Virus record (IMG/VR): IMGVR_UViG_3300028399_000004
Span: 1 to 44,863 of that record
From: a virus
Reading direction: 5' to 3' (one strand)
DNA: 44,863 nucleotides
Positions 1-44,863 of this stretch are shown here, in pieces. How positions within the stretch are numbered: the first letter of the stretch is position 1; every line of letters starts with the position of its first letter. The translations under genes and the position numbers were made by a program. Below the pieces are notes generated by a model. That model was not told the DNA's origin. It did no database searches and saw nothing but the letters and a program-made list of their open reading frames with translations.

Positions 1-127
1 GGTAAGGCAAAGCATTATTCGTGATGTCTCTCTTAATTTTTACCGTGGCAATGCAAACGATTATGCTGTCATGATGCTTGGTGCAAAACAGCGCACCGAT
101 GTGCACAATCTGTTGCTGGCAAACAAT
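1..127. repeat. Terminal overlap, left copy
   Basis: These 127 bases are identical to 44737-44863. An exact repeat of this length at both ends, inside a gene that continues smoothly across the joint, is what a circular assembly looks like when opened. The unique genome is then 44,736 bp. It shows a circular or circularly permuted molecule, not necessarily a physical terminal repeat. Confidence 0.95.
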
Positions 128-334
128 GTGGGGTGGATATCAACAGGACCGGTCAACGACTTGACGGCGCTGCAATCTAATCAGAAAGAGGCGAGGGCAG
201 AGGTGACAATAACTGTATCTACTCTTGAAACTCAAAACGTCACATCAAACGCTATTTATCAATCAACCCTGTCAGCGGAAAATGAAACTGGCACCGAGGT
301 TGCAAAAGAAACAATAACCGTGCCACCGGAGTAA
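2..334 (+). CDS. Head-tail completion / tail terminator protein, C-terminal part
   Basis: The reading frame is open from base 2 and is the continuation of the gene starting at 44507. Joined across the circular junction it encodes about 187 residues. The gene lies between a small neck-type protein and the DUF3383 sheath-like protein, the usual place of the protein that caps the tail tube and joins it to the head. The C-terminal 60 residues are rich in Thr and Ser. The ATG at 71 is internal and not the true start. The role is inferred from position and size rather than from a catalytic motif. Confidence 0.75.
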   Translation, partial: VRQSIIRDVSLNFYRGNANDYAVMMLGAKQRTDVHNLLLANNVGWISTGPVNDLTALQSNQKEARAEVTITVSTLETQNVTSNAIYQSTLSAENETGTEVAKETITVPPE

Positions 335-337
335 ATT

Positions 338-1477
338 ATGAGTTATAGCGTAGAGAATATTATCAGGATTGTCACCCGTCTATCCCCGGGTGGCTTGGCA
401 TTTGCCAATTTTGGATCGGCTATGTTGTTTTCTCCGGAAGCCGAAAAGCCCGCAGGAATGGCTGTTGACACGATTCGTACGTATAAAACACTGGCTGATG
501 TTCAGGTAGATTTTATAAATACGACCGAAACGTACAAAGCTGCCGCGCGCTGGTTGTCGATGATTCCGCAGCCTAGCGAATTGCGTATTTATGCCCGGTC
601 GAATATTACTGATTTGGATACCATGCTCACCACCTTGGGAAAAGCTTCTGATCAGACGTGGTGGTACTGGACATTTTTTACCGCAGACGTTTACGCCGAC
701 GAAGCTAATTTTCCGGCTCTGGCCGTGTGGGCTGACGCCAATGGCCGATTTGTTCCAAACTGCTCTCTGTCTGTTGGAGTGCGTGATCCCGCGTCGACCA
801 CAGATATTGCGTCGGTATTAACCACCGCAGGAAGCCGCAGAACGTACACACTTAGCCATGCCACTGACCCGTATGCAGGTATCAGTTTTGCCGCATTGTT
901 TGCTGCCGTTAATTACAGCCAGGCACGCAGTACGATTACCGGAGAATTCAAAAAACTGCCGGGTGTTGCCGCAGAATCACTGACAGCGACAGAATATGCC
1001 GCCATGCAATTGCCGACTAAAAAGGCAATTTTTTACACACAGGTAGATTTGCAAGGTGCTATCGATAGTGGCCGGGTGATCAACTCCATTACTCATTCTT
1101 CTTTTAACGAGTACGTGGATGATGTCGTGAATCTGGATGCGTTTGTCAATGCCCTGAAGGTTTCGTTGTTCAACGTGACGGCTAACCAGACAACAAAACT
1201 GCCACAAACTCCAGCCGGTCAGGCCATGCTAATTGGATCAGCAAAAGAGGTTTGCGAGCAGTATATTTCAAATGGTTATCTTGGCCCGAGAAATTATACA
1301 GACCCTGATGACGGAGTGGAAAAATTCACCGCAGGGTATGAGATCCTGACAAAGCCAGAGGATATTCTGAGCTTGTCGTCCAGCGATCTAAGCGAGAGGA
1401 AGTCAGCGCCTATCCGCGTGCGTTTGTTCCGTGCGGGAGCGGTACACCTTGTCGATGTTAGCGTAGACGTTTACTGA
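338..1477 (+). CDS. Tail sheath-like protein (DUF3383 family)
   Basis: The 379-residue protein resembles the DUF3383 family, found in contractile-tailed phages just upstream of the tube gene and generally taken as the sheath subunit. The N-terminus has the family's repeated beta-rich start, followed by a segment about a phage 'wlsmiPqP' region near residues 70-80. It starts 3 nt after the preceding stop. The next gene encodes a tube-like protein, so sheath then tube fits the usual order. Baseplate J and other contractile baseplate genes downstream support a contractile tail. Confidence 0.8.
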   Translation: MSYSVENIIRIVTRLSPGGLAFANFGSAMLFSPEAEKPAGMAVDTIRTYKTLADVQVDFINTTETYKAAARWLSMIPQPSELRIYARSNITDLDTMLTTLGKASDQTWWYWTFFTADVYADEANFPALAVWADANGRFVPNCSLSVGVRDPASTTDIASVLTTAGSRRTYTLSHATDPYAGISFAALFAAVNYSQARSTITGEFKKLPGVAAESLTATEYAAMQLPTKKAIFYTQVDLQGAIDSGRVINSITHSSFNEYVDDVVNLDAFVNALKVSLFNVTANQTTKLPQTPAGQAMLIGSAKEVCEQYISNGYLGPRNYTDPDDGVEKFTAGYEILTKPEDILSLSSSDLSERKSAPIRVRLFRAGAVHLVDVSVDVY

Positions 1478-1488
1478 GGGTTTATACA

Positions 1489-1896
1489 GTGGAAAATTTA
1501 AGCACCGAAAACAATGTTTTTACGGTAAACGGTCGTATCATTACCCAATGGGGTGATTCTGATCCGTGTGTGACGATATCACCCATTGACCCGAAAAGCG
1601 TGCTGCGACGAGGGCAAGGTGGCGGAGCTGTGCGACTTGACAGGGAGAACCCAGGTAAAACTATCACGTTGAATCTACAGCCAGGATCTGCTGACAGTGG
1701 TTTTTTTATGGGGCTGTTTAATTCAAACACCAATATCACAATTTCTCACGTTGTTATTGGCACTCTTGAGGGTGGCATCTACACAGAGGGGGTTATCGTC
1801 AACGTCGGTGACCATAGCCGGATAGGGCAGACTATTACCGATGACCAGTACATCATCGAATTTAACTCGTTTAACGAAACGAAGGGTGGTCTGTAA
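1489..1896 (+). CDS. Tail tube protein
   Basis: This 135-residue protein starts with GTG 11 nt after the sheath-like gene. Features include an early hydrophilic beta-rich region with a DPCVTI motif (residues 24-29), the RGQGGGAVR segment and an ending rich in Asn, Glu and Gly. Size, beta-rich composition and the place between sheath and chaperone match DUF3277-type tube proteins, whose hexameric rings line the tail channel. Its stop overlaps the start of the chaperone gene (TAATG). Family assignment is from recall of the family pattern. Confidence 0.75.
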   Translation: MENLSTENNVFTVNGRIITQWGDSDPCVTISPIDPKSVLRRGQGGGAVRLDRENPGKTITLNLQPGSADSGFFMGLFNSNTNITISHVVIGTLEGGIYTEGVIVNVGDHSRIGQTITDDQYIIEFNSFNETKGGL

Positions 1897-2279
1897 TGTC
1901 TCATTTGCACAAAATAATTGTCGGCAAAGAGCAGTACAATCTGGTTGAGGCAACGGCACCAAGACAGCGTGAGTTGCTGAGTTTGATTGGTGGCAACCTT
2001 GCCTTGCGTCAGGCCACGTCAGGAATCGAAATAGATGATGGAATGATAGTTGGCTTACTGCTCTCCATGAGTGAGAAAACCTTGTCGAGGGTATCAGATA
2101 TTGTGTTATGGAAAACAGTGAAAAATGGAACTGAAAATATCGTTTCGGTTGATGATTTCCAGGGAAATATGTCTGGATACTTGATATTAGTCGCCGGAGG
2201 TATACGGTCAAACCTCCTTGATTTTTTCGATTATCTGCAAAGTGCAAGCGCAGATGCTCGGGACGAAAGCAAGGAATAA
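1896..2279 (+). CDS. Tail assembly chaperone (short form)
   Basis: A 127-residue acidic protein lies between the tube and tape-measure genes, the position of the lambda G-type chaperone. Such proteins coat the tape measure during tail assembly. Codon 109 begins the slippery run at 2222-2228, where a fraction of ribosomes can shift to -1 and make a longer product. No catalytic motif is expected. The start ATG overlaps the tube stop, which suggests translational coupling. Confidence 0.8.
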   Translation: MSHLHKIIVGKEQYNLVEATAPRQRELLSLIGGNLALRQATSGIEIDDGMIVGLLLSMSEKTLSRVSDIVLWKTVKNGTENIVSVDDFQGNMSGYLILVAGGIRSNLLDFFDYLQSASADARDESKE

Positions 2280-2461
2280 CTGACTGGTTTTTCATGCGCC
2301 CATGCGCGGGGATACCTAATGTTATTGCTCCGCTCTGCACGTACAGAGAGACGCAAGACGGAACGTATAACCTCGCCGAGATACTGACACTAAACATTGC
2401 TATTGAGGAGGCTGTTGATGGATACAAATCGGCAGTCAATGCTGTAAAAAATGGGCGCTAA
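1896..2461 (+). CDS. Tail assembly chaperone, -1 frameshift fusion
   Basis: Slippage of -1 at TTTTTTC (2222-2228) would join the first 111 residues of the chaperone to 77 more codons in the -1 frame, ending at TAA 2459-2461, for a product of 188 residues. The second frame is open from just after a TGA next to the slippery run and contains a coherent sequence (for example RPCAGIPN and NLAEILTLNIAIEE). It overlaps the tape-measure start by 11 nt. This is the G/GT arrangement known from lambda and many myoviruses. Frameshift efficiency cannot be seen here. Confidence 0.8.
2222..2228 (+). other. Programmed -1 frameshift heptamer
   Basis: The heptamer T TTT TTC is in phase with the chaperone frame (GAT TTT TTC). 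It matches the X XXY YYZ rule exactly. The -1 frame has a TGA immediately before it (2219-2221), and the zero frame ends 49 nt after it, so this is the only obvious site in the overlap window. Confidence 0.85.
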
Positions 2462-3671
2462 AGTAATTTCATCCCTTCTCGTTGGGATCGGTCTCGATTT
2501 CGACGAAAAATCAACGAAAGGGATTGATTCGTCGTTTGACCAAGTAAAAAGCAGTGCGCTTAAACTGGGCGCTGTTATTGCCGGTGCCTTTGGTATCAAT
2601 AAATTAACGTCTGGATTCTCTGAATCCAATGACGTCCTGGGTAAATTCTCCGAAACATACGGTGTTATCGCAAATGATGTTGCGGCGTTCGACCGCGCAC
2701 TACAACATTCAGGCGGACAAGCTGGAGAGTTCATATCCCTGTTGGAATCTCTTGAGAAATTGCGAGCTGGAACAAGGGTAGGTGATTTTGGATTTGTTCC
2801 GGCAGCTGAAAAAGCGGGGATTGATACAAAGTCATTTATTGATGCAGAAAATACTATTGACGCTTTTTTGTCAATGGCCGATGTTTTTTCAAAATCATCA
2901 ACTCAAAAAAGATTTAACATGGCTGAGGCCATGGGGCTTAGCGATGCTGCGATACGCATGCTAGGACAAGACCGGAGCAATCTCTTGGAGACCGTCGATG
3001 CCGAAAGAAATCGCCGCCCAATAACTCAAGAAATGTTAGATCTGTCGCGCGACTTTAACGACCAATGGCAGGATATGAACACCAACATCGGGCGGGTGGC
3101 TGATACAATATCTGTCAAAATACTCCCCCATGTAAACAGTTTGCTGGTTGGCTTTAATAATTGGCTAGAGGCAAATGATGAATTAATTGATAGCGGTGTG
3201 GATGAGTTTATCAAAAAGGTTGCCGACAACATCGAACTTGTAGCTGTTGGTGTTGCTGCTCTTGCTGCACCGTCATTGTTGTTTGGTCTCGGCCTGGTTG
3301 CAAAAACACTGGGTGGTATTGCCAGGATGGTGCCTGTTGCAGGTGCCGGTGTCGGAGGATTTATGCTTGGAGAGAAAATACACGACAATATGACGGTTGA
3401 TCAAAGTAATTTAGTTGGCCGGTCTGTGGCCACCGTACTGTCAGCGTTTGGCGTCGATGAGGCATCACAAGCACTTAACGCAGAGGCAGCTGCTCGTGCG
3501 GCTGCTGGGAAACCGTTGTTATCCACAAACGACATGCCGGAGGTGGCTCCTGATATTTATTTGACTAATACCGTAGTCGTTGATGGAGAGGTGATCGAAA
3601 AAGCTGCCGTCCGGGTGCTGGACGCCAGCGTGCGGACCATGGCCGATGAGTTGCGGAGCACCACGCAATGA
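2451..3671 (+). CDS. Tail tape measure protein (short)
   Basis: The 406-residue protein follows the chaperone pair and has tape-measure traits: an Ala/Gly-rich hydrophobic region near residues 262-310 that could cross a membrane, helical segments before it, and an Ala-rich tail. The start overlaps the chaperone fusion end (ATGGGCGCTAA). At 406 residues it is short for the family, which predicts a short tail of roughly 60 nm if the usual 1.5 angstrom per residue holds. No lysozyme or peptidase motif was seen. Confidence 0.75.
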   Translation: MGAKVISSLLVGIGLDFDEKSTKGIDSSFDQVKSSALKLGAVIAGAFGINKLTSGFSESNDVLGKFSETYGVIANDVAAFDRALQHSGGQAGEFISLLESLEKLRAGTRVGDFGFVPAAEKAGIDTKSFIDAENTIDAFLSMADVFSKSSTQKRFNMAEAMGLSDAAIRMLGQDRSNLLETVDAERNRRPITQEMLDLSRDFNDQWQDMNTNIGRVADTISVKILPHVNSLLVGFNNWLEANDELIDSGVDEFIKKVADNIELVAVGVAALAAPSLLFGLGLVAKTLGGIARMVPVAGAGVGGFMLGEKIHDNMTVDQSNLVGRSVATVLSAFGVDEASQALNAEAAARAAAGKPLLSTNDMPEVAPDIYLTNTVVVDGEVIEKAAVRVLDASVRTMADELRSTTQ

Positions 3672-4324
3672 GCCTGATCAGTATTGCTACCCGGGAGCCG
3701 CCCACCCTGGGTATCGAGGATGGCACTATTGTTGAGTTTGATGCCATCCTTGAGGATACGCTTGAGGCCGAGGTAACCTACACCAAGTATCCGATTGAGC
3801 TGGGTGCATCGGCATCAGATCATGCGGTTATTGAGCCGGTCAAATGGGTGATCATTGGTGCGACATCAAATAATCCTCTTGCTGTCGGAGCCATGGACTT
3901 TGCCGGTGGACTGATATCAAATCTGACCGATAATGCAGCGGCCACTGCCGCTTTAGGATATGCCAGCGGCGCAGCGGGAGCATTGGGCGGCAGCGAGCAA
4001 ACACGGTCACAAGAGGCTTTAAGCTTTTTGCTGGCTCTGATGCGTGAGAGAAAACCATTTGATGTTAATGCCGGCGATATTAACCTGACAAATATGGTAA
4101 TAACCAAAATTACCCGGACGAAAAACGCCGAAAATGAAGGAGGGTTATTGTTCCGGGCAGAATTGCAAGAGCTGCCATTGATTGAGTTGGTGGTAAAAAA
4201 TAACCAGCCTGCACAAGGCCAGCTTGCCGATGGTGACCCCGCGCAGTCACAGGCTGCCGCAGACGTTAACAATGGTGAGGTTTCTGGCAGTGCGTCCAGT
4301 GTTGATTTGGGAGCCGTACAATGA
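3668..4324 (+). CDS. Baseplate protein (Dit-like)
   Basis: A 218-residue protein overlaps the tape-measure stop by 4 nt (ATGA). The N-terminal half is beta-rich and resembles the distal-tail type proteins that follow the tape measure in DUF3383 phages. It contains an Ala/Gly-rich stretch at about 85-110 and a Gln/Ala-rich hydrophilic tail. It probably forms the ring at the end of the tube. The assignment rests mainly on gene order. Confidence 0.55.
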   Translation: MSLISIATREPPTLGIEDGTIVEFDAILEDTLEAEVTYTKYPIELGASASDHAVIEPVKWVIIGATSNNPLAVGAMDFAGGLISNLTDNAAATAALGYASGAAGALGGSEQTRSQEALSFLLALMRERKPFDVNAGDINLTNMVITKITRTKNAENEGGLLFRAELQELPLIELVVKNNQPAQGQLADGDPAQSQAAADVNNGEVSGSASSVDLGAVQ

Positions 4325-4608
4325 TCGAGGTTCCGTTACAGGGTGGTGCGAAGAATTCTCACCAGAGGTTTTCTATCCAGCTCGGAAAAAACCTGGTGGA
4401 TTTTCGGATTGACTGGAATTACCTGTATAACCGGTGGGCACTAAATTTATCGATTGAGGGCGTAGACGTTTTATCCGGTGGAATTCTGTCTGCTGGCGCT
4501 GCTGTAAACCGGTACGTACCCGGCATGGGTCGGCTATATTTTGTTGGAGAGGATGCCACCCTGGACAACCTCGGAAAATCAAACACGCTGGTGTGGCTCG
4601 ATGAGTAA
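4321..4608 (+). CDS. Small baseplate protein (plug-like)
   Basis: This 95-residue protein starts at an ATGA overlap with the gene before it. It matches the pattern of small baseplate 'plug' proteins found between the Dit-like and hub genes in contractile phages: an amphipathic beta-rich N-terminus, an NLxDFRIDWNY-like motif and an ILSAGxxVNRY segment. No enzymatic motif is visible. Its end overlaps the hub gene by 8 nt. Confidence 0.55.
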   Translation: MIEVPLQGGAKNSHQRFSIQLGKNLVDFRIDWNYLYNRWALNLSIEGVDVLSGGILSAGAAVNRYVPGMGRLYFVGEDATLDNLGKSNTLVWLDE

Positions 4609-5470
4609 TTTCCTCCGACAATACGAATTGACCGTCGGCGACGGCGAGAACAGTACCGTGATAGAGGCCAGCGAGGAGCGCACGTTGCGCATCACGTTTG
4701 ATATCACTCATGAGTGGGGTGGCAACCGTTCTCTGGCAAACATTGCTGTGTACGGATTCAGCAGGGCGACAGAGGGAAGGATATTTAAACAGTACGACAA
4801 AATAACCTTGTCCGCCGGGTACGTTGATTCTATTGGCCTGATTTTCAGCGGGGAGATAAAAAACGTTGTTAAGGAGCGCAATGGCCCTGAAAGAATTACC
4901 CGTATATTTGCATTGTCTGATTCGACCGCCCGGGAAAACTCATTTATTGCTGAGACTGCCGGGCCGGGTGCCACGGTGATCGACATCATCAACCGGTGTG
5001 GCACTGCGTTGGGGTTGCCGGTGGTTATCGATGATGGTGATTTCTCGGGCGATCCCGCCTACGCGCGCGGGAAAGTTTTGCTTGGTGACCCGGTGGCGAT
5101 CATGCGTGGCTTGTCTGAGGTTCATGGTTTTAGTTTTACGCTGGAATCTGGCCGGTGCCGGGTACTTAAAGACGGCGCGGCATTGAGCAATGCTCCCATT
5201 ATCATTGGCCAAGAAAACGGAATGATTGGATCACCGGAAATAACTGAGCTGGGCGTCAATGTGTCGGTTAATTTGACGTCAAAAATAAGGCTTGGACAAC
5301 AGATTGAAATTGACAGCCGGACGCCACAAGTGTCTATCAGCAGCGTTATTTATCAAAATATCGAGACCACTGTAGATGTGGGCGTATATACAGTACAAGA
5401 GATTGTCCACACTGGTGACTCACACGGAGATAACTGGTCAACCAAATTGACGGGGTGGCGTTTTGGATAA
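4601..5470 (+). CDS. Baseplate hub protein
   Basis: The 289-residue protein begins with ATG at 4601. It has the layout of hub proteins: an N-terminal beta domain with a 'FDITHEWGGN' segment near residue 35, an SDSTARENSF region, and a C-terminal domain beginning around NLTSKIRLGQ. It lies between the plug-like gene and the spike-like gene, where hub proteins of the gp27/gpD type are found. It would connect the tube to the puncturing device. Confidence 0.65.
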   Translation: MSNFLRQYELTVGDGENSTVIEASEERTLRITFDITHEWGGNRSLANIAVYGFSRATEGRIFKQYDKITLSAGYVDSIGLIFSGEIKNVVKERNGPERITRIFALSDSTARENSFIAETAGPGATVIDIINRCGTALGLPVVIDDGDFSGDPAYARGKVLLGDPVAIMRGLSEVHGFSFTLESGRCRVLKDGAALSNAPIIIGQENGMIGSPEITELGVNVSVNLTSKIRLGQQIEIDSRTPQVSISSVIYQNIETTVDVGVYTVQEIVHTGDSHGDNWSTKLTGWRFG

Positions 5471-6155
5471 TAACCGTCCTGGACGTCGCAGCTCCAGATT
5501 TGCCCGTGGCATCCGCGAGGCGTTTGTCGGGATGATGTCCGGTATAAATACGGCTATTCCGGGGCGCGTGCTGGCGTTTGATCAATCCACGCAATTGGCC
5601 GAGGTGCAATCATCAATAATGATGAGCTCTCCTGATGGTGATGTGGTGGCGCCGCCGATTGTGATGGTGCCTGTCCACTTTTCCGGTGGGAATCAGTTTC
5701 ACGTGGAACTCCAGGTGGATGTCGGTGACGAAGGGTTGATTATATTTAGCCAGAGATGTATCGATGCCTGGGTTGACCAGGGAGGGGATGCTCCGCAGGT
5801 TTTAAAGCGTCAGTTTGATTCGACTGACGCAATATTTATTCCCGGGGTGCGCAGCCAGCCGAATAAAATAACCGGTTTTTCAAATAACGGAATCAGAATC
5901 AGAAATAAAACCGGCAACCAGCATATCTGGCTAAAAAACGACGGGACGGCCGAGATAAACGTCTCTACACTGGTGATCAACGGCAACATCCAGCATACCG
6001 GTGACGTTGTGCAGACTGGTGATGCGACGATATCAGGGGTGGTGACCGCCGATACCGTGGATGCCACAACAGCATTGACCAGTGCCGGTAAAAATATCAC
6101 AGTGCATACTCATCTGGCAGGTGTACCGCCGGGACAAACGGGGCCAAACACATGA
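5463..6155 (+). CDS. Baseplate spike protein (Gp138/gpV-like)
   Basis: A 230-residue protein with a TTG start overlapping the hub stop by 8 nt. The N-terminus has the 'TAIPGRVLAFD' OB-fold signature (about residues 27-37) of Gp138 N-terminal and gpV-like spikes. The C-terminal 70 residues are short Thr/Val/Asp repeats (TGDVVQTGDATISG) typical of beta-helical spike tips, and it ends in a HTHLAG motif that may bind metal. It would form the membrane-piercing needle. Confidence 0.75.
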   Translation: MDNNRPGRRSSRFARGIREAFVGMMSGINTAIPGRVLAFDQSTQLAEVQSSIMMSSPDGDVVAPPIVMVPVHFSGGNQFHVELQVDVGDEGLIIFSQRCIDAWVDQGGDAPQVLKRQFDSTDAIFIPGVRSQPNKITGFSNNGIRIRNKTGNQHIWLKNDGTAEINVSTLVINGNIQHTGDVVQTGDATISGVVTADTVDATTALTSAGKNITVHTHLAGVPPGQTGPNT

Positions 6156-6505
6156 CCGTTAGAAAATTAGAGAATGGTGATATATCAACCAGTGGCGTAC
6201 AATTTGTGTACGCGGAGGCTGATATTGAACAGACGATATTAACCCGCCTGAAATTATGGCGTGGTGAATATTTCCGAAATATTATCGATGGAACCCCTTG
6301 GATTGAGCGAATTTTGGGAAAAGGGATTTCCTTGAAGTCTCGCGAGGTCGCAATTAAGCGCAGGATAGACCAAACTCCTGGAGTAAAAGAAATCATCAGT
6401 TTTGGCGCTGATTTTGATCTTGCATCAAGGACATACTCGGCAAATTGCTCGGTGATAACTGATACCGGCGAGCTGGTGTCCGTAAATATTGGGGAGCAGA
6501 TTTAG
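6152..6505 (+). CDS. Baseplate wedge protein (gp25/gpW-like or DUF2634-like)
   Basis: The 117-residue protein sits between the spike and baseplate J genes, the place of gp25-like wedge subunits. It contains a TRLKLWRGEYFRN segment and an IDGTPW motif, then a KRRIDQTPGVKEI motif typical of the family's second half. It overlaps its neighbours by 4 nt and 1 nt. The product should bind the sheath-baseplate interface. Confidence 0.65.
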   Translation: MTVRKLENGDISTSGVQFVYAEADIEQTILTRLKLWRGEYFRNIIDGTPWIERILGKGISLKSREVAIKRRIDQTPGVKEIISFGADFDLASRTYSANCSVITDTGELVSVNIGEQI

Positions 6506-7695
6506 TGGCAGAAATTACCGATACGGGATTTGTCCAAAAAACTCAAAACGAGTATTTCGCGGACGAACAAAGCCGATATTTAGCAATCGACCCGGCGTGG
6601 AACCTGGACCCGTCAACTCCGGACGGACTCAAGTTGGCAACGGATAGTGAGCTGTGGGCAAACCTTGATGAGGCTCTGCTTGCTGCGTACAACTCAAAAG
6701 ATCCTGATCGCGCAATGGGCGCCGAACTTGACGCTCTATTGCAGATTAGCGGGCTAACCCGATTGGTTGGTAGCGGATCGACTGTCACGCTATCGTTGAC
6801 CGGTGTTGACGGTACGTTAGTGCCCGCAGGGAGCAAAGTAAAATCATCGTCTGATGGATCTACGTGGGCCACTGACGTCGACGTGACAATTACATTTGGG
6901 GTGGCGACAGTATCGGCGACAAATACAGTTCCCGGGGCAACTCCCGCAGATCCAGGAGATATCACAATCATCGTTGACCCGGTTGGTGGCTGGCAGTCTG
7001 TTAATAATGTGACCCCTGCGGCTGTTGGCGTTGCTCCTGAGTCAGATTCTCGCGCTCGCATACGAAGGAACGGGTCAGTGACAAAGCCAGGACAGAACCA
7101 AGTAGACGCCACATTTGCAGAGATTGCTAATGTTCCCGGTGTCTCTCACGTAAAAATTTACGAAAATGAAACAGGAATTGTTGATGCAAACGGCCTTCCT
7201 CCTCACTCAACTGATATTATCGTTAACGGTGGCGATAATAATCAGATAGCTCAGGCAATCTACGACAAACGCAATCCGGGGCCAGAGCAGTATCAGAGCG
7301 CAACCCCAGTAAACGTATCAATTACCAGCGCGGTAACTGGAAACACCAAGATAATTAAATTCGACAATCCGACATTTGTCGATGCTGTTGTTGTGGTAAA
7401 TATTACGGATGATGGAACCTTGCCAGGTAATGCTGATCAGCTGGTAAAAGACGCACTGATAAAATATTCATCTGGTGAGATAGATGGGGTATCAAGTGCA
7501 TTTAATCAGTCTGGTTATAATATTGGAGAGGATATATACGTCAGTCAACTTTATACGCCAATTAACTCAGTAATTGGATCATTTGGTAACAGTTTTGTGA
7601 CATCTGTTACTGTAAATTCAGGGTCATCATTATCTATTGGATTTAATCAGCTATCAAGATGGTCCGATGGAAACATAACTGTAAATATATCCTAA
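6505..7695 (+). CDS. Baseplate J-like protein
   Basis: The 396-residue protein starts with GTG at 6505. The family hallmarks are a DPAWNLDPSTPDGLKL segment near residues 29-44, beta-strand repeats with 'TLVPAGSKVKSS' near 107-118, and the 'SRARIRRNGS' segment near residue 183. Baseplate J/gp47-like proteins form the wedge arms of contractile tails. This is one of the firmest signs that the phage has a contractile tail. Confidence 0.9.
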   Translation: MAEITDTGFVQKTQNEYFADEQSRYLAIDPAWNLDPSTPDGLKLATDSELWANLDEALLAAYNSKDPDRAMGAELDALLQISGLTRLVGSGSTVTLSLTGVDGTLVPAGSKVKSSSDGSTWATDVDVTITFGVATVSATNTVPGATPADPGDITIIVDPVGGWQSVNNVTPAAVGVAPESDSRARIRRNGSVTKPGQNQVDATFAEIANVPGVSHVKIYENETGIVDANGLPPHSTDIIVNGGDNNQIAQAIYDKRNPGPEQYQSATPVNVSITSAVTGNTKIIKFDNPTFVDAVVVVNITDDGTLPGNADQLVKDALIKYSSGEIDGVSSAFNQSGYNIGEDIYVSQLYTPINSVIGSFGNSFVTSVTVNSGSSLSIGFNQLSRWSDGNITVNIS

Positions 7696-8345
7696 TGATT
7701 TACCATGTAGAACAAATACTGTCTAGAGTATATGGACAATACAAAAACAGTAATAAGTTAAATCTTTGGCTATCAATAAATGGAGAGATTGCCAATGAAT
7801 TACAAACAGCAATTGATAAAGTAATTACATCATATGACATAGATAGTAATTCTGGAAATCAGTTAGATATTATTGGGAAACTTGTCGGAATTGGTAGGGA
7901 GGTTATTGGCGATGTTCAATTTCCGCCAGAAGAATTTGGGGATGATACCGTTGAGTTTGGCGATGAATCTGCACAATTTTCTGCATTATCAGTTGCTGAA
8001 AATGATGAATTGAGTGACGAGTATTATCGTGTGTTGATAAGAGCTAAGATTGTAAAGAATAACAGTGATTCTACAATTGACTCAATTATATTGGGGGCTG
8101 AGTTTATACTTCCCAATGGGAGTCCTATCATTGTAAATGATGCAGAGGATATGAGTTTCAGTATTGATATTTTTGGTTCCGTCTCAGAAGTTGAGAGACA
8201 GATATTATCATCTGTTGACGTTGTTCCAAGGCCTCAAGGAGTACAGTTTTCTGGCTATCGTGTTATGAGCGACTTGTCACCAGTATCAGAGTTTGGAGAC
8301 CAAACAGCAGAGTTTGGAAATACATCAGCAGAATTTGGGAGTTAA
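7695..8345 (+). CDS. Baseplate/tail protein (DUF2612-like)
   Basis: A 216-residue protein whose ATG overlaps the gpJ stop (TAATG). The N-terminus has a helical LQTAIDKVITSYDIDS... segment followed by GNQLDIIGKLVGIGR (near residues 54-68), which is typical of gpI/DUF2612 proteins. A repeated EFG motif (EEFGD, VEFGD, SEFGD, AEFGN, AEFGS) occurs in the middle and at the C-terminus. The protein should connect the wedge to the fibre. From here to 9.6 kb the DNA is visibly more AT-rich. Confidence 0.7.
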   Translation: MIYHVEQILSRVYGQYKNSNKLNLWLSINGEIANELQTAIDKVITSYDIDSNSGNQLDIIGKLVGIGREVIGDVQFPPEEFGDDTVEFGDESAQFSALSVAENDELSDEYYRVLIRAKIVKNNSDSTIDSIILGAEFILPNGSPIIVNDAEDMSFSIDIFGSVSEVERQILSSVDVVPRPQGVQFSGYRVMSDLSPVSEFGDQTAEFGNTSAEFGS

Positions 8346-8348
8346 AAA

Positions 8349-9641
8349 ATGGCTTTAATTAGAAGTAATAAATATCCGTCAAGATGGAATACGCCATCTG
8401 TCAATTCTCCACAGGGTAATTTTAAAAACAGAACAACTCCCACATCTTTAGATGGATCATACCTTGAAAAAGACTGGGCAAATGACATGGATGCCATAAG
8501 GCAGTCTCTTTTCATTTCGTCAGGTACAGTTTTGGACGGTAATGTTGACGAAGGTGGAAACTCTCAGGCCTATAAAGCTCTAATTGAACAGTGCCAAGGG
8601 AAAGCATCTTTTTTCGATGAAGATATAACATCGGCTGCCAATGTTTATGTTGTAAATGCGTCTGCTAACAACCAACCACCTGAATCATTATTTGACGGGA
8701 TGTATATAAAAGGAATTTTAGGCTTTGATAACACAGGGTCGTCGACGATAAATTGTTTTAGTTTAGGTGTTTTAAATTTAAAGAATTTTGATGGGTCATC
8801 ATTGTCTGCTGGACAAATAAAAGCTGGCGATCCATTTGAGGCTATTTTATTCGGATCGTCATTTAGAGTAATACCGAGAAATGAGCTTGATCTAAAGTTC
8901 TCTGGAAAATTATTCAACGGACTGCATGATAATCTTACTGCATCAACGCCAAATATTGACCTTGTACTTAACAATTCAGAATTTGTTTACGTAGGAATAA
9001 TTTCTGGCATAAATACTATTTCAGCAAGTGGTGTTTTGAAAACAGTAATGTCTGATTCTACCGTAAGGGGATATCAAATATTTACTATAACCCAAGAAAA
9101 CCATGAACAATTTAGAGAGGTTCATCGTAGATTTCTTAGTGTTTCAGGATCATGGTTGCCATGGGAAAATATAACTCCGTCATATAGCAATGATGTTAAT
9201 AATTTCTCTAGGGGTGGATCAACTTATTTTTTCGATTCTGGATCGTTTCCGGTACAATTTGACGTTAGCTCAAGTATTGCTACATCAACATCAGAATCAA
9301 TTGGAGCAACTGATAGCGGAGCAGACAACATATGGACAGCTCTTGATGATATCCCATCAGGAACAAAAGCAGTAATTATAAAAGGAACAATAGCAGCGTC
9401 AGATTCTGTCTCTGGATATGTTACTAGCTCTCTTTCTTTAAGAAGCGGTGATTATCCTATAACATCAGGCACTCAGCTTTTAACCGAGGCTAGAGTATCG
9501 GGGTATGTTTCAGGTTCTACTGTAGAAAATTGGATATCTGATATTATCGTCCCTATAAATCAATCAAAGGTATTGTCTGCATACTATTCTGATAATGGGA
9601 AAGGGTCTTGCATACTGTACCTAAAAGGGTTCATTTTATGA
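8349..9641 (+). CDS. Tail fibre protein
   Basis: The 430-residue protein follows the gpI/DUF2612-like gene and precedes the lysis genes, a common place for the receptor-binding fibre. The N-terminal 90 residues carry the short adaptor expected to bind the baseplate (YLEKDWANDMDAIRQSL). The remainder is a long beta-rich Ser/Thr/Gly sequence ending in YLKGFIL. The gene is more AT-rich than the structural genes around it, as is usual for recently exchanged host-range genes. No chaperone gene follows it. Confidence 0.7.
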   Translation: MALIRSNKYPSRWNTPSVNSPQGNFKNRTTPTSLDGSYLEKDWANDMDAIRQSLFISSGTVLDGNVDEGGNSQAYKALIEQCQGKASFFDEDITSAANVYVVNASANNQPPESLFDGMYIKGILGFDNTGSSTINCFSLGVLNLKNFDGSSLSAGQIKAGDPFEAILFGSSFRVIPRNELDLKFSGKLFNGLHDNLTASTPNIDLVLNNSEFVYVGIISGINTISASGVLKTVMSDSTVRGYQIFTITQENHEQFREVHRRFLSVSGSWLPWENITPSYSNDVNNFSRGGSTYFFDSGSFPVQFDVSSSIATSTSESIGATDSGADNIWTALDDIPSGTKAVIIKGTIAASDSVSGYVTSSLSLRSGDYPITSGTQLLTEARVSGYVSGSTVENWISDIIVPINQSKVLSAYYSDNGKGSCILYLKGFIL

Positions 9642-10063
9642 TAAAAGCAAAACATTTTGATATCAGAGAACTTGTCCCTCTTCATGTTTTTGAAGATAGA
9701 GGTAGCAAGGCTTGGCAGTTACTTGACGACAGGTTGATCATCACCATTGATCAGCTAAGAGAAAGATTTGGTCCGATGGTTATCAATAATTGGCATTTTA
9801 AAAACAAGCCATCTTGGGCAAATAAAGAGCGTCAATGGAGTGGATTGAGGACAGAGGACAGCCCCTACGGAACACAATACAGCCAACACCGCCACGGCCG
9901 GGCGGCGGATTGTTTGTTTCGTGATTTTACTGCAGAGGAGATCAGGCAGTATGTTTTATCAAACCATGGCGAATTTACACACATTGGGTCCATTGAGCTT
10001 GGAACATCTTGGTTTCATTTTGACGTTAGAAACTGCGATAAAATCATGACATATAAACCTTAA
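9638..10063 (+). CDS. Endolysin, M15-type D,D-peptidase
   Basis: The ATG at 9638 overlaps the fibre stop, giving 141 residues. The zinc-site pattern of M15A/VanY-like peptidases is visible: QHRHGRAADC (SxHxxGxAxD-type) and SWFHFDVR (WxHxD-type). It should cut peptide cross-links in peptidoglycan during lysis. There is no signal peptide, so export would depend on a holin. Three membrane or spanin genes lie next to it. Confidence 0.85.
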   Translation: MIKAKHFDIRELVPLHVFEDRGSKAWQLLDDRLIITIDQLRERFGPMVINNWHFKNKPSWANKERQWSGLRTEDSPYGTQYSQHRHGRAADCLFRDFTAEEIRQYVLSNHGEFTHIGSIELGTSWFHFDVRNCDKIMTYKP

Positions 10064-10085
10064 AATATAAGGAAAATATAGGAAA

Positions 10086-10376
10086 GTGAGAAAAGCAGAT
10101 CACCGAAGAAAGTATGAGACATTTGATAAATTTTCATTTTATATGGCTGGGTTTTTATTTACAGCATTAATGGGATATCAAGCATCGTTGTTAAGCGATC
10201 AGGTGCAATATACTCGGGATATCGCAAAAACAAACGAAAGCCAGCAATCAGATATATCATCTATTGTCACCCGGCTTGGAACAGTCATCGAAAATCAAAA
10301 AAATTTGCAAGAAACAGTTAGTGATGTTGAGCGTAAAATAATTCATATTTGCGCAAAATCAGAAGGATGTAATTAG
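10086..10376 (+). CDS. Membrane protein with coiled coil, lysis module
   Basis: Starts with GTG and encodes 96 residues. There is one hydrophobic segment (residues about 17-36, FYMAGFLFTALMGYQASLL), followed by a polar helical region likely to form a coiled coil, and a short C-terminus with two Cys. It lies between endolysin and the holin candidate. It could be a holin partner, an anti-holin or a holin itself; the sequence does not decide. Confidence 0.6.
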   Translation: MRKADHRRKYETFDKFSFYMAGFLFTALMGYQASLLSDQVQYTRDIAKTNESQQSDISSIVTRLGTVIENQKNLQETVSDVERKIIHICAKSEGCN

Positions 10377-10377
10377 T

Positions 10378-10578
10378 ATGGACAATGACCCGTGGAAACA
10401 TCGACGATTTACTACTAGATTCTGCATTGTGTCTGCCTGTGTTCTTGGTGGTGGGCTTTTTTTTATTGATCCTGATCTGGCTAGGGAAATATCATCGAGC
10501 ATCGCTCTTATCGTTGCGTCAATCGTTGGTGTGGGAACCGCATATATTACAAATGCGACGTGGGATGATAAAAAATGA
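10378..10578 (+). CDS. Putative holin
   Basis: The 66-residue protein has two hydrophobic segments (about 14-31 and 38-57) with a short acidic link, DPDLAREISS, and a charged tail WDDKK. Two membrane helices in a 66-residue protein next to the endolysin and spanin genes is the pattern of a class II holin. The next gene overlaps its stop by 4 nt. The start ATG lies 1 nt after the previous stop. Confidence 0.65.
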   Translation: MDNDPWKHRRFTTRFCIVSACVLGGGLFFIDPDLAREISSSIALIVASIVGVGTAYITNATWDDKK

Positions 10579-10973
10579 TATGGATTAAAGTCGGAATGAT
10601 TGCGGCAGGAATTTTTGGATCTGCTTTTTTTGTTTGGGATTACATTAATACAAAACAGAACAACGCTGTGCTTGAGTCATCACTAGCCTCAACTACAGAG
10701 GCTTTTGGCAATTATGCTTACAATGTTGAGCAAGAAATTGAAGGATATTCAGAAGCCGTAAGAATCCTTGGCAACAGGGACATAGAGGAGAGGATAAAAC
10801 GCGATGAACAGTTTGCAAAAATTGAAGGACGTGACCTTAATAAAATGTCACAACGTAAGCCTAATGCTCTTAATCGCATCCTTACTGGTCGTACTGCAAG
10901 GATGCTCGACGCTCTTACCGGTACCAGTAAAAACGCCGGAAGTCCCAATTATGCCTCCTCCGGTACGCCCTGA
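10575..10973 (+). CDS. Inner-membrane spanin (Rz-like)
   Basis: The 132-residue protein has an N-terminal hydrophobic helix (residues about 4-24), a long charged helical middle and a C-terminal tail, the layout of i-spanins. The o-spanin gene lies inside and beyond its 3' half in another frame, as with lambda Rz/Rz1. Spanins fuse inner and outer membranes in the last step of lysis of Gram-negative hosts. Confidence 0.75.
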   Translation: MIWIKVGMIAAGIFGSAFFVWDYINTKQNNAVLESSLASTTEAFGNYAYNVEQEIEGYSEAVRILGNRDIEERIKRDEQFAKIEGRDLNKMSQRKPNALNRILTGRTARMLDALTGTSKNAGSPNYASSGTP

Positions 10974-11121
10974 TCCATTAAATCTTAAGCCTATTGTATG
11001 GGAATCTGAAGGAGTATCTTGCTTGAGTGATACATCTTATAAAAATTTTGAGTGGCTTTTGCTTGAATTTACTCGGTGGAAAAATCAAGCAAGTGAGAGA
11101 TTAGATTTTTACGAAAAATAG
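10804..11121 (+). CDS. Outer-membrane spanin lipoprotein (Rz1-like)
   Basis: This gene overlaps the 3' part of the i-spanin gene by 170 nt in another frame. A signal sequence LLIASLLVVLQGC ends in a lipobox (LQGC), and the mature part is Pro-rich (PVPVKTPEVPIMPPPVRPDP) as in Rz1. ATG 10804 has a GAGGAGAGG ribosome site 9-10 nt upstream; ATG 10864 is an alternative that begins closer to the signal peptide. The mature part is longer than in lambda. Confidence 0.8.
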   Translation: MNSLQKLKDVTLIKCHNVSLMLLIASLLVVLQGCSTLLPVPVKTPEVPIMPPPVRPDPLNLKPIVWESEGVSCLSDTSYKNFEWLLLEFTRWKNQASERLDFYEK

Positions 11122-11128
11122 AATAAAA

Positions 11129-11152
11129 AAAGGCCCAAATTAATGGGCCTTT
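11129..11152. terminator. Rho-independent terminator between convergent operons
   Basis: The arms AAAGGCCC (11129-11136) and GGGCCTTT (11145-11152) form an 8-bp stem with an 8-nt loop. On the minus strand the stem is followed by seven Ts, so it best stops leftward transcription from the methyltransferase operon. On the plus strand only a short T run follows, but it may also end lysis transcription. Confidence 0.85.
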
Positions 11153-11223
11153 AATATGTGGTACTGTTGGTATCCGATTACCTCCATCCAACCTCAAATA
11201 AATGGATCAGTGACAGATATTTT

Positions 11224-12141
11224 TTATGCTGCGGCTATAAGTGCTGAAACTAAGTCCTTGGCCACCGGCGGGCAGACTGCATTACCCAGAAGATGGATGG
11301 CCTGTTTGCGGCTGCCCACCGGCAGGACGTAGCTGTCCGGGAAACCCATGGCGGCCTGGTACTCGTCAGGCTGGAGCATTCGCATCTTATCTCCCGCGAC
11401 CACGGCCCAGCGATCACGTGTGGTTACAGTGCCCAGCGGGCGATCCAAGCTCCTCCCCGTGAGGCCTGATCCTGATCCGTAATACGGCATTACGAAGTGC
11501 TCACCAAAGGCCTCCCGTCCACGTTTAACGCGGGCCAGGGTCGCCTTGCTGCGCCCAGGTTTACATAAGGGATTCCAGCGATGTGCATCCCACTGAATGA
11601 TTGGGCGCACCGGGGCCAGCGGTCGCCTGGGCAATTTCAGATGAATCGGGGACTGGCTTCGGGATGCGACGATAAACAAACGCACCCGGTGTTGCGGCAC
11701 ACCGTGATCGGCGGCATCACAGGTGTGTGGCGACAGGGTATATCCCAGCGATTCCATGGCCATTTTCCAGGCGGGATACAACGTCCAGTCCAGCATTTCC
11801 GGCACGTTCTCGATGATGGCGAAGGCGGGTCGATGGTATTCCGCAGCCGATACGACCGCCCAGGCAGTTGAGCGTGCCGCGTCGTGATGCGGGCGGTCAC
11901 GGCCTCGGGCATGACTGTGTCCCTGGCAGGCGGGTGAGGCCAGCAACAAATCGTGGTGAGGTACGCGGCTCCAGTCGGCTTGGTGGAGATCCTGACAGGC
12001 ATGCTGTGTTGAGGCGTGATTGGCAGCATGGGTGTCAACCGCCAGTCGCCAGTGGTTGGCGGCCCAGATCACGTTTGCTCCAGCCTGTTCCGCTCCGGTG
12101 GTAAATCCTCCCGCACCAGCAAACAAATCAACGGCTATCAT
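11224..12141 (-). CDS. C5-cytosine DNA methyltransferase
   Basis: The 305-residue protein has the ordered motifs of the family: DLFAGAGGFTTG (motif I, residues 5-16), ASPACQGHS (motif IV, catalytic Cys; usual PPCQ replaced by PACQ), IIENVPEM (motif VI), QHRVRLF (motif VIII) and LLGNAVCPP (motif X). It would methylate cytosine at a specific sequence, perhaps to protect phage DNA from host restriction. The region is much more GC-rich than the genes around it, a sign of recent transfer. Its start overlaps the preceding gene (ATGA). No companion nuclease was seen. Confidence 0.9.
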   Translation of the reverse strand: MIAVDLFAGAGGFTTGAEQAGANVIWAANHWRLAVDTHAANHASTQHACQDLHQADWSRVPHHDLLLASPACQGHSHARGRDRPHHDAARSTAWAVVSAAEYHRPAFAIIENVPEMLDWTLYPAWKMAMESLGYTLSPHTCDAADHGVPQHRVRLFIVASRSQSPIHLKLPRRPLAPVRPIIQWDAHRWNPLCKPGRSKATLARVKRGREAFGEHFVMPYYGSGSGLTGRSLDRPLGTVTTRDRWAVVAGDKMRMLQPDEYQAAMGFPDSYVLPVGSRKQAIHLLGNAVCPPVAKDLVSALIAAA

Positions 12142-12413
12142 TTCTGGATTCCATTATTTGCTGGTGGTAATGCCAGAAGTTCGCCAATCTTGGAATCTAT
12201 TACGGATAATTTCAATTCTGTTTCCACTTGAATTTTCTTTTTTTCTTCTCTTAGAATATTTACTTCTTTTTTTGAAACGTTTTCATTGTCCAGCATAACA
12301 AACTCAACATCAATGAATTCTGAAAGCCTAATGTATCCATTAACTTCTTCAAACTCATTTCCTAAAACTGATTCAAATCCGTGAATTGTATTTCTAAAAA
12401 TTGCTATCTTCAT
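12138..12413 (-). CDS. Hypothetical protein
   Basis: A 91-residue protein starting at ATG 12413, preceded by GGAG at a good distance. It is not recognised. The middle is rich in Glu and Lys and likely helical (EVNILREEKKKIQVETELKL). It lies in the leftward operon and overlaps the methyltransferase start (ATGA) and the gene before it. Confidence 0.55.
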   Translation of the reverse strand: MKIAIFRNTIHGFESVLGNEFEEVNGYIRLSEFIDVEFVMLDNENVSKKEVNILREEKKKIQVETELKLSVIDSKIGELLALPPANNGIQK

Positions 12414-12579
12414 TTTTAAAACTCCGTTCATTAAGTCCAAATCCAAGATCAATTCTTGGATCATCAATTTCGCGCATTTTGCTGGCAAACGTAAGTTCGC
12501 AAGACCGCATGGTTGCCTCGTCATCCCCGGGCCAGAAGTTAATGCACAGCCCGAGGATCATCCAAGTGGGGAAGGTCAT
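12394..12579 (-). CDS. Small hypothetical protein
   Basis: A 61-residue protein between csrA and the next small gene, overlapping the latter by 20 nt. It begins MTFPTWMILGLCINFWPG and continues with a charged half. An AAGGGA lies about 11 nt before the ATG. Function unknown. The csrA stop is only 7 nt upstream, so it is in the same transcription unit. Confidence 0.5.
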   Translation of the reverse strand: MTFPTWMILGLCINFWPGDDEATMRSCELTFASKMREIDDPRIDLGFGLNERSFKNEDSNF

Positions 12580-12586
12580 GATATTA

Positions 12587-12769
12587 TTATTCCCTTTTTT
12601 TCCGTTTTTCCTCTTGTACTTTATGCCATATTTCCTCGCGGTGCACTGTCACGTCATTTGGTGCCTTAATTCCGATACTGACTTTACCGCCTTTAACGCC
12701 CAGCACCGTTACCGTAATGTCGTCATTAATAATTAATGATTGCCCTATGTTCCTGGTTAAAATAAGCAT
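12587..12769 (-). CDS. csrA: Carbon storage regulator CsrA homologue
   Basis: The 60-residue protein has the csrA pattern over its whole length: [17 protein letters not shown], then [17 protein letters not shown], then [13 protein letters not shown]. The key RNA-binding residues (the LTR at positions 4-6 and the VHREEI at about 42-47) are present. CsrA binds GGA-containing hairpins near ribosome sites and changes translation of many mRNAs. Phage copies could redirect host metabolism or time phage gene expression. It lies in the leftward early operon. Confidence 0.95.
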
Positions 12770-12793
12770 TCCCCTCTCCTTTTACGTTTGTGT

Positions 12794-13354
12794 TTATTTT
12801 GTTTTAAAGTATATTTCAATACATGCTTTCATGTCTTCCCATGCATTATGCGCGCCTTCAAGTTCTTCGCCGGTGAAATTCTTATAGGCTTCGGTAAGTT
12901 TCGGATTTTTTACACCCATAATTTTATTTGATTTAAGCATCATGCATTTCCACTATTAACCTTGTTTTCCCTTATCCCATTTGTCAATTACAACATTGCT
13001 ACAATAACGTTTTATGGCAATGAGAATTATTCTGTTATCAAATGTTGTGTTGTGTGCAATTCTGGTTCTTCCTGCCCACATTTCGAGAAACATATTCAGA
13101 GCAGTTTCTTCAGTCACGCCAACATACATGGCATGTTCGACAGTTATCCCGTGTACATCGATTGCCTCTTGAGGAATATCCCAGGATTCTGGTTTAACGA
13201 TAACGTTCATTGATTGCACAACTTCTTTCTTATCGTCATCAAACAATGCAGCGCAAATCTTGACTATGTGTGGCTGACATTCATCGCCAGATGGTTTCTG
13301 CCAGTCAGGTAGGCCGGTTGTTTCTGTATTAAATCCTAAAATAAAGTTTCTCAT
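12794..13354 (-). pseudogene. Broken DnaQ-like 3'-5' exonuclease
   Basis: The upstream part (13354-12956) encodes 132 residues with ExoI-like FNTETTG and ExoII-like AHNTTFDNRI motifs. It ends with TAA (12956-12958), and TAG (12953-12955) follows directly. The same frame then continues through TGG AAA TGC ATG ATG to TAA 12794-12796. The continuation carries the family's conserved KNPKLTEAYKNFTGEELEGAH segment split here as NPKLTEAY and GEELEGAHNAWED, the ExoIII HxAxxD motif. The catalytic Asp of ExoI is Asn. It looks like one gene broken by two consecutive stops, unless the ATG pair at 12938-12943 restarts translation to give a second subunit. Confidence 0.8.
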
Positions 13355-13382
13355 TGTTTTTCCTTTTATTGATATATATTAA

Positions 13383-14984
13383 TTATTTTGTTAAGAATAT
13401 TACAGATGTGTTAGTGACTTTGTTGTTTACCAAGAGACCGGCAACCTTTTTTGCGACCTGTTTCCCGATTCCGTTTTCTATAAGGCTATCGGTGATGATG
13501 TTAATTGTTTCCTCTGTGTCTTTTTCTGGCCTGATCCATGACGGGTTTTGAATTATTCCTTGTTCATGATTCTGAACTTTCTTTGACTCACAGAGTGTTG
13601 ATAGCTCAGATTCGACTTCGTTCGTTTCTTGCTGTCCTTCTGCGCGTATTTTTTCCTGCTCTTCCAGCCTGATCTTTTCACGTTCTTCTTCGCGGCGTTT
13701 TTCTTCCTTTGCTTTGTGATCTGAAATTCGCACCTTGATCAGCGATACAAGGTCATCGTTATCTTTGTGGATAACCTGCATAATGTCCGGAAACAGGAAC
13801 TTGTGGTCTGATGCCAGATCACGAAGAGAATCAAGGTTTGTCTGGATTTTCTCTGCTGCCTTGTTGACTTCTATCTTCGCTCGGGCTAATTCTGCATCCA
13901 CGGCGTCCTGTCTTTTTGACATGAGCTTAAGGCCATGCACTGCGCCGGGAAAGTCTGCCATGATTGCTGGCATGTACGCTTTTCCGAAAGCGATGTTTTT
14001 TGCCTCGATATAATCAGCCAAGGCCTTCTTGCCTGACATTACAATTTCTTCTTTCCGGGCCTTCTCTCGGACAGTTACAGTGGTATTTAGGTTTATCCGT
14101 TTTTTCTTCGATACTTCCTTGATGTCATCAATAGCCCGGAATAACTCATCAATACTTTGTGTTTGACCGAGGGCATTTTGCTTTGCATCGTCCAGTTTCT
14201 GTTCAATTCCCTTTAGCCACTTAACGGTAGCTTTTGCAGTTGAAAAATCTTCGTCGGTCACCAGATCTGCATTAATTTCGTCAATAACAGCCATGGCGTT
14301 GGCTTTAAACTCAATCAGATTTGAGTCGGTCACCATGCCGGTAACTTCAATTCGTAGTGCAGGAAGTGTCTCAGGAGCCTTCCCAGCCACTTCCACAACT
14401 GGATCTATGTGTTGGTAATTGGCAACGTCTTCATCAAGCTGCTTCCAGCCGGATAGTAAATCTTCTTTGTCGCTCGGTTGCAATGAATACCAACAAAACA
14501 TGGTCCTCTCTTCAGTGCCATCAGTAATCATGTACAGGCATCTTTCGGCACCACTGACAATCAATTGCTGTATTACCTGGTCAATGTCGTTTTCAGGGAT
14601 GTTGAAATCCCTAACCTCTCTGGCCTTTTCTTCATTCCATTGCTTGCATTCCCAAATTATATCTTCACCCATGGTTATTCCATCAAAGCTCGCCAGCAGA
14701 TAGCCGTCGTCATCAGTAGCGACGACCGGGAAAAGAGGCTCTCCGATTATTTCTTCAGCAATTGGTCGGGCTAATTCTTCCACCCGGTGGCCTTCTTTGA
14801 AGACCACTTCTTGAACGTAATTGTTGATTTCTTCTTGTACTCCCGTCGCCTTCATTCGCACCAAGTCAGAGCGAGACATGTGCTTTGATTTGTTCCTCAT
14901 GGCTGGCGCTTCGCTTGCTGTGTTGTGCTCTCTACGCTTTTCCAGCCACGCCTCACTTCCCTGTTCAAGCTCTAAAACGATCAT
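13383..14984 (-). CDS. YqaJ-type recombination exonuclease with long C-terminal extension
   Basis: The 533-residue protein starts MIVLELEQGSEAWLEKRRE, the typical start of YqaJ/lambda-exonuclease-type nucleases. Later motifs include SFDGITM (Asp of the PD-(D/E)xK core) and WECKQWN (E-x-K). Such enzymes resect DNA 5'-3' for single-strand annealing. The C-terminal half (from about residue 250) is mostly charged helices, likely a coiled-coil linker, longer than in typical family members. It overlaps the recT stop by 4 nt. Confidence 0.9.
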   Translation of the reverse strand: MIVLELEQGSEAWLEKRREHNTASEAPAMRNKSKHMSRSDLVRMKATGVQEEINNYVQEVVFKEGHRVEELARPIAEEIIGEPLFPVVATDDDGYLLASFDGITMGEDIIWECKQWNEEKAREVRDFNIPENDIDQVIQQLIVSGAERCLYMITDGTEERTMFCWYSLQPSDKEDLLSGWKQLDEDVANYQHIDPVVEVAGKAPETLPALRIEVTGMVTDSNLIEFKANAMAVIDEINADLVTDEDFSTAKATVKWLKGIEQKLDDAKQNALGQTQSIDELFRAIDDIKEVSKKKRINLNTTVTVREKARKEEIVMSGKKALADYIEAKNIAFGKAYMPAIMADFPGAVHGLKLMSKRQDAVDAELARAKIEVNKAAEKIQTNLDSLRDLASDHKFLFPDIMQVIHKDNDDLVSLIKVRISDHKAKEEKRREEEREKIRLEEQEKIRAEGQQETNEVESELSTLCESKKVQNHEQGIIQNPSWIRPEKDTEETINIITDSLIENGIGKQVAKKVAGLLVNNKVTNTSVIFLTK

Positions 14985-16045
14985 TGTTTGCTCTCCATTT
15001 CTGTTTTGGATTGTTTGTACATTACCATCAGTTGCTCACGTTTATCTGGATCAGCAACTTCGCCAATCAGGTCAGCAGCCAGGTCAAGTTCGTCGATATT
15101 TTTTGCTAAACTCAGTTTGTATTCAATATCGACAAAAACAATACCGGGTTCTTTAAGTCTTTCAATTTGACTTTCTGTTAGTGGGTGGGCAGATTGTGCC
15201 ATAGCAATAATTTGGTCATGTGTTTTCTTGCCTGATGCAATTAGGGATCGCCATTTTGGCAACGATTCGCTGAATCCTTTCTCTGGGTACGGATGCTTTT
15301 CTTTTGGTTCGTCTTCGGGATCATCAACAAATCCGTTGTCAATAACAATACCGTCCTCAATGGTGACGCCGTGACCCATTTCTGCGCCATTATTTAGGTC
15401 GATGGCGTTTGCCAGCTCAACCGATGCTGGCATGTATTTTATTACCTGTAGAAGTGGCACCTTCCGGCAATACATTTCCCAATCACGATAGCTGTAGTGT
15501 GAGCTGCCGACTTTATTGTATTTGTTTCTGTGGCTGGTGATTTTTTTCACGCTCCACAATTCGATAATCGGGAACTGAGCATCTTTAACCCAGCCGATGG
15601 CAAAGGCATGTGTAATTTCGTTAGGGTCGATCAGGTCCGTTTCATTGTGGATGACAAGGTCACGTTTTGCGCCATCCTTGAACGTGTATTCTTGGTCGCT
15701 GAAAATTACCCCGGTGTACACCGTGCCACGCCCGCTACGCGATACAAGGTCAACGAGCCCCTTCCATCCGGGAATAAATGTGCATGTTGTTTTGTACGGA
15801 ACAAGGAATCCTGCACCATTAACTCCGGGCTCAAGACCAAGCTGGCCAGCCGTCATAATAGATGCGGCAATGCTTTTCGGGTCGCACTTTTGCAGTTTTT
15901 CGCTGTTGCTAAACGCTGTGAGTGCCAGCCTGGCCATTCTGTTAGCCGAAAGGTGCTGAGGCAGTGCTAGTTCGATTTGCGGCTTGAGCTTGTCAAGATA
16001 GTTGCTGAACTGTTTCAGTCCATTCTTTTTCAGTTGTTTTGTCAT
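14981..16045 (-). CDS. recT: RecT-type single-strand annealing recombinase
   Basis: The 354-residue protein has recT hallmarks: an N-terminal NRMARLALTAFSN, then the GQLGLEPGVN and LVPYKTTCTFIPGWKGLVDL segments near residues 75-105, and GRGTVYTGVIF. It anneals complementary strands and pairs with the exonuclease encoded next to it. Residues about 240-354 are an acidic, variable tail. The pair is the phage's own recombination system, relevant to how cassettes or modules could be exchanged. Confidence 0.95.
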   Translation of the reverse strand: MTKQLKKNGLKQFSNYLDKLKPQIELALPQHLSANRMARLALTAFSNSEKLQKCDPKSIAASIMTAGQLGLEPGVNGAGFLVPYKTTCTFIPGWKGLVDLVSRSGRGTVYTGVIFSDQEYTFKDGAKRDLVIHNETDLIDPNEITHAFAIGWVKDAQFPIIELWSVKKITSHRNKYNKVGSSHYSYRDWEMYCRKVPLLQVIKYMPASVELANAIDLNNGAEMGHGVTIEDGIVIDNGFVDDPEDEPKEKHPYPEKGFSESLPKWRSLIASGKKTHDQIIAMAQSAHPLTESQIERLKEPGIVFVDIEYKLSLAKNIDELDLAADLIGEVADPDKREQLMVMYKQSKTEMESKQ

Positions 16046-16329
16046 GACTTTTCCTTATTTTCCATCATTGCACTGATTTCGCGAATATTCCCGGCCATGA
16101 GACGCATCAGTTCGCGCTCTGTTTCGTTGCCGGGCGTGAATTGGGTGGTGACATCTATCATCGTGTCACGGATTTCTGCGGCTTTTGCTATCCAATTACT
16201 ACGATCATCAAGAGCGGCAACCATTAATCTGCGGCACTCTAACGCCCCTGGGGACAGGTTACCGCTTACCCATGACTTTGCCAGCCGGACATCATTATTA
16301 TCTTCTGGCTGAGGGTCAAGGTGGCTCAT
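16042..16329 (-). CDS. Hypothetical early protein
   Basis: A 95-residue, mostly helical charged protein, the second gene of the leftward operon, overlapping the recT start (4 nt) and the small membrane peptide gene (ATGA). Not recognised. Its position before recT suggests a role in early replication or recombination, but nothing in the sequence shows this. Confidence 0.6.
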   Translation of the reverse strand: MSHLDPQPEDNNDVRLAKSWVSGNLSPGALECRRLMVAALDDRSNWIAKAAEIRDTMIDVTTQFTPGNETERELMRLMAGNIREISAMMENKEKS

Positions 16330-16439
16330 GACAGCATCCGATCAATAATTTTGTCGGCAACGAAACAACCGACAGCACATATCCCAACGATTGCAGCAGT
16401 TAATGCAACCAAAATGATGGCACTTTCGAGTATACCCAT
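16326..16439 (-). CDS. Small membrane peptide (37 aa)
   Basis: This short gene has a strong ribosome site, AGGGGG, 7 nt before its ATG (16437-16439), and ends TCATGA overlapping the next gene. The 37 residues are almost all hydrophobic over positions 5-28 (ESAIILVALTAAIVG...), one membrane helix, followed by a charged tail. It is the first gene of the leftward early operon. Such peptides often alter host membrane functions. Confidence 0.65.
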   Translation of the reverse strand: MGILESAIILVALTAAIVGICAVGCFVADKIIDRMLS

Positions 16440-16474
16440 GACAACCCCCTATCTAAAGTAGATTTGATAAAGAT

Positions 16475-16503
16475 ATATTACACCCTGCGTGTCTATGTGT
16501 AAA
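16475..16503 (-). promoter_or_regulatory. Leftward early promoter
   Basis: On the minus strand TTTACA (16498-16503) is separated by 17 nt from TAATAT (16475-16480), a near-consensus sigma-70 pair. It would drive the recombination, csrA and methyltransferase operon. Its -35 lies in the near-palindrome TGTGTAAACACA (16496-16507), a likely operator. Confidence 0.8.
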
Positions 16504-16525
16504 CACAGAATTTGCCTTATATAAG

Positions 16526-16553
16526 TTGACATATATCACATGCCGTGTATCAT
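16526..16553 (+). promoter_or_regulatory. Rightward early promoter, possibly leaderless
   Basis: TTGACA (16526-16531), 16 nt, then TATCAT (16548-16553). The predicted start, about 7 nt on, falls at the ATG of 16561, so the transcript may lack a leader. This mirrors the leaderless lambda cI mRNA. Confidence 0.7.
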
Positions 16554-16560
16554 ATGAGAA

Positions 16561-16776
16561 ATGAAAACATTAAAAGATTTTATAAAAGAATTGGGCGACG
16601 AAAAGTCTGGCAAACTGTTTGAGGTCAAAACAAGAACAGCTTTATCGTGGAGGCTAGGGCAGAGAGAGCCAAGGCCAGACCAGGCAAGACTCATCGTTAA
16701 AAAGACAGCAAGGCACCGGATTGGTCCGGTGACCATGGATGGTATTTACGGATTGGTAAATTTTACCAAACGGTGA
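16561..16776 (+). CDS. Cro-like or YdaS-like DNA-binding regulator
   Basis: The 71-residue basic protein faces the leftward early operon across a divergent promoter region, the usual place of a lambda-type Cro/CII regulator. A helix-turn-helix-like pattern can be seen around VKTRTALSWRLGQREPRPDQA (residues 22-42), given here as key parts TALSWR and PRPDQAR. It probably binds TGTAAAC/GTTTACA-like sites nearby. The family cannot be settled. Confidence 0.55.
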   Translation: MKTLKDFIKELGDEKSGKLFEVKTRTALSWRLGQREPRPDQARLIVKKTARHRIGPVTMDGIYGLVNFTKR

Positions 16777-16907
16777 TCCAATCCGACCTAGGATACTTTT
16801 CCAGCATGTCTATATTTGCGTTGTACTTTCGAAATGTGCAAAAAATCCGGGTATTCCGGATGTCAGTGGAACCACATTGATAACTAACTTAACAAAGTTA
16901 AATAATA

Positions 16908-17153
16908 ATGAAGATTATGAAAAACTTAAATAAAACCACGTTGCTTTTGGCTGTCATAACCGCCTTGTTAGTTGTTGGTTGCAACACTGAAAAGGAAAAG
17001 CATGTGAAACGTGGATACGGTACTGAACGTGGGGTACATATTGAGGTTATGCTTAAAAATGGTGGGACAGCAGTATTAATTTGTCCTAAATTTAATAGCA
17101 AGCCAATAGGATCACATGGCAGAGAGTGCTATTTAGATAGTTACGATAAATAA
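16908..17153 (+). CDS. Small lipoprotein
   Basis: An 81-residue protein whose N-terminus has a charged start, a hydrophobic stretch (TTLLLAVITALLVVGC) and a lipobox ending at Cys 25. The mature part is polar with two further Cys. Likely a lipid-anchored envelope protein, as in phage superinfection-exclusion proteins, which is inference. The 131 bp before it contain a TCCGG hairpin and a TTAACaaaGTTAA repeat but no clear promoter. Confidence 0.65.
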   Translation: MKIMKNLNKTTLLLAVITALLVVGCNTEKEKHVKRGYGTERGVHIEVMLKNGGTAVLICPKFNSKPIGSHGRECYLDSYDK

Positions 17154-17199
17154 GGCAACTATCTAACCATTATCTTGATTTTATTATTGATGAGGGTTT

Positions 17200-17433
17200 A
17201 TGAAAATAGGTGAAGCATTAGAAATAGCTGGGTTTTCTTTATGCGAATTTAAGTCAGACGGTGAAGATGAATGTTCTACTTGTGAAAAACCAATAGAAAA
17301 AGGCGGAAATATTTATTACGAACGTACATGTTATGAATATGACGAGGGAGAATATCACTGCGAATCTTGTGTTATTGCAAAACCAAAAGAGTGGGATGAA
17401 CTGGCTGCATATTATGAAAAACTTGACAAATAG
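17200..17433 (+). CDS. Small cysteine-rich protein
   Basis: A 77-residue acidic protein with Cys pairs suggestive of zinc binding: CSTC at about residues 26-29 and CESC near 59-62. A GAGGG ribosome site precedes the ATG. Not otherwise recognised. It overlaps the next gene by 20 nt. Confidence 0.6.
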   Translation: MKIGEALEIAGFSLCEFKSDGEDECSTCEKPIEKGGNIYYERTCYEYDEGEYHCESCVIAKPKEWDELAAYYEKLDK

Positions 17434-17647
17434 TTATACAGCTCATTTCTTGCCCGGGAGAGGTCGTCGGGGCGGATCACAGCGCATAAATGTTATCCAT
17501 GCTGTGCAGTCGTTGCCTGAAAATTCAGGTGGGGATAATTGTAATAGGGCCGCATGTGGAAAGGCACCACGTGGTTTAAGTCTGGGGTGGATTGATACTG
17601 AGGGTAAAATCACCTGCATAAAATGCAGGAAAATCTTGGGAATATAA
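17414..17647 (+). CDS. Small zinc-ribbon-like protein
   Basis: A 77-residue protein starting at ATG 17414 inside the end of the gene before. The C-terminal half contains CNRAAC and CIKC, a likely zinc ribbon. An earlier in-frame ATG at 17333 exists but lies deep inside the neighbour. The N-terminal half is basic and Gly/Arg-rich. Function unknown. Confidence 0.5.
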   Translation: MKNLTNSYTAHFLPGRGRRGGSQRINVIHAVQSLPENSGGDNCNRAACGKAPRGLSLGWIDTEGKITCIKCRKILGI

Positions 17648-17680
17648 ATTTTAGGCTAACCCGACCTGCGGAAATTTGAT

Positions 17681-17983
17681 ATGAATGATGTAATTACAGA
17701 AACAGAAGCGCAAGAAAAAACAGATTATGGCAGCCGGGTGGGAGTTGATCCTGTTGTTATAAACCGTGACGATTTCGAGGAAATGATAGGCACATATAAG
17801 CTGCCAACGACAAGCCCCTTTATCTATGCAAAGTATAAAGGCCGGTGGGTTGAAGTTGTTGCAGAGCGCAGATTATCTGGAGTAATGTATTTCTTCTTCC
17901 CCGGCATGAGCAATGCCTTGATGAGTGAATGCATTACGGGTATTTGCTTGCCTGTAAACAGAGCTGAAATAGCAGGGTTATAA
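17681..17983 (+). CDS. Cassette gene, unknown function
   Basis: A 100-residue protein, not recognised, whose TAA lies within the R'' box of an attC site, as in integron cassettes. A GCTAAC just before it (17654) may be the remains of the preceding junction. The sequence contains an FIYAKYKGRWVEVVAERR segment that may be an OB- or SH3-like beta core. It opens the first + run of cassettes. Confidence 0.6.
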   Translation: MNDVITETEAQEKTDYGSRVGVDPVVINRDDFEEMIGTYKLPTTSPFIYAKYKGRWVEVVAERRLSGVMYFFFPGMSNALMSECITGICLPVNRAEIAGL

Positions 17984-18075
17984 CGACATAGTTCACCGGG
18001 AGAATGCCGTGCGATAAACCTAAATTACACTAAAAACGTCGCGGCATTCTGTCTGAGTGCAGCGACTTGTTATAC
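17978..18075 (+). other. attC site A
   Basis: A 98-bp site from TTATAAC (R'', containing the stop of the upstream gene) to GTTATAC (R', 18069-18075). A perfect 9-bp inverted repeat AGAATGCCG (18001-18009) / CGGCATTCT (18042-18050) would form the stem. The next gene starts 20 nt after R'. Confidence 0.75.
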
Positions 18076-18095
18076 GTGTACGGAGTAATGAAATA

Positions 18096-18338
18096 ATGAT
18101 GGGGAATTATATTAGATGGGCCATTCGGTTTACGCATTTGCCAACGGGCGAATCTGTGGTGTTGGATTCAAACCATTTTAGATCACAACATAAAGCGCGT
18201 GAAGCGGCAATTAAACTAATCAGATCACGCCTGTACGCTAAGCGTATAGCGACACCAGCCCGCGAGATTGCCGCATATGATTTGCCTAACAATGATCAAT
18301 TCCCAAATGATTTGACAGAGTATAGGTGTGACGTATAA
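18096..18338 (+). CDS. Cassette gene, basic unknown protein
   Basis: This 80-residue basic protein starts at ATG 18096 (a GGAG lies 12-15 nt upstream). It is flanked by attC A and attC B, and its TAA is part of the B site's R'' box (GTATAAC). It contains HLPTGESVVLDSNHFRSQHKAR in its centre, seen as a likely short beta-then-helix fold. Not recognised. Confidence 0.6.
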   Translation: MMGNYIRWAIRFTHLPTGESVVLDSNHFRSQHKAREAAIKLIRSRLYAKRIATPAREIAAYDLPNNDQFPNDLTEYRCDV

Positions 18339-18419
18339 CGTCGTTTTTAAGCTGCGGCATGATGAACTTGCAGGAAACACGCAGCGCTTTCCCCGTCAGC
18401 TTGAAAAACCTTGTTATGT
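18333..18419 (+). other. attC site B
   Basis: 87 bp from GTATAAC (18333-18339) to GTTATGT (18413-18419). Arms GTTTTTAAGCTG (18343-18354) and CAGCTTGAAAAAC (18397-18409) pair perfectly except for one extra G at 18403, the extrahelical base that guides integron recombination. One of the clearest sites in the window. Confidence 0.9.
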
Positions 18420-18439
18420 GTAGTTGAGGAGAAGTTGAA

Positions 18440-18616
18440 ATGGTAGATGAAACTGAATTTGATATAATTGATGCGGACGATAGAAGTGAGCATAGTACCT
18501 GCGATGATTGTATATACTTTACCGGTGAAGAATGTGATGGATTCGTGAACGAAGGCTCAGAAAGGTACGCAGACGATGATATTTGTGAGGATTTTGAGCC
18601 GAAATTAAACACATAA
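18440..18616 (+). CDS. Small acidic cassette protein
   Basis: A 58-residue, very acidic protein with four or five Cys: CDDC (21-24), CD near 32-33 and a C at 49, perhaps metal binding. A GAGGAGAAG sequence precedes the ATG. It lies between attC B and attC C, and its stop is within the R'' box ACATAAC. Acidic proteins of this size may mimic DNA, which is speculation. Confidence 0.6.
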   Translation: MVDETEFDIIDADDRSEHSTCDDCIYFTGEECDGFVNEGSERYADDDICEDFEPKLNT

Positions 18617-18657
18617 CTTATTAATATCAGGCATGTTTTCCTTGATATTGGTTATAT
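18611..18657 (+). other. attC site C (short type)
   Basis: 47 bp from ACATAAC (18611-18617) to GTTATAT (18651-18657). Arms AATATCAGG (18623-18631) and CCTTGATATT (18640-18649) pair with one unpaired T. Two relatives with altered R' are at 19290-19337 (minus) and 29004-29050. The ssb gene starts 28 nt on. Confidence 0.85.
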
Positions 18658-18685
18658 TATAAAAAATAAAGGCATTGATACGCTC

Positions 18686-19141
18686 ATGAGCAAAGACTTA
18701 AATCAGTGTAATTTCATCGGCCGAATTGGAAAAGATGTTGATTGCAAATATATGCCCAACGGGAATGCGGTTGTGAATTTTAGCATTGCCTGTAGCGATG
18801 ACTACAAAAACAAATCCACCGGCGAAAAGGTTGAGAAAACAAATTGGATAAACATTGTTGCCTTTGACCGCCTGGCTGAAATTATTACCGAATATTGCAC
18901 GAAGGGGTCAAAGGTCTTTATCTCCGGCAAGCAAACCACCAGAAAATGGCAGGACCAAAGTGGTAACAACCGTTACACCACCGAAATAATTGCTAATGAT
19001 CTCCAAATGCTGGACAGTCGTGGTGGTGGCGGTAACTTCAACCAATCGCCAAACCAGGAATCGGGCACTGCTCCGCAGCAGAAACCGGCTTCTTCGACGA
19101 CCGGCGGAATGGACAATTTTGATGACGATATCCCATTTTAG
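18686..19141 (+). CDS. ssb: Single-stranded DNA-binding protein
   Basis: A 151-residue protein with an OB-fold N-terminal domain (residues 1-110; signatures NQCNFIGRIGKD, VVNFSIACSDD, TNWINIVAFDRLAEI, KVFISGKQTTRKW), a Gly/Gln/Asn/Pro-rich linker and the acidic tip DNFDDDIPF that binds partner proteins. It serves replication and the RecT pathway. It is downstream of attC C and faces a minus-strand cassette, so it sits at the meeting point of two cassette runs. Confidence 0.95.
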   Translation: MSKDLNQCNFIGRIGKDVDCKYMPNGNAVVNFSIACSDDYKNKSTGEKVEKTNWINIVAFDRLAEIITEYCTKGSKVFISGKQTTRKWQDQSGNNRYTTEIIANDLQMLDSRGGGGNFNQSPNQESGTAPQQKPASSTTGGMDNFDDDIPF

Positions 19142-19276
19142 GAGTCGTCTTAGCTAGGTTAATGGCAACGGAGGGACTGGATAAGCGCCTTGTTTCGATT
19201 GTCAAAACAGATTTGCAGACTGTATTTATTGCTTTGATTCGTGCAGTTTTCCCCTGTTTCAGCAGGGACGTCCGGT

Positions 19277-19298
19277 GGATTTATTATTAAATAAATCC
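19277..19298. terminator. Hairpin between ssb and the inverted cassettes
   Basis: GGATTTATT (19277-19285) and AATAAATCC (19290-19298) form a 9-bp perfect stem with a 4-nt loop. There is no T run, so it may be a weak bidirectional terminator or a part of the altered attC next to it. The rest of 19142-19276 has no gene. Confidence 0.45.
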
Positions 19299-19337
19299 AA
19301 TATCGAGGCAAACATGCCTGATATTAATAAGTTATGT
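19290..19337 (-). other. attC site D, degenerate R'
   Basis: On the minus strand the site begins ACATAAC (19331-19337), and its arms AATATCAGGC / GCCTCGATATT pair with one unpaired C. Where R' is expected the sequence reads GGATTTA, not GTTRRRY, so the site looks truncated at the array edge next to ssb. It resembles sites C and Q closely. Confidence 0.7.
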
Positions 19338-19643
19338 GTCACTCAACGTTCGCGTGATAAACTCCACTTTATCAACATTTTCTCTCCAATATTGTGAGTA
19401 ACAGAACCCTAATCTATTGTCGTTACATGATTCAATCACAGCATAAACCCCACCAATGAAAATCAGACCGATCACTAATAAAATGGCGAAAACATATGAC
19501 AGTGGATTCCATCGTATGAACACCCAGCAGACCCCATCGCAATCAGGGAAAATATTTATTACCCATATTCGCCATAGAAACCTGCCGAACCAACTCAACT
19601 TAGCAGGAAAATACTCTAATGGGTGCCCGTTTCTAGCGTTCAT
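19332..19643 (-). CDS. Cassette membrane protein
   Basis: The ATG at 19643 has a strong AGGAG upstream and gives 103 residues. Hydrophobic segments, seen in translation about residues 20-38 and 56-78 (YVFAILLVIGLIFIGGVYAVI), suggest two membrane helices. It is flanked by attC E and attC D on the minus strand. Small membrane proteins are common in integron cassettes. Function unknown. Confidence 0.65.
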   Translation of the reverse strand: MNARNGHPLEYFPAKLSWFGRFLWRIWVINIFPDCDGVCWVFIRWNPLSYVFAILLVIGLIFIGGVYAVIESCNDNRLGFCYSQYWRENVDKVEFITRTLSDT

Positions 19644-19658
19644 AAATTCTCCTGAAAC

Positions 19659-19763
19659 ACATAACAAGGCAAATTCACTCCGACAAAATAAAGCGGTGTT
19701 TGCCATGTGTTCTTTTTTAGTTAATTGGCCGCTTTATTTCGCGGGTGATTTGCGACGTTATGC
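19659..19763 (-). other. attC site E
   Basis: 105 bp. On the minus strand it starts with GCATAAC (19757-19763), the stop of the upstream gene included, and ends GTTATGT (19659-19665). Arms GCAAATCAC and GTGAATTTGC pair with one unpaired A, and AAATAAAGCGG / CCGCTTTATTT pair perfectly inside. It is nearly identical to site O at 28037-28141 in the opposite orientation. Confidence 0.9.
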
Positions 19764-19991
19764 GTCATCAAATCCATTGGCTATACACAACGCATGGTTT
19801 ATGTCGGATCGGATTCCATCCCCGCCATCTACTGATTGGGTGCTCCCTCTGTCCGGCGTTGATAGTGCAACATTGTATCCACCGTGCTCCACCTCTATCG
19901 TTATAGTGCAGCCATCTGGTAAGTGTTGCGCGGCACGCTCGATAGCAACATCAATGCTAGGCGGTGTTTCAATCATTTCATATTCGTTCAT
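19758..19991 (-). CDS. Cassette gene, unknown function
   Basis: The ATG at 19991, with GAGAGG upstream, gives 77 residues, beginning MNEYEMIETPPS. The middle has an alternating beta-like segment (CTITIEVEHGGYNVAL) and the end is acidic. It lies between attC F and attC E. Not recognised. Confidence 0.6.
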   Translation of the reverse strand: MNEYEMIETPPSIDVAIERAAQHLPDGCTITIEVEHGGYNVALSTPDRGSTQSVDGGDGIRSDINHALCIANGFDDA

Positions 19992-20012
19992 TTTTCTATC
20001 CTCTCGCATCAC

Positions 20013-20073
20013 GCATAACAAAGCAAATCCAGCAGACAACAAAAAGCGTTGCTCCTGATTTGCGACGTTATAA
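20013..20073 (-). other. attC site F
   Basis: 61 bp. On the minus strand it runs TTATAAC (20067-20073) to GTTATGC (20013-20019). Arms GCAAATCAG and CTGGATTTGC pair with one unpaired G. It starts directly at the end of site G, so no gene lies between them: the 'cassette' is the attC alone. Confidence 0.85.
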
Positions 20074-20144
20074 CTCTACAAATACACCATTTATTCCATA
20101 CCACGTTTATATTGCCTAGCAATCTCAACTATTTGTCGTTATAC
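20068..20144 (-). other. attC site G
   Basis: 77 bp on the minus strand from GTATAAC (20138-20144), which contains the ASCH gene stop, to GTTATAA (20068-20074). The arms ACAAATA/TATTTGT pair but the middle is weaker than in other sites. Shares its last bases with site F. Confidence 0.6.
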
Positions 20145-20453
20145 ACCACTGACCTGTAACACTTTACCAATGCCGATAACAAAATATTTCTGCTCGGCCT
20201 CCAATGTCTCGCCATTATCAGGGGAGCAATACTTTCCTTTAATAATTGCCGCGCCTTTAAATTTGGCGCGAACAAACGGTTTATTTTTTCCGTAGCCATT
20301 AGTAAATCTAATCTCGTCATAGCAGCGGATGCCGTTTTTACAAAGCAATCGAGATATCCAGTGAGGTTTATATTCACGGTATTCAAAAACCTTCTCGCCA
20401 TTGGCTATCAGGCAAAACCATTTTTTTTTCAAGGTAAGCTGCAAAGTTCTCAT
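20139..20453 (-). CDS. ASCH-domain-like protein
   Basis: The ATG at 20453 overlaps the stop of the gene upstream (ATGA), giving 104 residues. The pattern MRTLQLTLKKKWFCLIANGEKVFEYR resembles the start of ASCH domains, which bind RNA or modified nucleotides (motif GEKxxEYR at residues 19-26). A following KGAAIIKGKY segment fits the beta barrel. An earlier in-frame start (20507) lies in the neighbour. Its stop is in the R'' box of attC G. Confidence 0.7.
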   Translation of the reverse strand: MRTLQLTLKKKWFCLIANGEKVFEYREYKPHWISRLLCKNGIRCYDEIRFTNGYGKNKPFVRAKFKGAAIIKGKYCSPDNGETLEAEQKYFVIGIGKVLQVSGV

Positions 20454-20677
20454 AATAAATCTCCATAATAATCTTCGCATTCGCATTTCCCGACGCATCT
20501 GGCACAAAAAGGCGGCTCACCCAGCTTGTCTTCGCAATCACAAAATCCATCGCAAAGACCACCTACCTGTACCCCATAGCAAGGTATTTTCTGGTTGCAA
20601 TTAGGGCAACAGTTACACTGTTTTATCCATTCCGCAACAACATGATTCGGTGGACCGTGTTCTATTTCGTTATTCAT
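20450..20677 (-). CDS. Cysteine-rich protein
   Basis: A 75-residue protein with about a dozen Cys (CNCCPNCNQKIPC, CDGFCDCED, FCARCVGKCECED), suggesting two or three zinc sites or a metal cluster. It lies between the unknown protein at 20702 and the ASCH gene on the same strand. Not recognised beyond the Cys pattern. Confidence 0.65.
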   Translation of the reverse strand: MNNEIEHGPPNHVVAEWIKQCNCCPNCNQKIPCYGVQVGGLCDGFCDCEDKLGEPPFCARCVGKCECEDYYGDLL

Positions 20678-20701
20678 AAATAACCTATAAAATACATTTC
20701 G

Positions 20702-21061
20702 TTATACATATAAACTAACTTCAGTTGCGCCTTTTCTTAGCGCACGTTTCCTTGCGAATACGCATTGTTTTTCGCTGCTTCTCAATATCCTGTCAGCATT
20801 AATTTTAACTGATCTAAATCCAAGTATCCGCAAACGGCTATATTCTGTTTCTGTAAACCATCTCCGCAACTGCTCTAATGTTATGCATCCGCAACCACAA
20901 TGTTCATCCGGCATTATTTCGGTGTGTACATTAAATTCGGGCCATTCCGTTATATACGGCTTCAGATTTTCGTGATCTGGCCTATCCTCAACCCATTTTA
21001 TAGACAGCCCTGGCCTCCAAGGGCCGCGTCCATTTTTATCTTGCACTCTGTAAATATACAT
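20702..21061 (-). CDS. Phage protein of unknown function (YRVQDxxGRGPW type)
   Basis: The 119-residue protein begins MYIYRVQDKNGRGPWRPGLS, a pattern I recall from small phage proteins that may sense or modify host factors. It has HCGCGC in its middle (about residues 54-59). Its stop lies in a GTATAAC box, but what follows before the next gene (25 bp) is too short for a full attC. Confidence 0.6.
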   Translation of the reverse strand: MYIYRVQDKNGRGPWRPGLSIKWVEDRPDHENLKPYITEWPEFNVHTEIMPDEHCGCGCITLEQLRRWFTETEYSRLRILGFRSVKINADRILRSSEKQCVFARKRALRKGATEVSLYV

Positions 21062-21095
21062 ACAATGCTCTCGTATTTACCGCTGCTAATGTCCA

Positions 21096-21299
21096 TTATT
21101 TTGTTGTAGATGCAACGAATTGATCAAAGATCAACCTCCTCATCTTCGTTATTCCCCGCTCCCAGTCCTGCCAGGACCTCATGCTGTATCCGATTAGTTC
21201 GGCAGCTTGGGTCTGCGTGAGCCCGGAAGCGCGGCGTGCGTTCTTGATCATTCTGGTGCTGGGTGGTTTCATTTTTTTCATTCTTTTATTGTAGCACAT
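21096..21299 (-). CDS. XRE-family regulator
   Basis: A 67-residue protein (start 21299, or ATG 21281 for a 61-residue form beginning MKKMKPPS) with a helix-turn-helix: ARRASGLTQTQAAELIGYSM, then RSWQDWERG. It is divergent from the replication gene at 21412. The intervening DNA carries three GTTTACA repeats spaced exactly 10 bp, its likely operator. It may control replication timing. Confidence 0.8.
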   Translation of the reverse strand: MCYNKRMKKMKPPSTRMIKNARRASGLTQTQAAELIGYSMRSWQDWERGITKMRRLIFDQFVASTTK

Positions 21300-21346
21300 G
21301 GAATGTGCAAACAGGAACCCCGTGAATATTTATTTGTTAATTTTTT

Positions 21347-21373
21347 GTTTACAGCCGTTTACATGTGTTTACA
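21347..21373 (+). promoter_or_regulatory. Triple GTTTACA operator before replication genes
   Basis: GTTTACA occurs at 21347, 21357 and 21367, one helical turn apart. A TATACT (21379-21384) lies after them with TTTACA at 15 nt and GTTTAC at 16 nt before, so the repeats overlap a promoter. Further copies are at 21788 (+) and, inverted, at 16498-16504. Confidence 0.75.
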
Positions 21374-21411
21374 ATCGGTATACTGTTCATTCTCATCAAC
21401 CAGGAGTCGAA

Positions 21412-22170
21412 ATGGGATATACAAAGCTTTTCACCGAAATCATCATGTCAACAGTTTGGCGCGAACCAAATCACGTAAGGTTATTGTGGATAACAATGCT
21501 GGCCATGAAGGATCGGTGGCACGTTGTGAACGCTTCTCTGCCCGGTCTAGCTGATTCGGCCAGGATAACCATGGACGAATGTGTTGAGGCGCTAGGTGTG
21601 CTCTCATCTCCGGATAAATACTCTCGGACAGTCGAGCACGAAGGAAGAAGGATAGAAGCCTGTGATGGCGGCTGGATAATACTCAACGGCGAAAAATATC
21701 GAAATAAGATGAGCCTGGATGAGCGCCGGGAATACCAGAGGATCAAACAAGCTGAGTACAGGGCAAGAAAGAAAAGTGTTAAAAGTTGTTTACAAAAAAG
21801 TCAACAATTTACACATACAGATACAGATACAGATACAGATACAAAACCTAAAGAAAAAGCGCCTCCGGCGAAAAAAAGAAAAACAAAAAAATTCAAAAAA
21901 CCAACAATTAACGATGTGAAGGACTATTGCGCAGAGAGATCAAACAACGTTGATGCTGAAAAATTTGTAGATTACTACACATCAAACGGATGGAAAGTTG
22001 GAAAAAATCCGATGAAAGATTGGAAAGCCGCTGTCAGAACTTGGGAGAAAAATATTCATGAAAAAGCTGGGACAGACGGCAGAAGCCGTGCAAAGAAATT
22101 TTCAGACACCCTCGATGAAATCGCGCGAGAAGACATCGAAAAAAACGGATATACCGATTTCGTGGGTTAG
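21412..22170 (+). CDS. Replication initiation protein (O-like)
   Basis: The ATG at 21412 (AGGAG 7 nt upstream) gives 252 residues. The N-terminal part (MGYTKLFTEIIMSTVW, then AMKDRWHVVNASLPGLAD) is like phage O-type or DnaT-like proteins, with a winged-helix-type fold. A low-complexity middle includes (DT)n from a CAGATA repeat and Lys-rich stretches, and a C-terminal domain begins about FKKPTINDVKDYCAER. The P-like gene follows, overlapping by 113 nt. It likely binds the origin inside its own gene. Confidence 0.75.
   Translation: MGYTKLFTEIIMSTVWREPNHVRLLWITMLAMKDRWHVVNASLPGLADSARITMDECVEALGVLSSPDKYSRTVEHEGRRIEACDGGWIILNGEKYRNKMSLDERREYQRIKQAEYRARKKSVKSCLQKSQQFTHTDTDTDTDTKPKEKAPPAKKRKTKKFKKPTINDVKDYCAERSNNVDAEKFVDYYTSNGWKVGKNPMKDWKAAVRTWEKNIHEKAGTDGRSRAKKFSDTLDEIAREDIEKNGYTDFVG
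21816..21899 (+). other. Candidate replication origin inside the O-like gene
   Basis: Four tandem copies of CAGATA (from 21818) are followed by about 60 bp of A-rich DNA (21841-21900), within the coding sequence. Lambdoid origins have iterons then an AT-rich region within O, so this is the analogous layout. The repeats could instead just encode an Asp-Thr linker. Confidence 0.4.
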
Positions 22171-22522
22171 CTCGCTGTTTAAGAAGTTCCAGTGCAGATA
22201 TGGCTACAAATGGACCTCGGCACTGGAGGGCATTGAAAAACAAGCGGTCCAAGAGTGGAAAAACAGACTGTCTGGATTAACCGGCGAGCAAATCAAGCAT
22301 GGCCTTGAATCGTGGGACTCAGACTGGCCGCCGTCGTCCGAAGAGTTCCGCAAAACATGCCTTGGGAAACAAAAGAATGAATTCGGGCTAGATTATGTAC
22401 CGGAATATCACCGTCAGCATCCTGAGAGGCGCAGAGATAGGATTTTGTCTAGCGATGATCGTGACGCAAGGAGAAGAAATCTATCTGCCAACCTGAAGGA
22501 TCTCAAGGGGGCGCTGAAATGA
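22058..22522 (+). CDS. Helicase-loader-like replication protein (P-like)
   Basis: A 154-residue protein overlapping the O-like gene. The region about residues 36-105 fits the P family: a WVSSLFKKFQCRYG start, AVQEWKNRLSGLTG, then SWDSDWPPSSEEFRKTC, where the WPPxxxEF motif is typical. P proteins bring the replicative helicase to the initiation complex. A basic, Arg-rich C-terminus follows. The first 30 residues duplicate the neighbour in another frame, so a later start is possible. Confidence 0.7.
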   Translation: MKKLGQTAEAVQRNFQTPSMKSREKTSKKTDIPISWVSSLFKKFQCRYGYKWTSALEGIEKQAVQEWKNRLSGLTGEQIKHGLESWDSDWPPSSEEFRKTCLGKQKNEFGLDYVPEYHRQHPERRRDRILSSDDRDARRRNLSANLKDLKGALK

Positions 22523-22587
22523 CTTATGGATTTTGTGATCCTAATAAGGTTAATTACTATCTTAAAAAAATTGGCAGATTAGTCTAA
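22519..22587 (+). CDS. Very short ORF before half attC
   Basis: ATG 22519 overlaps the P-like gene stop (ATGA) and gives 22 residues to TAA 22585-22587. The stop lies in a TAATAAC box. It may be a true peptide or a leftover of a cassette gene cut by a deletion. Confidence 0.3.
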   Translation: MTYGFCDPNKVNYYLKKIGRLV

Positions 22588-22609
22588 TAACGTCAGTATT
22601 AACCGGCTT
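22585..22609 (+). other. Half attC site I
   Basis: Begins TAATAAC and continues with a 20-bp segment that matches site N (27716-27735) except for one base. The right arm and R' are missing. A remnant of an attC at the edge of the third run. Confidence 0.5.
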
Positions 22610-22635
22610 GACAACTGAAAATTAGATAGTAAATT

Positions 22636-23031
22636 ATGAGCAAAAATACAACTGAAAACAAGAAAAAGCACTGCGATGGCGAGTCAGAGTTGAATGCTTT
22701 TGTTATGTTTATTTGCTCGGATCTACTTACGAAGCAAGCAGCAGACAAAATTAGAGGAGAAGGAATTGAAATTAAGGTCGTCACTGGAAAGGCGTGGCTT
22801 TTAGGGATCACATTGGGGAATGGACAAACTGTAGCGGCATACCCAATCAGCATATTAAACCCAATAGCGCCACCCAGCATTTACATGACAGATGCAGAGT
22901 GTGATAGAGGCGTAGATAACAGAGAGCCGCCATCGAAAATAGCTAGATCACTTAAGCGGTGGTGCAAAGAAGATGACTTGATACCTAGTATAAAAATTTT
23001 GAAAAAAGCAATTAAGTCTCTTGAAACATAA
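22636..23031 (+). CDS. Cassette gene, unknown function
   Basis: A 131-residue hydrophilic protein without recognised domain. It has a central stretch (GIEIKVVTGKAWLLGITLGNGQ) of beta-like character and a basic C-terminus. Its stop is part of ACATAAC, the R'' of attC K. It starts ~27 bp after half-attC I. Confidence 0.6.
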   Translation: MSKNTTENKKKHCDGESELNAFVMFICSDLLTKQAADKIRGEGIEIKVVTGKAWLLGITLGNGQTVAAYPISILNPIAPPSIYMTDAECDRGVDNREPPSKIARSLKRWCKEDDLIPSIKILKKAIKSLET

Positions 23032-23158
23032 CGCCCAAAATCAACTGCTTGCGGGTGACGGAGACCATATTCCTGAAGCCGGAAAAATGGTCAGCGAAGA
23101 GAAGAAATGAAAACCAAACGCCGACATAGCAAGTCTGCGTGAATTTTGATTGTTATAT
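23026..23158 (+). other. attC site K
   Basis: 133 bp from ACATAAC (23026-23032) to GTTATAT (23152-23158). Arms CAAAATCA (23036-23043) and TGAATTTTG (23140-23148) pair with one unpaired A. The next gene starts 15 nt after R', with GAGGTG as its ribosome site. Confidence 0.85.
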
Positions 23159-23172
23159 AACGAGGTGAACAA

Positions 23173-23433
23173 ATGGCTAGTGATTTAGTAAAGCGATTGA
23201 TAGCAGCAAATGAGGGTGACGAGCAGGCCGCTGGCGGCGATATTTTTTATTTAGCGGCTGAACGTCTAGCTTTCTTAGAGAGCGCGGTTGAACGTCTTTG
23301 CAGTTCGGGAGATGATGCGCTGGAAACTCTTTACAAATGGATGAGAGAAAACGAAAAAACAATTGTCGGTAAAGGCCACGTAAATATCAACAACCTGCGC
23401 ATTGAAGTTAATAGAGCAAAGCTAGTCATATAA
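23173..23433 (+). CDS. Helical hypothetical protein
   Basis: An 86-residue acidic, helix-rich protein (LAAERLAFLESAVERLCSSGDD), comparable in pattern to phage Ea22-like or 'ead' helical proteins. The stop is in an ATATAAC box, but only 25 bp follow before the next start and no R' is present. Function unknown. Confidence 0.55.
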   Translation: MASDLVKRLIAANEGDEQAAGGDIFYLAAERLAFLESAVERLCSSGDDALETLYKWMRENEKTIVGKGHVNINNLRIEVNRAKLVI

Positions 23434-23462
23434 CAAGCGATAACCCAACTGGAGATACTATA

Positions 23463-24023
23463 ATGGCTAACGAAGCCAGAGGGGCGATAGAAATATTGTG
23501 TAAAGAAATTAACGCAATATTTACGCAGAACATGGAGAGCACCGCGGTATTGGTAGGATTCATCAGCGCTATTGTTTCCGAGATTGATGGTATGGTGCGA
23601 ACCGCAAGGCAGCTTTCTCAAATCATTGGAGAAGACGTGCCAGACGAAACAGAAGAAGCTCTTGAGGCGGTTAAGAATGTCTTAAAGCACAGTAACCGAG
23701 AAGAGCTAATTAAGGCCGAAGCAAGAGCCCGCCGTACTGTATATGTGCTAGATGAGGGTCCGTGTAATCATTACGTTGATATGCTTTCCTCTTGTCTTTC
23801 TGCAATAAAATTTGGACTAGAACGGCCATGCTTATCACGCCACCCAGCAGACGCCGCCGATCATGTTTGGAAAAGAAAATATGGGATATCCCTGTTTGAT
23901 AGACACACGTCTGCATGGCGCAAACAATGGACTAGGGATAAATTATATGAAGCCCTAAGTGTTGCGGCTACAGGTAATAACCAAGCCACAGAAACACTTA
24001 ACCAGGAGAAGAAAAATGAGTAA
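23463..24023 (+). CDS. Hypothetical protein
   Basis: A 186-residue protein. The first 80 residues are amphipathic helices; the remainder has CNHYVDMLSSCLSAIKFG and RHPADAADHVWKRKYG segments, a Cys and His rich stretch. Start with GGAG upstream. It overlaps the next gene by 8 nt, so it is probably the first of a three-gene unit ending at attC L. Not recognised. Confidence 0.6.
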   Translation: MANEARGAIEILCKEINAIFTQNMESTAVLVGFISAIVSEIDGMVRTARQLSQIIGEDVPDETEEALEAVKNVLKHSNREELIKAEARARRTVYVLDEGPCNHYVDMLSSCLSAIKFGLERPCLSRHPADAADHVWKRKYGISLFDRHTSAWRKQWTRDKLYEALSVAATGNNQATETLNQEKKNE

Positions 24024-24276
24024 TGAAAGTGGTGGTTTTTTCGGTTCGGATAGTGCAGAAGTTGACTCGAAAGAGCATTTAGAATCTGCTCCGTTACGCA
24101 GTGATGTGTTAATAATGAACGGCGACAAGCGACCTAAAAAGTACGGATGGGCTCCCGGCAATTATTATTGCCTGTGCTACAGGTGCAAGCGTGAATTTAT
24201 AGGCGACAAACGGTCGTGCATGTGCGCTGACTGTGCCTACGGTCATCAAGATGGCGCGCAGAGTAGCGGCCAGTGA
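24016..24276 (+). CDS. Zinc-binding-like small protein
   Basis: ATG 24016 with AGGAG 7 nt before gives 86 residues. The C-terminal half carries CLCYRCKREF and CMCADCAYGH, two Cys pairs with a His, a probable zinc-ribbon as in 'ead/Ea22'-type phage proteins. It overlaps the neighbours by 8 and 4 nt. Confidence 0.65.
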   Translation: MSNESGGFFGSDSAEVDSKEHLESAPLRSDVLIMNGDKRPKKYGWAPGNYYCLCYRCKREFIGDKRSCMCADCAYGHQDGAQSSGQ

Positions 24277-24521
24277 CAGGCGCAGAACTAAAGCGGGCAC
24301 GGCACTCTCTGGGTTTCACTCAGGCTAAGTTAGGGGCCAGAATCGACCTCACCCGCGTGATGGTGGGACAGATGGAGCGTAGAGCAAATCCTGTCCGCGA
24401 ACGAACCGTACTAGCTGTCTGGTGCCTACTGTACGAGGCTGGCGTAGCGCAGGTAGGTGACCGGACAGAAGATATGTTTGATAACGTTGTTTTTAACTTG
24501 CGCACCACAACCTGCAAATAA
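24273..24521 (+). CDS. XRE-family regulator whose end runs into attC L
   Basis: The GTG start at 24273 gives 82 residues with an HTH: MTGAELKRARHSLGFTQAKL, then RIDLTRVMVGQMERRAN (residues about 23-39). The last 14 codons (from 24479) lie inside attC L and encode DNVVFNLRTTTCK; the stop falls after the left arm. Either the original stop was lost or the cassette has always had this ending. Confidence 0.75.
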   Translation: MTGAELKRARHSLGFTQAKLGARIDLTRVMVGQMERRANPVRERTVLAVWCLLYEAGVAQVGDRTEDMFDNVVFNLRTTTCK

Positions 24522-24564
24522 AGGCACAAATGTTACTGCGTCAAGTTGAAAAACTTTGTTATAC
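24479..24564 (+). other. attC site L
   Basis: 86 bp from TGATAAC (24479-24485) to GTTATAC (24558-24564). Arms GTTTTTAACTTG (24489-24500) and CAAGTTGAAAAAC (24542-24554) pair with one unpaired G. The regulator's coding sequence overlaps the left half. Confidence 0.9.
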
Positions 24565-24593
24565 ATGAAAATTTTACTATGGAGTATAGAGAT

Positions 24594-24767
24594 ATGAGCG
24601 CCCACTAGTGTGTGAAACAAACATTAAATGGAATAGCAAACTTAACTGACAATGATCACATTATTGAAATGGTTTGTTTCTGTATTGATAACATTGATGC
24701 AATAAGAAAAGAGCAGGATCGTGATACACGGCATAAATGTGCGAAGGCTGTTTTAGAGTGCCCTTAA
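24594..24767 (+). pseudogene. Cassette gene with an early in-frame amber
   Basis: A GGAG site precedes ATG 24594. The frame reads Met-Ser-Ala-His-TAG, then Cys-Val-Lys-Gln and on for 51 more residues to TAA 24765-24767. Without the TAG (one change from CAG) it would be a 57-residue helical protein. Translation may instead start at GTG 24612. It follows attC L as a first cassette gene would. Confidence 0.6.
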
Positions 24768-24770
24768 GAT

Positions 24771-24833
24771 ATGAGTAGCCATGATCTTAAAAACATGGTA
24801 CATAGAAAATGCATGAACGCAAAGGCTGTATAA
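24771..24833 (+). CDS. Very short ORF
   Basis: A 20-residue reading frame starting 3 nt after the preceding stop and ending within GTATAAC (24828-24834). No ribosome site stands out. It could be the tail of a reduced cassette. No attC structure follows. Confidence 0.25.
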   Translation: MSSHDLKNMVHRKCMNAKAV

Positions 24834-24847
24834 CAACGGTGATGATA

Positions 24848-24997
24848 ATGGACAAGGTTAAATGCCGGAACTGTATGAGTAGCAAACTTCATATTTTTGA
24901 TGAAGAGGATGGCGACTGTATGTTTTTTTGTGATAACGACTACACAGAAACAACAGCCTGCCCTGACAATATAGAGTGCGAGTTTTACGAAAGGTAG
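24848..24997 (+). CDS. Small zinc-ribbon-like protein
   Basis: A 49-residue acidic protein, start ATG 24848, with CRNC at 6-9 and CMFFC and two later Cys. Likely metal-binding. An in-frame ATG at 24809 would add 13 residues but overlaps the short ORF. Function unknown. Confidence 0.55.
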   Translation: MDKVKCRNCMSSKLHIFDEEDGDCMFFCDNDYTETTACPDNIECEFYER

Positions 24998-25072
24998 CCC
25001 GGTTCTGATGATGATTAAAGTTTGCCGAAAAATAGCGTAAAGACACTGTATTTATCCATCGAGGATGTAAAC

Positions 25073-25258
25073 ATGAAAAGAATATTTACATTTGGTTATG
25101 GGCAAAAGAATAGGGGAAGGTTTGTAATTATTAATGGGAATAATCGTGAAGATTGCCGTAATAAAATGATCCAGAGTTTTGGAATGGAGTGGGCGTTTGT
25201 TTATGACGAGTACCGACTGGAAGCGATTAAGCGGAGCGGGTTGAGAGAGTTGAAATAA
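25073..25258 (+). CDS. Small hypothetical protein
   Basis: ATG 25073 with GAGG 12 nt upstream gives 61 residues, beginning MKRIFTFGYGQKNRGRFVII. Short beta-like pattern then a helix. Its stop overlaps the DUF1367 start (ATAATGG). It precedes recombination-type genes and may be in their unit. Confidence 0.6.
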   Translation: MKRIFTFGYGQKNRGRFVIINGNNREDCRNKMIQSFGMEWAFVYDEYRLEAIKRSGLRELK

Positions 25259-25725
25259 TGGCTGAAGTAAATCTACTTAAATTATCAAGTACATCTCTTG
25301 CCCCGGCGACAGAAGAGGATGTTGAAGCTTTGTCGCATATTAAGATTGGCGAGGTAGTACGGTGTAAATATTCGCGCATGAGGAACATTAAGTTTCACCG
25401 TAAATATTTTTCTTTGTTGAACTATCTTTACGATGTATGGGAGCCTGCTGAGGTAGCGGTTGATGACAAACGCTTTGTGCCCGAGAAGAGCTTTGAGACA
25501 TTCAGAAAAAATATAGCGGTGATGTCGGGGTATTATGATACACACTTCACGATAGCCGGAGATCCCCGTATAGAGGCAAAATCGATAAGTTTCGCAAACA
25601 TGAAGGAAGAGGAGTTTGAGAAACTCTATTCGAATACCATTGATGTTGGCCTTAAGCACATTCTTCATAATCACAGCCGAGAGGATGTGGATAACGTAGT
25701 GCAAAATTTGATAGGGTTTATGTGA
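25258..25725 (+). CDS. DUF1367-family phage protein
   Basis: A 155-residue protein with the DUF1367 pattern: LKIG-like segment VVRCKYSRMRNIKFHRKYFSLLNYLYDVW (key: RNIKFHRKYFSLLN near residues 42-55) and a YDTHFTIAGDPRIEAKSISFA middle. The family occurs in lambdoid 'nin'-like regions and may take part in recombination. Followed by the Ref-type nuclease. Confidence 0.8.
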   Translation: MAEVNLLKLSSTSLAPATEEDVEALSHIKIGEVVRCKYSRMRNIKFHRKYFSLLNYLYDVWEPAEVAVDDKRFVPEKSFETFRKNIAVMSGYYDTHFTIAGDPRIEAKSISFANMKEEEFEKLYSNTIDVGLKHILHNHSREDVDNVVQNLIGFM

Positions 25726-26048
25726 TGAAGGGACAAAGCAGGACAAAAGAAGAAATCCGGTATCATGACGCAATATGCGAAATGGGATGTGTAGTCTGCA
25801 TGGATGTGTTTAAAACGTACTCTCCAGGCACCGTGCACCACATCGATGGTAAAACGAAGACCGGCGCTCATATGAATTGTATTTGTCTGTGCGCAAGGCA
25901 CCACCAAGTGGCTTCTGACACGGGCGAATGGGCAACCAGGCATGGGCCCGGGCGAAACACAGGAAAGGCCATGTTCGAGGCTGCATATGGAACTGAACAA
26001 GAGTTGCTGGATAAAACAATGGAATTATTAGGAGTGAATAAAAAGTGA
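25725..26048 (+). CDS. Ref-like HNH nuclease
   Basis: ATG 25725 overlaps the DUF1367 stop. The 107-residue protein has CEMGCVVC near residues 18-25, VHHIDGK (about 38-44) and CLCARHHQ (about 55-62), a zinc-bound HNH nuclease pattern as in P1 Ref-type recombination enhancement nucleases. It would act with RecA or the phage's annealing pathway. The ending is helical. Confidence 0.75.
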   Translation: MKGQSRTKEEIRYHDAICEMGCVVCMDVFKTYSPGTVHHIDGKTKTGAHMNCICLCARHHQVASDTGEWATRHGPGRNTGKAMFEAAYGTEQELLDKTMELLGVNKK

Positions 26049-26350
26049 AGAACATTACTATTGTTGAAATAGGGAAACGGAAAAACAAGCGTGATGCCAG
26101 ATTTAAGGGTACTTTTGAATATTGGGAAAAGTCAATTAATCGGTTATCTGTTTTTGCTGATACTTTTATTGATCCAGGATTTGTTGTCGATGGTTCTATT
26201 GACAAGGTAACTAGGCTGAAAGTCTATAAAGTTTTTAAACGATTTATGAATCAATACAAAGGTGTTATCCATGAAGAAAATCGGCCTTTTTCTTATACTC
26301 AAGAAACTGAGATAAGGAGAGTCCTCTTTGGAGGAACCATATCGTTTTAA
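26045..26350 (+). CDS. Hypothetical protein
   Basis: GTG start overlapping the Ref-like stop by 4 nt. 101 basic residues with helical C-terminal half (RLKVYKVFKRFMNQYKG). Its stop leads straight into attC M. Not recognised. Confidence 0.55.
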   Translation: MKNITIVEIGKRKNKRDARFKGTFEYWEKSINRLSVFADTFIDPGFVVDGSIDKVTRLKVYKVFKRFMNQYKGVIHEENRPFSYTQETEIRRVLFGGTISF

Positions 26351-26408
26351 TTAACGCGCCGCCGAAGGCGGAGCGAAGCGTAGCTCCGCGTGAATTTAAT
26401 TGTTAGGA
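26349..26408 (+). other. attC site M
   Basis: 60 bp from AATTAAC (26349-26355) to GTTAGGA (26402-26408). Inner arms GGCGGAGC / GCTCCGCG pair, and an outer ATTAACGCG/CGCGTGAATT pairing is imperfect. It is the only site with a GTTAGGA-type R' and is GC-richer, so it may come from another integron. Confidence 0.7.
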
Positions 26409-26425
26409 ATTTTTGGTAAAAAGAG

Positions 26426-27718
26426 ATGATAAGAATAGGATACTTGATTTTTAATTATGCATCCGGCAGGTATGGGAACTTTGGCGGAGAGCTGATAAGG
26501 GATATTGTTGCAAAAACCTATGCCGTAGAAAATTGCACTATCGATCAAATAAATAACTACGATGTTGTACTGGTCTCTTTCCCGTCGACACAGCAGGTCG
26601 GTGATTATTATATTGAGGCAAAAAAACACGGCTTACACCGCCGTAAATGCAAAATAATTATTGGTGGTTTCGGGGCGCAAAATGTATCGTTAATCAGAGA
26701 TTATTTTGATTGTGTGTTTTTTGGCCGTGCGCACGATGTAATTATTGAGCTAATAGACAAGTTGCTTGATGGCGATTATATTAGCGAGTATTCATTGTGC
26801 TCTGATTTATCTGGAGTAGCAAAAATAAGGCAAGCACAACTAATCAATAATAATAATTTCATTGAGGAGTTCACCGGCTGCAATCTCAAGTGTAAATTTT
26901 GTCACTATACTTACGCGCGGAAATATACAGGAGGGAGTTCTTCATATGCTCAAACGATGCTTGTCGGTGAGTCCAGCAAAGAAATCCTATACAGAGACAT
27001 ACTTGCACTTTACAAAAAACAGGGAAGATTAAGAACAGCGATAGACGGTTTCAGTGAGCGCATTAGATATGCCTACGGTAAGCGAATATCTAACAAAATG
27101 ATAATTGAAGGGATAAATCATCTTGGAGATTTGTGTGAAAACAATATTGTGATACAAGATATGTTTGGAGGCAGGAAGCCCGAGACAACAGTAATGACTG
27201 TTTATAATATTTGCAATTTCCCAGGCGAGACAGAGCAAGATGAGCAGGAGCTAATTGATACAATTAACTGCGCAGAACCAAAGCAGAGAATTATATTCAT
27301 CTTGCAGAGCACTCCATTTAGACCTTCCGCAGCTACGCCTATGGCGTGGGAACGGGTTAATTTGTTTCCTCAGTGGAGCGACAAGAGAGAAAACACGCTA
27401 GTTGACAGGCACAATTTATTATTCAAATACAGCTACACCTTGGAAGGGTCGTTTTCGCACTTGCTATCTGTCTTGATTGAGCGAGCCAGATATGATGATG
27501 CCAACATAATCGAGAAGTCCATAACAGGGCGCGGACTCAAAGGAGATGCAAAAAATAAAACAAAGCAAATGCTTGAGTTTGATTTGAATCACTACTTATC
27601 TGAGCACGATATAGATGCTCCCCCACCAGTCCCGTACTTAGAAAGTTATATCGGTATGGATAAAATGAGAAAAATAGCTAAGAAGATGAGACATCAAGCG
27701 CAACAATGGGATGCCTAA
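26426..27718 (+). CDS. Radical SAM enzyme with N-terminal B12-binding-like domain
   Basis: The 430-residue protein has an N-terminal Rossmann-like half (residues 1-130: MIRIGYLIFNYASGRYGNFG, GGFG, CVFFGRAHD) like the B12-binding domain of radical SAM enzymes. The iron-sulphur motif GCNLKCKFCHY follows (Cys 152, 156, 159). A long helical C-terminus ends in QAQQWDA. The substrate cannot be told. It lies between attC M and a GCCTAAC half site, so it appears to be a cassette. Large enzymes are unusual as phage cassettes. Confidence 0.85.
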   Translation: MIRIGYLIFNYASGRYGNFGGELIRDIVAKTYAVENCTIDQINNYDVVLVSFPSTQQVGDYYIEAKKHGLHRRKCKIIIGGFGAQNVSLIRDYFDCVFFGRAHDVIIELIDKLLDGDYISEYSLCSDLSGVAKIRQAQLINNNNFIEEFTGCNLKCKFCHYTYARKYTGGSSSYAQTMLVGESSKEILYRDILALYKKQGRLRTAIDGFSERIRYAYGKRISNKMIIEGINHLGDLCENNIVIQDMFGGRKPETTVMTVYNICNFPGETEQDEQELIDTINCAEPKQRIIFILQSTPFRPSAATPMAWERVNLFPQWSDKRENTLVDRHNLLFKYSYTLEGSFSHLLSVLIERARYDDANIIEKSITGRGLKGDAKNKTKQMLEFDLNHYLSEHDIDAPPPVPYLESYIGMDKMRKIAKKMRHQAQQWDA

Positions 27719-27739
27719 CGTCATTATTAACCGGCGCAA
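27713..27739 (+). other. Half attC site N
   Basis: GCCTAAC (perfect RYYYAAC) holds the radical SAM stop, followed by the segment shared with half site I and a small GGCGC/GCGCC hairpin. No right arm or R' is visible before the next gene, so the site is truncated. Confidence 0.65.
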
Positions 27740-27814
27740 GCGCCGAAAGGAATATCAAAATGAACCAGAACGAAACACAGAAGTCAAACAAATCGAAAAG
27801 AGGTTAAGCGGTTA

Positions 27815-28042
27815 TTGCGTGAGGTAACACACCTAGGAAAAAAAAGATCATATGGATACGGCAAGATCATCAATATTGAATACCCTGAGTCAGATAATGA
27901 TTACTCTCTAATAAAAGATGGACTGGCCATGCGCTATTTGCCCGATGATAATGGATATAGAGAGGTAAGGCTTCGTCCGCCATACTGGAATAGGATAGAC
28001 AGGGTGCGGTGTTGCGAAATTGGCGACTGTGTAATCGCCTAA
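27815..28042 (+). CDS. Cassette gene, unknown function
   Basis: The TTG at 27815, with AGAGG 11 nt upstream, gives 75 residues. A 15-residue ORF (27760-27807) ends just before it and may couple translation. The stretch GYGKIINIEYPESD resembles a beta core. The stop lies in GCCTAAC, the R'' of attC O. Not recognised. Confidence 0.55.
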   Translation: MREVTHLGKKRSYGYGKIINIEYPESDNDYSLIKDGLAMRYLPDDNGYREVRLRPPYWNRIDRVRCCEIGDCVIA

Positions 28043-28141
28043 CGTCGCAAATCACCCGCGAAATAAAGCGGCAAATTAACTAAAAAAGAACACAGGGCAA
28101 GCACCGCTTTATTTTGTCGGAGTGCATTTGCCTTGTTATAT
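28037..28141 (+). other. attC site O
   Basis: 105 bp from GCCTAAC (28037-28043) to GTTATAT (28135-28141). Arms GCAAATCAC and GTGCATTTGC pair with one unpaired C; AAATAAAGCGG / CCGCTTTATTT pair perfectly inside. An almost identical site, E, is at 19659-19763 in opposite orientation. Confidence 0.9.
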
Positions 28142-28167
28142 TACGTTTTAATCATTGGAGAATGATA

Positions 28168-28692
28168 ATGACTGTTGAATTTAAAGCATGGGAAAAGATA
28201 CAAAGAAAGAACCCGTTTAACGTAACCATTAGTGAGAAAATAGATGGTACAAATGCCTGCGTAATTATTGCAGATGGTGCGATAGTTGGGGTTCAGTCGC
28301 GGAAGCGATTTATAACGCCAGAGGACGATAACTACGGTTTTGCAGCATGGGTTGAAGAAAATAAGGGTGAGCTATCGACAATGGGTGATGGTTATCACTA
28401 CGGCGAATGGGCTGGGCCTGGCATACAGAATAACCCGCTACAGCTTGAGAGAAAGCACTTGTACCTGTTTAACACCTTCCGCTGGAACGAGAATAACTCA
28501 AACAGGCCAAAATGCTGTGATGTTGTACCGGTACTATATCAGGGGATGCTGAAGCCTGAGACCATTCCAGACTTACTCGAAGAGCTTAAGGGCAAGGACA
28601 CTGATCGAGAGGGGGTTGTTGTGTACTACCACGCTTTTAGAAAGTACACGAAGCATACGATTAAAAGCCCAAATGGAAAATGGTGCAAGTAA
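28168..28692 (+). CDS. RNA ligase (Rnl2-type fold)
   Basis: ATG 28168, with GGAG 8 nt upstream, gives 174 residues. Motifs: SEKIDGTNA (lysine of the KxDGxN nucleotidyl-transfer motif, residues about 21-29), the IIIa-like YGEWAGPGIQ (about 89-98), EGVVVYY (motif IV) and HTIKSPNGKW (motif V lysine). It should seal RNA ends with ATP. The protein is short, so it lacks a large C-terminal domain. It lies between attC O and attC P, as a single-gene cassette. Confidence 0.85.
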   Translation: MTVEFKAWEKIQRKNPFNVTISEKIDGTNACVIIADGAIVGVQSRKRFITPEDDNYGFAAWVEENKGELSTMGDGYHYGEWAGPGIQNNPLQLERKHLYLFNTFRWNENNSNRPKCCDVVPVLYQGMLKPETIPDLLEELKGKDTDREGVVVYYHAFRKYTKHTIKSPNGKWCK

Positions 28693-28741
28693 TATAACGT
28701 CGCATTTAAGCGGCTTGTCCGCTTGAAATTCCTTGTTATAC
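28692..28741 (+). other. attC site P
   Basis: 50 bp from ATATAAC (28692-28698) to GTTATAC (28735-28741). Arms ATTTAAGCGG (28704-28713) and CCGCTTGAAAT (28719-28729) pair with one extra G at 28725. The RNA ligase stop (28690-28692) touches R'' rather than lying within it. Confidence 0.9.
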
Positions 28742-28769
28742 GTTTTATTAACTAAATAGGAGAAAAGTT

Positions 28770-29009
28770 ATGGATAACACACAGAAAGCAATTAACAGCG
28801 TCGTTGAATACAGAGATTTGCCGCATTTGAAAAAAGGGCAGCGCTGTGAAGTTAACGGCAAGCCGGGGAAAATATGGGGCGGCAATCATGCTGCAAATTT
28901 AAACGTATTATTTGACGGCGATAAGCGATTAGCGAACTGTCACCCGAATTACAAGATGAGGATTTTTAATGACAGTGGCGAGATTGTCTACGCGAGTGAT
29001 GACGTATAA
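28770..29009 (+). CDS. Cassette gene, SH3-like small protein
   Basis: A 79-residue protein with a barrel-like pattern in the middle (LKKGQRCEVNGKPGKIWGGN, then NLNVLFDGDKRLANCHPNYKM), typical of short SH3-like folds. It starts after AGGAG and ends in GTATAAC of attC Q. Similar proteins are common in integron cassettes. Function unknown. Confidence 0.7.
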   Translation: MDNTQKAINSVVEYRDLPHLKKGQRCEVNGKPGKIWGGNHAANLNVLFDGDKRLANCHPNYKMRIFNDSGEIVYASDDV

Positions 29010-29050
29010 CTTATTAATATCAGGAATGTTTGCCTTGATATTAGATATTA
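29004..29050 (+). other. attC site Q, degenerate R'
   Basis: Begins GTATAAC (29004-29010). Arms AATATCAGG (29016-29024) and CCTTGATATT (29033-29042) pair with one unpaired T, as in site C. At the R' position AGATATT replaces GTTATAT. Like site D it stands at the outer edge of a cassette run. Confidence 0.75.
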
Positions 29051-29088
29051 TCAACATAATTATGAAAATTCATGAGAAAGTAAAAATT

Positions 29089-29262
29089 ATGGAATTACAA
29101 AATGTTATTGACGCGTGGAACAATCAAGCTGATGAATATAACCAATGGGACTCTCTTGGAGGGGATGAAAAAGCAGAGTTTGCCATTATTTTTACAGAAA
29201 AAAATGGCAAACATCATAATAATGATGATAATCGAAAGGAAGTAACGATTGAAGAATCGTAG
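29089..29262 (+). CDS. Small acidic protein
   Basis: A 57-residue acidic protein (a start at ATG 29062 would add 9 residues). It begins MELQNVIDAWNNQADEYNQW, a helical, aromatic-rich pattern seen in phage early proteins. It overlaps the nuclease start by 14 nt. Not recognised. Confidence 0.6.
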   Translation: MELQNVIDAWNNQADEYNQWDSLGGDEKAEFAIIFTEKNGKHHNNDDNRKEVTIEES

Positions 29263-29542
29263 ATCCGCTAAAGTCGACAGAAACCAGAATTCTATAGTTA
29301 AGGCGTTACGGGAAATCCCTGGGGTTACCGTTGAGACGGAAAAGGACGATATACTTTGTGGGTACCTTGGGCGGACATTTTGGTTTGAATTAAAGAGCCC
29401 TGACGCTGTTAGCAAGAAAACAGGGTATATCCTTGAGTCTGCAAAGAAACCCTCTCAGATAAAGCTTGAGAGGGAATGGGCTGGGCATTATCGGATTGTG
29501 TCAAGCATAGACGAAATACTTTCTGATATAGGAATAAAATAG
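29249..29542 (+). CDS. VRR-NUC-like nuclease
   Basis: The TTG start (AGGAAG upstream) gives 97 residues. The pattern of the PD-(D/E)xK VRR-NUC fold is present: IVKALREIPGV, FWFELKSPDA (E-x-K) and a Gln/Trp helix KPSQIKLEREWAGHYRI. It may resolve branched DNA or nick during replication and packaging. It is outside the last attC of the run. Confidence 0.75.
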   Translation: MKNRRSAKVDRNQNSIVKALREIPGVTVETEKDDILCGYLGRTFWFELKSPDAVSKKTGYILESAKKPSQIKLEREWAGHYRIVSSIDEILSDIGIK

Positions 29543-29569
29543 CGTATTTTAATATATCCCGCTTTTACA

Positions 29570-29905
29570 TCATTTAATTATTTCATTTTTTTCTTTACAA
29601 TCAAGTTCAATCAGCCATCGCAATCTATCATGGCTGTCGATTAATTTCATACTGTTTTTGCATCCAGCTTCTTGTGGATTTCGGCCAAAATCACACTCAT
29701 AAACAAACCAGTCAATGTTTTTGTCATTATCATTAATCATCATGCTTAATGATTTTAATAACATGTCAGACACCTCAAAAAAAGGGCAAATCAACGGTGA
29801 TTCTGGTGGCAAAATCAGGCCAGTAGTCGCTTTTTTTAAAATATCATGCTCTTTTTGCAAGTCCTGCAGGCAGCCGGATACAAAATACCAATGGTCGTTA
29901 ATCAC
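29570..29905 (-). CDS. Hypothetical protein
   Basis: GTG start at 29905 with GAGGG 8 nt upstream, 111 residues. It has several Cys and a central acidic stretch (NDNDKNIDWFVYECDFGRNP). Last gene of the 31.5-29.6 kb leftward operon. No similarity recognised. Confidence 0.55.
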   Translation of the reverse strand: MINDHWYFVSGCLQDLQKEHDILKKATTGLILPPESPLICPFFEVSDMLLKSLSMMINDNDKNIDWFVYECDFGRNPQEAGCKNSMKLIDSHDRLRWLIELDCKEKNEIIK

Positions 29906-29906
29906 T

Positions 29907-30140
29907 TCAATCCCTCTTTTTTTCTTGTTCGAACATTATTTGATAGCTTTCAAAGCATTTTTGTTCAATTCCACCAGCATCCCGGTAGCGGCAGCAGGCT
30001 GACCATGCTTCCCAGGATATACTTGTTTGCATGGATATGTATTCGCCTTTACTGTTTCTTTCAATGGTCCTTGAGGTTAATGGGTCTCCTAAAATCCAAG
30101 ACTCAAAAGCCAGCCTATCCGCTGTTTTTGTTGCTGTCAT
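29907..30140 (-). CDS. Hypothetical protein
   Basis: A 77-residue protein with a good ribosome site (GGAGAAAG). The pattern AFESWI near residues 11-16 and EAWSACCRYRDAG near 44-56 is seen in small phage proteins of 'DUF' type with a WxAWxA-like repeat. Unknown role, same operon as neighbours. Confidence 0.6.
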   Translation of the reverse strand: MTATKTADRLAFESWILGDPLTSRTIERNSKGEYISMQTSISWEAWSACCRYRDAGGIEQKCFESYQIMFEQEKKRD

Positions 30141-30345
30141 AACTTTCTTTCTCCATTCTGCGATTTTTTATCTTAACAGCACCAAGCAAAACAGCGGCCC
30201 ACAATTTTGGTTTTGTTTCTGGCCATCGCCTAATGGTCTGCTCATGCGATCCGGTTATCTCAGCAAGCTCAGCCAGGCTTTTTAGTCCAGCAAGCTTGCA
30301 TAGCTGTGCTGGTGTTTTTCTTATGTTTGGTCGTTTTTTATGCAT
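30115..30345 (-). CDS. HTH-type DNA-binding protein
   Basis: A 76-residue basic protein with helix-turn-helix features: LCKLAGLKSLAELAEITGSH then EQTIRRWPETKP (residues about 15-46). Start overlaps the upstream gene stop. It might regulate the leftward operon or late genes. The C-terminal tail is charged. Confidence 0.65.
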   Translation of the reverse strand: MHKKRPNIRKTPAQLCKLAGLKSLAELAEITGSHEQTIRRWPETKPKLWAAVLLGAVKIKNRRMEKESYDSNKNSG

Positions 30346-30613
30346 CAGTTACGTGCTCAATGAAAATGACTCTTCGTGCACAAGTACGGTCAACAAATCG
30401 CGCCAGCTCATTCCCACAGGTCTTTACATCATGCGAGCGTGCTCTACCAAAAAAATCATCGTATTGTGGATTTTGTTCAAAAAATTTATCTTTTGCATTT
30501 TGGCAGCCCAATTCCGCGACCTCAAACGTTTCATCAAGATTTACAGTAGCGTAGCCATCCTCGGTTTCTGCTTCGTTGTAATTTACAGGACCGGTTATTT
30601 TGTATGTATACAT
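30338..30613 (-). CDS. Hypothetical protein
   Basis: A 91-residue acidic protein with AAGGAGGAAAG before its ATG. Starts MYTYKITGPVNYNE; no domain recognised. The middle contains CQNAKDKFFEQNPQYDDFFG. Same operon. Confidence 0.55.
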   Translation of the reverse strand: MYTYKITGPVNYNEAETEDGYATVNLDETFEVAELGCQNAKDKFFEQNPQYDDFFGRARSHDVKTCGNELARFVDRTCARRVIFIEHVTDA

Positions 30614-30640
30614 TATCTTTCCTCCTTATGTTGATTTTTG

Positions 30641-30925
30641 TTAATCATTGCAAACGCCGCGAATATCACCAAAATCAATGACATATACATCGTAACGCTG
30701 ATCCCCTCTGCGTGGTTGCACTGATGCAATAATCAAACTATTGTCATTATGGGTAATTTCGCCATATTCGTTGTAATTTTTAACGGCGCGCAAAAAATCA
30801 TTAATTGTGTCATGGGTAAAAACAACATTGCATCCATATTCGTCGTCAACCATGCAGCTGGAGCAACCCATTTCCACAAAAGCGTTTTCAATTTCTTCAT
30901 TCGTCATTTTGGTAAGGTCTTTCAT
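30641..30925 (-). CDS. Hypothetical acidic protein
   Basis: A 94-residue acidic protein with AGGAGG before ATG. Contains a CSSCMVDDEYGCNVVF stretch and a DNSLIIASVQPRRGDQRYDV segment. Not recognised. Small acidic genes like this in early operons are often host-takeover proteins, which is only inference. Confidence 0.6.
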   Translation of the reverse strand: MKDLTKMTNEEIENAFVEMGCSSCMVDDEYGCNVVFTHDTINDFLRAVKNYNEYGEITHNDNSLIIASVQPRRGDQRYDVYVIDFGDIRGVCND

Positions 30926-30943
30926 GATTTCCTCCTATTTTTT

Positions 30944-31483
30944 TTAAGCGTTTAATGCGCTTTGGATTTGGCGGGCAGTTTCAGCCTTTTTTTCTTCTGC
31001 GATTTTTGCGGCTACCTCAGGATGAACAGCGTCAAAATCTCTTAATTTGGCTTCGGCGTCGCGCACAGCATGTTCCGCCTTATGTGATTCGTGTAACCCA
31101 GTATCTTCTGCATAATCCCGCTCGCATGCAACCTCCCAAGCGTCACATGCTGCACTAATAGCGTATACCAACTCTTCACGTTCGCGGGGGAGCCGTACTT
31201 CTGGTCGGTTATAATACGCCTCTCTCGCCTCTTCAATCATGGCAGGTTCGTCTCCGTATAAGCAGATCTGATAGTTCCAGATTACCTTGGCGCCCTTCTC
31301 TTCCATCGCCCGCACAACCTCCCCTGCCCGGGGATCTTCCCGAAGATCGTCGATAGTACAGATACCTACCATTGACTGGGGTCGTTTTACATCTCCGTCG
31401 ATATCAAATACAGGCTCGCCGTTTGTCATGGTGCAGGTAAGTGTGCGGCCGTCGTTCAATGTGCGAGAAAATAGTGTAGTCAT
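30944..31483 (-). CDS. Hypothetical protein, first of leftward operon
   Basis: The 179-residue protein starts MTTLFSRTLNDGRTLTC and has a mixed first half and a charged helical second half (EAKLRDFDAVHPEVAAKIAEEKKAETARQ). Likely coiled coil at the end. It heads the minus-strand operon; a weak promoter-like TTGTCC-17-TATCTT lies upstream (about 31530-31560). Function unknown. Confidence 0.65.
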   Translation of the reverse strand: MTTLFSRTLNDGRTLTCTMTNGEPVFDIDGDVKRPQSMVGICTIDDLREDPRAGEVVRAMEEKGAKVIWNYQICLYGDEPAMIEEAREAYYNRPEVRLPREREELVYAISAACDAWEVACERDYAEDTGLHESHKAEHAVRDAEAKLRDFDAVHPEVAAKIAEEKKAETARQIQSALNA

Positions 31484-31634
31484 TTCCGTGTATCCTTTTT
31501 GGCTTTAGGTCTTGGCTAGTTCCTCAACCGTTAAAGATATTGTATATCACAGTGGCGGACAATGCAACTATTATTTATCAAGACGATACAAATAAGTGTA
31601 GGAGTATTTTTGCAGAAGAATACGAGGAAATAAA

Positions 31635-31667
31635 AAAGCCCGGCATCCGTGGAGGATATCGGGCTTT
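31635..31667 (-). terminator. Rho-independent terminator (leftward)
   Basis: Arms AAAGCCCG (31635-31642) and CGGGCTTT (31660-31667), extended by ATCC/GGAT, form a strong stem. On the minus strand it is followed by six Ts. It would end a minus-strand transcript arriving from the right, for which no gene is seen; this suggests an RNA gene or protects the next operon from read-in. Confidence 0.75.
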
Positions 31668-32258
31668 GTCATGACCAGCACTATGGGTTATACTGGACAA
31701 GTTCGGATCAGGTTTAGCGGCCATCCGATGAGAGCATTTTATCCCTAAACGTGTCTTTCTTCAAGTTTTCTTTCTTTTCGCCGCAAAACTGACCAAACCG
31801 CTGACGGGTAAACCAACAGTTGAGCGATATCAACGCAGAAAACCACAAATTGGGCGCTTGGGCCGGTGCCAACGGAAACAAAATCGGGCTTAATCTGGAC
31901 ACATTGGGATGGCTGACCGCCTGCCGAGGATGGCAACGGTTCCGAACAATACGATTTGTGGTTTTTACAATATGATTTACTGAGATTATGGATTATTTTG
32001 GCGTGTGGTATTTATTGGGCGAGGGGTTTGTTTCTTGGTGTCCAGTAAAGGCCCATTAGTCACCTGTGAGCCAATTATTTTACTGTCCGCAGGTCAACGT
32101 TAATCCCACCTGAGCTGCATGGCACCCAGATGATCCGTCCGTAATAAAAAAATGGGCGAATATAGATCATATCTAATTATAGGTGTGGTTAATATTTAGT
32201 CAAATAGTGACGGCTCACCCTGATTATAGGTCGCAATTATCCTGATGGTAGATTAAAC

Positions 32259-32264
32259 TATAAT
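32259..32264 (+). promoter_or_regulatory. Candidate -10 box of packaging operon
   Basis: TATAAT stands 33 nt before the ATG at 32298. The -35 at the right distance is weak (TTATCC), so an activator may be needed. The two ATTATAGGT repeats upstream (32176, 32223) would be suitable binding sites. Confidence 0.45.
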
Positions 32265-32297
32265 AATAAATTTTATATTTACACTGGAGAATTGTCT

Positions 32298-32747
32298 ATG
32301 AGTGCAGATATTGTCGGTAAAGATATTTTGGAGGTATGGGATTACCGTCTATCAACAGCATATCCGATAATCAACAATTCTGGGCCAGAATGGATTGTTG
32401 AGATACATGCAAAATCCGCCCCGGATTATGACCCAGAAAACCCTGATGATTTTGCCAAGCCGCTGGAGGTATTCAAGACTGGAATTGTTTCTGCAAATGG
32501 CGACAGTTTCGACGCAGAAAAAGTGAAAATCTGCTACGAATGGCTAAAAACAGTACGTGACAAATACTCGCTGGATAATATCGACGAATTAAAGCCGCTG
32601 GTTAAGGACGTGCGAGCCTCACAGGAGCGATTACACGCTGCTCTGAACGGTCGTGGCCGACGTGATGCAAACATCATCAAGGCTGCTGTGACAGAGGGAG
32701 TTGATGTAACTGATGCGGTAGCAATGGTTGATGGAGGTGCGCAATGA
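32298..32747 (+). CDS. Hypothetical structural-region protein
   Basis: ATG 32298, with TGGAGA upstream, gives 149 residues. An acidic protein: DPENPDDFAKPLEVF in the middle, an Ala-rich C-terminus (IIKAAVTEGVDVTDAVAMV). It overlaps the next gene by 4 nt. Not recognised; it heads the rightward head-gene operon. Confidence 0.6.
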   Translation: MSADIVGKDILEVWDYRLSTAYPIINNSGPEWIVEIHAKSAPDYDPENPDDFAKPLEVFKTGIVSANGDSFDAEKVKICYEWLKTVRDKYSLDNIDELKPLVKDVRASQERLHAALNGRGRRDANIIKAAVTEGVDVTDAVAMVDGGAQ

Positions 32748-33148
32748 CAATCCGCAGAACTGATGCTCTTAGAAATGCAACAATGACCCCGCTCGGAACT
32801 CAGAGAGGCGCAAGCGCGCAAATACAAGTACGCTCCGGGCCTAACGCCGGAGTTGGCGGACAGGGAACGTTGCTCGCGCAGTTAACCGGTAATGCGGCAG
32901 GGTGGGGTACCGCAGTAAACGGCGTTTTAACATCATCCGCCATAACGTCTGATCAGTCTGCCGACGCAGCTGGAACCGTAGGTCATTATCAAATTAATAC
33001 ACAAGCTGGCGTTTTTTTGGAGTCTGGCTTGCTTGACACTGCCGGGACTGATGGCGCAACAATTGATAATCCGTCAATTGTTGTTGGACAAGTTGTGCAA
33101 ATATCGTCTCCGTGGATAAACACAGAAGCTTATGATGATGGCATCTAA
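32744..33148 (+). CDS. Putative virion structural protein
   Basis: A 134-residue, Thr/Gly/Ala-rich protein with a basic start (MTIRRTDALRNATM). The middle (GTLLAQLTGNAAGWGTAVNG) and ending resemble beta-rich phage proteins that come before adhesins or head genes. It might be a decoration or fibre-base protein. No catalytic motif. Confidence 0.5.
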   Translation: MTIRRTDALRNATMTPLGTQRGASAQIQVRSGPNAGVGGQGTLLAQLTGNAAGWGTAVNGVLTSSAITSDQSADAAGTVGHYQINTQAGVFLESGLLDTAGTDGATIDNPSIVVGQVVQISSPWINTEAYDDGI

Positions 33149-33150
33149 CT

Positions 33151-34695
33151 ATGCCTTTAATCAGCAACATTAATGTTTTGGTGCAAGATGGCGGGAGCGG
33201 ACGTGAGGCGATAGTCAGCTGGGATACGGATACTCCGACTACAGGGGTCGTTGACTACGGCACTACCCCGGCGTACGAGATCGGCAACGTAACGTCCGGC
33301 ACACTGGCCACAAGCCATGCAGTAACGCTTCCGGCGCTAACCCCGGGAATTGAGTATTTTTACAGCATCACGGCCACCGATGCCTCACTGGTAAGTTCTT
33401 TTTCAGGGCAACAGTCCTTTTTTGCCCTGATAAACACGCCGCCGGTGCCAGGGTCATACTCTGACGAGTTTAACGCACCGTCGCTTGACCCTCAGTGGAC
33501 GTTCGTTGACCCGGTTGGTGACTCGTCGGTTGCCGTGACGGGTACACAACTACAGCTGGACGTACCGGCGGGTGTAGCGCACGATATCTGGACGGCGGGC
33601 AACGACTCGGCGAGGGTAACGCACCCGTTACCAGATGAGGACTTCTATTCCGAGGTTAAGTTAGACACGGTACCTACACAAAATTTCCAAATCCAAGGTT
33701 TTTTGGCACAACAGGATCCTACGAATTTCATTCGTTTTGATTTTTATAGCAACGGTACTGACCTTTTTGTGTTTGCGGCGTCGTTTGTAAGCGGTACCCC
33801 AACGATTCAGGTCAATACGGTCATAACCGGAAGCACCCCGATATACCTGCGGGTACGGCGACAGGCTGACGTGTGGACTCAGAGTTACTCGTCGGACGGT
33901 ACCAACTGGACCACTGCCGTATCGTTTACGCATCCGATAGCCGTATCCAGCGCCGGGATATTCGCTGGCAATGCAGGATCAAGCCCGCCAGCTTACACCG
34001 CCCTATTCGACTACTACCGTATTGATCAGTTGTTGATATCTGATATTTCGTGTGATCAATTAAGCCCAGGAGATACGGCTTCGGTGCCACTTTTTGCTAT
34101 TGGCTCAATATCATTTGATCAAGTAAACGCGGGGGATCAGTCAGTCATAGTAATCGATGTTCCTGTTTCAGTTTTTTTTGATCAGGTAGGATCTGGCGAG
34201 TCAGTAGTAAATATATCAGCGCTGGCATCATTATCAGTAAATCAACAGGATGGCGGAGATGAGACCTTATCGAGTATATCAAGCGCATTGGTATCTGCCA
34301 TATCATCGTCTCAAGCGTCGCCAGGCGGGCAACAAACTGTTTTAATCATATCGGGTAACGGGTCGCCATCATTTGGGGTGATCATATCGGCATTAGGACG
34401 GTGGAGAATTTTTGGAATGTACGAAAAGAAATCAGCATGCTCTGAAGAACCGTTTACCATTGATTGGTCAAGCTTTTACACAAATCTTGGAATTGATGTT
34501 GCGACCAATCCGATAACATCATCAGTATGGACTGTTGCATCAGGTACAGCAGTATCCGACACAATAACACTGGACAAAACAACCATTACTTTGTCGGGTG
34601 GAGTATCTGGAGAATTTATCACCGCAAAAAATAACATCGAAATAAATGGCGGCCAATACAAAGATTGCGCCACGCTTTATATTCGGGTGTTCTGA
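33151..34695 (+). CDS. Adhesin-like fibre: Fn3, lectin-like and repeat domains
   Basis: A 514-residue protein. Residues 1-95 resemble a fibronectin-III / phosphatase-N domain (EAIVSWDTDTPTTGVVDYG, PGIEYFYSI). Residues 105-290 resemble a concanavalin-like DUF1349 domain (SDEFNAPSLDPQWTFVDP, LRVRRQADVW). Residues 295-410 are five short repeats (for example SFDQVNAGDQSVIVI, VFFDQVGSGESVV). The C-terminal 95 residues end YIRVF, perhaps a virion anchor. It may bind surface sugars. It is upstream of terminase, far from the tail fibre. Confidence 0.65.
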   Translation: MPLISNINVLVQDGGSGREAIVSWDTDTPTTGVVDYGTTPAYEIGNVTSGTLATSHAVTLPALTPGIEYFYSITATDASLVSSFSGQQSFFALINTPPVPGSYSDEFNAPSLDPQWTFVDPVGDSSVAVTGTQLQLDVPAGVAHDIWTAGNDSARVTHPLPDEDFYSEVKLDTVPTQNFQIQGFLAQQDPTNFIRFDFYSNGTDLFVFAASFVSGTPTIQVNTVITGSTPIYLRVRRQADVWTQSYSSDGTNWTTAVSFTHPIAVSSAGIFAGNAGSSPPAYTALFDYYRIDQLLISDISCDQLSPGDTASVPLFAIGSISFDQVNAGDQSVIVIDVPVSVFFDQVGSGESVVNISALASLSVNQQDGGDETLSSISSALVSAISSSQASPGGQQTVLIISGNGSPSFGVIISALGRWRIFGMYEKKSACSEEPFTIDWSSFYTNLGIDVATNPITSSVWTVASGTAVSDTITLDKTTITLSGGVSGEFITAKNNIEINGGQYKDCATLYIRVF

Positions 34696-35288
34696 TGGAA
34701 AAAAGAAAAAAAGACAAAAATATCCAGGAAAAAGAGACGGAAACAAACCCAAAAGACAGGCTTTTTGTTGCTTATTATCTGGATTGTCTTAATCCAAGGG
34801 AGGCAGCAATTAAGGCAGGATTCAGCGAAACAGTAGCCAGAACAAAAGCTTATTGTTGGGTTAGTAATGGTAAGTTAAAGCCTCATGTTTATAAGGCCGT
34901 CAAGGGCGCCATGGATAATCGGCTCAGACGGTTGGGCATAACCGCTGACAGGGTTGCCGTTGAAATCGAAAAGTTGGCCTTTAGCAATTCTCAAGATTTT
35001 TATGATAATGATGGGAATCTGATTCCGCCGAACAAATTACCCCGGGATGTGGCCGCTTGCATCACCGAAATTAAGGAAAAAACAACGGTAACAGATCAGG
35101 GTGAATTCAGGGAGATAACGTACAAGACGGAGAGCAAAAAAGGCAATCTTGAATTGCTTGGTAAACACCTGTCAATGTTCACCGAAAAATCAGAGGTCAC
35201 TGTAAAAGACAAAACAGAAAAAGACTTAACTGACGAGGAGCTACAAAAAGAACTTGAAAAATATGGCATCAAACAAGAGGGTTCTTGA
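34695..35288 (+). CDS. Terminase small subunit
   Basis: ATG 34695 overlaps the previous stop (TGATGG) and gives 197 residues. The pattern of terminase_2/XtmA: RLFVAYYLDCLNPREAAIKAGFSE (DNA-binding helix-turn-helix at about residues 24-55), then GITADRVAVEIEKLAFSN. The C-terminal part is charged. It recognises phage DNA and hands it to the large subunit encoded next. Confidence 0.85.
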   Translation: MEKRKKDKNIQEKETETNPKDRLFVAYYLDCLNPREAAIKAGFSETVARTKAYCWVSNGKLKPHVYKAVKGAMDNRLRRLGITADRVAVEIEKLAFSNSQDFYDNDGNLIPPNKLPRDVAACITEIKEKTTVTDQGEFREITYKTESKKGNLELLGKHLSMFTEKSEVTVKDKTEKDLTDEELQKELEKYGIKQEGS

Positions 35289-36708
35289 TCTTCTTCTTGA
35301 GCAGAAAATAAGGGCGTCCAGGACAGATTTCTACGCCTACCGTCAGCTCATAAATCCAGGAATGAAAGATGGTTGGTGGCAAAGAGAGGTGGCCATGCAC
35401 TTGCAACAATTCGCTGAGGATTTTTTTGCAGGACTCAAACCAGAATTAGTTATTGCCGCTCCTCCTCAGCACGGGAAATCATTGCAAGTTATTGATTTGA
35501 TATCATGGATTGCTGGAAAAAATCCAAACCTTAAATCAATATATGCGTCATTTTCTTCTCGACTTGGAATACGGGCAAATCTAAGATTGCAAAGAACATA
35601 TGACAGCAATATATACCAGAGGATATTCCCAGAAACTAAAATTAGATCAAAAACATTAAAAAAAGAAAACGTATTTTATCTAAGAAACAGTGAACAGCTT
35701 GAATATGTTGACAGTGATGGTGGTTTTAGAAATACGACAATAGGTGGAGCAATAACCGGTGAATCTCTTGATCTTGGTTTTGTTGATGATCCGATAAAAG
35801 GACGCGCCGAAGCCAATTCAAAAACTGTAAGAGATAAAGCTTGGGATTGGCTAAACGATGATTTTTTTACCCGGTTTTCTGAATTTGCAGGGTTTTTGTC
35901 AATACTTACCAGGTGGCATATTGATGATCCAATTGGGAGATTAATGGAAAACAATCCGGATATAAAATATCTGGTTTATCCGGCGATTGCTGAGAAAGGA
36001 GAGAATGGACGGGAGGTTGGAGAGGCGCTTTTCCCTGAGCACAAAAGCATAGATTTTCTTATGCTCAGAAAAGAGAGGATGGACACGCATAGTTGGCTTA
36101 GCCTTTACCAGCAGACGCCAAACATTATAGGTGGAAACATCATCAAGGGAGAGTGGTTTGGTCGGTATACGCAGCTACCAAAGATCAAATACAGGGCAAT
36201 ATTTGGCGATACGGCGCAGAAGAAAAAGGAGTCGAACGACTATCAGGTCGCCGAATGCTGGGGATTGGGTGACGATGGAAAACTGTATTTATTGGATATT
36301 TTAAGAGATAAATTTGAAGCCTATGAGCTGGAGAAAAGGTTTCCTGATTTTTGGAATAAGCACAAGGCTGACCGGTCATCCCCATTGCGGTATTTTGGAA
36401 TCGAGGATAAAAGTAGTGGAACCGAGCTGATACAACGCATGCGAAAAACGATAGTCCCACGAATCCCTGTTAAAGAGATCCCGCGCAGCACAGACAAATA
36501 CACGCGCGTACAGGACGTTGTTGGATATATCGAGTCAGGTTATGTAATGATCCCGGAGTCAGCTCCGTGGGTGTCTGATTTTATCGCCGAGTGCGAGGCT
36601 TTTACGGCAGATGATGCGCACGATTATGATGATCAGATTGACCCAATGTGCGACGCAATATCTATGATGCTACACTCATCCAAACCATCACTGGCAGAGA
36701 TTTTATGA
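35263..36708 (+). CDS. Terminase large subunit
   Basis: ATG 35263 gives 481 residues (a TTG 9 nt earlier is possible). The ATPase has APPQHGKS (Walker A, residues about 67-74), LDLGFVDDP (Walker B region, about 167-175) and TRWH after it; the nuclease half has IFGDTAQKKKES (about 311-322) and ending YDDQIDPMCDA. It packages DNA into the head. The order small-large-portal is standard. It overlaps the portal start (ATGA). Confidence 0.92.
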   Translation: MASNKRVLDLLLEQKIRASRTDFYAYRQLINPGMKDGWWQREVAMHLQQFAEDFFAGLKPELVIAAPPQHGKSLQVIDLISWIAGKNPNLKSIYASFSSRLGIRANLRLQRTYDSNIYQRIFPETKIRSKTLKKENVFYLRNSEQLEYVDSDGGFRNTTIGGAITGESLDLGFVDDPIKGRAEANSKTVRDKAWDWLNDDFFTRFSEFAGFLSILTRWHIDDPIGRLMENNPDIKYLVYPAIAEKGENGREVGEALFPEHKSIDFLMLRKERMDTHSWLSLYQQTPNIIGGNIIKGEWFGRYTQLPKIKYRAIFGDTAQKKKESNDYQVAECWGLGDDGKLYLLDILRDKFEAYELEKRFPDFWNKHKADRSSPLRYFGIEDKSSGTELIQRMRKTIVPRIPVKEIPRSTDKYTRVQDVVGYIESGYVMIPESAPWVSDFIAECEAFTADDAHDYDDQIDPMCDAISMMLHSSKPSLAEIL

Positions 36709-37982
36709 CAATCAAACAAAGAATTATGAGCGCTGCCGATGGGCTGCAGAATTTAGTTTCTGGTCTCGGCACCAACCGTGGGAAGCGCGCGCATAATCAG
36801 TTTTTGCTGGAGAGCGTTGGCAATAGCTGGATGGAGATGGACGCGGCGTACCAGACAAACTGGATCGTCCGCCGAATTTGTGACGTTCCGCCGGAGGATA
36901 TGACAAGGGAGTGGCGGGCAATAAAATCTGATTTTGCCGAGGAAATTGAAGCAGAGGAATCCCGGGTATCGTTAAAACACAATTGCGTCGAAGCAATGAC
37001 TTGGGCGCGCCTGCACGGTGGTGCCGCTGTCCTGATGCTCACCAACCAAGATTTGGAAAAACCCCTGGACGTTACCAAAATCAAAAAAGGCGGCCTGGAG
37101 CGGTTGCTGGTATTTGATCGCTGGGAACTGGGCGCGACGACTATCAATACCACAAATCCGCTGTCTGAAAATTACCTACTGCCCGAGCACTACAGGGTCC
37201 AGGGTGGAAATCAACAAATTCACTGGTCTCATTTCGCCCGGTTTGTTGGTGCCCGCCTGCCCCGCAGATTGATGGCACTCACCCAGGGATGGGGGGACAG
37301 TGAGGTACGCAAATGCCTGACAGATATCAAGGACGTGGTTTCGTCAAAAGATGGCATCGCCGAGCTAATGCAAGAAGCCAACATTGACACGATTACCAGA
37401 GAGGGCCTATCCGATGAGCTGGCCAGCGATCAAGAGGAGGCGATCAAGAAACGGTACGAGCTTTTTTCGCAAATGAAATCCATCGTAAATATGGCACTTT
37501 TGGATAGTGGCGAAACGTTGGATCGGCAAACGCTATCACTGTCTGGCGTGGCTCCTGTAATGGACAATCTTATGCTGTGGCTGTCTGGATGTGTTGGCAT
37601 CCCGGCCACCAAGTTGTTTGGTATGGCTCCTGCCGGTCTAAACTCTACCGGAGAGGGAGATTTAAACAATTACTACGACAGTATTATATCCAATCGCGGC
37701 TATGCTCTGGAGCGTCCACTTACCTATCTTGATCAGGTTATGGTCCGGTCTGCTGTCGGCCAGATGCCGGACGATTTCGATTTTTCTTGGAATACGTTGA
37801 AAAAGGCGAACGTAATCGAGCAATCACAGGCCGAGCTGATCAATGCCCAGCGTGACCGTATCTATCTGGAGGATCATGTGATTGAGATAAACCAGGTCCA
37901 ACAAACCCTCCAATCCAAAGAGATCTACCAGTTTGGAGAGGATGATTTAACGGACGGTGATAATTTTGGTTCCGACGAGTAA
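36705..37982 (+). CDS. Portal protein (DUF1073 type)
   Basis: ATG 36705 overlaps the terminase stop and gives 425 residues. DUF1073 hallmarks: IVRRICDVPPEDMTREWR near residues 53-70, ARLHGGAAVLML near 101-112, and the LNSTGEGDLNNYYDSI segment near 310-325. It forms the ring through which DNA enters and to which the tail joins. The C-terminus is acidic. Confidence 0.9.
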   Translation: MTIKQRIMSAADGLQNLVSGLGTNRGKRAHNQFLLESVGNSWMEMDAAYQTNWIVRRICDVPPEDMTREWRAIKSDFAEEIEAEESRVSLKHNCVEAMTWARLHGGAAVLMLTNQDLEKPLDVTKIKKGGLERLLVFDRWELGATTINTTNPLSENYLLPEHYRVQGGNQQIHWSHFARFVGARLPRRLMALTQGWGDSEVRKCLTDIKDVVSSKDGIAELMQEANIDTITREGLSDELASDQEEAIKKRYELFSQMKSIVNMALLDSGETLDRQTLSLSGVAPVMDNLMLWLSGCVGIPATKLFGMAPAGLNSTGEGDLNNYYDSIISNRGYALERPLTYLDQVMVRSAVGQMPDDFDFSWNTLKKANVIEQSQAELINAQRDRIYLEDHVIEINQVQQTLQSKEIYQFGEDDLTDGDNFGSDE

Positions 37983-38826
37983 ACAGGCGCGTCAGGACCA
38001 TCTAAACGAGACTCTGAAGGGGTCAGATCGCACGCGTGCGGTCGCCCCCTCATACGCAGCTGGTCGCGCGTATAATTCTCAGTTGCAGCGCATGCTGATT
38101 GAGCTGCGCAAAGACATCAATCGTGAGCTGTTGCCAGCAATTAAACAGACAGAGCCTCAATACACCGCAGACGGGTGGAGTGACGTTATTGCCAGGGTGT
38201 TCCAGTCGCTGGCTGCCAAATGGCTGGGCGACTCGTTTGTGTTGTGGGCCGAGCACCAAGCTGGCCGGTTTGTTAATCATGCCGTCAATGTTGGCAAGAG
38301 GAGATTTGTTAGGTCAGCGCCTGGAATCGGTATAAATTTATACGGAGAAACCCCCGAAATCAATGATTATATCGAGGCGTCCACGGCGGCGAATGTAAAG
38401 CTGATTAAGTCCATACCAGCCCAGCATCTGGACCAGATAGAGACCATGGTGATGAGCAATATGCGCTCTGGCATGCGGTCAGGGTCCATTGCCAAGCAAC
38501 TCGTGGAGAAATTCAGAGCAACCAAGTCCCGGGCTAAATTTATCGCCCGCGATCAAACGTCAAAAATTAATGCCGACATTACGAAAAAAAGGCAACAGCA
38601 TGCAGGTTTTGAGTTTTTTAAGTGGATCGACTCTGACGATGATCGCGTACGAAAACGACACGAGAAAATAGCCAGCGCCGATGTTGGTTTTGGCCCCGGT
38701 GTGTACCGGTGGGATGACCTGCCAATTAGTGACTCAGGTCAGCGCATATCGCCCGGGCAGGATTATGAGTGCCGATGCACGGCAAAGCCCATGACTCGGA
38801 AGATGGTGGATAGACTGATTAAATAG
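37957..38826 (+). CDS. Phage Mu F-like head morphogenesis protein
   Basis: The GTG at 37957 overlaps the portal gene by 26 nt and gives 289 residues. The C-terminal domain has the MuF pattern: FIARDQTSKINADITKKR, then FKWIDSDDDRVRKRHEK, DDLPI and CRCTAKPM. Such minor capsid proteins are ejected with DNA or help portal assembly. A convergent small gene overlaps its end by 8 nt. Confidence 0.85.
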   Translation: MIILVPTSKQARQDHLNETLKGSDRTRAVAPSYAAGRAYNSQLQRMLIELRKDINRELLPAIKQTEPQYTADGWSDVIARVFQSLAAKWLGDSFVLWAEHQAGRFVNHAVNVGKRRFVRSAPGIGINLYGETPEINDYIEASTAANVKLIKSIPAQHLDQIETMVMSNMRSGMRSGSIAKQLVEKFRATKSRAKFIARDQTSKINADITKKRQQHAGFEFFKWIDSDDDRVRKRHEKIASADVGFGPGVYRWDDLPISDSGQRISPGQDYECRCTAKPMTRKMVDRLIK

Positions 38827-38956
38827 TAACCTTTTTTCTCTTCTCTTTGGTCAACCTGCGGAATTTCCTAATCCGGCAAGCCGGTGAGCACACCTTTGCA
38901 TCGTTTCTCACCGGCCTGCGTTTCTTACACTCTGGGCACCTGATAATTTTGCTCAT
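38819..38956 (-). CDS. Small zinc-finger-like protein
   Basis: A 45-residue basic protein on the minus strand: CPEC (7-10) and CSPAC (23-27) then an Arg/Lys-rich helix (RKFRRLTKEKRKK). Pattern of a small zinc-ribbon with nucleic-acid-binding tail. It overlaps the MuF end by 8 nt. It opens the minus-strand island inside the head operon. Confidence 0.6.
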   Translation of the reverse strand: MSKIIRCPECKKRRPVRNDAKVCSPACRIRKFRRLTKEKRKKVTI

Positions 38957-39265
38957 GCGCCATTGTAACTGGTTAGCGTTACAGGTCAACGGTTTCACTA
39001 TCTCAGTCCCGGTAATAGGTTACGTTATATCCCAATAAGGTGCTAGATATCTAGCCGTTAAATAGATAGGCGCGCTGGTGGTGTCGCCTCGTTTTATAAA
39101 TCACCGGGGGTATAACCATACTCATCTCTCCCCCTACACCCGCACCGTATCGCTACACCGGATGATCTCTCTATTTACTGATTACCCTGCGCTTCAGGTA
39201 GAGCCTTATTAGAATATAACGTAGCCTATTAAACATAGTAACACAACAATTACAGTGCGGCAACA
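38957..39265. other. 309-bp stretch with little coding signal
   Basis: A 24-residue minus ORF (39051-39125) with GGGGAGAG before its ATG is the only candidate and is doubtful. A GCTAGATATCTAGC palindrome (39042-39055) stands nearby. No repeats or promoter pairs stand out otherwise. Confidence 0.4.
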
Positions 39266-39439
39266 CTATTTGTGGTTGCTCGCATAATAATCAAGCGCCG
39301 ACCGTATCCCGCCGCTGAGGTTACCGGACCCTATTTTTTTTGCCATGTCTTGGTAATTTTTACTTAAGGCAATGTTGATTCTTTTTTGCTTTTCGCCATT
39401 GGGACATATTGTTGGCGGTCCTGTACGTTTTTTCATCAT
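39266..39439 (-). CDS. Small ribbon-helix-helix-like protein
   Basis: A 57-residue protein with AAGGGG before ATG 39439: MMKKRTGPPTIC, then KRINIALSKNYQDMAKKIG (residues about 19-37) and a helix GGIRSALDYYASNHK. The beta strand then two helices fit ribbon-helix-helix DNA-binding proteins. It may regulate the divergent promoters at 40.2-40.36 kb, which have a palindrome. Confidence 0.65.
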   Translation of the reverse strand: MMKKRTGPPTICPNGEKQKRINIALSKNYQDMAKKIGSGNLSGGIRSALDYYASNHK

Positions 39440-39496
39440 GTTCCCCTTATGATTTACGACATAAAATGTCCCCGGGGATTTCCCGGGGATCTGTCA

Positions 39497-39739
39497 TTAA
39501 TTATTTACACCTTGTAACCAGGCTTGTTTTACAAGATATGCGGCTTCTGAAACCGGTTTCTTGTCCCACCAGCACTGAGTTACAAGTTCGTCATTGGTGA
39601 TGTGCAGGTAATATTCGTTTTCGATGATGCCGTAAACACGGTTGTGATATTTGGTGACTCTCCACCACAATGTGACAATAAAAATACATCCCAACACCAT
39701 AAATCCTGCAAAAATTCCCATAAAATCTAAAAAGGTCAT
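39497..39739 (-). CDS. Small membrane protein
   Basis: An 80-residue protein whose first 28 residues are a membrane helix (FMGIFAGFMVLGCIFIVTLWW), followed by a polar part rich in Tyr and Asn. GGAG precedes the ATG at a distance of 8-9 nt. It may affect host surface entry or the membrane. Not recognised. Confidence 0.65.
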   Translation of the reverse strand: MTFLDFMGIFAGFMVLGCIFIVTLWWRVTKYHNRVYGIIENEYYLHITNDELVTQCWWDKKPVSEAAYLVKQAWLQGVNN

Positions 39740-39824
39740 GTTCTTCTCCTTGGTGTGATTAAAAAAATCTTAAAATCCACTTAATGTGAGCGATATTCCG
39801 CAGGGAAAAGCAACATAAATGATA

Positions 39825-40181
39825 TCACCAATCCATGTTTCTGATATTTTCTTCCCATTCTTCAATGACTTCTTTTTGATAATGTTGCACATCATCCAGG
39901 TCAGTATTCGCGTACTCAATCATCGCTTCATTAAATTTTTCGCAGTCGTCAACATCAATGATGTCGCGTATCTGTTTGGCTTTATTCTGTATTTCCTGCT
40001 CTAATTTGCAGTAGTTGCTCCACCACTCAAACGTCTCTTCCTCCATTGTATACATTTCATGATCTTCGTCATAACCATCAAATCCATTATGGTTTCCAAT
40101 TAGATCCATCTCCCAGTTCCATTCTGTTTCTGGGTCGATAATTTCAATTTCTTTAACGATGTTGTTAACTAAAATTTCCAT
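39825..40181 (-). CDS. Strongly acidic protein
   Basis: ATG 40181, with GGAG upstream, gives 118 residues (a start at 40196 is possible). Glu and Asp make up more than a quarter of the sequence (PETEWNWEMDLIG, DEDHEMYTMEEETFEWW). Highly acidic phage proteins often mimic DNA to block restriction enzymes; here this is only a suggestion. It is the promoter-proximal gene of the minus island. Confidence 0.65.
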   Translation of the reverse strand: MEILVNNIVKEIEIIDPETEWNWEMDLIGNHNGFDGYDEDHEMYTMEEETFEWWSNYCKLEQEIQNKAKQIRDIIDVDDCEKFNEAMIEYANTDLDDVQHYQKEVIEEWEENIRNMDW

Positions 40182-40229
40182 GGTTTCAATCTCCATATTA
40201 GGTTCGGGCCAATCCCAAACCGTGAAAAG

Positions 40230-40258
40230 ATTATTACACAATAGTTAATGCCCGTCAA
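40230..40258 (-). promoter_or_regulatory. Promoter for the minus island
   Basis: On the minus strand TTGACG (40253-40258) is followed by 16 nt and TAATAA (40231-40236), or 17 nt and AATAAT. The spacer includes TTAACTATTGT, also found inside the divergent plus promoter. Confidence 0.75.
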
Positions 40259-40304
40259 CACGGGGGGTGATTATTTTAATTTCCAGACGCGTAACGCATA
40301 ACCG

Positions 40305-40354
40305 TTTCAATGTCAAGCAGAAAGTTTGACATTGGTCACAGCGTTAACTATTGT
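40305..40354 (+). promoter_or_regulatory. Promoter and operator for capsid operon
   Basis: TTGACA (40326-40331), 17 nt, TATTGT (40349-40354). The palindrome CAATGTCAA...TTGACATTG (about 40307-40334) covers the -35. The predicted start is 1-2 nt before ATG 40363, so the transcript may be leaderless. A regulator binding the palindrome would block the promoter. Confidence 0.8.
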
Positions 40355-40362
40355 CCGCGAAT

Positions 40363-41505
40363 ATGAGGATATTGCTGCTCGATAGGGCCACATTTAAACC
40401 TACGTCCCGGGAATATACGGATGAGGGATATCTGAGAGTGCCTGGCCGGGTGGCGCGCACGGGAATACAGCAATACTTGGCTCGCGATTTAGGACTGTCG
40501 GACCGTGCGCCCACTGATGTGATTAATGTATACCGGCCACCGGAAGAGGTTTTTTCCGCTGACTCTCTCGCATCATACGCTGACGCTGATGCCTGCAACG
40601 ATCATCCGGATACGATGGTTAATGCCGATAATTTTAAGCGAGTAGCTATTGGGCATGTGTCAGGACCAGCCACCCAGGACGGTGATTACGTGCTGGCCAG
40701 CTTGGTGATTAAGGATGCGCAAGCGATAAAAGATGTCGAATCCGGAAAAGTTGAATTGTCCGCTGGATACGAGGCCGAGTATATCCATGAGCCCGGCGTT
40801 ACCAAAGACGGCCAGAAATACGAATTTGTACAACGTGATATCAGAATCAATCACGTTGCGCTGGTAGACAAAGCTCGGGCAGGTAACCGGGCAAAATTAT
40901 TTGACAACAAACCGGAGGGCGTTATGCCGCTGATTACACTGGATGGGCGAACAGTAGAGGTTGCAGACTCTTCGACTGCTACGCTGATCACCGATATCTT
41001 TGATCGGAAAAACAAAGAAATTTCCACGCTGACTGCCGATATGGAAGAAATGGAAAAGAAGCACGATAAAGCGCAGGCCGAAAAGGATATGGCAGAAGAA
41101 GAGCTGGAGAAAGAAAAGAAAAAGTCTGGCGACTCTGCTATCTCTGATCGGCTGGCCGAGATTGTTTCCGTTACCGCAGACGCAAAGCTGATTGCCGGTA
41201 AAGATTTTATTTGTGACAGCGTTGATACAATGGTTATCCGCCGCAAAGCCATGACCGATACCCGCAACAGCCGGGACTGGTCGAAAGAATCCGACGTCTA
41301 CGTTACCGCCGCTTTTGACATGGCCAAAGAAGCCAAAGAAAAAGAAGCTGAGGACGAAGACAAAGAAAAGAAAAAGGCAAAAGATTCTCTCGACGGGTTG
41401 GCCAAAGACATGACCAAAGATACGATGACAGAAAAATCACCGCGTAATAAATTCACCGACGGCATCGTAGGCGGATGGCGCAAAACAGTAGGGGAGGACG
41501 AATAA
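40363..41505 (+). CDS. Prohead/capsid maturation protein (DUF2213)
   Basis: ATG 40363 gives 380 residues beginning MRILLLDRATFKPTSREY, then GYLRVPGRVARTGIQQYL, the DUF2213 signature (residues about 23-40). HPDTMVNADNF and SAGYEAEYI motifs are found in the protease-like N-terminal half; the C-terminal half is a Glu/Lys-rich coiled coil that could serve as scaffold. It should take part in head assembly before the capsid gene. Confidence 0.8.
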   Translation: MRILLLDRATFKPTSREYTDEGYLRVPGRVARTGIQQYLARDLGLSDRAPTDVINVYRPPEEVFSADSLASYADADACNDHPDTMVNADNFKRVAIGHVSGPATQDGDYVLASLVIKDAQAIKDVESGKVELSAGYEAEYIHEPGVTKDGQKYEFVQRDIRINHVALVDKARAGNRAKLFDNKPEGVMPLITLDGRTVEVADSSTATLITDIFDRKNKEISTLTADMEEMEKKHDKAQAEKDMAEEELEKEKKKSGDSAISDRLAEIVSVTADAKLIAGKDFICDSVDTMVIRRKAMTDTRNSRDWSKESDVYVTAAFDMAKEAKEKEAEDEDKEKKKAKDSLDGLAKDMTKDTMTEKSPRNKFTDGIVGGWRKTVGEDE

Positions 41506-41971
41506 TGTCCGTACAAACTACATACTCGCTGGAGCATGCTGAGGCATATCAGGGACAGATTGCAGATTTGCAGCTTGCCAATACAATTTCAAAACTGAAC
41601 AAATCCGGCGCAAACATCCCTTACGGTTACGGTGTTATCCGTGATGGTGACGATGCTGCAAAAATTGCCGGTGCTGTATTTACGGCTGACCAAATCATTG
41701 GTATTGCGTGCCGTACGCTGGACCGGGCATACACTAATGGTGAGGTTTTCGGCGCACAAGACGGACGTGACTTTTCCATCCTGACTGCTGGTGTTATCTG
41801 GGTAACTGCTGTCAATGCAGTGGCTCCTGGTGATGATGTGTTTATTGGACAAGACGGAACAATTCGTAACGTTTCAACTGGTGGTGCTATCCAGATTACT
41901 GGCGCAAAATTTACTACGACAGCGACGGCAGGTAATCTTGCCAAAATTTCGCTTGTGATTGGAGGTTAATG
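41504..41971 (+). CDS. Capsid decoration/cement protein (DUF2190-like)
   Basis: ATG 41504 gives 155 residues. Beta-rich Thr/Ala/Gly sequence with AGAVFTADQIIGIACRTLD and GDDVFIGQDGTI segments and an ending AGNLAKISLVIGG, typical of DUF2190-like 'structural cement' proteins found between the protease and capsid genes. It likely trimerises on the shell. Confidence 0.7.
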
Positions 41972-41973
41972 TA

Positions 41974-42936
41974 ATGCCGATTAAAACAGTAGTGGTCGAT
42001 GGTGTGTCCATCAGCTTTGATGAGGCTATCCCGACGATTGACGACGGTCTGGCGTTTTATATCTCCCAGCTTGCTGCGCTGGAAGCGAAAATTTATCAGG
42101 CGAAATATCGCAATATCGTTTACCAGGAATTTGTCCCTGTTGATACCAGCGACCCTGAGTGGGTTGATTCTATCGAGTACATTTCCTACGATGCTGTGAC
42201 TATTGGCAAATTCGTTGGTGCAAACGCACGCGACCTTCCGCAGTCAGACATCAATGCAAACAAATCGACGATCAAAGTCGGTTATGCTGGTAACAGCTAT
42301 TCGTACAGTCTCGATGAGCTGCGCAAATCTCAGGCCATGAATATTCCCCTGGACACGGCCAAAGCTGCATCCTCGCTGCGTGGTTTTCAGGAGCACTGTC
42401 AGCGTTTGGCTTTTCGTGGTGATGCGGATCGTGGTATGTTTGGTTTGTTCAACAACCCAAATATACAGCTCTCCACCAGTACTGTGGACTGGGCAACAGC
42501 AACCGGACCGCAGATCGTCGCTGATGCAAATGCAGCGTTGATTGCTGTATGGCAAAACAGTGCAGAAACTCACCTGCCAAATGTTCTGGCCATGCCGTCT
42601 GATAAGTGGGCGGTGCTATCAGAAACACGTATGGAACCCGGCACTGATACGACTGTTCTGGAATTTCTTAAAAAGAACAATCTTTACACGGCGTACACCG
42701 GTCAACCGCTTACCATTAAGCCTAATTTCGAGCTTAAAACTGCCGGTACCGCAAATGTTCCACGACTAATGGCTTATGAGCTTAATGACGAAAATCTCGT
42801 TATGAAGATGCCTATGGCGTGGCGTTCGCTGGCTCCGCAGCCAAAAGATTTGCAGATTAAAGTGCCTGCTGAATACAAAGTCGGCGGCGTTGAATTCCGC
42901 TATCCTGGCTCTGCCGCATACCGTGATATGGTTTAA
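41974..42936 (+). CDS. Major capsid protein (DUF2184-type)
   Basis: ATG 41974, with GGAGG 8 nt upstream, gives 320 residues. DUF2184 hallmarks: the helical start (AFYISQLAALEAKIYQAKY), YQEFVPVDTSDPEWVDS near residues 49-65, and FRGDADRGMFGLFNNPNI near 145-162. The C-terminal part ends VEFRYPGSAAYRDMV. HK97 fold is expected. Strong ribosome site and abundant late product. Confidence 0.9.
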   Translation: MPIKTVVVDGVSISFDEAIPTIDDGLAFYISQLAALEAKIYQAKYRNIVYQEFVPVDTSDPEWVDSIEYISYDAVTIGKFVGANARDLPQSDINANKSTIKVGYAGNSYSYSLDELRKSQAMNIPLDTAKAASSLRGFQEHCQRLAFRGDADRGMFGLFNNPNIQLSTSTVDWATATGPQIVADANAALIAVWQNSAETHLPNVLAMPSDKWAVLSETRMEPGTDTTVLEFLKKNNLYTAYTGQPLTIKPNFELKTAGTANVPRLMAYELNDENLVMKMPMAWRSLAPQPKDLQIKVPAEYKVGGVEFRYPGSAAYRDMV

Positions 42937-42945
42937 GGGGAAACT

Positions 42946-43254
42946 ATGAAAATCAAAAACAATTGTGCTCGGCTGATTACAATTGAGCACGTCATTGATG
43001 GCAATGTTGAAAAGTTCCAGTTTATGCCTGCCGGTGATGCCATTGAAGTCCCAAGTCAAGTGGCCAAAGGAAAATACTGCCAGGCTCTTATTGCAGATGG
43101 CAGTCTGGTCCGGGATGGAGAGTCGGAAGAGGCAGGATCGGATGATGAATTGTCAGATCTGCGTGCCCAGGCTATTGATCTTGGCATTACTGTTGATAAT
43201 CGATGGGGCAGCGAACGTCTCTCTACTGAAATCGAAAAAGCTCTGGCAGATTAA
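42946..43254 (+). CDS. Small head protein
   Basis: A 102-residue acidic protein downstream of the capsid gene. The first half is beta-rich (RLITIEHVIDG, FMPAGDAIEVPS), the second is helical. Place and size fit a head-closure or decoration protein. GGGG before the ATG. Not matched to a named family. Confidence 0.6.
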   Translation: MKIKNNCARLITIEHVIDGNVEKFQFMPAGDAIEVPSQVAKGKYCQALIADGSLVRDGESEEAGSDDELSDLRAQAIDLGITVDNRWGSERLSTEIEKALAD

Positions 43255-43262
43255 GGTAAAAA

Positions 43263-43676
43263 ATGGAAATTAAGCCTGAAATCATAACTGCATTTAGAGA
43301 GTTTTCGCCTGTTTTTTTTAGCGTGGAAACTTGGCCTGATTCTGTCCTCGACTCGTATTTGTGCAATGCCGACGCGGAAACAGGAGGATCTGGATGGGGA
43401 GCATATGATAATGTGTGCGGCAATCTTAAACAGAGAGGGATGTTTCTGTACGCCGCGCACAGTCTTTTGTCAGAGTATCCATCAGGATATTGCGTAAATG
43501 GTGTAAATGCAGACGCTAAAAGCCAGGTATCATCTAAATCAGTGGGAGACGAATCAGTATCCTTTAACGTTGTTTCGCCAATCAATGGCGGAGACCAATG
43601 GCTGTTGTCAACGCAATATGGCCAGCAGTTTTCTCGATTGCGTAAGCGCGCTGGAATGGGAGCGGTTGCCGTTTGA
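43263..43676 (+). CDS. Head-tail connector protein (DUF4054)
   Basis: The 137-residue protein has the DUF4054 pattern: FREFSPVFFSVETWPDSVLDSYL, ending QYGQQFSRLRKRAGMG (key parts EFSPVF and LRKRAG). DUF4054 proteins follow the capsid in this phage type and join portal to neck. It overlaps the next gene by 4 nt. Confidence 0.8.
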   Translation: MEIKPEIITAFREFSPVFFSVETWPDSVLDSYLCNADAETGGSGWGAYDNVCGNLKQRGMFLYAAHSLLSEYPSGYCVNGVNADAKSQVSSKSVGDESVSFNVVSPINGGDQWLLSTQYGQQFSRLRKRAGMGAVAV

Positions 43677-44155
43677 TTTTCACACGTTTTTTCGGCGAAA
43701 GAAAATTAAAGGCAGCTCTTAAAAAAGAAGTTGACCGCCTGAAGGAAATGTCGAAAACTGTACTGGTTGGGTATCCAGAAAAGGCAGGGTCATATGACGA
43801 TGGAACGTCTATTGTTTCTGTAGCGGCTGCCCATGAATTTGGAACGGATAACATACCTAAACGTCCTACACTGAGGGAAGGTGTTGACAATGCGAGACGT
43901 GATATATCTGAATTTATAACAGATCAGGCAGAGCTTGTTATATCCGGTGATGCGTCGCCAGAAAGCGTGATGGACGGGGTCGGTGCGATTGCCCAGGCAT
44001 CGGTGCAACAGGAAATAGTTGACTTGAAATATCCGCCAAATACTGCGGAAACGATAAAGCGAAAAGGTTCTTCCAATCCATTGGTGGATACCGGTGAAAT
44101 GAAAGGCGCAGTAACTTTTATTACAACCAGTGAAAAGCAAAGTGAGGGAATATGA
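43673..44155 (+). CDS. Tail completion / neck protein (HK97 gp10-like)
   Basis: TTG start at 43673, 160 residues. Contains the gp10-like pattern: AAAHEFGTDNIPKRPTLREG near residues 50-70, then helices, then VDTGEMKGAVTF near the end. It would be in the neck. Overlaps on both sides. Confidence 0.75.
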   Translation: MIFTRFFGERKLKAALKKEVDRLKEMSKTVLVGYPEKAGSYDDGTSIVSVAAAHEFGTDNIPKRPTLREGVDNARRDISEFITDQAELVISGDASPESVMDGVGAIAQASVQQEIVDLKYPPNTAETIKRKGSSNPLVDTGEMKGAVTFITTSEKQSEGI

Positions 44156-44517
44156 GTCTGAACATGTCAGGTCATATTGATGTCACGTTTAAATCTCTGC
44201 TTGCTAATCGTATTGTAAAGTCAGGCGGGTACGTTAACGGCCTCCCTGTCCAGTCTGACGGCGACAAAACGCCTCACTCTGTTAATGTGCAGCCGTTGAC
44301 AGCAAGAGAAATACAGCATCTTGATGTTGGCGGACGTCGTATTTCCGATATCAGAAAAATATATGTTAATGATGGTCTTTTGGCCGAAATACAGCCTGCT
44401 GACGAATGGGAATTTGATGCTAACGGACGTGGCCAAGAGCGATATGAAACGGTTGATCTTGATAGCCGTCCATGGCGTAACTATTGCAGGGTAGTGGTGG
44501 CCTTACGTGACCAATAA
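44152..44517 (+). CDS. Neck/collar protein
   Basis: A 121-residue protein starting at an ATGA overlap. Beta-rich (SVNVQPLTAREIQHLDVGG, YVNDG) and polar, of a size typical for neck proteins of the collar. The order DUF4054, gp10-like, this gene, terminator matches related phages. No enzyme motif. Confidence 0.6.
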   Translation: MSLNMSGHIDVTFKSLLANRIVKSGGYVNGLPVQSDGDKTPHSVNVQPLTAREIQHLDVGGRRISDIRKIYVNDGLLAEIQPADEWEFDANGRGQERYETVDLDSRPWRNYCRVVVALRDQ

Positions 44518-44863
44518 CGAACTGTTTTCGATTGTCCGACAGATTGTTATGTATGTTACTGGTTTGGGTGATGGAAACATTGTAATAAGGGATCCAAACA
44601 TAGGATCACCGCCGGGAGAATATTGCTCTGTTGAGGTAAGTGGGACATCGAGACGGTACGCAAAAGGTGGATCAAGATTTACAAATGTTGGTCCCATTTC
44701 GTCTCCGATTGGAAATGTTTTTGACGTCAACCAGGAGGTAAGGCAAAGCATTATTCGTGATGTCTCTCTTAATTTTTACCGTGGCAATGCAAACGATTAT
44801 GCTGTCATGATGCTTGGTGCAAAACAGCGCACCGATGTGCACAATCTGTTGCTGGCAAACAAT
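44507..44863 (+). CDS. Head-tail completion / tail terminator protein, N-terminal part
   Basis: GTG at 44507 overlaps the preceding stop by 11 nt. The frame stays open to the end and continues at base 2. The first 119 codons include MYVTGLGDGNIVIRDPNIGS-like and GGSRFTNVGPISSP segments. Together with 2-334 (not counting the 127-bp overlap twice) the gene has about 187 residues. Assignment from context. Confidence 0.75.
   Translation, partial: MTNNELFSIVRQIVMYVTGLGDGNIVIRDPNIGSPPGEYCSVEVSGTSRRYAKGGSRFTNVGPISSPIGNVFDVNQEVRQSIIRDVSLNFYRGNANDYAVMMLGAKQRTDVHNLLLANN
44737..44863. repeat. Terminal overlap, right copy
   Basis: Identical to 1-127. One of the two copies should be removed to obtain the 44,736-bp circle. 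Confidence 0.95.

Follow-up and report, generated by a model that had tools for sequence, protein, structure and literature searches.

Gene cassettes with inverted attC sites in a tailed phage genome that encodes no integron integrase

Hairpins resembling the attC sites of integrons lie between genes in the early region of an IMG/VR virus record, and they raise the question of whether genuine gene cassettes are carried there, how these are oriented, and how they could have moved in a genome without an integrase. The window analyzed here is the whole record, a stretch of 44,863 bases. It has a direct terminal repeat of 127 bp and is therefore most likely a complete phage genome, and its gene content (sheath, baseplate wedge, large terminase, head protease, RecE, and RecT) is that of a contractile-tail phage. 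A tyrosine recombinase search with Pfam PF00589 gave no match over the entire record, while all control genomes were positive. Hence, the absence of an integrase stated in an earlier note on this DNA held for the complete genome, and the same search found no intI near the cassettes. With at least two attC sites and no integrase, the window carries a CALIN (a cluster of attC sites lacking an integron-integrase; PMC9892861). The cassettes were found in several separate blocks of the early region amid conserved phage genes. The close relative G001 has neither attC sites nor cassette blocks, and its ssb gene is located elsewhere than in the window genome.

A strict scan for paired arms identified six sites in the window compared with 0.075 per Markov shuffle, and a tolerant scan identified seven sites in the region at a score of at least 10 compared with 0.75 per shuffle at a score of at least 9.5. 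An over-strict version returned no sites and was dropped. A covariance model (R1) was trained on 11 attC sites from outside the window, which came from E. coli class 1 integrons (n=4), phage TJE1 (n=3), and phage H101, a zetaproteobacterium, Scalindua, and phage G009 (n=1 each), and it was searched with filters off. Nine attC sites were found in the window at E<0.03 (E 8e-8 to 0.02), all within 17,978-28,741, along with a weak tenth at 23026-23158 (E 1.4). The opposite-strand match at the site 28692-28741 had an E of 0.07, and the next best match elsewhere in the window had an E of 0.75. The check with an attC covariance model that the earlier note had called for thus returned nine sites with a much weaker signal on the other strand. 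Among the ten sites claimed there, the one placed near 18612 is no clear attC; it belongs to a separate element, E, which occurs three times. The features of this part of the window are as follows.

17978-18075, minus strand: attC upstream of the gene 18096-18338 (R1 19.5 bits, E 0.021); its core equals the stop-side core of that gene across 9 nt
18096-18338, plus strand: cassette gene, weakly RF-1-domain-like (Pfam RF-1 E 1.3e-7 on a longer frame, under the curated cut-off; PHROG matches)
18333-18419, minus strand: attC (R1 39.2 bits, E 3e-7; 10.3 bits on the gene strand; folded as single-stranded DNA)
18440-18616, plus strand: cassette gene of 58 aa without a family match; both end cores carry GTTATGTGT
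18613-18655, plus strand: element E copy 1, adjoining the stop-side core of the array, in an attI-like position
18686-19141, plus strand: single-strand DNA binding protein gene ssb (PHROG_44, E 1e-54), between inverted E copies
19290-19339, minus strand: element E copy 2, inverted (repeat analysis)
19332-19640, minus strand: cassette gene adjoining E copy 2; GTTATGTGT common to both cores
19659-19763, plus strand: attC (R1 27.7 bits, E 2e-4; fold z -4.3 and -5.6)
19758-20020, minus strand: cassette gene; GTTATGCGT common to both cores
20013-20073, plus strand: attC (R1 39.6 bits, E 2.4e-7)
20139-20507, minus strand: PHROG_625 gene (E 1.6e-17) with a weak ASCH match, in the minus-strand array
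22585-22708, minus strand: attC (R1 22.6 bits, E 0.0036); 9-nt core match with the stop end of the gene
22706-23031, plus strand: cassette gene with the core GTTATGTTT at each end; start set further in than that of the listed ORF, as the longer start is covered by the attC
23026-23158, minus strand: weak attC (R1 12.1 bits, E 1.4; arm scanner score 10)
24479-24564, minus strand: attC (R1 36.1 bits, E 1.7e-6; fold z -2.6)
26337-26408, minus strand: attC (R1 24.2 bits, E 0.0015)
26426-27718, plus strand: cassette gene, radical SAM/B12-like protein (weak Pfam and NCBIfam matches)
27713-27739, minus strand: half attC, R' side only (repeat family D1/D2)
27815-28042, plus strand: C-terminal fragment of csf3 (type IV CRISPR Cas5), 84% identical to Csf3 of phage G009
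28037-28141, minus strand: attC (R1 24.9 bits, E 0.001)
28157-28692, plus strand: cassette gene, RNA ligase, start approximate (Pfam PF09414 E 4.5e-15 on the ORF 28114-28692); GTTATATTAC in both cores
28692-28741, minus strand: attC (R1 41.6 bits, E 8e-8; 17.2 bits on the gene strand)
28770-29009, plus strand: cassette gene of 79 aa, last of the right-hand array; GTTATACGT in both cores
29006-29048, plus strand: element E copy 3, forming the right end of the array; G001 has part of it at the homologous locus

By both sequence and structure, the attC sites are genuine. Pairing R'' and R' boxes with the conserved AAC and GTT were recovered by the arm scan, the single-stranded DNA folds, and R1. 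When folded as single-stranded DNA, the sites took the standard attC shape: the R boxes were paired, the central spacers of 3-5 nt were unpaired, the L'' and L' arms had extra-helical bases in one arm, and the terminal part was variable. The sites 19659-19763 and 28037-28141 are 95% alike, and some sites in the window are partial or have decayed.

Outside the window, R1 gave no passing match in the relatives G001 and G005 and a single one across 1.1 Mb of further phage loci. A strict scan of relatives identified by replication protein, terminase, and RNA ligase found no sites, and such phages therefore do not carry the hairpins in general. The site 28037-28141 had no similar DNA among plasmid records and one 20-base chance match among phage records, none of the window cassettes was found in any bacterial array, and Rfam gave no attC match. 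Two pattern searches were set aside: a generic attC pattern had 31 viral matches, of which the scanner upheld G009 alone, and a second pattern set gave three contigs, none with a covariance-model match.

Further evidence came from the cassette cores. Within an integron cassette, the R'' box at the far end pairs with the starting core, while the two boxes of any one hairpin derive from different cassettes. Among nine gene units picked by hand according to position, the two ends of a gene shared 6-10 core bases (mean 8.4), compared with 3-6 (mean 5.0) for the two ends of a hairpin, and none of 20,000 permutations reached this contrast. The attC at 22585, found later by R1, added a previously unseen 9-base core match. 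The same contrast was observed in the arrays of E. coli class 1 integrons, of TJE1, and of the zetaproteobacterium. Since class 1 integrons carry the same signature, the window units are cassettes joined by core recombination, and the arrays are joined at G|TT cores. Each unit consists of one gene, at times more, and one attC, with matching cores at its ends. Together with the nine R1 sites at E<0.03, this signature confirmed the presence of attC sites and cassettes in a phage early region.

The orientation of these cassettes is inverted, as every attC in the window is on the strand opposite its gene. In known attC sites, such as the aadA1 site of E. coli, the extra-helical base is in the arm beside the stop of the upstream gene. 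In contrast, it is always in the other arm in the window, at the GTT end in the direction of the gene. The earlier note had described this single base correctly while reading the polarity as normal. The box it called R' is R'' by its sequence, the extra-helical bases, and the covariance-model strand, and hence each gene runs against its attC. As a consequence, the attC is upstream of the start codon, and the recombinogenic bottom strand is the coding strand. R1 scored the attC strand far above the gene strand (41.6 versus 17.2 bits at 28692-28741, and 39.2 versus 10.3 bits at 18333-18419), and each of the nine significant sites opposes its gene, whether the block is on the plus or the minus strand. 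Besides these two lines of evidence, the polarity call rests on the position of E and on a sequence break in csf3. Gene-end complementarity was dropped as an indicator because both readings predict it.

None of the six scored window units was co-directional with its attC. Among bacterial arrays from 150 genomes and controls, 122 units were co-directional, four opposite, and 19 unclear, while the window, G009, and H101 together had zero co-directional, 10 opposite, and two unclear units (122:4 versus 0:10, Fisher 2e-12). In the phage contig G161, all 21 attC sites are on one strand. ORF length alone, which misjudges orientation, placed nine of its units as opposite, five as co-directional, and five as unclear; homology-supported or annotated genes were therefore used for G161 and TJE1. 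Every G161 gene with a family match opposes its attC, including an endolysin, DNA methyltransferases, a Mom-like modifier, a helicase loader, and others. One further reversed site was found in the locus L119. The polarity of TJE1 is normal, and reversal is thus a strong tendency and no rule. Qi et al. (2023, PMC9892861) described the cassettes of PH101 and TJE1 as typical, with genes and sites in the same direction, while the GenBank genes of PH101 are on the minus strand and its model matches are on the plus strand. The bottom strands of phage attC sites were reported to recombine better (PMC9892861), which agrees with the polarity assigned here.

Element E, 34-43 bp in length, was found in three copies. 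Each immediately follows the stop-side core of the final gene of its block, and on the attC strand the junction reads AATAAG|TT. Two copies form an inverted repeat (18609-18658 and 19290-19339) on either side of ssb. The block at 22.6-25.0 kb lacks E. In G001, the homologous locus contains part of E ahead of the gene that corresponds to 29249, and E is therefore probably native phage sequence. It occupies the array-start (attI) position three times, yet no clear L box or known attI sequence was found in it. Matches to E in other viral contigs were chance, and none adjoined cassettes.

A link to another phage was observed in csf3. G009 and the window genome share hardly any genes: their terminases are 25% identical, and one other match is weak and short. 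The csf3 fragment of 75 aa in the window is nevertheless 84% identical to its G009 counterpart in protein and 74% in DNA. The DNA match stops within 6 nt of the core and is followed by a different attC in each phage. In G009, the genes csf2-csf1-cysH-csf3 are between two attC sites with nine shared core bases, and the set thus makes up one multi-gene cassette; the csf1, csf2, and csf3 assignments were all made from matches under curated cut-offs, with csf3 the strongest. These data suggest that cassettes may have been exchanged with other phages and with hosts.

The locus is probably part of a complete, integrase-less tailed phage genome that carries genuine reversed cassette blocks, on which a host IntI would act in trans and in which E would be the start of the arrays. 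During infection, the integron integrase of the host would act on the single-stranded bottom strands of the phage DNA, and cassettes would pass between phages and hosts through its activity. Five of six phage attC sites assayed recombined with IntI1 (PMC9892861). Arrays would start at E, at an attI-like or attG-like end that serves as the entry point. Because the genes read towards E, any promoter located on that side would be unable to drive them. We propose that reversed cassettes are retained because transcription enters opposite E, such that the E-directed genes alone would be expressed, together with the neighboring phage genes. The swapping of cassettes by host integrases suggested in the earlier note is plausible in view of the core signatures and the fragment shared between phages, and we infer the action of the integrase itself.

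An unlikely alternative is that the array came over whole from a chromosomal integron of a host and persists in the phage as an inert passenger. The missing integrase is consistent with this, as is the decay seen in half sites and in empty or truncated units (27713, 23430, and the csf3 fragment). However, the cassettes are in separate blocks amid conserved phage genes, their polarity is opposite to that of bacterial arrays, most cores still match, and genes of phage type are among the cargo, such as the RNA ligase gene, the relatives of which lack attC in other phages. It is highly improbable that the hairpins chiefly serve phage transcription as RNA or DNA structures, be it as terminators or as signals for processing or spacing, and only look like attC. 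They are intergenic and follow stop codons, and weak terminators within attC sites have been suggested (PMC9892861), but a model trained only on attC detects them with the correct strand asymmetry, the core pairing tracks genes rather than hairpins while terminators need none, and they are absent from the close relative G001. The least probable explanation, mobilization by a recombinase other than IntI that favors opposite gene polarity, such as an unrecognized phage-coded enzyme, would fit the several phages with reversed polarity and no integron integrase, but the sites match ordinary attC with canonical strand features, the H101 attC recombined with IntI1 with a more active bottom strand (PMC9892861), and the search, which covered tyrosine recombinases, found no candidate enzyme.

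The reading of reversed cassettes served by a host integrase can be compared with known systems. Mobile class 1 and sedentary chromosomal integrons have attC architecture and core boxes in common with the window, as well as a single gene per cassette and matched gene-end cores, while the window differs from these in having no intI, no established attI, and inverted genes. Where an insertion of the attG type occurs outside integrons, an array end at a simple backbone G|TT would resemble the E junction. Unlike attG (named in PMC12901181), E is a repeated element followed by arrays of several cassettes. The window array belongs with the phage CALINs, which are likewise integrase-less attC clusters and cassettes in virulent phages, with IntI1 recognizing the attC bottom strands of the phages assayed (PMC9892861). 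Integron components in phages had already been reported, with 17 attC clusters without an integrase (Qi et al., 2023, PMC9892861). In contrast to the published description, genes oppose attC in the window, G009, G161, and PH101 (GenBank annotation). The reversed polarity, the phage-type cargo, and the cassette exchange between phages extend that study, and the core signature, element E, the fragment shared by unrelated phages, and the presence of up to 21 sites per phage are new relative to it.

The reversed genes suggest that phages have their own cassette pool, which they maintain and trade. A tentative and possible extension is that this pool of inverted polarity would carry cargo useful to phages and be swapped gene by gene by host integrases, with the coding strand recombining. 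The cargo named for such a pool comprises DNA methyltransferases, a Mom-like modifier, an endolysin, an RNA ligase, and a type IV CRISPR-Cas operon. Phage genomes are mosaic, and precise single-gene swaps in lytic phages are mostly credited to homologous or illegitimate recombination. The matched-core arrays point to a site-specific route by which phages and bacterial integrons are linked one gene at a time. Reversed polarity would be a marker for the phage-side pool, and it predicts that, in an early operon under transcription, the coding strand is the one that recombines.

The type IV CRISPR-Cas-like operon of another phage, G009 (IMGVR_UViG_3300032260_000011, 30389-33663), is laid out as a phage-borne integron cassette: the csf2-csf1-cysH-csf3 genes that compose it are flanked on either side by attC sites whose cores match over 9 nt.

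Reversed polarity, in which a gene lies on the strand opposite to its attC site, was observed in other phages. The phage contig G161 (IMGVR_UViG_3300031949_000035) carries 21 attC sites, all on the same strand. Its cassettes encode several DNA methyltransferases as well as an endolysin, a protein resembling a helicase loader and a Mom-like modifier, and every one of these genes is reversed. In phage H101 (KR534323, 25919-27987), the covariance model gave four attC matches, all of them plus-strand, whereas the genes annotated in the intervals separating them are minus-strand; this cassette layout was described as typical when it was published (PMC9892861). The polarity was also reversed at a lone attC-like site that separates two genes in the phage locus L119 (7847-7901).

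Within the window, two adjacent attC-like sites with no gene between them (20069-20143) resemble an empty cassette, and a DNA methyltransferase gene belonging to the phage backbone is located at 11224-12141. In the close relative G001, which is free of cassettes, the gene at 14150-14480, immediately to the left of a partial copy of element E, has GTTATGAG on both sides and may be a decayed cassette. The ssb gene of the window is bordered on both sides by 50-nt inverted repeats of element E (18609-19339), and its position differs between the window and G001. A relocation of ssb via the array ends is possible.
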